Shown here piece by piece: positions 1-32,853 of a stretch of DNA of 32,853 nucleotides. How positions within the stretch are numbered: the first letter of the stretch is position 1; every line of letters begins with the position of its first letter. The notes beneath the pieces are model-generated. The model ran no database searches, was not told where the DNA came from, and saw only the letters and a program-made list of their open reading frames with translations. Source of the DNA: an uncultured Bacteroidia bacterium (GTDB lineage Bacteria; Bacteroidota; Bacteroidia; Bacteroidales; F082); contig CACYHX010000026.1 in the NCBI GenBank assembly GCA_902774365.1, positions 1-32,853 of the forward strand, written 5' to 3'. The position numbers and the translations under genes are program-made.

Positions 1-98
1 GTGCTTGCGGTCTGGCCCCCGTCATCGAAGTCGGTGACAAGGTCTACGGCCGTATGACCCCCGACCGCGTGAAGGACGTGCTCGCTGAGTACAAATAA
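1..98 (+). CDS. C-terminal end of NuoE/HndA-like 2Fe-2S (thioredoxin-fold) subunit, partial
   Basis: Only the last 31 codons are present, read from base 3 to the TAA at 96-98. The residues ACGLAPVIEV-GDKVYGRMTP followed by a short helix are the typical end of the 24-kDa thioredoxin-like 2Fe-2S subunit shared by NADH:quinone oxidoreductase (NuoE) and NAD(P)-linked electron-bifurcating hydrogenases (HndA/HydC type). The Cys at residue 2 of the fragment would be the last of the four cluster ligands; the others lie outside the window. The family assignment is fairly secure, but the fragment cannot say whether the complex is Nuo or a hydrogenase. A strong terminator follows at 131-160, so this is the last gene of its operon. 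Confidence 0.7.
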   Translation, partial: ACGLAPVIEVGDKVYGRMTPDRVKDVLAEYK

Positions 99-130
99 TT
101 CGCACACCTATTAATATAATAGGCGCAACA

Positions 131-160
131 AAAACTCCATCTCGAAAGAGGTGGAGTTTT
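131..160 (+). terminator. Intrinsic terminator after the NuoE-like gene
   Basis: The arms AAAACTCCATCTC and GAGGTGGAGTTTT form a 13-bp stem with one G-U pair around a GAAA tetraloop, followed by TTGTTATT. It lies 33 nt after the stop codon. The core CTCCATCTC / GAGGTGGAG is the same as in the terminator at 3291-3322. Confidence 0.85.
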
Positions 161-218
161 TTGTTATTAAAGCACCCAAAAGAGTAGGGGAGAAAACAAA
201 TCATAATTTGATTTTTTG

Positions 219-226
219 TATTTTTG
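219..226 (+). promoter_or_regulatory. Probable -7 promoter element for the M14 carboxypeptidase
   Basis: TATTTTTG matches the Bacteroidetes -7 consensus TAnnTTTG and ends 29 nt before the ATG at 256. No clear TTG is seen 19 nt upstream, so only the -7 half is supported. Confidence 0.45.
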
Positions 227-255
227 CAAGTTAATGGAAAATAATATTCATTCGA

Positions 256-3200
256 ATGAAAACAATACGATTACTACTCCTAGTCTGTATCGCAGTTATT
301 AGCTCTACGCTTAGCGCCCAGAGCCAGAGGGAATTGGGTGAACTCATGCGCAATCGTGGTGAATACTATTTCACCCTCAGCGTGAACGACCCAAAGGAAA
401 TCCAAGCCATCAGCGACCTTTGCTCGGTTGACGGCACCGACGGCCGCGTCGTGGTATGCTATGCCAACCAACAGGAATACGACAAACTGCTTCAAGCGGG
501 CTATGAGCCCAGCCTCCAGACCCCGCCATCGTTGCGCGAGGAAGCCAAGATGTGGGAGGGAGGCGACCGTGCCACATACGAGTGGGATAGCTACCTGACC
601 TATGGGCAGTACGTCTCCATGATGGAAGGCTTTCCGTCGTCAGTGACAAATGGCGCCAATTGCACCCTTCTCGACTTAGGAACACTTTCCACCAGCAACC
701 ACCGTAAAATTTTGGGCGTCCGTTTATATAAAGGCAATCCTGACGGCAAGCCGAAGTTCCTTTACAGCTCCACGATGCACGGTGATGAGGTGACGGGCAT
801 GATCCTCATGCTTCGTCTCATCGACGAGTTCTGTACTAGCACTGATACCCGTATCCAGAATATTCTTGATAATGTCGATCTTTTCGTTTTCCCATGCACT
901 AATCCGGATGGAACTTACCATGGTGGAAATAATAGTGTAACCGGTGCTACCCGTGCCAATGGTAATAATGTTGACCTTAACCGTCACTTCCCAGACTTCG
1001 ATGACGGTGCCCATCCCGACGGAGCCTCCTATTATCAGGACGAAGCCCAATGGATGATGGATCTAGCGCAGCAGTATCTGTTTACTATGGGTGCTAACTA
1101 TCACGGTGGGGCAGAGGTGATTAATTATCCTTGGGATACATACCAACCTGTGCATCCTGATGATGATTGGTGGCAATATGTCTCTCGTGAGTACGCTCAG
1201 TTGTGCCAAGCCGTCAACTCCAGTTACATGTGTTCGAACTTAAACAGTCATGCAAATCCTTCAGGCATCACAAATGGCTATGCTTGGTACACTATTACGG
1301 GAAGCCGCCAAGATTACATGAATTATTACGGCCAATGCCGTGAAGTCACGGTAGAGTGCTCTAATACCAAAACACCAAGTGCCTCGCAATTGCCCAATTT
1401 TTGGAACTACAATCACAACGCCATGTTGACTTATATTGAGGAATGTCTCAATGGCGTGCATGGTGTGGTTAAGGATGCCACGACCAACCAACCTATTGAA
1501 GGCGTCACCGTCACTGTGCTCAACCACGATGCTCTTGGTTCTGAGGTAAGTACCCATACCGTTGGCGACTTCCATCGTCCTATCAAGGGAGGGAACTACA
1601 CCTTCAAGTTCACAAAGGAGGGCTATTGTAATGAATTGGTAAATGTGACCGTTGCCGATGGAGCCAATGTCAACCTCTCTGTGTTCCTTACTCCTGAAGG
1701 AAACTGCCCTGTATATTTGAATTGCTACGAACCAATGACTCCCTCTGCCGCCGGTTCCTATGTGATGGGCTACCTCAATGGTACGACATTGATCATGCCG
1801 ACGCATAATAACGGTTCGGCAAACACTACATCGGTTTCAGTGACCAATACCTACAATGGCTTCTCGGTTGTGGAAGGCACAAGCATTCCCAAGTTCACAT
1901 TGACTGCCTATAACAGTGGACGTTATTATATTTCTTACAATGGCAGGTATCTGAATAGATCAAATAATGGTTTAGCATGGGGCACTTCTCAAAGCAGCTC
2001 TGGCAGATGGTATGTCAACTCCGATGGTATATATCAGATCAGTAGTGGATGGGGTTCTTCCACCTATTACTACCTATATTACAACAACGGTTCCTTTGCG
2101 CTCAGCACCGATGCTCATAACAACATCAAATTCTATCAAGAAGGGGATTGTGCTTTCACTATGGATATTACGAAATACAGCGCAAAGGATCACTATTACC
2201 TCATCGCGTCGCCCATCGGCACGGTGAGCCCGACAAATGTGACCGGCATGCTCAGCAACAACTACGACCTGTACTATTTCGACCAAAACGGCACAGACCA
2301 AGTGGATGGCGAAACCGTTTTGAAAGAATGGCGCAACTACGAAGTCAACACCTTTAGCCTTATACCGGGCAAGGGCTACCTCTACGCCAATAGCCAAAAT
2401 GTCACCCTCATCTTCAGCGGCATGCCGTATTATGGCAATGGAAAAGTCACACTGAGCAAGACCGGAAATGTGCGCTTCTCGGGTTGGAACCTCGTGGGTA
2501 ACCCCTTTGCACAAACGGCCTATATCACACGTCCGTTCTATACTATGAACGAAACTGGCACCGAAATCATCGCCGGAAGCGGCAACAGCGTGGAGGCCAT
2601 GGAAGGCATCTTCGTCATCGCAGAAAGCGATGGCGAGACCATGACCTTCTATACAAGCGCTCCAGCTAAAGGTGAGGGACAAATTGTTCTCAACGTCAGT
2701 CAAGGCACGACCACTCTCGACCGCGCCATTGTCCGTATGGGCGAAGGCGACGTGTTGCCCAAGTTTATGCTGAACGAGAACAACACCAAGGTTTTCATCA
2801 CCCAAGACGCCCAAGAATTGGCCGTAGCGCACGTCGTCGACGCCGGTGTGATTCCCGTCAGCTTCAAGGCCGCCCACAACGGCGAGTACTCCATCTGCGT
2901 CAACGTGGACAACACTGAGGTAAACTACCTGCACCTCATCGACAACATGACGGGTGCCGACATTGACATACTTCAAACCCCCAACTACCGCTTCGACGCC
3001 ACGAAGGACGACTATACCAGCCGCTTCAAACTCGTGTTTGCCACAGGCGGTTCGGAGGAAGACTCATTCGCCTTCTTCACCAACGGCAACTGGATCATCA
3101 GCAATGATGGCGAAGCCATGCTGCAGGTGATTGACATCAACGGCAGAGTTTTGAGCAGCGAAGAGATTCACGGCAGCATAAGCAAGCATATCGAGGTCGC

Positions 3201-3270
3201 GCCTGGCGTCTATATGCTCCGCCTCATCAAGGGCGACGACGTGAAAGTGCAGAAGATTGTCGTCAGATAA
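256..3270 (+). CDS. Secreted M14 zinc carboxypeptidase with T9SS sorting domain
   Basis: This 1004-aa protein starts with a signal peptide (MKTIRLLLLVCIAVISSTLSAQ). A peptidase M14 domain spans roughly residues 105-395. The zinc ligands are visible as H175 and E178 in MHGDE and H283 in NYHGG; the substrate-binding NPDG and NVDLNRHFPD motifs are present, and the catalytic Glu is E367 in TVECS. A carboxypeptidase regulatory-like beta domain follows (about 400-478, GVVKDATTNQPIEGVTV). A long middle region contains aromatic and Gly/Ser-rich beta segments. The last about 70 residues (LQVIDINGRV ... APGVYMLRL ... VQKIVVR) are a type A T9SS C-terminal sorting domain, so the enzyme should cross the outer membrane and be surface-attached or released. 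It is monocistronic, with a terminator 20 nt after the stop. It probably degrades peptides or peptidoglycan-type substrates; specificity cannot be read from the sequence. Confidence 0.9.
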   Translation: MKTIRLLLLVCIAVISSTLSAQSQRELGELMRNRGEYYFTLSVNDPKEIQAISDLCSVDGTDGRVVVCYANQQEYDKLLQAGYEPSLQTPPSLREEAKMWEGGDRATYEWDSYLTYGQYVSMMEGFPSSVTNGANCTLLDLGTLSTSNHRKILGVRLYKGNPDGKPKFLYSSTMHGDEVTGMILMLRLIDEFCTSTDTRIQNILDNVDLFVFPCTNPDGTYHGGNNSVTGATRANGNNVDLNRHFPDFDDGAHPDGASYYQDEAQWMMDLAQQYLFTMGANYHGGAEVINYPWDTYQPVHPDDDWWQYVSREYAQLCQAVNSSYMCSNLNSHANPSGITNGYAWYTITGSRQDYMNYYGQCREVTVECSNTKTPSASQLPNFWNYNHNAMLTYIEECLNGVHGVVKDATTNQPIEGVTVTVLNHDALGSEVSTHTVGDFHRPIKGGNYTFKFTKEGYCNELVNVTVADGANVNLSVFLTPEGNCPVYLNCYEPMTPSAAGSYVMGYLNGTTLIMPTHNNGSANTTSVSVTNTYNGFSVVEGTSIPKFTLTAYNSGRYYISYNGRYLNRSNNGLAWGTSQSSSGRWYVNSDGIYQISSGWGSSTYYYLYYNNGSFALSTDAHNNIKFYQEGDCAFTMDITKYSAKDHYYLIASPIGTVSPTNVTGMLSNNYDLYYFDQNGTDQVDGETVLKEWRNYEVNTFSLIPGKGYLYANSQNVTLIFSGMPYYGNGKVTLSKTGNVRFSGWNLVGNPFAQTAYITRPFYTMNETGTEIIAGSGNSVEAMEGIFVIAESDGETMTFYTSAPAKGEGQIVLNVSQGTTTLDRAIVRMGEGDVLPKFMLNENNTKVFITQDAQELAVAHVVDAGVIPVSFKAAHNGEYSICVNVDNTEVNYLHLIDNMTGADIDILQTPNYRFDATKDDYTSRFKLVFATGGSEEDSFAFFTNGNWIISNDGEAMLQVIDINGRVLSSEEIHGSISKHIEVAPGVYMLRLIKGDDVKVQKIVVR

Positions 3271-3290
3271 CGGCAGTCTCATCCAACAGA

Positions 3291-3322
3291 AAAGGCTCCA
3301 TCTCTGACGAGGTGGAGCCTTT
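3291..3322 (+). terminator. Intrinsic terminator between convergent genes
   Basis: The arms AAAGGCTCCATCTC and GAGGTGGAGCCTTT surround the loop TGAC. T-rich sequence follows on the plus strand and the stem begins with AAA, so it could also serve the minus-strand fprA that ends at 3343. Its core is shared with the hairpin at 131-160. Confidence 0.85.
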
Positions 3323-3342
3323 ATTTCATAGGGAAGGGGAGG

Positions 3343-4533
3343 TTATCCTTTGACGGCTTCGGCTACAGCTTTGCCGAGGTTGTAGAGCTTGTCCCAATCC
3401 TCTTCGCGAATGGGCGCGCCCTTCACTTCGACACTTTCGGCCACGAGGTTCCATTTGCCTTCCTCGGCGTATTTGGCGAGGGTCTTCACGCCACCGCCGC
3501 TCCAGCTCATGCCTCCGAAAGTGGCATAGCACTTGTCTTTTGGCTTGAACTCGTTGATTTCGTGGACGAGCAAGGTCATGTTGGGGAACATGTTGCCATA
3601 GTGAGCGCAAGCCCCGATAACGACGCCCTTATACTTCCAGATGTCGCTCATGATGAACGACACCTCGGTCTTGGCCACATCGTAGACTTTCACCTCCTTG
3701 ATGCCGGCCTCGGCGGCACCACGGGCCACAATCTCCGCCATGCGAGCTGTGTTGCCGTGCATCGAGCCGTAGACGACGACCACGCCTTCTTCACTTTCTT
3801 GTTTGCTCCATTGGGTGTATTTGCCCAAGACCCAAGCAAGGTTGCTGCGCCAGATGAGTCCGTGTGAAGGGGCAATCATCTTGATTTCCAAAGCGCTGAG
3901 CTTCTCAATGGCTTTCAAGGCTTGCATAGCCACCTTGCCGACGATGTTGGCATAATAACGACGCATATCATCTTCATAGAAAGCGAGATTGACTTGGTCG
4001 TCGAAGATGCCACCATTGAGGGCGCCAAAGCCACCGAAGGCATCATTGCTAAAGACGATTTTGCTGCTTTGCTCGTAGGTCACCATCGACTCGGGCCAGT
4101 GTACCATAGGTGCCATGAAGAACTGTAAGGTATGGGCTCCTAAACTCAAAGTCTCGCCTTCGGCCACGATAACCTTGTTCTCGATAGGACCATAGAAAGC
4201 CTCAAGCGGGGCGAAGGTCTTGGCGTTGCCCACCACCTGTACTTCATGATACTCGCGCAACACGGCGGCCACCGTGCTGCTATGGTCGGGCTCGTCGTGA
4301 TTAATAATAAGGTAATCCACCTTGCGACCTTTCAGCACCGACTTCACCTTGAAGAGATACTCCTCAAGGAAATTGGCCTCCACGGGGTCAATCAAGGCTA
4401 CTTTCTCGTCGACGATGAGATAGGAGTTGTAGGAGACGCCGTTAGGCAGCTCCATGTGGTTCTCAAACAGGTCGGTGTGGCGGTCATTGACGCCGACATA
4501 ATAGATGTTTTCGGTTAATTGGATTTGTTGCAT
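3343..4533 (-). CDS. fprA: FprA-type flavodiiron protein (O2/NO reductase)
   Basis: This is a 396-aa cytosolic flavodiiron protein, the usual length for the family. The N-terminal metallo-beta-lactamase-like domain carries the diiron ligands H79-x-E81-x-D83-H84 (NHDEPDH). A C-terminal flavodoxin domain begins near residue 250 (VVVYGSMHGNTARM binds the FMN phosphate), followed by GACAHYGNMFPNM and TFGGMSWSGGG. Proteins of this family reduce O2 to water or NO to N2O with electrons from rubredoxin. I chose the ATG at 4533 (MQQIQLTENIYYVGV) because the frame upstream to 4632 reads through a repeat palindrome and has no family similarity. It is the last gene of a run with rubrerythrin, rubredoxin and the flavoprotein-rubredoxin fusion, which supply the electrons. 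Confidence 0.93.
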   Translation of the reverse strand: MQQIQLTENIYYVGVNDRHTDLFENHMELPNGVSYNSYLIVDEKVALIDPVEANFLEEYLFKVKSVLKGRKVDYLIINHDEPDHSSTVAAVLREYHEVQVVGNAKTFAPLEAFYGPIENKVIVAEGETLSLGAHTLQFFMAPMVHWPESMVTYEQSSKIVFSNDAFGGFGALNGGIFDDQVNLAFYEDDMRRYYANIVGKVAMQALKAIEKLSALEIKMIAPSHGLIWRSNLAWVLGKYTQWSKQESEEGVVVVYGSMHGNTARMAEIVARGAAEAGIKEVKVYDVAKTEVSFIMSDIWKYKGVVIGACAHYGNMFPNMTLLVHEINEFKPKDKCYATFGGMSWSGGGVKTLAKYAEEGKWNLVAESVEVKGAPIREEDWDKLYNLGKAVAEAVKG

Positions 4534-4552
4534 AATTGATAATGTTTCATTT

Positions 4553-4582
4553 TGTAGAGACGCAAAATTTTGCGTCTCTACA
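4553..4582. repeat. 30-bp perfect palindrome, GTAGAGACGC family
   Basis: The arm TGTAGAGACGCAAAA is followed immediately by its exact reverse complement. It fills the gap between the flavin reductase-rubredoxin gene and fprA. On the minus strand it is followed by AAAATG rather than a T run, so it does not look like a terminator; an mRNA-end or processing structure is possible. Related copies are at 5228, 16203 and 32001. Confidence 0.85.
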
Positions 4583-4583
4583 G

Positions 4584-5204
4584 TTAAAAAACCTCTTCGA
4601 AATCCTCCACGCCATGTTTGCACAACGGGCATTCGAAATCGGGTGGGAGGGAGTCGCCTTCATAGACATAGCCACAGACCTTGCACACCCAGCGACGTTT
4701 GCCGTCCTTAGGCTTCTCTGTGGGTTGGGGTTTGGGCTTGATGTTCTTTTGATAATAGTCGTAGGTCACGCTGGGCTTGTCGGACAACACTTGGGCATCA
4801 AGCACATCGGCGATGAACATGGTGTGCGTGCCGAAGTCGATGCTCTTGGTGACACGGCAGGCGAGGTAGGCATTGGTGTATTTCGGGATATAGAGCACAT
4901 GGTTGACGGCACGATGTTCAGCCTCGCAATCAGCGAATTTGTTCACATTGCGTCCCGACTGGAAGCCGAAGTGCTCGAAGACCTTCATCGGCGTCTCGCT
5001 AGTCAGCATGCTGACGTTGAATACGCAGGAGTCCTTGATGAGGTCATGGGTATAGTTGCCCTTGTTGACCGTCACAGCGATCTGCAAGGGGTTGCTCGTG
5101 ACCTGTATCACCGTGTTGACGATGCAGCCATTGTCGATGTTATCGTAGTTGGTGGTAAGGACGTAAAGTCCATAACCGATATTGAATAATGCTTTGGTAT
5201 CCAT
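4584..5204 (-). CDS. Flavin reductase-rubredoxin fusion (high-molecular-weight rubredoxin, Hrb-like)
   Basis: This is a 206-aa protein. Residues 1 to about 150 form a flavin reductase-like FMN-binding split-barrel domain (GLYVLTT, NTVIQVTSNPLQIAV, FNVSMLTSETPMKVFEHFGF). After a Lys/Pro-rich linker, residues 170-206 are a complete rubredoxin with ligands C174-x2-C177 and C192-x2-C195. This architecture is known as Hrb and passes electrons from NAD(P)H:rubredoxin reductase to flavodiiron proteins. The direct neighbour fprA, 50 nt downstream, fits that role. A palindromic repeat followed by a T run separates it from the upstream rubredoxin, so its expression may be attenuated or partly independent. 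The start ATG at 5204 gives a full FMN domain. Confidence 0.9.
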   Translation of the reverse strand: MDTKALFNIGYGLYVLTTNYDNIDNGCIVNTVIQVTSNPLQIAVTVNKGNYTHDLIKDSCVFNVSMLTSETPMKVFEHFGFQSGRNVNKFADCEAEHRAVNHVLYIPKYTNAYLACRVTKSIDFGTHTMFIADVLDAQVLSDKPSVTYDYYQKNIKPKPQPTEKPKDGKRRWVCKVCGYVYEGDSLPPDFECPLCKHGVEDFEEVF

Positions 5205-5227
5205 TTGTTATTCAATCCTTTAAAAAA

Positions 5228-5257
5228 TGTAGAGACGCGATTAATCGCGTCTCTACA
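5228..5257 (-). repeat. 30-bp perfect palindrome, GTAGAGACGC family, terminator-like on the minus strand
   Basis: The arm TGTAGAGACGCGATT is followed by its exact reverse complement. Reading the minus strand, the stem is followed by TTTTTTAAAGG, so here the repeat has the form of an intrinsic terminator or attenuator between the rubredoxin and the Hrb gene. Related copies are at 4553, 16203 and 32001. Confidence 0.85.
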
Positions 5258-5266
5258 AATCATTAA

Positions 5267-5428
5267 TTATTCCATGACAGAGAAGCTGTCCTTGCCGATG
5301 CCGCAAAGCGGGCAGGACCAGCTGTCGGGAATGGCTTCAAACGGGGTACCGGGAGCGATGCCGCTGTCGGGATCGCCTTTCTCTGGGTCGTAGATGTAAC
5401 CGCAGACGTCGCAAACGTACTTTTTCAT
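5267..5428 (-). CDS. Rubredoxin
   Basis: This 53-aa protein begins [19 protein letters not shown] and ends with [18 protein letters not shown]. It has the two CxxC iron knuckles at C6/C9 and C39/C42 and the standard rubredoxin length. It is a one-electron Fe(Cys)4 carrier in the cytoplasm and the likely electron donor to rubrerythrin (26 nt upstream) and to the flavodiiron protein further down. The start ATG is at 5426-5428. The intergenic DNA on its 5' side (5429-5452) is built of short GTTAAAAGTT-like repeats. Confidence 0.95.
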
Positions 5429-5452
5429 AGTTGAAAGTTTTATAGTTAAAAG

Positions 5453-5992
5453 TTAATAGTTCTCGGCTTTGATTTGGAAGTAGGACTGAGGATGGTTGCA
5501 CACGGGGCAGATTTGCGGGGCCTTCTTGCCAATGACGATATGGCCACAGTTGGAGCATTGCCACACCATGTCGCCTTCGCGAGAGAAGACGATGCCTTCC
5601 TCGATGTTTTTCAGAAGCTTGCGATAGCGTTCCTCGTGTTCCTTCTCGATTTTAGCCACCAGTTCGAAGAGGACGGCAATCTTGGTGAAGCCTTCCTCAC
5701 GGGCGGTCTTGGCCATGCCCGCATACATGTCGGTCCACTCGTAGTTTTCGCCGTCAGCGGCATCTTTCAGGTTGGTCTTGGTGTCGGGCACCTCACCGTC
5801 ATGCAGGAGTTTGAACCAAATCTTGGCGTGTTCCTGTTCGTTGCGAGCCGTCTCTTCAAAGAGGTCGGCGATTTGGTTGTAACCTTCTTTGCGGGCTTTC
5901 GAAGCATAATAGGTGTACTTGTTGCGGGCTTGTGATTCGCCGGCAAACGCTGCCATCAGATTGGCCTCGGTTTTTGAACCTTTTAGTTCCAT
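5453..5992 (-). CDS. rbr: Rubrerythrin
   Basis: This 179-aa protein consists of an N-terminal ferritin-like four-helix diiron domain and a C-terminal rubredoxin-like domain. Diiron ligands can be seen in GES (E19), in the first ExxH (E52-Q-E-H55, NEQEHAKIW) and in the second Glu/His helix ([10 protein letters not shown]). The Fe(Cys)4 site is C146/C149 and C162/C165. Rubrerythrin reduces hydrogen peroxide to water in the cytoplasm of anaerobes, taking electrons from rubredoxin, whose gene follows directly. It is the first gene of the minus-strand oxidative-stress run and has a well-formed promoter at 6075-6104. Length and domain order are normal. Confidence 0.95.
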
Positions 5993-6074
5993 AATTTGAA
6001 AGTTTTATTGTTGATAATCAATGGTTTATAGTTAAAATTACTTAAAAAAGGGTAGGAGAGTACCCAAATTTTGG

Positions 6075-6104
6075 CAAAGATAGCATAATTAATCCAAAAT
6101 GCAA
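6075..6104 (-). promoter_or_regulatory. Bacteroidetes-type promoter for the rubrerythrin operon
   Basis: On the minus strand, TTG (6104-6102) is followed after exactly 19 nt by TATCTTTG (6082-6075), matching the TTG / TAnnTTTG pattern. The rbr start codon lies about 80 nt downstream, leaving an A/T-rich leader. Confidence 0.75.
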
Positions 6105-6704
6105 TACAAAATCCGTAAATTTGCGCCCGAAATGATATCGAACCGAAATAAGCGAATGATTGGTGATTGGCCTGATGCCGAAAGACCATCGTATATACCT
6201 AAATATCATTTAAATGACTTCGCTGCCATTGACTTTGAAGGTGCCAATGGCGAGGTGACCAGTGCATGCAGCATGGGTATTGTCATTGTTAGGGATGACG
6301 AGATAGTGGAGCGGTTCTACAGTCTAATGAAGCCCGTGCCCAATAAATACGACTTCTGGACAACCAAAGTGCACGGCATCACCTATAAGGACACCAATCA
6401 TGCGCCGTTGTTTCCAGAGGTGTGGGACCAGGTCAAGGACCAGGTGAGAGGATTGCCTATGGTGGCGCACGGCATCTCGTTTGACGAGCGTGTGTTGAAG
6501 GCCTTGCATCAATTGTATCACATTCCGTATCCAAATTTTAAATTCTATTGCACGCACTTGGGGTCGGAGTTGCTTGTGCCGGAATTGGAGAACCACAAAC
6601 TTCAGACCGTGGCCAAGCATTTCGGATACGACCTTGCGAAGAACCATCATAATGCTGTTGCCGATGCAGAGGCGTGTGCTGTGATTGCGATGAACATTTT
6701 TTAG
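6099..6704 (+). CDS. DnaQ-like 3'-5' exonuclease (DEDDh family)
   Basis: The exonuclease fold starts around residue 38. Its DEDDh motifs are AAIDFEGANGE (Exo I), MVAHGISFDERVL (Exo II), and HNAVADAEACAV (Exo III, with the His four residues before the Asp). KVHGIT is also typical of the proofreading-exonuclease group. It is a stand-alone nuclease rather than part of a DNA polymerase; substrates could be DNA ends or small RNAs. The longest frame is given. However, a -7-like TAAATTTG at 6116-6123 lies inside it, so the ATG at 6132 or 6156 may be the true start; the catalytic domain is complete from any of them. It is divergent from the rubrerythrin operon and their promoters overlap. Confidence 0.85.
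   Translation: MQYKIRKFAPEMISNRNKRMIGDWPDAERPSYIPKYHLNDFAAIDFEGANGEVTSACSMGIVIVRDDEIVERFYSLMKPVPNKYDFWTTKVHGITYKDTNHAPLFPEVWDQVKDQVRGLPMVAHGISFDERVLKALHQLYHIPYPNFKFYCTHLGSELLVPELENHKLQTVAKHFGYDLAKNHHNAVADAEACAVIAMNIF
6116..6123 (+). promoter_or_regulatory. Probable -7 promoter element of the exonuclease gene
   Basis: TAAATTTG fits TAnnTTTG. It would place transcription initiation near 6130 and favours a start at 6132 (almost leaderless) or 6156. No good -33 element is visible. Confidence 0.4.
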
Positions 6705-6710
6705 TTGGGA

Positions 6711-6742
6711 GTTGTTCAGTTGTTCAGTTATTCAGTTGTTCA
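6711..6742. repeat. Four tandem GTTGTTCA octamers
   Basis: Copies lie at 6711, 6719, 6727 (one mismatch) and 6735. They are of the same style as the CCAACTGTAAA repeats found in frame in the NRPS at 18093-18131. Confidence 0.85.
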
Positions 6743-6896
6743 GTTTACAGTTGTTAGTTTTTGGGGGATTTCTTGGGAATTTCTTTGATAATGAGGGTAT
6801 GGCTCAAAATATACTATTTAACATAATGTTGATTATTTGCAAATAGGGTGCTTTTGAAAAGAATGAAAATAATTGACATTTTGCCCACATTTCCGC

Positions 6897-6926
6897 TTGC
6901 GGAAACCAAAATGATGACTATATTTG
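6897..6926 (+). promoter_or_regulatory. Bacteroidetes-type promoter for the DUF3127 gene
   Basis: TTG (6897-6899), a spacer of exactly 19 nt, then TATATTTG (6919-6926). The start codon is 74 nt downstream. Confidence 0.75.
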
Positions 6927-6999
6927 CAAGTTTGAAAACCAATAAATAGATATATCATTTAAATAATTCAATATTAACTAATTAAAACACCCACCTAAT

Positions 7000-7395
7000 A
7001 TGGAAATTACAGGAAAAGTGGTCAGACTTGGAGCTCTGACCGAAGGAACCAGCGCCCGCGGACCTTGGCGTAAACAAGACCTTATTATCGAAACGGAAGA
7101 ACAGTTTCCCAAGACTGTCTGCTTAACCTGCTGGTCGAATCAAATTGATGAAATCCAGAAATTTGCGCCTGGACAAGCTATCAAGGCTCAAATCGATTTG
7201 TCATCACGCGAATTCAACGGCAAGTGGTACACCGACGTGCGCGTGTGGCGTTTCGACCCCGTTGGCGCCACGGCCCCTGCCGCAGCTCCAGAACCTGCAC
7301 CACAGCCATCGATGCATCAGACGCCTCCTGCAGCCGCTCCTGCAACGGAATACTTCCCACCTGCGGAAGACAGCGTGGACGACCTGCCCTTCTGA
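7000..7395 (+). CDS. DUF3127 family OB-fold-like protein with SSB-type C-terminal tip
   Basis: This is a 131-aa cytosolic protein. Residues 1 to about 85 match the small Bacteroidetes DUF3127 family (MEITGKVVRLGALTEGTSARG, WRKQDLIIETEEQFPKTVCL, YTDVRVWRFD), which looks like an OB-type single-strand-binding barrel. A Pro/Ala/Gln-rich disordered linker (about 88-120) follows, and the chain ends with the acidic-hydrophobic tip SVDDLPF. The tip and linker copy the layout of bacterial SSB, whose C-terminal D-D-x-P-F recruits repair proteins. DNA binding and partner recruitment are therefore inferred, not shown. It has its own promoter and is followed by a terminator before mnmE. Confidence 0.8.
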   Translation: MEITGKVVRLGALTEGTSARGPWRKQDLIIETEEQFPKTVCLTCWSNQIDEIQKFAPGQAIKAQIDLSSREFNGKWYTDVRVWRFDPVGATAPAAAPEPAPQPSMHQTPPAAAPATEYFPPAEDSVDDLPF

Positions 7396-7409
7396 TATTA
7401 TGTTAAATA

Positions 7410-7449
7410 AGGCCACTCGTGAATTCTATAAGAATGACACGGGTGGCCT
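7410..7449 (+). terminator. Intrinsic terminator between the DUF3127 gene and mnmE
   Basis: The arms AGGCCACTCGTG and CACGGGTGGCCT form a 12-bp stem with one G-U pair and a 16-nt loop, followed by GTTTTCATT. It ends 15 nt before the mnmE ATG, so it could also affect mnmE expression. Confidence 0.7.
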
Positions 7450-7464
7450 GTTTTCATTATTATA

Positions 7465-8880
7465 ATGCAAACCAACATCCTCAATACCGACACCATCTGT
7501 GCCATCGCCACGCCGCATGGCATGGGTGCCATCGCCACGATACGTGTCTCAGGCAGCAAGGCGTTCTCCATTGTATCTCAACTATTTGAGCAACACGGCA
7601 AGTCTTTCGACATGACCAAACTCGTATCCCATAAGGCCTATTTCGGCCAGATTGTTGACAATGGCACGATGCTCGACGAGGTGTTGGTGATATTTTTCAA
7701 GGAGCCCCACTCTTTCACGGGCGAAGACTCTGCAGAAATCAGCGTCCACGGCTCGGTCTACGTCCAACAGAAACTGCTTCAAGTCCTCATCGCCAAAGGC
7801 TGCCGTATGGCTGAAGCCGGCGAGTTCACACGAAGGGCTTTCGTCAACCGGAAATTTGACCTGGCTCAGGCCGAAGCCATCGCCGACCTTATCAGTTCAG
7901 AGAGCGAAGCCGCCCACCGTGTGGCCATCAACCAAATGAAAGGCGGATTTTCCAAAGAGCTTCAAGTGTTGCGCTCTAAATTATTGGAAATGACATCGTT
8001 GATGGAATTGGAATTGGACTTCAGTGAGGAAGATGTGGAATTTGCCGACCGCAAACAACTTAAAGCATTACTTCAAGAGACGTTAGATAAAGTAAACAAA
8101 CTCAAAGATTCTTTCCGTCTTGGAAACGCCATTAAAAATGGCATCCCCGTGGCCATCGTGGGTCAGACCAACACGGGCAAGAGCACCCTGCTGAACGCAC
8201 TCCTGGGTGAAGACCGTGCCATCGTGAGCGACATCGCTGGCACCACGCGCGATACGATTGAAGAAACCTTGAACATCAATGGCATCCTGTATCGTTTTAT
8301 CGACACAGCCGGATTGCGTAGCACTGACGAGACCATCGAGAAAATCGGCATAGAACGCTCTTACAAAAAGATTACAGAAGCCAACATTGTCATTGGTATG
8401 TTGGATGCCACAACCGATTATGAATCAATGTTTTCGTCGGCAAATGAGATTCGTTCAAAAGTCGATTTCGAGCATCAACAACTCGTAATATGTATTAATA
8501 AGGTGGACACCCAGGCTGACCAAGGCGAAACGTTGTTGGGACAGCTCCGTCAGGATTTAGATAGCGACGACATCCAAGTCATCTGCCTCTCGGCCAAACA
8601 CAAGTTTGGCTTGAACGACCTGTACAACACCCTAAAACATAGCCAACCCCTCGCCTATCCTGATGCCACTCTGGTCACCAATGTGCGTCATTACGAGGCT
8701 TTGTCGCATGCTTCAGAGAGCCTGAAATCAGTTCAACAAGGACTTGAAATGAACATTCCTACCGATTTGATTTCGCAAGATTTACGTGAGGCATTGTTCC
8801 ACCTTGGAAGCATCACTGGTGAAATCACCACCGACGAGGTGCTAGGTTCCATCTTCTCTCGTTTTTGCATCGGAAAATAA
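7465..8880 (+). CDS. mnmE: tRNA modification GTPase MnmE (TrmE)
   Basis: This 471-aa protein has the full MnmE layout. The N-terminal formyl-THF-binding domain (DTICAIATPHGMGAIATIRV, then the GEFTRRAFVNRKFDLAQAEA region) is followed by a helical domain holding an inserted Ras-like G domain. The G motifs are G1 at 233-240 (GQTNTGKS, where GRPNVGKS is more common), DIAGTTRD at 256, DTAG at 280 and NKVD at 345. The C-terminal FCIGK carries the conserved Cys. With MnmG it installs the aminomethyl-type modification at the wobble uridine U34 of certain tRNAs. The next gene starts only 5 nt after the stop codon, so the two are probably co-transcribed. Confidence 0.97.
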   Translation: MQTNILNTDTICAIATPHGMGAIATIRVSGSKAFSIVSQLFEQHGKSFDMTKLVSHKAYFGQIVDNGTMLDEVLVIFFKEPHSFTGEDSAEISVHGSVYVQQKLLQVLIAKGCRMAEAGEFTRRAFVNRKFDLAQAEAIADLISSESEAAHRVAINQMKGGFSKELQVLRSKLLEMTSLMELELDFSEEDVEFADRKQLKALLQETLDKVNKLKDSFRLGNAIKNGIPVAIVGQTNTGKSTLLNALLGEDRAIVSDIAGTTRDTIEETLNINGILYRFIDTAGLRSTDETIEKIGIERSYKKITEANIVIGMLDATTDYESMFSSANEIRSKVDFEHQQLVICINKVDTQADQGETLLGQLRQDLDSDDIQVICLSAKHKFGLNDLYNTLKHSQPLAYPDATLVTNVRHYEALSHASESLKSVQQGLEMNIPTDLISQDLREALFHLGSITGEITTDEVLGSIFSRFCIGK

Positions 8881-8885
8881 ACAAA

Positions 8886-11075
8886 ATGAACAAGTCACGA
8901 AACACATCAAGAAGAGTTGGTACAAAGGCCAGTATCGCCATCCTCATCACCGCAGCGGCGCTTATGCTTTTGATTTCGGGCATCCAACAGATTAATTCAC
9001 GCAATCAGATCCGCCAAGATTTGGAACGCACTGCCGAAATGGAGTTGGTTATCAAGGCAAGAGATGTCAGCAGTTCGCTTGAAGACGTGAAACTTGCGCT
9101 TAGGAACCATGTTTGGGAATTCGAGCAGTTCCTCCCCTATCCTGATTCCCTGTTTGCCATCACACGCCGCATCGTGGAGCAGAACCCCAATTTCGGTGGC
9201 TGCTGCATCGCCATGGTGCCCAACTACTACCCTGAAAAAGGCCGACTTTTTGAGCCTTATACCTTCCGTCGCGGCGAGCTGATAGAAACCGTTCAACTAG
9301 CTTCAGAGGAGCATGACTATAGCATGAATCCAGCGTTTATTTTGTCGGCTGAAAACGATAGTTCTTTTTGGAGCGAGCCTTATCATGACGAAGAAGACCC
9401 GAGAGTGACGCTTATCACCTATACTTTTCCCATATACAACGATTGCGGAGACTTGGCAGCCATTGTCGGTATTGACTTAATCACAGAATGGATTAGTGAA
9501 TTAATGAACGCCAATCACATGTTTCCGTCCTCATACAACATGCTCTTATCTGGTGAAGGAAATTTGATTAGTGGCCCTGAAGATAAGCCCATGGATGTGG
9601 AACAAGTCATGATGCTCATCAACGACACCACAATCGAACGCACAACAACCGTATCTGGAAATGTCACATTGTTCTCTTTCGTCGACTGGGAAGACCATTC
9701 CAAAGGATCGGTGTTTTATTATGTCCCTAAGTCTCTCAGCCCTTGGCTTATCGCTGTGGTCAACTACGACGACGAGGTGTTTGAGCCTTTGATGGAAATG
9801 CGTTGGAGGAACCTTCTGCTGACTTTGGCTGGTCTGTTGATACTTGCCTTCATCATCCATCGCTCAGCCAAGAACATCAGCAAACTGCAACAAGCCAACC
9901 TTGAGCGCGAACATATTGAAAGCGAGCTGAATATTGCAAGGATAATCCAGATGGAGATGCTGCCTAAGGGTGACGAAATCAACATACGCGACGACTGCAA
10001 CATCTTCGGATCGCTCGTCCCGGCCAAGATGGTGGGCGGCGACTTGTACGACTATTTCATCCGTGATGAAAAGCTGTTTTTCTGCATCGGCGACGTGAGC
10101 GGCAAAGGCATCCCGGCCGCCTTGGTGATGTCGGTCACCCACACGCTTTTTTGTTCAGTATCAGCGCATGAGTCCAATCCAGCCCGCATCATGCAGGCGT
10201 TAAACGAGACCGCTTGTCAACGTAACGAACAGAATATGTTCGTCACCATGTTCATCGGCGTGCTCGACTTGCCCACCGGACGGCTCCGCTATTGCAATGC
10301 CGGTCACGACCAGCCATTCATTATCGGCAAAGAAACCAAGCAATTGGATGCCAAGCCACATCTGCCTTTAGGTGTGATGGACAACATGATTTACACCACT
10401 CAGGAAACCGTATTGCAGGCGGGTGAAAGCTTGTTCCTTTACACCGATGGCTTGACTGAGGCAATGAACGAAAGCCACGAACAGTTCGGGATGAAACGTG
10501 TTGAAAAAGGACTGCAGGATTGTAATAAAAACGAAGCCGTTGTTTCAAAAGAACTCATTCAAATATTGACAAATCGGGTGAATGGTTTTGTTGACGGTGC
10601 CGAGCAAAGCGACGATCTCACCTTGCTGGCCATTCAATACACGCCACAGGCGAAGCCACTCATCTTATGCGAGACACTTACTTTAATTAATAAAGTTAGC
10701 GAGATCACGAAACTCAATGCGTTTGTGAAGTCGGCCACGACTGCGCTGAACATGGAAAACGAGCTTGCCAACCGAATCAAGCTGGCCGTCGAAGAAGCCG
10801 TCACCAACATTATTGATTACGCCTATCCGGTTGATATTGAAGGTACTATAAATGTGACGATTGAAGCCGATAAGGGAAATATACGCTTCATTCTCACCGA
10901 TTCGGGCGCAGAATTTGACCCCACGGGTGTGAGCAAGGCCGACACCACCCTCACCGTGGATGAGCGTCCCATCGGCGGCTTGGGTGTTTTCCTGGTCCGC
11001 AACCTGATGGATAGCATCAATTACGAGCGAAGCAATGGAAAAAACGTTCTGCGTCTCGAAAAAAAACTATTGTAA
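8886..11075 (+). CDS. Membrane sensor with PP2C (RsbU/SpoIIE-type) phosphatase and C-terminal RsbW-like kinase domain
   Basis: This is a 729-aa protein. It has TM1 at about 16-37, an extracytoplasmic Cache-like sensor domain of about 270 residues, and TM2 at about 309-325. A short coiled coil (LQQANLEREHIESELNIARIIQMEMLP) leads without a HAMP domain into a SpoIIE/PP2C phosphatase domain. Metal-site aspartates are visible at D386 (GGDLYD), D403 (GDVSGKG), D521 (TDGLTEA) and D576/D577 (QSDDLTLL). The last about 130 residues are an HATPase of the RsbW/SpoIIAB type: N box EEAVTNIIDYAYP (E636-N641), G1 DSGAEF (672) and a GGLGVFLV lid (about 697). It thus joins the opposing phosphatase and kinase of a partner-switching module, and a STAS protein follows at 11786. 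I preferred the ATG at 8886 to one at 8865, which overlaps mnmE and adds only MHRKINK. Confidence 0.88.
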   Translation: MNKSRNTSRRVGTKASIAILITAAALMLLISGIQQINSRNQIRQDLERTAEMELVIKARDVSSSLEDVKLALRNHVWEFEQFLPYPDSLFAITRRIVEQNPNFGGCCIAMVPNYYPEKGRLFEPYTFRRGELIETVQLASEEHDYSMNPAFILSAENDSSFWSEPYHDEEDPRVTLITYTFPIYNDCGDLAAIVGIDLITEWISELMNANHMFPSSYNMLLSGEGNLISGPEDKPMDVEQVMMLINDTTIERTTTVSGNVTLFSFVDWEDHSKGSVFYYVPKSLSPWLIAVVNYDDEVFEPLMEMRWRNLLLTLAGLLILAFIIHRSAKNISKLQQANLEREHIESELNIARIIQMEMLPKGDEINIRDDCNIFGSLVPAKMVGGDLYDYFIRDEKLFFCIGDVSGKGIPAALVMSVTHTLFCSVSAHESNPARIMQALNETACQRNEQNMFVTMFIGVLDLPTGRLRYCNAGHDQPFIIGKETKQLDAKPHLPLGVMDNMIYTTQETVLQAGESLFLYTDGLTEAMNESHEQFGMKRVEKGLQDCNKNEAVVSKELIQILTNRVNGFVDGAEQSDDLTLLAIQYTPQAKPLILCETLTLINKVSEITKLNAFVKSATTALNMENELANRIKLAVEEAVTNIIDYAYPVDIEGTINVTIEADKGNIRFILTDSGAEFDPTGVSKADTTLTVDERPIGGLGVFLVRNLMDSINYERSNGKNVLRLEKKLL

Positions 11076-11155
11076 GAGAAACATACTGTAATAGCTGGAA
11101 TATTCGTATTATTGCAAAGTCTTAAACACAATTCTAACCCATAAAATTTACACAA

Positions 11156-11653
11156 ATGAAAAAAGTAACGTTTTTGCTCGCCGCCCTGCTTATTGGTGGC
11201 ATGATGTTCACTGGTTGCAAAAAGGACAATCCTAGCGACACTCCTGAAACTGAAAAAGTCTACACAGTGAAGTATGAACTTTTGGAAACAGCTGAAGTTG
11301 AAAACGCCATGGTCACAGTTCTTCCTGGCTGCAAGTTCAATGTTTCATATGTCGGTGCCGATGGACAAATGGTCGAATTACAAGATGTTACCGCTCCTTG
11401 GTCGGTGACAATTGACAATTTCAAGGCCACGCTCACTGCGAAAATGGAAGGAACCGTTTCGTACGATGAATCCCAAATCCCGGAAACAGACGTCACTTTT
11501 GTGAAGCTTCCGAAGATCACCCTTGTCGCTGGTGGTGTAAATCATGTTGCTGATAACTTCAAGGTCTATCAGTTCAACACCAAGGAGAAATTCTTGAATG
11601 CGGTGCAGGAGAATCCGAGACTGCTCGAGTATTCCGTAACTAATGCACTATAA
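11156..11653 (+). CDS. Small lipoprotein of unknown function
   Basis: This 165-aa protein starts with a lipoprotein signal peptide ending in the lipobox FTGC (Cys21), followed by KKDNPSDTPETEK, an acidic and flexible tether. The remainder is predicted to be beta-rich (YTVKYELLETAEVENAMVTVLPG, then a WSVTIDNFKATLTAKM strand pair), and I do not recognise the family. It sits 80 nt after the sensor phosphatase gene and is followed by a strong terminator. It could therefore be the last gene of the mnmE-sensor transcript and might lie in the same envelope pathway; that is inference from position only. Confidence 0.75.
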   Translation: MKKVTFLLAALLIGGMMFTGCKKDNPSDTPETEKVYTVKYELLETAEVENAMVTVLPGCKFNVSYVGADGQMVELQDVTAPWSVTIDNFKATLTAKMEGTVSYDESQIPETDVTFVKLPKITLVAGGVNHVADNFKVYQFNTKEKFLNAVQENPRLLEYSVTNAL

Positions 11654-11677
11654 AATAACTTATTACATTTTACATTG

Positions 11678-11706
11678 AAATCCGCTTCAATTTATGGAGC
11701 GGATTT
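11678..11706 (+). terminator. Intrinsic terminator after the lipoprotein gene
   Basis: The arms AAATCCGCT and AGCGGATTT surround an 11-nt loop, and a T run follows to 11710. Confidence 0.85.
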
Positions 11707-11740
11707 TTTTCTGATAACTGCTCACTTTCAAGATTTTATT

Positions 11741-11748
11741 TATTTTTG
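11741..11748 (+). promoter_or_regulatory. Probable -7 promoter element for the STAS-porin pair
   Basis: TATTTTTG fits TAnnTTTG and lies 38 nt before the ATG at 11786, just after a terminator. The upstream -33 element is not evident. Confidence 0.45.
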
Positions 11749-11785
11749 CAACTTAAAAAAATAAAATGACACAAATAATTAAAGT

Positions 11786-12088
11786 ATGAACACTGTTATC
11801 AACGAACAAGACGGTAAATACATCGTCAGCCTTGAAGGCGAACTCGACACTGCCCACGCTTTAGAAGTGGAGGAAGCCATGAAACCCCTGCATGAAGTCA
11901 GTGGAAAGGATATCACCATCGACTGCAGCCATTTGGACTACATCGCTTCCAGCGGCTTGCGTATTCTTTTGGGCTTGCTGAAAAGTGCCAAAGCCAACGG
12001 AAACAAGGTCGTTTTAAAGAGTCTGAACGACGAAATCAAGGATGTATTCAAGATGACAGGCTTTATTGATTTGTTTGACATAGAATAA
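11786..12088 (+). CDS. STAS-domain anti-sigma-factor antagonist (RsbV/SpoIIAA-like)
   Basis: This 100-aa protein is a single STAS domain of the usual length: VSLEGELDTAHALEVEEAM, then DITIDCSHLDYIASSGLRILLGLL. The pair of serines in YIASSGLR contains the residue normally phosphorylated by RsbW-type kinases and dephosphorylated by RsbU/SpoIIE phosphatases. Both of those activities are predicted in the fused sensor encoded at 8886-11075, so this is its likely substrate. It is followed 16 nt later by the porin-like gene, so the two are probably co-transcribed. The downstream target of the switch is not in the window. Confidence 0.93.
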   Translation: MNTVINEQDGKYIVSLEGELDTAHALEVEEAMKPLHEVSGKDITIDCSHLDYIASSGLRILLGLLKSAKANGNKVVLKSLNDEIKDVFKMTGFIDLFDIE

Positions 12089-12104
12089 ATAAACTCAACG
12101 ACTT

Positions 12105-13448
12105 ATGAACCACTATTTGAAGCAACCTGCAAAGTTATTTTGCATGGTTATGGCTTTGCTATTTTCATTCGGATTGAAAGCACAACAGGCCGACAATGAA
12201 TTCACTTTGGATGCACAATTGGTGACTCGTGGCGAGTTGCGCGCTGGCGGTTTCAAGGCCGACAGTCTCGACAAGTATCGCAGGACACAATTCGTTTTGG
12301 GCAAATACCGTATCACAGCGGACTACAAGCGCTCGTGGTTGGAAGTAAAACTGTCGCCACAGTTCTCCGGCGTTTGGGGACAGGGTGGCTCCAACATTAG
12401 TCTTTATGAAGGCTGGGCCAACCTACATTCAAAACACGGCCTCTTCGTGAAGATTGGTCGTCAGGAACTGGACTATGACAACGAACGTATCATCGGCAAC
12501 GACGACTGGACCATGACCGCCCCCACCCATGATGTGTTGAAATTGGGTTATGATGGAGAAAGCCACAAGGTACATCTGATGGCGGCCTACAACCAAGACC
12601 CCGACAACATGGATAACGGGAACCAGTATTATTCGGGTGGCCTGCAACCTTATAAGAACATGCAAACCCTTTGGTATCACTATGATACGCCAAAGAAAAT
12701 GTTTGGCATTTCGTTGTTGGGCATGAACATTGGAATGCAAAGCGCAAAGCAAGATGAAACTGATGTCACCTACTACCAACAGTTGGTGGGTACTTTTATG
12801 GCCTTCCGTCACAAATACTGCTCGTTGGAGGGCGAGTTCTACTACCAGATGGGTAAACAAGAGCATGGCTTGCCCATCGATGCTTTCATGGGTAGCGTGA
12901 AAGCCACCGTGAAACCAAGCGAGAAATACAATATCTTCGTTGGTTACGACTATTTGAGCGGCGACAAGTATTTTACCGTGCCTGCTGAAGGACATTTGGG
13001 CCTTGTTCATCATGACAAAATCAGAGGTTTCAATGCCATTTTTGGCTCACACCACGAGTTTTATGGCGCGATGGACTTCTTCTATATGAAAAACTATTAC
13101 CGTGGTTTCACCCCGGGCCTTCAAAACCTCTATATCGGCGGCAACGTAAGTCCTGTTGACGGCCTGGGTCTCAATGCGGGATACCATTACTATGCCATCG
13201 CGACCAATCTCGACTATTTGGGCAGCAAGACTTTAGGACATGAAGTTGATTTCTCGGCTTCATACGCCTTCAACAAGGCAGTTTCGTTGTCGGCTGGCTA
13301 TACCTACATGCATGGCTCCGAGACCATGGTCAAACTCCAACAAATCCAAGAAGTTACCGAGCAACGGAATTTGCACTGGGGCTGGCTGATGCTTTCAGTG
13401 AAACCTACCCTGTTTAGCACCACCTGGCAAGACAAAAAGAATAAATAA
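12105..13448 (+). CDS. Alginate-export-like outer-membrane beta-barrel protein
   Basis: This 447-aa protein begins with a signal peptide (ending about FGLKAQQADNEF) and continues with alternating amphipathic beta strands rich in Tyr, Trp and Gly. The segments LYEGWANLHSKHGLFVKIGR-QELDYDNERIIGNDDW and DVLKLGYDGESHKVHLMAAYNQ are typical of the alginate-export (AlgE/porin-like) domain family found in many Bacteroidetes. Members form outer-membrane channels; the transported solute here is unknown and alginate should not be assumed. The gene follows the STAS gene after 16 nt. A 45-codon orphan sorting-domain frame starts 4 nt after its stop. Confidence 0.8.
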   Translation: MNHYLKQPAKLFCMVMALLFSFGLKAQQADNEFTLDAQLVTRGELRAGGFKADSLDKYRRTQFVLGKYRITADYKRSWLEVKLSPQFSGVWGQGGSNISLYEGWANLHSKHGLFVKIGRQELDYDNERIIGNDDWTMTAPTHDVLKLGYDGESHKVHLMAAYNQDPDNMDNGNQYYSGGLQPYKNMQTLWYHYDTPKKMFGISLLGMNIGMQSAKQDETDVTYYQQLVGTFMAFRHKYCSLEGEFYYQMGKQEHGLPIDAFMGSVKATVKPSEKYNIFVGYDYLSGDKYFTVPAEGHLGLVHHDKIRGFNAIFGSHHEFYGAMDFFYMKNYYRGFTPGLQNLYIGGNVSPVDGLGLNAGYHYYAIATNLDYLGSKTLGHEVDFSASYAFNKAVSLSAGYTYMHGSETMVKLQQIQEVTEQRNLHWGWLMLSVKPTLFSTTWQDKKNK

Positions 13449-13451
13449 ACA

Positions 13452-13589
13452 ATGCAGTTGATTGACATGACGGGTCGCATCCTCAGCCGCGAGACCATCA
13501 TTGGCAGCGTCAGCAAGGCCATTGACGTGACAACCGGTGTTTATATCCTCAAACTGAACGACAAAGTGCAAAAAATAGTCATCAGATAA
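13452..13589 (+). pseudogene. Orphan T9SS C-terminal sorting-domain fragment
   Basis: A 45-codon frame reads MQLIDMTGRILSRETIIG ... TTGVYILKL ... VQKIVIR and aligns with the last residues of the M14 carboxypeptidase (LQVIDINGRV ... APGVYMLRL ... VQKIVVR). It has no signal peptide and no attached cargo. It is therefore most likely the tail of a lost T9SS cargo gene, left behind after a rearrangement next to the porin gene; its ATG may be fortuitous. Confidence 0.7.
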
Positions 13590-13628
13590 CCATTTTATTA
13601 TCATCACCGCCATTTAATCTAATAACAC

Positions 13629-13660
13629 GAAAGGCAGCCCTCAAACGAAGGCTGCCTTTC
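13629..13660. terminator. Bidirectional intrinsic terminator between convergent genes
   Basis: The perfect 11-bp arms GAAAGGCAGCC and GGCTGCCTTTC have a 10-nt loop. They lie between the plus-strand fragment ending at 13589 and the minus-strand lipoprotein ending at 13689. Confidence 0.85.
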
Positions 13661-13688
13661 ATATTCAGGTTAGACGATGGTTGTAGGG

Positions 13689-15251
13689 TTAGTATTCGTT
13701 GACCGACCAGTTATAGGGGATACCGCTGGGACCCCAGGTCCAACAGGATGCACCCTCGGCCTTGGTGAATGTGCCTTGAAAGTACACTTCGTAGAGCCAG
13801 TTTGTGGTGCAGTTAGAGTTAGAGTCAGAGGGGATGGTGGTGGCTAAGCAGGTCACATTTTTGAGGCTGCCGCATCCGTAAAACATATTTTCATAGCACT
13901 CAGTGACTAATTCCGTGGCGGGCAGATGGGGAGCATCCGATAACATGCCGCACCCCTCGAACATGTTGGAATAGCATCCAGGGGCCAATGTTAAGGCGGG
14001 CAACTCAACGGGGGTGTCCGTCAGCAGGGAGCACCCGGCAAACATGCGGGAATAGCAGTTTTGGCTCAGCGTCGTGGCGGGCAGCAGCAGACCGCTTGCA
14101 TTGATGATAAAGGTGCCTTCTTTGCCAATAAGATCCTTGTTTCCAGCGAAAAGACCCGCGAAAGAAGCGCCTTCCATTGTTGTGATCGTCGCAAAGATTT
14201 CCTCGTCCACTAAACTCATGATGTTGCCAGACAATTCCACATTGTTAGTGCTGACAATATTGGTAGCCCCATTGGTGCCGTTGCCGTAGAAATACACCTC
14301 TTCGCCTGGGCTGACAGGGATTTCAATGTCTCCGGTTATGAGTATCTTGTCGTCGTAGCTGTTTATCGAGTACTTCATTCCAGCCGGCGGATTGATCACA
14401 TGGATTGTAGCGGGCTCTAAGGCCATCATCGTCAGCGGGTCGTCGGCCTCCATAGCCGTCAACTCAAAACGGACAGCATTCTCGCCATGCAGAAAATCAT
14501 TTTTATGGACAGGAGGAATGATAATATCTATATTGTCGTAACCCACGGCATCAACGGTGATGGTATCTGCTTCTTCATTGGGAAGCAGGATGGCCCAGCG
14601 GCTGGTGGGAGTTTCGGGGTAGAGTGAGATTTGGCTGTTTTGGTTGTGTGTGGGGGTAAAGGTGTTGTTGGTAAAGTCAATAATCACCTGGTTGTTTATT
14701 CCCTGGATATAAAAGTTCGTTTCCTTGAGAATCCTGTTGGTGGTGAACTCCACCAAGGCGCATTGGTTCTCCAATGTGGTGGAGTAAGCGTTGTTGCTTT
14801 CGGAATAGTTAGGCGTTGAAGTGCCGTAAGAAATCACGGGATAGTGATTGAATTGTTGTTCGTAGATGTCAACGATGTATTGCTGCGTTTCACCAACATG
14901 GGTAACATCTCCTCCCAGGTAGTAGAAATGCAGCGGTTGGTCGCCGTTCTGCGAAAGACTGAGGTCGCCGCTGAATTTGTTCGTGGTGGCGTTATATTCC
15001 AGCGTGCCAACAAAGGCACTGTCGTAGCCGACATAGAGTATGTCGCCATTACTGAAAGAGAAAACACCAGTTGAGGGGTCAACATCAGCTCTTGAGCCGT
15101 TGGTTGCTGAGCCTGTCGAAGCACCAACGTTCACGGTGAGGTGAACAAGGTTGCCTTCTGTGTTTTGGGGCGTGTCGGGTTGTTCCTTCTTGCACTGGGC
15201 AAGGCCGAGGGTCAGCACCAAGGCTGTCACGAAAATCACTATTTTTTTCAT
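13689..15251 (-). CDS. Surface lipoprotein with BspA-like leucine-rich repeats
   Basis: This 520-aa protein has a lipoprotein-type signal (VLTLGLAQC-KKEQPDTP). The N-terminal about 250 residues are beta-rich and look fimbrillin-like. Three consecutive repeats of about 23-26 residues occupy about 395-470 (LPATTLSQNCYSRMFAGCSL, LTLAPGCYSNMFEGCGML, LPATELVTECYENMFYGCGS), i.e. the CYxxMFxGCxxL pattern of BspA-like Bacteroidales surface proteins. The end, GTFTKAEG...WTWGPSGIPYNWSV, is the usual closing module of those proteins. Such proteins are implicated in adhesion; the ligand here is unknown. The start codon overlaps the stop of the upstream small gene as ATGA, so translation is coupled. Near its N-terminus, codons for ASTGSA come from a dispersed TTCGACAGGCTCAG repeat (15104-15125). 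Confidence 0.85.
   Translation of the reverse strand: MKKIVIFVTALVLTLGLAQCKKEQPDTPQNTEGNLVHLTVNVGASTGSATNGSRADVDPSTGVFSFSNGDILYVGYDSAFVGTLEYNATTNKFSGDLSLSQNGDQPLHFYYLGGDVTHVGETQQYIVDIYEQQFNHYPVISYGTSTPNYSESNNAYSTTLENQCALVEFTTNRILKETNFYIQGINNQVIIDFTNNTFTPTHNQNSQISLYPETPTSRWAILLPNEEADTITVDAVGYDNIDIIIPPVHKNDFLHGENAVRFELTAMEADDPLTMMALEPATIHVINPPAGMKYSINSYDDKILITGDIEIPVSPGEEVYFYGNGTNGATNIVSTNNVELSGNIMSLVDEEIFATITTMEGASFAGLFAGNKDLIGKEGTFIINASGLLLPATTLSQNCYSRMFAGCSLLTDTPVELPALTLAPGCYSNMFEGCGMLSDAPHLPATELVTECYENMFYGCGSLKNVTCLATTIPSDSNSNCTTNWLYEVYFQGTFTKAEGASCWTWGPSGIPYNWSVNEY
15104..15125 (-). repeat. TTCGACAGGCTCAG-type dispersed repeat inside the lipoprotein gene
   Basis: On the minus strand the DNA reads GCTTCGACAGGCTCAGCAAC and is read in frame as A-S-T-G-S-A. 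A second copy, CCTTCGACAGGCTCAGGGAC, lies at 16139-16160 and is also in frame as P-S-T-G-S-G. Confidence 0.7.
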
Positions 15252-15580
15252 TGCTCGTCCTCCTTTTTCTTCAGTGCAACATAGCCGAGGCCCGCGCCAA
15301 TCAGAATGACGATGCCGCTACCCAAAGGAACGGGGTCTTGGAAAGTTTGGATATCCACATCCACGAAGAGATCAAATTCCTCTTCTTCTGCTCGGTACAG
15401 AAAGCTTGTTCTAGAACGGTCATTGAGGCCAAACAATCCTCCAGGTCTTGTCTGGTATCCATACCATTCATTGAGGCCAAACATTCCTCCAGGTCTTTCG
15501 GTGGTTTTTTGCGCCATTGCGCTGGCCGGAATCATCATGGCCACCAGCCCGAGCGAAAGTACGATGGCTTTCAGATTCAT
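15248..15580 (-). CDS. Small secreted protein with duplicated RPGG motif and C-terminal sorting-like tail
   Basis: This 110-aa protein has a signal peptide (MNLKAIVLSLGLVAMMIPASAMAQ). Two copies of a short motif follow (RPGGMFGLNEW and RPGGLFGLNDR), also visible as a repeat of about 30 nt in the DNA. An acidic stretch (EEEEFDLFVDVD) leads to a C-terminal tail PLGSGIVILIGAGLGYVALK followed by KKEDEQ. The tail has a short Pro/Gly motif, one hydrophobic helix and a basic end, the layout of protein-sorting tails such as PEP-CTERM or the PID-CTERM type in Bacteroidetes. It could also be a simple membrane anchor. I do not recognise the family. The stop overlaps the start of the BspA-like lipoprotein (ATGA), implying co-expression and perhaps a shared surface role. 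Confidence 0.75.
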   Translation of the reverse strand: MNLKAIVLSLGLVAMMIPASAMAQKTTERPGGMFGLNEWYGYQTRPGGLFGLNDRSRTSFLYRAEEEEFDLFVDVDIQTFQDPVPLGSGIVILIGAGLGYVALKKKEDEQ

Positions 15581-15989
15581 TTTTTTTAGTTTTCATTTTG
15601 TTAGATTAGAGATTTAGAGATTTAATATTTAAAGATTCAAAGATTTAAAGATTCAAGATTCAAAGATTCAGGGATTGGGATTTCACTTTGGGGAATGGAA
15701 AGCGTTGCTTTTGTGTAAAAGCGGCGGCAAGAATGAGTTATTCCTTTTTAGAATCGTTGATTTACAATAATTTATCATTGCTTTTGCTACTATTTTAAGG
15801 CGCGCAAAATTACAGAAAAATTCTTTTCGCATGGAAGTTGTTTTCAAAAAAACGACCTAATAATTATTTCCCTATATCTTCCTCTATAAATCCCAGAGAA
15901 AACATGCAGATTAACCAGGATCTTATCGCATCAAAATTGATATTTCTTCCTGCCCACTCTTGCTTTTTCCGTTTTTTCCTATTTTTGTG
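15581..15989. other. Intergenic region with AAGATT repeats
   Basis: No credible gene is seen. From 15601 to about 15672 the DNA is a degenerate array of AGATTTA/AAAGATTCA units. A minus-strand -7-like TAATTTTG (15812-15805) could serve the small secreted protein gene, but no -33 element is visible and the leader would be long (about 225 nt). The remainder, up to the sorting-domain remnant, is A/T-rich and featureless. Confidence 0.6.
15601..15672. repeat. Degenerate AAAGATTCA/AGATTTA short-repeat array
   Basis: At least seven GATT(C/T)A units with short A/T spacers are seen in about 70 bp, upstream of the small secreted protein gene. Confidence 0.75.
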
Positions 15990-16313
15990 CATGTTAAACG
16001 ATACACCTTCACCGCAAAGAACACGGACAATGAATCGCGTTTCAAACTCGTGTTTTACGCCAACGAGGATGCCGACGACGGCAATGAAGTTCCGTTTGCA
16101 TTTATCGATGCTTCGGGCAACATCATTGTCATGGACGGCCCTTCGACAGGCTCAGGGACCTGTACATTACAGGTGATTGACTTGATGGGACGCGTCATCG
16201 TTTGCAGAGACACGATTAATCGCGTCTCTACCAGCGGAATGGCACCAGGTGTGTATGTGTTGCGATTGATCAACGGAAACAATGTGAAAACACAAAAAAT
16301 AATTATCCAATAA
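15990..16313 (+). pseudogene. Remnant of a T9SS cargo protein carrying two in-frame repeat insertions
   Basis: The frame gives YTFTAKNTDNESRFKLVFYA, then FAFIDASGNIIV, LQVIDLMGRVI, APGVYVLRLINGNNVKTQKI. This aligns along its length with the last about 100 residues of the M14 carboxypeptidase. No signal peptide or cargo domain precedes it; the first about 10 codons of the open frame have no similarity. Two dispersed repeats lie in it: a TTCGACAGGCTCAG element at 16139-16160, encoding PSTGSG, and a 27/30-match copy of the GTAGAGACGC palindrome at 16203-16232, encoding a stretch like CRDTINRVST. It is most likely a 5'-truncated pseudogene. Confidence 0.7.
16203..16232. repeat. GTAGAGACGC-family palindrome inside a coding remnant
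   Basis: It matches the perfect palindrome at 5228-5257 at 27 of 30 positions, with changes at positions 3, 10 and 30. It is read in frame between GRVI and the APGVYVLRL core of a sorting domain. Confidence 0.8.
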
Positions 16314-16349
16314 ACACGCCCTTTAAAGAAATCCAAAACACTATTTTTT

Positions 16350-16357
16350 TATTTTTG
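16350..16357 (+). promoter_or_regulatory. Probable -7 promoter element of the NRPS gene
   Basis: TATTTTTG fits TAnnTTTG and ends 50 nt before the NRPS ATG. The -33 element is not clear. Confidence 0.45.
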
Positions 16358-16407
16358 CGGCTTTAATTTCATTTTTTACGGATATTCAAAAACAAATAAA
16401 CATAATC

Positions 16408-19400
16408 ATGAACACTGCCAACAAATCAACTGCTCCTTTATCAAGATCACAATATGGCATCTATGCCGAATGTGTAAGCCACGAAAATGAGATTTTCTAT
16501 AACCTTCCGTTCCTCTTTGTCTTTGACGGCAGCCTCGATGCCGACCGTCTGTGTCGCGCCATCGAGACGACGATAAAGGCGCACCCCACTTTCTTCACGA
16601 GGATTGGGGTGACCGAAGATGGCGAGCCTTTCCAGTCCGTCGACATGGAAAAAGAGGACTTTAGCCTTACCGTCGAACAGGTTATAGACCTTGAGGCTGA
16701 GAAGAAGAAATTCATTGAGCCGTTCAAGCTCTATGGAGGTAGGCTGTTTCATACCAAAGTGCTGCGCGACGCGAACCATATCTATTGGCTCTTCGATATG
16801 CACCATATCATCAGCGACGGCACCTCTTACAATATTATCATTAGCGATGTGGAGACAGCCTATAACGGCGGCACGCTCGCTCCCGAGGAAATGTCGATGC
16901 GGGAACTGGCCCTTGCCGAAGCCGAGATGCGCAAAACGCCCGCCTTCGAGGAAGGCAAACAATGGTACGCCCAAAACTTCGACTGCGGCGACACGTTCAC
17001 CCAACTCCTCCCCGACCGCGAGATTCCCGGACAATCGGATGCCCATTTGGTCCGCATCCTCAACATCGACATGGATCGGGTGGATGCCTTCTGCAAGGAC
17101 AACAACATCAAAAAGAGCACCTTTTTCACAGCGGCCTATGCCTACCTGTTGGCCAAATACAACAACGAGCAGGAATCGCTGTTCAACACGGTTTACAACG
17201 GTCGCACCGAACCGAAGTTCCAACATTCCGTTGGCATGACGGTGAAGACGCTGCCCGTTTACTCCAAGTTTACTGATGAGACCACCGTGCTTGATTTCAT
17301 GAAAGCAAATCAAGAACAGATGGACGGCTGCCGCAAGCACGACATCTATTCCTATACCGACCTGATGGCCGACCTCAACCTGCAAAGCAACTCCATCTTT
17401 GTGTGGCACGGGCTCTTGTTTGATTACACCGAGCTGATGGGTAAACCCATGGAGGCCATACAACTCCGCAAGCACAACGAGGAAGTGCCGTTTTATCTGA
17501 TGTCCTTCTATGTCGGCAAAGAAATACATATCAGGGCGGAATACAATGCCAACGAATACTCCGAGACGCTGATTGCCCAGTTCATGGAGAGCTATGAGGC
17601 TATCTTGGAAGGCTTCCTGAGCCAAACCTATCTGCGCGACATTGACATCACCACAAAGAGCCAATGCGCCTTGCTTGACAGTTTCAACCAGACCGATACT
17701 GACCTTGACAAGAACGCAACCATCGTTTCCATGTTCCGTGAGCAGGTGGCGAAAACGCCCGACAACATTGCTGTGGTCTATAAGGACAAGCGTTTCACCT
17801 ACCGCGAGTTGGATGAGATTTCCGACCGCATCGCTGCCTATATCCATGGAAAAGGCCTTCACGAAGAGGATGTCGTCTCTGTGCTGATTCCCCGTTGCGA
17901 GTGGATGCCTATCGTCTCTCTGGGTGTGTTGAAAGCCGGCTGCGCCTATCAGCCCCTCGACCCGACTTATCCCTCGGAGCGCCTCAACTTCATGATGCAA
18001 GATGCCTCCGTCAAGTTGCTCATTGCCGATGAGTCGTTGCGCGACATCGTGAACGAATACCAAGGCGACGTTTTGCTGACGAAAGACATCAACCAACTGC
18101 CAACTGTAAACTGCCAACTTCCAACTGTAAATCCGGAGGATTTATTTATCATGCTTTACACTTCCGGTACTACGGGTACGCCCAAGGGCTGTCAGTTGGT
18201 GCATCGTAACCTTGTCGCATTCTGTGAGTGGTATCACCGCAGATTCAGTCTCGCCCCCGGCTGCAAAGTTACGGCCTACGCCAGCTATGGTTTCGATGCC
18301 AATATGATGGAAACCTATCCATGTCTCACTAGTGGCGCCACACTCTACATCATCCCCGAAGAACTGCGCTTGGATTTGTTGGCATTGAACGAGTATTTTG
18401 AAAAAGAGCAAATCACCCATGGATTCATGACCACGCAGGTGGCCTATCAGTTTGCCACTTCCGTTGAGAACCACTGCCTGCGCTACCTGTTGACAGGCGG
18501 CGAGAAGTTGGCACCGCTGACTCCGCCCACGAGTTACACCTTGGCCAACCTCTACGGCCCCACCGAAAGCACCGTCTGCATCACTTCCTTCGACGTGACG
18601 AAGCCCATGAAGGACATCCCGATTGGCGCGGCATTAGACAACACCAAACTTTATATAGTCGACAAGGCAGGCCATCGTTTGCCTGTGGGTGCTGCTGGTG
18701 AGCTTTGGGTTGCCGGACCGCAAGTGAGCCGTGGCTACCTCAACCGTCCTGAAAAGACTGCCGAGGTCTATATCAACAACCCCTTCGAAACCAACGAGAA
18801 ATACGCTCACATCTATCGCACCGGCGACATCGTCCGCTATCTCCCCGATGGTAACATCCAATTTGTGGGACGAAAAGACGGACAGGTCAAGATTCGCGGT
18901 TTCCGCATCGAGCTCAAGGAAGTTGAAGGCGTCATCCTTCAGTTCCCGGGCATCAAGGATGCCACGGTGCAGGCCTTCGACGAAGAAGGTGGTGGCAAGT
19001 TCATCGCAGCCTACATCGTTTCCGATGAGACCATTGACATCAAGGCTTTGAACGACTTCATCCTTGACCAGAAACCACCTTACATGGTGCCTGCCGTGAC
19101 GATGCAAATCGACCGCATCCCGCTCAACCAGAACCAGAAGGTGAACAAGAAGGCATTACCCAAACCCGAGAAGAAAGCATCCGAGGCTGTGGTGGAGTGC
19201 AACGTGCCGATGAACCTGTTGGAGCAGGAAATCCATGGTATCATCGCAAAGATCATCAACACTGAAGACTTTGGCGTAACAACAGTGTTGGGCTATGTCG
19301 GCCTGACCTCTATCATGGCCATCAAGTTAGCCATTCAAATCAATAAGCGCTTCGGCGTCACCCTCGACTCGAAATCCTTGGCTAAGACAGGCACTTTGCA

Positions 19401-22400
19401 GACCATCGAGAACGAGATTCTAGCCAAGATGATGAGCGAAGACACTGGAGAAGAGACGGTGAAGACAGAGACACATGCCGACACAAACAATATCCCGCTG
19501 TCATACGCGCAGATGGGCGTTTATGTGGATTGCGTAAAGCAGCCCGAAGCCACCGTATATAATATCCCGATGGCAGTCCGTTTCCCCAAGGATGTGGACA
19601 CCACCCTGCTTACCACGGCATTGGAAACCCTCGTCAAGTCGCATCCTCAAATGCGGGCGCATTTTGGAAGTTCGGGTTCCGACATCATTCAAATCATCGA
19701 TTTCGACCAACCTATCGAAGTTCTGCACAGCCAGCATAACGAGGCAGAGATGAGCCAATACAAACGGGAATTCGTCAAGCCGTTCAATTTGAGGCAAGGT
19801 CCGCTCTACCGCATGGAGATTGTCACTACCGAGCAATGGGTCTATCTTATGCTCGATTTCCATCACCTCATCATGGATGGCGGCTCCTTCGACCTGTTTT
19901 TGACCCAACTCTTTGAATTGCTCAATGGTCGTGAGATCGAACCTGAGTCATTCACCTACGCCGATTTCGTGGCAGCGGAGAAAGCCGCTGAAAGCAGCGA
20001 GGAATACGCGGCTGCCCGAGACTTCTTCCAAGAGCGTTTGGGCAAGGTGGAGGGCGTGACCGAGGTGCCGTCAGACCTGACCAACCCCAAAGAGCAAGGC
20101 GTCATAGAGACCTTGTCGAGCCAGTTGGACTTCGAAGCCATTGAGAGCTTCTGCCGTCAGCATAACATCACTCCGGCGCATCTCACCCTCGCTGCCACCT
20201 TCTATGCACTTTCGCGTTTCACCAACAACGAGCAACTTTGTATCACCACCATCAGCAACGGGCGTTCCGACCTGCGCATCAGCAACACTACCGGCATGTT
20301 CGTCAACACGTTGGCATTGAGTTCCACTATCGGCGAACAGTCTGTGCTTGAGTTCCTTAACGAGACCAGCAAGCAGTTCGATGAGACGTTGCGGCACGAG
20401 AAATATCCTTTCGCACAAATCGCTGCCGACTATGACCTTTCCGCCGAAATCATGTTTGCCTACCAGATGGGCGTTATCGACGAGCATAAGTTCAAAGGCC
20501 AGACGCTGACCATTGACAATCTGGAGTCAGACACGCCGAAGTTCCGCATCGCTTTCTATATCATGAACGACAAGGCAGGTAAGCCGAGTGTGTGCGTCGA
20601 ATATGACAATGGCCGTTACAGTCACGACCTGATGCAAAGTTTAGCCCAGTCGATCTGCAACGCTGCGAAAGCATTCATCCGTCAGCCGGAGATGAAGTTG
20701 CAGCAAGTGTCGCTGTTGGATGCCGAACAAACCACCATCCTTGACAGCTTCAACCAAACCGATGTGCCATACGACGACACCCAGACCATTATCTCGCTAT
20801 TCCGCAAGCAAGTTGCGCAAATGCCCGACAACATGGCGGTGATGTACCATGACAAGCATTATACTTACAAAGAAGTGGATGCCATATCGGAGCGTATCGC
20901 CAGTTACCTTGTGAAGCAAGGCCTTGGCAACGAGGATGTGGTCTCGGTGCTCATTCCGCGCAGCGAGTGGATGGCCATTGCCTCGTTGGGTGTGTTGAAG
21001 GCCGGTTGTGCTTATCAGCCCCTCGACCCGAGTTATCCCGCCGAGCGACTGAACTTCATGATGAAGGATGCCAACGCCAAGTTGCTCATTGCTGATGAAG
21101 AATTGCGTCCCATCGTCGATGAATACCAAGGTGAAGTGCTGTTGACGAAAGACATCGACACGTTGCCTGCGGCTGAGCCTGTAAATGCCGACATCACGCC
21201 TTCGAGCCTCTTCATCATGCTTTACACTTCGGGGTCGACGGGCACACCCAAGGGCTGCCAACTTGAACATGGCAACCTTGTGGCTTTCTGCCATTGGTAT
21301 CAGAGTCATTATGGCTTGACTGCCAACGACAAGGTGGCCGCCTACGCCAGTTATGGCTTCGATGCCTGCATGATGGATATGTATCCAGCGCTGACATGCG
21401 GCGCTTGCGTCTACATCATCGGCGAGGACATCCGCTTGAACTTACCTGATTTGAATGATTACTTCAATTCAAATGGTATAACCCATTCATTTATAACGAC
21501 ACAGGTCGGCTATCAGTTTGCGACGAATGTCGAGAACCATTCGTTGCGTTGCTTCGCTGTAGGTGGCGAGAAACTCTCGGCACTCAACCCGCCGACCAAC
21601 TACAAGATGTACAACGGCTATGGCCCGACGGAATGCACCATTTTCACCACGAATTACTGGGTGAAGGATTACGAATTGGACATCCCCATCGGCAAGCCGT
21701 TAGACAATCTGAGACTCTATATCGTTGACAAGCAATTCAACAGACTGCCCATCGGTGCCATGGGCGAGTTGTGGGTCACGGGACCACAAGTGAGCCGTGG
21801 CTACCTGAACCGTCCCGAAAAGACTGCCGAGACTTACATAAAGAATCCTTTCAGCGACGACCCGAAGCACAGCCGTGTGTATCGCACGGGTGACATCGTG
21901 CGTTACCTCCCCGATGGCAACATCCAGTTTGTGGGACGTAAAGACGGTCAGGTGAAGATTCGTGGTTTCCGCATCGAGTTGAAGGAAGTGGAGGCCGTGA
22001 TACGCCAATTCCCAGGCATCAAGGATGCTACCGTGCAAGCCTTTGATTATGAGAACGGTGGAAAGTTCATCGCCGCCTACATCGTCAGCGACCAGAAGGT
22101 GGACATCAAGGAACTGAGCGCCTTCATCGGGCAGCAGAAACCGTCTTACATGATTCCTGCGGCCACCATGCAAATCGACAGCATCCCGCTGAACCAGAAC
22201 CAGAAGGTGAACCGTAAGGCCTTGCCTGCCCCTGTCATTCAGGCGGAAGACCACGAATATGTGGAGCCTATCAACGATGTCGAGAAACTCTTCTGCAAGA
22301 TTTACAGCGACATTCTGTCAATGGACAAGATTGGCGCGACCGACAACTTCTTCGAGTTGGGTGGCACCTCGCTTATGGTGACGCGTGTCATCATCGAGGC

Positions 22401-23685
22401 TGATAAGGCTGGTCATCATATCGCCTACGGCGACGTATTTGCCAACCCGACACCGCGAATGTTGGCCAACTTCCTCAAAGGTGGTGCTGCCGAGGAGGAC
22501 GAAGAGGCCCGCAACTACAACTACGGCCCCATCAACCATATCCTTGAAGGCAACACCCTCGATGCTTTCCGTAATGGCGAGCGTCAAACTATTGGTAACG
22601 TACTGCTTACGGGATCTACGGGCTTCTTGGGCATCCATGTCCTCAAGGAGCTCATCGACCGCGAGGATGTGCCGACCATCTGGTGCATGGTGAGGGCTGA
22701 AAACGAAGAAAAGGCTGAACGCCGACTGAAAGGAATGCTGTATTACTACTTCAGCGATAGCTATAATGATTTGTTTGGCAGCCGTTTGCGTGTCATCAAC
22801 GGCGATGTGACCCAAGAAATCAAGGTGGATGGCAAAGTCGACACCGTGTTCAATTGCGCCGCCGTGGTGAAGCACTTCTCCAAGGGTACTGAAATCGAGG
22901 ATGTCAACGTGGGTGGCGCGGCACATTGTGTGCGTTTCTGCCTGCTCAATAATGCAAAGCTTATCCATGTGTCAACCTACAGCACGGGTGGCATGTCCAT
23001 CAACGGAATGCCGCCTGAGGATACGGTTTACACCGAGCAGAAACTCTATTTCGGTCAGAACCTTGGCAACCAATACTCACACTCGAAGTTCATCTCCGAG
23101 CGTGTCGTCCTCGACGCCGTGGCCTTGCACAAGCTCAACGCCAAGGTGATGCGTGTGGGCAACCTGGCGCCGCGTTCCACCGATGGTGAGTTCCAAATCA
23201 ACTTCCAGACCAACAGCGCAATGGGACGTATCCGTGTATATCAGATGTTGGGCTGCTATCCTTACGACATTACAGATGCGCCGATGGAGTTCTCGCCCAT
23301 CAACGAGACCGCAAAAGCCATCGTGACGTTGTCTCAAACGCCTAAGGAGTGCTGTCTGTTCCACCCCTACAACAACCATTACGTGCATTTCGGCGATGTG
23401 TTGGCTGAGTTGTCACAAGTGGGGCAAGCACCACGCCAGGTGGAAAACGATGCCTTCAACGAAGCCATGGAAACGGCCAAGCAAGACCCGGAAAAGGCTA
23501 AACGTCTCTCCAGCTTGATTGCCTACCAAGACATGGCCCACGGACAAAAGGCTGTCTTGATTCCAGCAGACAACCAATACACGACACAGGTGCTGTATCG
23601 CCTCGGCTTCCGCTGGTCGAGCACCTCATGGGATTATGTGGACCAGATGCTGAAAGCTATCGCCGGCTTCGGTTATTTCGAATAA
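16408..23685 (+). CDS. Bimodular non-ribosomal peptide synthetase, C-A-T-C-A-T-R
   Basis: This is a 2425-aa cytosolic megaenzyme. C1 (1 to about 440) has an intact HHxxxDG (H132-G138). A1 (about 455-960) has LYTSGTTGTPKG (583-594), YGPTE and YRTGD. T1 carries S968 in the unusual context VGLTSI. C2 (about 1030-1450) has HHLIMDG (1152-1158). A2 (about 1470-1960) has YTSGSTGTPKG from 1606. T2 carries S1988 in canonical LGGTSL. R (about 2060-2425) is a thioester reductase with TGSTGFLG (2068-2075) and Y2223-x3-K2227. There is no thioesterase or epimerase. By known NRPS logic two amino acids are joined and released reductively as an aldehyde; the starter C domain may add an acyl group. By alignment to GrsA the pocket residues are A1 D-A-M-F-L-G-L-V-C-K and A2 D-A-M-F-A-G-G-I-F-K, suggesting hydrophobic substrates (tentative). 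No transporter or phosphopantetheinyl transferase is adjacent. The gene is monocistronic. Confidence 0.95.
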   Translation: MNTANKSTAPLSRSQYGIYAECVSHENEIFYNLPFLFVFDGSLDADRLCRAIETTIKAHPTFFTRIGVTEDGEPFQSVDMEKEDFSLTVEQVIDLEAEKKKFIEPFKLYGGRLFHTKVLRDANHIYWLFDMHHIISDGTSYNIIISDVETAYNGGTLAPEEMSMRELALAEAEMRKTPAFEEGKQWYAQNFDCGDTFTQLLPDREIPGQSDAHLVRILNIDMDRVDAFCKDNNIKKSTFFTAAYAYLLAKYNNEQESLFNTVYNGRTEPKFQHSVGMTVKTLPVYSKFTDETTVLDFMKANQEQMDGCRKHDIYSYTDLMADLNLQSNSIFVWHGLLFDYTELMGKPMEAIQLRKHNEEVPFYLMSFYVGKEIHIRAEYNANEYSETLIAQFMESYEAILEGFLSQTYLRDIDITTKSQCALLDSFNQTDTDLDKNATIVSMFREQVAKTPDNIAVVYKDKRFTYRELDEISDRIAAYIHGKGLHEEDVVSVLIPRCEWMPIVSLGVLKAGCAYQPLDPTYPSERLNFMMQDASVKLLIADESLRDIVNEYQGDVLLTKDINQLPTVNCQLPTVNPEDLFIMLYTSGTTGTPKGCQLVHRNLVAFCEWYHRRFSLAPGCKVTAYASYGFDANMMETYPCLTSGATLYIIPEELRLDLLALNEYFEKEQITHGFMTTQVAYQFATSVENHCLRYLLTGGEKLAPLTPPTSYTLANLYGPTESTVCITSFDVTKPMKDIPIGAALDNTKLYIVDKAGHRLPVGAAGELWVAGPQVSRGYLNRPEKTAEVYINNPFETNEKYAHIYRTGDIVRYLPDGNIQFVGRKDGQVKIRGFRIELKEVEGVILQFPGIKDATVQAFDEEGGGKFIAAYIVSDETIDIKALNDFILDQKPPYMVPAVTMQIDRIPLNQNQKVNKKALPKPEKKASEAVVECNVPMNLLEQEIHGIIAKIINTEDFGVTTVLGYVGLTSIMAIKLAIQINKRFGVTLDSKSLAKTGTLQTIENEILAKMMSEDTGEETVKTETHADTNNIPLSYAQMGVYVDCVKQPEATVYNIPMAVRFPKDVDTTLLTTALETLVKSHPQMRAHFGSSGSDIIQIIDFDQPIEVLHSQHNEAEMSQYKREFVKPFNLRQGPLYRMEIVTTEQWVYLMLDFHHLIMDGGSFDLFLTQLFELLNGREIEPESFTYADFVAAEKAAESSEEYAAARDFFQERLGKVEGVTEVPSDLTNPKEQGVIETLSSQLDFEAIESFCRQHNITPAHLTLAATFYALSRFTNNEQLCITTISNGRSDLRISNTTGMFVNTLALSSTIGEQSVLEFLNETSKQFDETLRHEKYPFAQIAADYDLSAEIMFAYQMGVIDEHKFKGQTLTIDNLESDTPKFRIAFYIMNDKAGKPSVCVEYDNGRYSHDLMQSLAQSICNAAKAFIRQPEMKLQQVSLLDAEQTTILDSFNQTDVPYDDTQTIISLFRKQVAQMPDNMAVMYHDKHYTYKEVDAISERIASYLVKQGLGNEDVVSVLIPRSEWMAIASLGVLKAGCAYQPLDPSYPAERLNFMMKDANAKLLIADEELRPIVDEYQGEVLLTKDIDTLPAAEPVNADITPSSLFIMLYTSGSTGTPKGCQLEHGNLVAFCHWYQSHYGLTANDKVAAYASYGFDACMMDMYPALTCGACVYIIGEDIRLNLPDLNDYFNSNGITHSFITTQVGYQFATNVENHSLRCFAVGGEKLSALNPPTNYKMYNGYGPTECTIFTTNYWVKDYELDIPIGKPLDNLRLYIVDKQFNRLPIGAMGELWVTGPQVSRGYLNRPEKTAETYIKNPFSDDPKHSRVYRTGDIVRYLPDGNIQFVGRKDGQVKIRGFRIELKEVEAVIRQFPGIKDATVQAFDYENGGKFIAAYIVSDQKVDIKELSAFIGQQKPSYMIPAATMQIDSIPLNQNQKVNRKALPAPVIQAEDHEYVEPINDVEKLFCKIYSDILSMDKIGATDNFFELGGTSLMVTRVIIEADKAGHHIAYGDVFANPTPRMLANFLKGGAAEEDEEARNYNYGPINHILEGNTLDAFRNGERQTIGNVLLTGSTGFLGIHVLKELIDREDVPTIWCMVRAENEEKAERRLKGMLYYYFSDSYNDLFGSRLRVINGDVTQEIKVDGKVDTVFNCAAVVKHFSKGTEIEDVNVGGAAHCVRFCLLNNAKLIHVSTYSTGGMSINGMPPEDTVYTEQKLYFGQNLGNQYSHSKFISERVVLDAVALHKLNAKVMRVGNLAPRSTDGEFQINFQTNSAMGRIRVYQMLGCYPYDITDAPMEFSPINETAKAIVTLSQTPKECCLFHPYNNHYVHFGDVLAELSQVGQAPRQVENDAFNEAMETAKQDPEKAKRLSSLIAYQDMAHGQKAVLIPADNQYTTQVLYRLGFRWSSTSWDYVDQMLKAIAGFGYFE
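18093..18131 (+). repeat. CCAACTGTAAA-type short repeat in frame in the A1 domain
   Basis: CTGCCAACTGTAAA (18097-18110) is followed by CTGCCAACTTCCAACTGTAAA with an internal insertion (18111-18131). It encodes QLPTVNCQLPTVN immediately before the A3 core; the equivalent place in A2 is TLPAAEPVNADITPS. Confidence 0.75.
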
Positions 23686-23703
23686 TTGAATAATCGAACA
23701 AGC

Positions 23704-23736
23704 AAAAAGGCCTGAATTTCGGTTCAGGCCTTTTTT
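23704..23736 (+). terminator. Intrinsic terminator of the NRPS gene
   Basis: The arms AAAAAGGCCTGAA and TTCAGGCCTTTTTT surround the loop TTTCGG, 18 nt after the stop. The A-rich left arm makes it usable from the minus strand as well. Confidence 0.9.
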
Positions 23737-23757
23737 GATTCTATACAACTAATAATA

Positions 23758-24099
23758 TCAGCCCCTCCTAGCCTCGCGCAAAGGTTTTTCCCAATAAATA
23801 GTCCCGTTTGCTTCTTGGGCAAGTTCATCGATGTGCTGTTGAAACTCTTGCATTAGGGCTTCTTCTCTTTTCTTCGAGCGTCGACCTTTAGCTTCATATA
23901 GCACCTTGCTGAAATAAGCATCATACGACACAGCAAAGTCCTCCTCGTCGCTATGTGGGAAAAAGGTCACCTCCGCTTCATACCGGATGTTGCCCTCCTC
24001 TGAGGTAGCTATGAGCATCACCTTGGCGCCATGACGAGGCACACCATTGAACTCGGCATCAGCGGAGAAATATTGCTCGAAAACATTGACAGTGGCCAT
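23758..24099 (-). CDS. Hypothetical protein
   Basis: This 113-aa protein has no signal peptide or membrane segment. It begins MATVNVFEQYFSADAEFNGV, has a beta-rich first half (KVMLIATSEEGNIRYEAEVTFF) and ends in a charged helix (KGRRSKKREEALMQEFQQHIDELAQEA). I do not recognise it. It starts 5 nt after the stop of the LolA-like gene, so it is almost certainly in the same operon, and a shared envelope or stress role is only a positional guess. Confidence 0.7.
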   Translation of the reverse strand: MATVNVFEQYFSADAEFNGVPRHGAKVMLIATSEEGNIRYEAEVTFFPHSDEEDFAVSYDAYFSKVLYEAKGRRSKKREEALMQEFQQHIDELAQEANGTIYWEKPLREARRG

Positions 24100-24104
24100 T
24101 TGCC

Positions 24105-24731
24105 TTAACGTTTGTCGATAATAGTCGCGCCAGGATATTGCTTGGCGTCAAAAGTCACTTGTTTCTCGGTCACGCCAAAGGAGATGTTGCGCATGGTTAC
24201 TGAGGCACCAGCCATGCTAGTGCTCAGGCTGACAGGCCAATATGTTCCCTTTGAAACGACCAAGTCCATCCTTTTGGGAGCGTCTTTGTCGGGATTCGAC
24301 TTCGACCTCTTGCAGCGGATATGCCATTCGGTGGCAGTTTCCTTGTCAATTTTGATGTCATAACCGTCAGTGATGCCTTTAAACAACTTAGTGTCACCCT
24401 CGGTCTCCGATTTCTCCCTGGGTTTCGCATTCGTGATTTCGATTTCGTTCTTTTCGGAGTCGTAGGTCCAATCCGTTGTCCCATCGCTCCACGTGACAAA
24501 ACTATTTCCATCCCTACTTGCCTCGACTCGCATCTTGTCTCCCAAGACATAGCTTCGGGATGTTATTGTTCCAATGATGATGATCTTCACGTCCATGGTC
24601 ATAACGAAGCCTTCGCTTTCGTCGTGTTTGCTCATCTCTGCTTCCATACGAGAGACGATTTCTTCAGGGGTTTGTGCCACGGCAACGGCGGCCATAGCAA
24701 CGAAAAAGATGATGCTTAATAGTTTTTTCAT
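24105..24731 (-). CDS. LolA-like periplasmic protein
   Basis: This 208-aa protein has a signal peptide (MKKLLSIIFFVAMAAVAVAQ) followed by TPEEIVSRMEAEMSKHDE. A beta-sandwich pattern with GDKMRVEASRDGNSFVTWSD and TTDWTYDSEKNEIEITNA resembles the LolA/LppX half-barrel fold that shuttles lipoproteins or lipids through the periplasm. The length fits the family, but the sequence is divergent, so this may be a LolA-like paralogue rather than the housekeeping chaperone. It is the middle gene of a three-gene minus-strand operon (30 nt from the gene before, 5 nt to the gene after). Confidence 0.6.
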   Translation of the reverse strand: MKKLLSIIFFVAMAAVAVAQTPEEIVSRMEAEMSKHDESEGFVMTMDVKIIIIGTITSRSYVLGDKMRVEASRDGNSFVTWSDGTTDWTYDSEKNEIEITNAKPREKSETEGDTKLFKGITDGYDIKIDKETATEWHIRCKRSKSNPDKDAPKRMDLVVSKGTYWPVSLSTSMAGASVTMRNISFGVTEKQVTFDAKQYPGATIIDKR

Positions 24732-24761
24732 GATGATTTGATAATTGTATAGTTTACAACA

Positions 24762-25121
24762 TTATTGTTCTATCTCATCCAACAAGTCATAGGCTTTCAC
24801 CAGACAAAACACATGGTTGAACGCCCCGATGGTGACCACCCGCTTCTCGCCGTCGTAGTACATCTTGCCGACATTCAATACATAATAATTCTCTACCTTT
24901 AGTTGGCTTTTCACATAGACTTTCACGACCGCTTCGCTGATGGTGCCAGCAATGGCATTGCCGATGCTTTCTAGGAAGCCGGCATCTTCATTGTCTTCTT
25001 GTGACGACTTCACGATTTCCTGTGTCATCTTTTCGATATGCCTTTCTTCTTCAGGACAGGTGAACATCATCACGCCTGCAAGAATAACAAGAACTATAAC
25101 ACATTTGATTAGTTTTTTCAT
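24762..25121 (-). CDS. Small membrane-anchored or secreted protein, possibly DUF4359-like
   Basis: This 119-aa protein has an N-terminal hydrophobic segment (LIKCVIVLVILAGVMMFTCP) that is either a signal peptide or an anchor. A charged helix follows (EEERHIEKMTQEIVKSSQED), then an amphipathic helix with small residues (IGNAIAGTISEAVV), and a C-terminal beta-rich part (VENYYVLNVGKMYYDGEKRVVTIGAF). The CP motif just after the hydrophobic stretch and the overall shape recall DUF4359 proteins of Bacteroidales, but I am not certain. It is the first gene of the operon with the LolA-like protein. Confidence 0.6.
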   Translation of the reverse strand: MKKLIKCVIVLVILAGVMMFTCPEEERHIEKMTQEIVKSSQEDNEDAGFLESIGNAIAGTISEAVVKVYVKSQLKVENYYVLNVGKMYYDGEKRVVTIGAFNHVFCLVKAYDLLDEIEQ

Positions 25122-25184
25122 GATAGTTTATTAGATATAAATAGAAACCATGCAATAATAATGCCTTTTTTTTCGTCAAACAAA

Positions 25185-26426
25185 TTATTTCTTCTTTTTT
25201 TCAATCCACCTCCTCACTGGGCCTTTCCCGTTGAGTTCCATTATGACAAGAATGCCGAAGGCGATGGCAACGGTAGCCTTGAGTGCGGCGAAGCCCGTGT
25301 GGAGTGCATCGGGCAGTTGGTTAGAGACGATATTGTAGCTCGTCCAAAAGATGCCTGCGCCAGGAACCAAGGGAAAAATTCCGCTGATGAGGAACACCGT
25401 GATAGGGCATTTGCGAGCCGTTGATTGCGCGAGAGCGACCATGGTGACCAAGGCGGTGGCGCAAAACATCACTTCGACGGGCGAAAACGCAGAATAACGG
25501 GTCAAGATGAGATAAAGTAGCCATCCCAGTGTTCCACATAAACCCGCATCTAAATAATACTTGCGAGGCACGCCAAAAAGCACGGCAAAGGCCATCGTAC
25601 CCAAGAAGGCAGCAATGAGTTGCACGATAAATCCCGAAGTCTGCGGGTCGGCAACGAGTGGGTCGAGGGCCAATATCGCGCCGAAGATATTACCGTCGAG
25701 CATGAAAGCCAAAGCCACACCAAATGAAATGCAGAAAAACGTCAGCATGGCGTCCAAGAGTCGTGTGGTACCAGCAAGGTAGTCCTCGTTAGCCATGTCG
25801 CGAATGCCATTGGTGAACGCGACACCGGGAATCAGAGGGATGATGGCACCGATGATCATATTGCTCAAGTGTGAGCCTAACCCGATGCGATACAATCCAA
25901 AGCAAATCAAAGACGAGAGCGCTCCGCCCGTGACGGTACTCACGATGCGCGAAAGATGCTTTGAGCCTACAAAAAGCACAAAGACCCACAGAACAAGGCC
26001 GGCGATAAACGAGGCCAGACAGTCGGTGAAGCCGCCACCAAAGAGGATGCAGAAAGCGGCGCTGCCCACGGCCGATGCCAAAATTTGTTCCCAGGCGCGT
26101 TTGGGCTTCATGGCACGTATTTGTTTCAGTCTTTCCTCAATTTGCTCCAGGGTGCATTGTCCAGCCGCCACTTCGCGCGAAAGCTGGTTGACGGCCACAA
26201 CCCTATCCAGGCTCGCCCCTTTGATGGGGATGAACTTCGAGCGGGCATAGCCTTCATTTGTGACGATGATGCCGTTGCTGAGAACGAAAAAGCTCTCGTC
26301 CTCCATGCCGAAATGTTCGGCCATGCGCCGCATGGTTCCTTCCACGCGTGAGATTTCGGCACCATTCTCCAGAAGGATGGCACCAGCTTCATAAGTGAGG
26401 TCTAGGATCTTTTGGTTGTCGGTCAT
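25185..26426 (-). CDS. Threonine/serine exporter (ThrE family, fused two-domain form)
   Basis: This 413-aa integral membrane protein begins with a cytosolic N-terminal domain of about 110 residues. It opens LTYEAGAILLENGAEISRVE, followed by RRMAEHFG and VLSNGIIV, the hallmark of the YjjP/ThrE N-terminal half. Roughly ten membrane helices follow. The second half (GFIVQLIAAFLGTMAFAVLF, GVPRKY, CGTLGWLLYL, then FPLVPGAGI) corresponds to the YjjB/ThrE_2 domain, and IPLIPGVAFTNGIRDM is the matching motif in the first half. The family exports threonine and serine across the inner membrane; members in anaerobes have also been linked to succinate export. A 14-bp palindrome lies upstream at 26465-26478. 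Confidence 0.88.
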   Translation of the reverse strand: MTDNQKILDLTYEAGAILLENGAEISRVEGTMRRMAEHFGMEDESFFVLSNGIIVTNEGYARSKFIPIKGASLDRVVAVNQLSREVAAGQCTLEQIEERLKQIRAMKPKRAWEQILASAVGSAAFCILFGGGFTDCLASFIAGLVLWVFVLFVGSKHLSRIVSTVTGGALSSLICFGLYRIGLGSHLSNMIIGAIIPLIPGVAFTNGIRDMANEDYLAGTTRLLDAMLTFFCISFGVALAFMLDGNIFGAILALDPLVADPQTSGFIVQLIAAFLGTMAFAVLFGVPRKYYLDAGLCGTLGWLLYLILTRYSAFSPVEVMFCATALVTMVALAQSTARKCPITVFLISGIFPLVPGAGIFWTSYNIVSNQLPDALHTGFAALKATVAIAFGILVIMELNGKGPVRRWIEKKKK

Positions 26427-26540
26427 TGTTTTGGTAATTGTTATAACGACCTAAGTCGCTTTGTGAACTTATAAGTTCCTTTTCTGAACTCACAATAATT
26501 GTTTGTAAGTTGAATTGTAAAGAAATACTTTACTAATGGA

Positions 26541-26630
26541 TTAAACTTTTTCTTCGGCGAAGCGGAGTTTTACGTTCACTTTGCCGTCGGTGTCGGTGTA
26601 TAGGATGATGTTGTTTTCTTTTTCGGGCAT
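26541..26630 (-). pseudogene. 29-codon RhuM-like N-terminal fragment
   Basis: The frame reads MPEKENNIILYTDTDGKVNV then KLRFAEEKV and stops with TAA. It resembles the first about 30 residues of RhuM/Fic-associated virulence proteins, which usually open with a xxIxxYxxxDGxxxxxVxxxxE strand pair and continue with WLTQ. The continuation is missing here, so it is probably a deletion remnant that kept its start and promoter. It could instead be a very small expressed peptide. Confidence 0.5.
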
Positions 26631-26652
26631 ATATCTTACTGTTTATATAGTG

Positions 26653-26660
26653 CAAAGATA
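26653..26660 (-). promoter_or_regulatory. Probable -7 promoter element in front of the RhuM-like fragment
   Basis: On the minus strand TATCTTTG fits TAnnTTTG and ends 22 nt before the ATG at 26630. The -33 TTG is not visible. Confidence 0.4.
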
Positions 26661-26685
26661 ATGAATTCTTTTGGTTTATGTATAA

Positions 26686-26704
26686 TAATACGATTATCGT
26701 ATTA
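26686..26704. promoter_or_regulatory. 19-nt perfect palindrome, possible operator or weak terminator
   Basis: TAATACGAT-T-ATCGTATTA has 9-bp arms. It lies 3 nt after the stop of the ddmE-like gene and about 26 nt upstream of the -7 element of the RhuM-like fragment. Either a repressor site or a weak AT-rich terminator is possible. Confidence 0.5.
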
Positions 26705-26707
26705 GGT

Positions 26708-28552
26708 TTAATTACTTTTCAAAGATAATAGGCCTGATATTCTTTGTGCATTAGTCCTGGCAAATTCTAATAAGTATTTAAAAGGGAACGGGACAACTGT
26801 TAATTGTCCGTTTCTTACAAAAGTTACAGCCATTAACTTTAACAATTTGTCGAAAAACAAGTTGCTATTTTGCCAGGTATCAACCAATCTAATATTGGCA
26901 GCAGTCGGTATTACTCTTCGCATTCCAGCTCCAATTATTCCTGAAAAATAGAACAGTGAGTTATTGTTGTTGGCAAAGCACTTTATATCAGTTATTGCAG
27001 GAAACAATTCCTCTCGGCTGATTTTATCTCGTATTTTATTATCATTATTTTGCAACCTTTCTTTTATAAGCTCAATCTCCGGGATTGTTTTTAATCTAGT
27101 ATTTCGAATGACATTAACATCATCTCCGTATTTCACGACTCCGACGACATCCTCATTATCGAAAATATCAATACATTCTTGGTATTCGTCATGTTCAAAT
27201 AAAGTATTTTCTCTTTCTGCAATTGTAAAATCACCATTGGGCGAAATCGTCATAAAATAAAAGTGCCTACAATCATCCCCGCCTTTATAGCAAATCCCAA
27301 AAACTATATTTCCAATAAAACCATAGTCAGACCAGTTCACCATTGAAATATGGTTACACACAATATCTTCTTTTATCAAGACCTCTTGCATTATACAATC
27401 CAATATTGATTTCCAACCAGTTTCATTGTCTTTTTCACTACTCATCAAGTGAGCTATTGTTTCTATGGTCACATGTTGGATCGCACAATCTTTATAGACT
27501 TTATCATGCGGATCATCATTATCTTTATAGAAATCATCCTCATGAATAAGAACAATATTGATGGCATCGACATTAGGTCGTTTATATACTGAGATATTAC
27601 AACCAAACTGTTCTTTTATTTTTTGTTTAAGCCCTTCAATACAAAGTGGAGAAGTTGAGTCTAAGACTCTGTCAACCAACACGATTTTATGCGATGAAGC
27701 ACTCTCTTTAATCCTTTGCTCACTCTCTTTCAATAATTTGGATGAAATTTGTTCTTCCTGATAGTCATTGAATGAATCGAATTTAAGATGCGCCACGCCA
27801 TAAAACTTGGCATTGAATTTATCTATACAATCACAAATGACGCCCATTTTGGTTTTCTGAAACTTCTCCAATGAATCGATTTCAAGAAACTTGATATTAG
27901 TTTTATTATCCCCCATTTGCCTTAGGATATAGGCTTCAGACGAAGACCCTTTTTCAATTCGTTTCAAAATATTGTCCTTTCCAAGAACATATTCCGGATA
28001 TTCATTAAACTTCTTTTTGCCAAATCTGATATACCTTTGTTGTGTAATGGAAGTGAATGTCCTAACATTCCAATCTAATAGCAATTCCTTAGTCACTCTT
28101 AATTCCAAAGTAACAATCTGCTTTCTTTTCGGCTTAACCCATGAAGGATGATGTATATAGAAGTGACCAGTAACATTATGGTAGCCAAGAATCGCACCTT
28201 CATAAGTTCCCATAGAATTAAGCAATAATTGCACAATAATGTTTTGAGGTACCGATTCTACATACAATTTATCTATTGTAATATTCTCTGTTCCATGTAG
28301 TTTTTGTACTGCTTTGTTTATGTTATTTTGGTTCTCAACTGATTTTTTGAGCAACATATAAAATGAATTGCCACGTTCGTATACCACTGACAACACAAAT
28401 TTTTCATTTGTAAAATCGTCTACAAGTTTTGCCGCATTGTTTCCTTTCCCGAAATACATATCAGAGGTTCTGACATTAAAGATTTCGTATGTTTCAGAAA
28501 GAATGACCGTGTTAAGGTCAACAACTAGTTTATTTGTTTGTATCCTATTCAT
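26708..28552 (-). CDS. ddmE: Divergent Argonaute/PIWI-like protein, DdmE-like
   Basis: This 614-aa cytosolic protein has no obvious close family by eye. Its last about 60 residues fit the end of a PIWI domain: a helix FFDKLLKLMAVTFVRNGQ, then TVVPFPFKYLLEFAR (P588, P590, Y593, R599), the Argonaute pattern P-x-P-x-x-Y-x(5)-R. Around residue 335-360, INIVLIHEDD ... KDCAIQHVTIE resembles the MID-PIWI junction. A clear Asp-Glu-Asp-His/Asp catalytic set is not apparent, suggesting a slicing-inactive protein. The gene overlaps by 8 nt the helicase-nuclease upstream. In Vibrio cholerae, DdmE is a catalytically inactive, DNA-guided Argonaute of about 680 aa that recruits DdmD to plasmids; gene order, size and overlap agree. 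Base composition is clearly AT-rich. An alternative is an uncharacterised partner of a helicase defence system. Confidence 0.6.
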   Translation of the reverse strand: MNRIQTNKLVVDLNTVILSETYEIFNVRTSDMYFGKGNNAAKLVDDFTNEKFVLSVVYERGNSFYMLLKKSVENQNNINKAVQKLHGTENITIDKLYVESVPQNIIVQLLLNSMGTYEGAILGYHNVTGHFYIHHPSWVKPKRKQIVTLELRVTKELLLDWNVRTFTSITQQRYIRFGKKKFNEYPEYVLGKDNILKRIEKGSSSEAYILRQMGDNKTNIKFLEIDSLEKFQKTKMGVICDCIDKFNAKFYGVAHLKFDSFNDYQEEQISSKLLKESEQRIKESASSHKIVLVDRVLDSTSPLCIEGLKQKIKEQFGCNISVYKRPNVDAINIVLIHEDDFYKDNDDPHDKVYKDCAIQHVTIETIAHLMSSEKDNETGWKSILDCIMQEVLIKEDIVCNHISMVNWSDYGFIGNIVFGICYKGGDDCRHFYFMTISPNGDFTIAERENTLFEHDEYQECIDIFDNEDVVGVVKYGDDVNVIRNTRLKTIPEIELIKERLQNNDNKIRDKISREELFPAITDIKCFANNNNSLFYFSGIIGAGMRRVIPTAANIRLVDTWQNSNLFFDKLLKLMAVTFVRNGQLTVVPFPFKYLLEFARTNAQRISGLLSLKSN

Positions 28553-31500
28553 TTTTCAACTCTTGTATTTTTATAGCAGCCTTTTGTGACAATTTTGCAT
28601 TACAAATTAGCGACAATTCTATTATATTGATATTGCAAATTTTTGTTGTTATGGGTTCTTCAAATCCTGTATCTCTGACATTTGCGATTAATATTGTCCT
28701 AACATCTTTACATCCATTTGCTTTTTCAGCCACTTTATTGTGATATTCTTTGGCGTCAAATTGCGTTGTATCTTTCCAATACTTGAAATCTACATAAATT
28801 GGCTTTCCTTTCACCTTAAAGTCAAATAGTTCATGTTCTTCAGCATTCAATTCCTCAAGAGGAATACCAAAATACTCAAAAATTTCTTTTCCACACACCT
28901 CGCCAAGTGCGCCTTTGTATATATTGTTATACAGAGAAGGTGAAAGAATATAGTCACCTTCTTTGAAATCAATCGCATAATTGTGTTTAATAAACAATTC
29001 CTTTATATGAGGCCATGTTTCAAACAGATTCTTAAGATTTGCATCTTCAGACGAAACTTCATATGCATTCTCGAATCTATCTTTTGCGATTTGATTGATT
29101 GAATAATAATCGTTATTTTGCTGATAATAGTATTTTCTAATTGGTTCACCAAATGAGATATAATGCAACTTGAACGGACTTTTCGACCATTCTTCTTCTG
29201 TCAATGTCGGATGTTGCAATGTGTATTCTCGCATTGTTTTCCACTTTCGAATTTCTTCGTCACTCCATCTGTTTTCAAAACATCTGGTAAGCAGCTGTAG
29301 TATCCTTTTGTTTGACGAAATGGACATATTAATAGCATCTTCTATATATTCATTTGGCACAGCATCTTCATTTAACTCAAACTTATTTGCCAACGCAACC
29401 ATTTCTTGGTTAAACATTCTGTCCTCTGAAAACAGGGTTGACTTGTCCAGCGCATCTCCTAGTTCAGAATCTGCAAGTATATAAACCCTCTTTCCCCTAT
29501 AGCTAGTTCGGCATTTTCTCCCCATCGCTTGAACAATAGTTTTAGTGGCGAAAATTTTTACATCTCGAAGATTTGAGAACGATTTATTCCGAAATTTAGC
29601 TCTTTCATTACTCTTGTTTATACTATTGTAGGACAAGACAATCTCTTTCATCTTATCAGTATATGATATAGCCTTTTTTTGAAACAAGTATTCCATTTGA
29701 AACACTCTATTAATGGCTGTTTCTTCTTCCCCATCGCACTGATAAACAAGTAAAGTTGGTTTGTCTAGATAAATACCCTCAATATCCATTTCGGACTTGT
29801 TTTCCCTTGTATTGTTGATTTTTATCACTTCATTTTGCCTATTTGCCGGTATACTATATTGTAAATTTTGTCCAGCGCCAATTGTGGCATAGGTAGAAAT
29901 GATGAATCTTCTTTTACCTTCGCTTAAAGCATCTATCAATTCTTTTTTCTGCTCATCAAAATTATTTGAATCAAGAACGGTACAAATACTTTCTTCAAAA
30001 GGAACGCCCTTTTCAGCGGATAATAACTTATATAGTTCAAACAAAGTATTTTGATCAAAATCCCCATCGTTCTTTTTCAAGGCTTTTGAAAACAACGCCA
30101 AATATGATTGCAGGTTGTTATCTAAAAACTGCTTAAAGGCCAAAACCGCTTTGAAGTATCTAACTTCTTTATAAATATCATTATTGTAAGATGTTATATT
30201 ATGAGCATGGTTAACAACGTCTTTATCGGTATAAATGCTTGACCAATTTGGCAAATCTTTAGAAGAAGTTTCTGTTAAATCTACAACAATTTCAACCTTT
30301 TCGAATCCTGATGTTTGGTTTTCAAAGTCTTTCTTAAGTCTCTCTTTGTCTTCCGTTGTAAGTTTTATAAAGTTCTCTCCCAATTTCCATTCTAAATAGT
30401 CAATATCATAATTGCCTAATACAGTTTTAAATGTCGCAGTTGCAGATATTCCTACTACTTTTGAAAGTGTACAAATCGTAAATAAAATACTCTCAGGTGT
30501 ATCTTCGAAGACGAATTTTCTTATGATGGTTGTATTATCATGAGAATAATCATCGCAAAAATCATAATGACTAAATCCTGTTGCATAAAAGGAAAAGTCA
30601 TCAATTATATCAACAGTATTGCTCGTTTTTGTCCTAAATCGATTGCTATATGTCAATGCCATTTCTCGGATAATCCTATTACTGTCTCCCTGCAAATGAA
30701 ACGAATCAAGGACCGTGTCAATGGCATGATATTCTGTAAATTCTCCATACGACATTCCATCTTCTTCGTTTTGTATTTTGTTTTTACGGTAACTATATGC
30801 CAAGATGGCAACAAATCGCGCAAAGTGCGAAATGGCTCCTTTGATTTTGTTTAATGCGTTGTATAAAGGATCGTCTAATTGGCCTTTTGGTACGAGTGAT
30901 AATGTGTTTAAATTCTTTTTCTTGTCGTACTCAACCACGACATCTTCTTTTCCTGTTGTGTAATTGTTATGTGTAAAGTCAGAGAACAAAACGACCCGCT
31001 TCTCTTCAAATCCAAGAGACTTATGATGCTGTAAGAGATGATGTTCTTTTGAAATGTCATCAAAGATTCTTATGTTTTTTTCTAAAGCATGCCTATGGCT
31101 TGGTCTATTCTCAATATTTTCCCAAATATTAGATGGTATGGATGCTTGATTGTCAAGGCAAATCTTTATATTTCGAAATAGGTCTATGTAATCAATGCTC
31201 TTATTTAGTCCATTTTGGACAATCATATCTTGAATATCCTTCTTAGTAGCATCAAACTCATCTATAAAGACAAGAGAGTTTCTAAAAAAGGAAGTCTCGT
31301 AAAGCCTTACACTTTTCTCGATGATTGTGTCGTATTTGTTTATCAATTTCTTCATCGTAATGAAGAAAACTCTTTTTTCTTCCGAAAAGACAATCGGATA
31401 CAATTCTCCTACCCATTGCCAATCTTTGTCATTCTTTATGGCATTGAGTTTTTCTGACTTTTTCTTGAATTTTCGAGAAAGAGTTTTGCTAATTAAGTAT

Positions 31501-31910
31501 CTGAAATTTCTTTCTATATCTCCAAAAGCATCGGGCTTGTTTACCCCAGCTGTTATTAAAGCATCAAAACTCCTAAACTCTTCCGAAAATCGTATTTCAC
31601 TTATCTTTATGTCTTTCTTTATTCTATTAAAATTCTTGATTGCATGTTCGGTGTTAGAAAGAACTCTAAAAACAGAGTCTTTTAAATCAGAATCTTTATC
31701 TAATTCTTTTATCAAATCGTTATACGGATCATCTAAGTTCTTTTTTAACGTGGTGACAAAGAATATCTTTTTGTCTTGATTCTGTTTTAGGTAACTCTTA
31801 ATAAACTGAAGGACATTGTATGTTTTCCCTGTGCCAGTTGGCATATCCAATAGTAACAAGCCCGTATCCTTCGTATTATCTAAACAATATCTCTTTAATA
31901 ACTCTATCAT
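28545..31910 (-). CDS. ddmD: SF2 helicase with C-terminal PD-(D/E)XK-like nuclease, DdmD-like
   Basis: This is a 1121-aa protein. Walker A starts almost at the N-terminus (MPTGTGKT, K29). The Walker B box is DEFD (217-220), motif III is SATA (S489), motif V lies in STYATIGAGQNLQ, and motif VI is QAMGRKCR (794-801), so both RecA lobes are complete, with a large insertion between them. Near the C-terminus, GALGEVCGKEIFEYFGI precedes FDFKV (D1030) and YVDFKYW (D1041-x-K1043). That arrangement is the core of a PD-(D/E)XK nuclease, with Asp in place of the usual Glu. Helicase plus C-terminal nuclease of this length, followed by a PIWI-like gene, is the layout of DdmD (about 1190 aa). DdmD is loaded by DdmE and then unwinds and degrades invading plasmid DNA. 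It is first in its operon, codon usage is AT-rich unlike the flanks, and transcription should start between 31911 and 31990. Confidence 0.8.
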   Translation of the reverse strand: MIELLKRYCLDNTKDTGLLLLDMPTGTGKTYNVLQFIKSYLKQNQDKKIFFVTTLKKNLDDPYNDLIKELDKDSDLKDSVFRVLSNTEHAIKNFNRIKKDIKISEIRFSEEFRSFDALITAGVNKPDAFGDIERNFRYLISKTLSRKFKKKSEKLNAIKNDKDWQWVGELYPIVFSEEKRVFFITMKKLINKYDTIIEKSVRLYETSFFRNSLVFIDEFDATKKDIQDMIVQNGLNKSIDYIDLFRNIKICLDNQASIPSNIWENIENRPSHRHALEKNIRIFDDISKEHHLLQHHKSLGFEEKRVVLFSDFTHNNYTTGKEDVVVEYDKKKNLNTLSLVPKGQLDDPLYNALNKIKGAISHFARFVAILAYSYRKNKIQNEEDGMSYGEFTEYHAIDTVLDSFHLQGDSNRIIREMALTYSNRFRTKTSNTVDIIDDFSFYATGFSHYDFCDDYSHDNTTIIRKFVFEDTPESILFTICTLSKVVGISATATFKTVLGNYDIDYLEWKLGENFIKLTTEDKERLKKDFENQTSGFEKVEIVVDLTETSSKDLPNWSSIYTDKDVVNHAHNITSYNNDIYKEVRYFKAVLAFKQFLDNNLQSYLALFSKALKKNDGDFDQNTLFELYKLLSAEKGVPFEESICTVLDSNNFDEQKKELIDALSEGKRRFIISTYATIGAGQNLQYSIPANRQNEVIKINNTRENKSEMDIEGIYLDKPTLLVYQCDGEEETAINRVFQMEYLFQKKAISYTDKMKEIVLSYNSINKSNERAKFRNKSFSNLRDVKIFATKTIVQAMGRKCRTSYRGKRVYILADSELGDALDKSTLFSEDRMFNQEMVALANKFELNEDAVPNEYIEDAINMSISSNKRILQLLTRCFENRWSDEEIRKWKTMREYTLQHPTLTEEEWSKSPFKLHYISFGEPIRKYYYQQNNDYYSINQIAKDRFENAYEVSSEDANLKNLFETWPHIKELFIKHNYAIDFKEGDYILSPSLYNNIYKGALGEVCGKEIFEYFGIPLEELNAEEHELFDFKVKGKPIYVDFKYWKDTTQFDAKEYHNKVAEKANGCKDVRTILIANVRDTGFEEPITTKICNINIIELSLICNAKLSQKAAIKIQELKNE

Positions 31911-31982
31911 GGAATCAAGTTTTCAAATTACTCTATAATCTTTATGTTCTGAACGAGTACATGCCAAACAAAAACATCATTA

Positions 31983-32038
31983 TAAAAAATCGCCGTCCCC
32001 GTAGAGGCGTGCCACGGCGCGCCTCTACTAAGAACGGC
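31983..32038 (-). terminator. Terminator of etfA built on a GTAGAG-family palindrome
   Basis: On the minus strand an outer stem GCCGT/ACGGC (32038-32034 with 31996-31992) encloses the palindrome 32028-32001. A T run, GATTTTTTATA, follows at 31991-31981. It separates etfA from the ddmD-like gene. Confidence 0.75.
32001..32028. repeat. 28-nt palindrome, GTAGAG family variant
   Basis: The arms GTAGAGGCGTGCC and GGCGCGCCTCTAC pair over 13 bp (one G-U) with a 2-nt centre. It shares GTAGAG-(A/G)CG ends with the copies at 4553, 5228 and 16203 but has a GC-rich middle. Confidence 0.8.
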
Positions 32039-32054
32039 AATTCATTTCGGAGAA

Positions 32055-32853
32055 TTACTTCTCAATCTCCTTCTTCAGTCTCTCCGTCAGCATGGGGACA
32101 ATCTTGTGAAGGTCTCCAACGATGCCGAGGTCGGCAACGCTGAAGATGGGCGCGAACTTGTCCTTGTTGATGGCGATGATGAAGTCGGACTCTTCCATAC
32201 CGGCCAAGTGCTGGATGGCGCCGCTGATACCACAAGCCATGTAAAGGTTCGGGCGGACGGTCTTACCCGTCTGACCCACCTGACGCTCGTGAGGCATCAC
32301 GCCGTTGTCGACCATGGCACGGCTCGACGAAACCTGTCCGCCAAGCACATCGGCCAAAGCCTGCAACTTGTCGAAGCCTTCCTTGTTGTGGACGCCACGA
32401 CCGCCGGAGACCAAAATCTTGGCATCGGCGATGTCGACCATAGCCTTGTCTTCCTTGATGGTCTCAACGAGTTTCACCTTGAACTTGCTGGTGTCGAACT
32501 TCGGCACAAAGGCGGTGACCACGCCTTGGCGGCCTTCTTGACGTTGACGCTTCTGCATCACGCCAGGACGCACGGTCGACATCTGCGGACGGGTGTTGGG
32601 GCAAATGATGGTGGCCATCAGGTTGCCGCCGAAAGCGGGACGCGTCATGCGGAACTGCGGCTCGCCGTTGCTCTTCTCGTCGCTGACGACTTCGAGCTTG
32701 GTGCAGTCTGCGGTCAGACCGGTCTTCAGACGCGAAGCGATACGCGGAGCCATATCACGGCCAATGGTGGTGGCACCATAGAGCACGATGTTGGGGCAAC
32801 GCTCCTTGACGATCTGGTCGACGACCTGCGAGTATTGCTCACTCAAGTAGTCT
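32055..32853 (-). CDS. etfA: Electron transfer flavoprotein alpha subunit, 5' end outside the window
   Basis: The frame is open to the window edge (DYLSEQYSQVVDQIVKE...), so the first part of the protein (about 70 residues by family size) is missing. A TTG near 32846 is an internal Leu, not a start. The ETF alpha signature is clear: SSSRAMVDNGVMPHERQVGQ-TGKTV followed by LYMACGISGAIQHLAGMEES and FIIAINKD, which bind FAD. The preceding part (NIVLYGATTIGRDMAPRIAS-RLKTGL-TADCT) belongs to the N-terminal domain. ETF carries electrons between flavoprotein dehydrogenases and a quinone, or takes part in flavin-based bifurcation in anaerobes; etfB and a partner dehydrogenase would be expected upstream. 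A terminator follows. Confidence 0.95.
   Translation of the reverse strand, partial: DYLSEQYSQVVDQIVKERCPNIVLYGATTIGRDMAPRIASRLKTGLTADCTKLEVVSDEKSNGEPQFRMTRPAFGGNLMATIICPNTRPQMSTVRPGVMQKRQRQEGRQGVVTAFVPKFDTSKFKVKLVETIKEDKAMVDIADAKILVSGGRGVHNKEGFDKLQALADVLGGQVSSSRAMVDNGVMPHERQVGQTGKTVRPNLYMACGISGAIQHLAGMEESDFIIAINKDKFAPIFSVADLGIVGDLHKIVPMLTERLKKEIEK

Follow-up and report, generated by a model that had tools for sequence, protein, structure and literature searches.

A distant DdmDE relative with a compact Argonaute-like protein in an uncultured Bacteroidales bacterium

Two adjacent minus-strand genes in a contig of an uncultured Bacteroidales bacterium, analysed here as one stretch of 32,853 nucleotides (the window), very probably form a chromosomal DdmDE system, in which a guided Argonaute and a helicase-nuclease would destroy plasmids, the plasmid loss being read by analogy with characterized relatives. 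The pair is a distant and complete relative of DdmDE, which adds a member with a variant structure to a system already known. A far-diverged DdmDE-type pair had been proposed in the first-pass annotation, and sequence, profile, structure model and gene pairing all support this proposal, at structural-alignment identities to the Lactobacillus casei (L. casei) proteins of about 16% for DdmE and 22% for DdmD.

The genes are the two open reading frames found on the minus strand within positions 26708-31910 (Table 1), and they lie in the order known from DdmDE, with ddmE directly behind ddmD. Both frames, their sizes and their 8-nt overlap are present exactly as originally described. The description of an AT-rich two-gene island also holds, as the five 1-kb bins covering 27001-32000 have a GC content of 0.32-0.34 and the other 27 bins of the window one of 0.40-0.54 (the final 853 bases lie outside this binned table). 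Promoter-like sites were not enriched over shuffled sequences (20 vs 24.2), and terminator-like sites were somewhat above them (7 vs 3.0, sd 1.9). Because of the strong sequence matches to both DdmD and DdmE and the purifying selection estimated across three species (see below), the two frames are considered real genes rather than chance.

Table 1. Features of the ddmDE locus and its boundaries in the window. The boundaries drawn for MID and PIWI, and the place where a segment is missing, derive from the alignment and the secondary structure of the model rather than from superposed coordinates.
Feature	Position	Strand	Description
etfA (ETF alpha), cut by window end	32055..32852	-	One boundary of variable site; Pfam ETF, ETF_alpha
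ddmD	28545..31910	-	SF2 helicase with C-terminal PD-(D/E)XK-type nuclease, 1121 aa
Walker A GTGKT, residues 26-30	31821..31835	-	K29 in 64/64 aligned DdmD; T30 in 59, S in 5
DExD motif DEFD, residues 217-220	31251..31262	-	D217, E218, D220 each in 64/64
SAT motif SATA, residues 489-492	30435..30446	-	S489, A490, T491 in 64/64
Motif VI QAMGRKCR, residues 794-801	29508..29531	-	Q794, G797, R798, R801 in 64/64
Nuclease core E1004...D1030...D1041-x-K1043	28782..28901	-	All four residues in 64/64
ddmE	26708..28552	-	Argonaute-like, 614 aa, compact PIWI, 8-nt overlap with ddmD
MID region of DdmE (approximate), residues ~289-400	27353..27688	-	N332..IH337..Y342..D347..QH360.T.E364..K394.D396 set, conserved in 71 DdmE
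PIWI region of DdmE (approximate), residues ~401-599	26756..27352	-	Ends in conserved TVxPFPFKYLxE stretch
Site after residue 506 of DdmE	27034..27035	-	Long-form DdmEs have a segment of ~60-100 residues here, window protein without
rhuM remnant, first 29 codons	26544..26630	-	79% identical to residues 1-29 of RhuM at locus L014
thrE-type exporter	25185..26426	-	Other boundary of variable site; Pfam ThrE, ThrE_2

The larger protein is matched by the DdmD model of PADLOC (6.4e-44), and a phmmer search of the PDB retrieved 9ix4 (L. casei DdmD, 1.8e-58) and 8u0u (Vibrio cholerae DdmD, 8.6e-42), which, with organisms named according to the PDB titles, were its only solved relatives by sequence. 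A 64-protein DdmD profile extended the homology over the whole length of DdmD (1e-165 for 9ix4 and 5e-119 for 8u0u). Pfam yielded a single family above cut-off (ResIII) and NCBIfam none, with a Cas3 match below threshold only. When the AlphaFold2 model (pLDDT 85.5) was compared with solved structures by Foldseek, matches 1-21 all came from PDB entries of DdmD or DdmDE, followed by the helicases DinG and XPD. The SF2 helicase motifs GK, DExD, SAT and QxxGRxxR were intact in all 64 aligned sequences, i.e., the window protein and those of 63 of the 80 listed DdmD loci, and the residues singled out beforehand (GTGKT with K29, DEFD at 217, SATA at 489, QAMGRKCR at 794, D1030 and D1041-x-K1043) were all found at the positions given. 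The protein belongs to the DdmD family and has its helicase and nuclease residues intact.

The smaller protein is more divergent in sequence, with phmmer matches to L. casei DdmE (9iw3, 5.2e-15) and V. cholerae DdmE (8u3k, 3e-5). A profile of 71 DdmEs, comprising the window protein and 70 of 75 downstream genes from the listed loci (L061, L099, L115, L119 and L130, split or cut, were omitted), matched L. casei DdmE almost end to end in a single stretch (1.6e-70) and V. cholerae DdmE in two stretches (4e-46). The AlphaFold2 model (pLDDT 88.5, pTM 0.86) was closest to 9ixm_B from L. casei (7.2e-34, TM 0.74-0.76) and 9ezy_B from V. cholerae (2.3e-29); the first six Foldseek matches were DdmEs, followed at E-values of 2e-8 to 3e-4 by PiwiA, TtAgo (T. 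thermophilus Argonaute) and AfPiwi (A. fulgidus Piwi). The model thus shows the fold of a long Argonaute-like protein, MID and PIWI included, in agreement with the earlier remark that the end of the protein resembles PIWI; an absence of these folds had been named as grounds for rejection, and the modelled protein has the DdmE/Argonaute fold. Across residues 400-614, only E596 was acidic in more than 75% of the 71 DdmEs, so that these proteins lack a conserved PIWI catalytic tetrad, a statement about conservation within these sequences rather than about activity. In short pAgo systems such as SPARTA and SPARDA, too, an inactive Argonaute summons its effector, which there is a TIR or nuclease fused to APAZ and not an SF2 helicase-nuclease. 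Neither Pfam nor NCBIfam had a family above any cut-off for the window DdmE, and at 1e-3 all 71 DdmEs were without a Pfam match. The DdmE model of PADLOC, which recovered 23 of the 71 at 1e-3, did not match the window protein at E-values up to 1. The idea that this model misses only compact DdmEs (described below) was ruled out, as it found 13 of 35 compact proteins and 23 of 71 in all.

The association of the two genes was investigated by a profile scan, started from a four-protein DdmD alignment, of genome contigs from 84,980 species, which gave 146 relatives, of which 80 loci were listed. These loci were chosen by DdmD alone, and DdmE played no part in the choice. It had been argued beforehand that helicase homologues paired mostly with unrelated genes would speak against DdmDE; ddmE followed ddmD in 76 of the 80 listed loci, and a contig end cuts the remaining four, either within 276 nt past ddmD (L069, L079 and L127) or within ddmD itself (L111). 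When a profile was built from the window DdmE and the five proteins most closely related to it, 75 of 76 proteins (the window DdmE and 75 downstream genes) matched at 1e-3; the one missed, from L099, runs into the end of its contig and is found by the 71-protein profile. Among 501 other open reading frames of these loci, only three matched the latter profile, all of them fragments of split ddmE genes (L061, L098 and L130; in L098 an insert of about 2.5 kb interrupts ddmE). In L123 and L132, the ddmD frames are short (383 and 446 aa) despite a long match, and look broken. Tree distances of DdmD and DdmE were correlated at 0.88 over 68 pairs, a value reached by none of 1000 permutations (highest 0.13), and the agreement of the two trees is that of co-evolving proteins.

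Within the genus, window-type DdmE was detected in 3 of 99 genomes, namely that of the window and two others representing different species (G113 and G544, whose contigs C51 and C54, by their identical lengths and coordinates, are the same as those of loci L053 and L054, which do not add species), and each time it lies between etfA and thrE. In the latter two, ddmE stops 12 codons earlier than in the window and an intact rhuM stands behind it, of which only the first 29 codons are left in the window; homology to both genomes ends at position 26543. The site itself is variable. Among the 99 genomes, 43 carry thrE, with 45 occurrences in all; 30 of these loci were listed, 12 of which extend to etfA: the site is empty in three (65-67 bases between the genes), and the other nine, with 564-1288 bases between them, carry other inserts. 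A rhuM gene beside thrE was full-length in six of the 30 listed loci, including those of G113 and G544, and a remnant in three. Among the three species, synonymous divergence was 0.08-0.10 for ddmD and 0.006-0.07 for ddmE, far below that of thrE (1.07-1.21) and etfA (0.18-0.37), showing that the pair has spread between species recently. Recombination into the etfA-thrE site would most simply account for such transfer. In the same species, dN/dS was 0.12-0.15 for ddmD and 0.12-0.27 for ddmE (the lowest ddmE value corresponds to three changes), showing purifying selection on both genes.

The family as a whole is widely distributed. According to record titles and taxonomy, the 80 listed loci belong to Bacteroidota, Bacillota, Fibrobacterota, Spirochaetota, Cyanobacteriota, one alphaproteobacterial MAG, four archaea (Methanolobus L074, Methanoperedens L076, Methanoculleus L085 and Methanosarcina L096) and a few unassigned organisms, the phylum counts describing the matches listed and not frequencies. 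DdmD relatives were also found in 5 of 72,556 plasmid records; in the three plasmid loci opened (Nostoc, Persicobacter and Cetobacterium), a second gene stands directly after ddmD, and those of Nostoc and Persicobacter scored 670 and 76 bits against the DdmE profile. The Cetobacterium gene was not counted as ddmE (score 22 bits, compositional bias 50). Pattern matches to the window DdmD were absent from viral contigs, as were matches at 1e-5 from phage records. In the phylum samples, one of 395 genomes had DdmD at 1e-10 and one of 395 matched the DdmE profile at 1e-5; since both were the window's own genome, the window lineage is rare there. Of the 149 genomes in the family sample, six had a DdmD match: the window's own, G113 (97%), three with a highly divergent second pair, and G116, which was discarded because its match covers residues 6-68 only and its first residues and neighbouring gene, inspected by eye, suggest a type III restriction helicase. 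The second pair (1260 and about 661 aa), present in three other genomes of the genus, is truncated at a contig end in one (G104) and complete in the other two (G028 and G051); its 661-aa protein scored 113 and 103 bits against the DdmE profile, and that of G028 searched by itself had no match to solved structures. The suggestion that the window pair widens the known range of DdmDE was therefore borne out only in part: the Bacteroidales pair is real, but Persicobacter, another member of Bacteroidota, has a DdmDE-type pair on a plasmid, and many phyla have such pairs as well. In addition, the ApsA/DdmD tree of PMC11096173 may already contain Bacteroidota in its supplementary data, and the available parts of PMC11411939 and PMC10239892 name both DdmDE and "Bacteroid-"; in a survey of rumen defence systems (PMC11834463), "Ddm" is absent from the main text.

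The two solved DdmDE systems, from L. casei (PDB 9ix4, 9iw3 and 9ixm) and V. cholerae (PDB 8u3k, 9ezy and 9bgk), share with the window pair the two-protein make-up and both folds, the former being the nearest solved relative by sequence and fold and the latter likewise having an Argonaute without its own nuclease. Upstream of the V. cholerae genes lies a predicted WYL regulator, according to the accessible part of PMC12409362, whereas etfA takes this place in the window. The same source describes V. cholerae DdmE as binding DNA guides, recognising plasmid DNA and recruiting DdmD, whose dimer then splits, after which DdmD moves 5'-3' on single-stranded DNA and cuts it. The parts for this mechanism, namely the helicase and nuclease residues and the Argonaute-like fold, are present in the window; that the window system acts against plasmids, by way of DNA guides, recruitment of DdmD and its loading onto a strand and with loss of the plasmid, is inferred by analogy with V. 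cholerae. In the proposed sequence of events, the long-Argonaute-like DdmE, devoid of its own nuclease, would carry a short DNA guide, locate the matching sequence on a small, multicopy plasmid that has invaded the cell and recruit DdmD; DdmD would leave its inactive dimer, load onto the displaced strand, and travel along it by ATP hydrolysis while cutting with its C-terminal nuclease, so that the cut plasmid would be lost.

Other interpretations were also considered. Like the window pair, the antiplasmid system ApsAB of E. coli combines a helicase-nuclease with an Argonaute-like partner, and ApsA and DdmD are placed in one broad helicase-nuclease family in PMC11096173, as far as that source was available. 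An ApsAB-type identity is nevertheless highly improbable, as the second protein matches DdmE by profile and by fold, ApsB is reported in the same part of that source to have no sequence similarity to DdmE, and the ApsB MID motif Y-x3-K..QG..K is absent at the window MID position, where Y342-x3-D346 and Q359-H360 stand instead. It is also unlikely that this DdmDE homologue has been retuned to DNA of phages or integrative elements rather than small plasmids. The DdmD relatives on the few plasmid records above imply that the family does not kill every plasmid; however, the V. cholerae system targets chiefly small plasmids (PMC12409362, part available), and direct evidence for a phage target was not found.

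A further interpretation is that both genes are decaying, functionless components of an island. The shortened neighbouring rhuM and the split or short homologous genes of L061, L098, L130, L123 and L132 would fit such decay, but ddmD is full length in three species, as is ddmE apart from its earlier end in two of them, dN/dS is 0.12-0.27 and all named catalytic residues are kept, which leaves very little probability to a loss of function. A DdmDE system directed against plasmids is the preferred interpretation.

What sets the window protein apart from both solved DdmEs is its PIWI region. Between window positions 500 and 524, 35 of the 71 DdmEs have 19-25 residues (compact) and 36 have 82-128 (long); the window DdmE is compact, and those of L. 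casei (a chain of 715 aa) and V. cholerae (677-690 aa) are long. Consistently, profile positions 509-573 are skipped by the window DdmE and aligned in both solved proteins. The segment that these have in common thus varies within the DdmE family, and two changes suffice to explain the pattern on either the DdmD or the DdmE tree (68 rows). With an identity to the solved proteins of only about 16% and no such segment, the window DdmE may differ from them in the details of recruitment. More generally, it is conceivable, if somewhat doubtful, that compact DdmEs recruit or release DdmD differently and that DdmDE is a defence of two architectures ranging from gut bacteria to methanogenic archaea, on the condition that the segment has a part in holding the target or in passing it on to DdmD. 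The compact type makes up about half of the sampled DdmEs.

DdmDE helps to account for plasmid loss in pandemic V. cholerae, according to the part of PMC12409362 available. The pairs described here provide compact proteins for study, and the recovery rate of the PADLOC DdmE model implies that one standard model misses many members of the family. The occurrence of complete pairs in anaerobic gut bacteria, in cyanobacteria and in archaea indicates that guided destruction of plasmids may operate in gut and rumen communities, in which plasmids move antibiotic resistance.

The interval between etfA and thrE, which houses ddmD and ddmE in the window (25185-32852), was variable across the genus when compared with loci L023-L052 of relatives, containing DdmDE, rhuM, other inserts or just 65-67 bases, depending on the genome. 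In V. cholerae, a predicted WYL regulator, VC1772, lies upstream of ddmD (PMC12409362), whereas etfA takes that place in the window. Mutually related proteins of ~330 aa are encoded immediately upstream of ddmD in six relatives (L108, L120, L124, L128, L130, and L131), and are probably WYL regulators comparable to VC1772. In a survey of ddmDE neighbours in 62 loci, the PADLOC and Pfam WYL models were matched by 7 and 5 of 92 neighbours, respectively (counts over the whole set of neighbours). Some of the nearest neighbours also matched defence models, for example GajB (3/134), mad2/mad3 (4/134) and PDC-S01 (4/92).

A second, highly divergent DdmDE-like pair (1260 and about 661 aa) was detected in three other genomes of the genus (see table). 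A profile built from 71 DdmE proteins matched its ~661-aa protein with 113 bits in genome G028 and 103 bits in G051. Judged by eye, the gene upstream of this pair in L015 and L016 looks like a methyltransferase gene.

Coordinates of the second DdmDE-like pair in relatives and of other genes in the window
Feature	Position	Remarks
Second DdmDE-like pair	L015:7287-13051	
Second DdmDE-like pair	L016:5947-11723	
Second DdmDE-like pair	L017:32-4485	ddmE cut by contig end
2425-aa protein	16408-23685	AMP-binding (two stretches), Condensation (two stretches), PP-binding; NAD_binding_4 domain at the end
Flavodiiron-type protein, flavin reductase with rubredoxin-like domain, rubrerythrin	3343-5992	

Elsewhere in the window, the 2425-aa protein is predicted from its domains to be a non-ribosomal peptide synthetase whose terminal part is of the reductase type, and the flavodiiron-rubrerythrin genes fit an oxygen-stress set, consistent with an anaerobic host.

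Some ddmE genes look broken: an insert of about 2.5 kb splits that of a Cesiribacteraceae genome (L098:11491-16133), and frame changes within ddmE in L061 and L130 may be assembly errors.

DdmD-DdmE pairs were also present in records of the archaea Methanolobus, Methanoperedens, Methanoculleus, and Methanosarcina (L074, L076, L085, and L096), whose DdmDs cluster with cyanobacterial ones in the DdmD tree. A Cetobacterium plasmid (L013) encodes a DdmD relative next to a second gene of uncertain identity, and plasmids of Nostoc and Persicobacter (L011 and L012) bear DdmDE pairs. In the latter two, what would by analogy be an anti-plasmid-type system is itself borne by plasmids.
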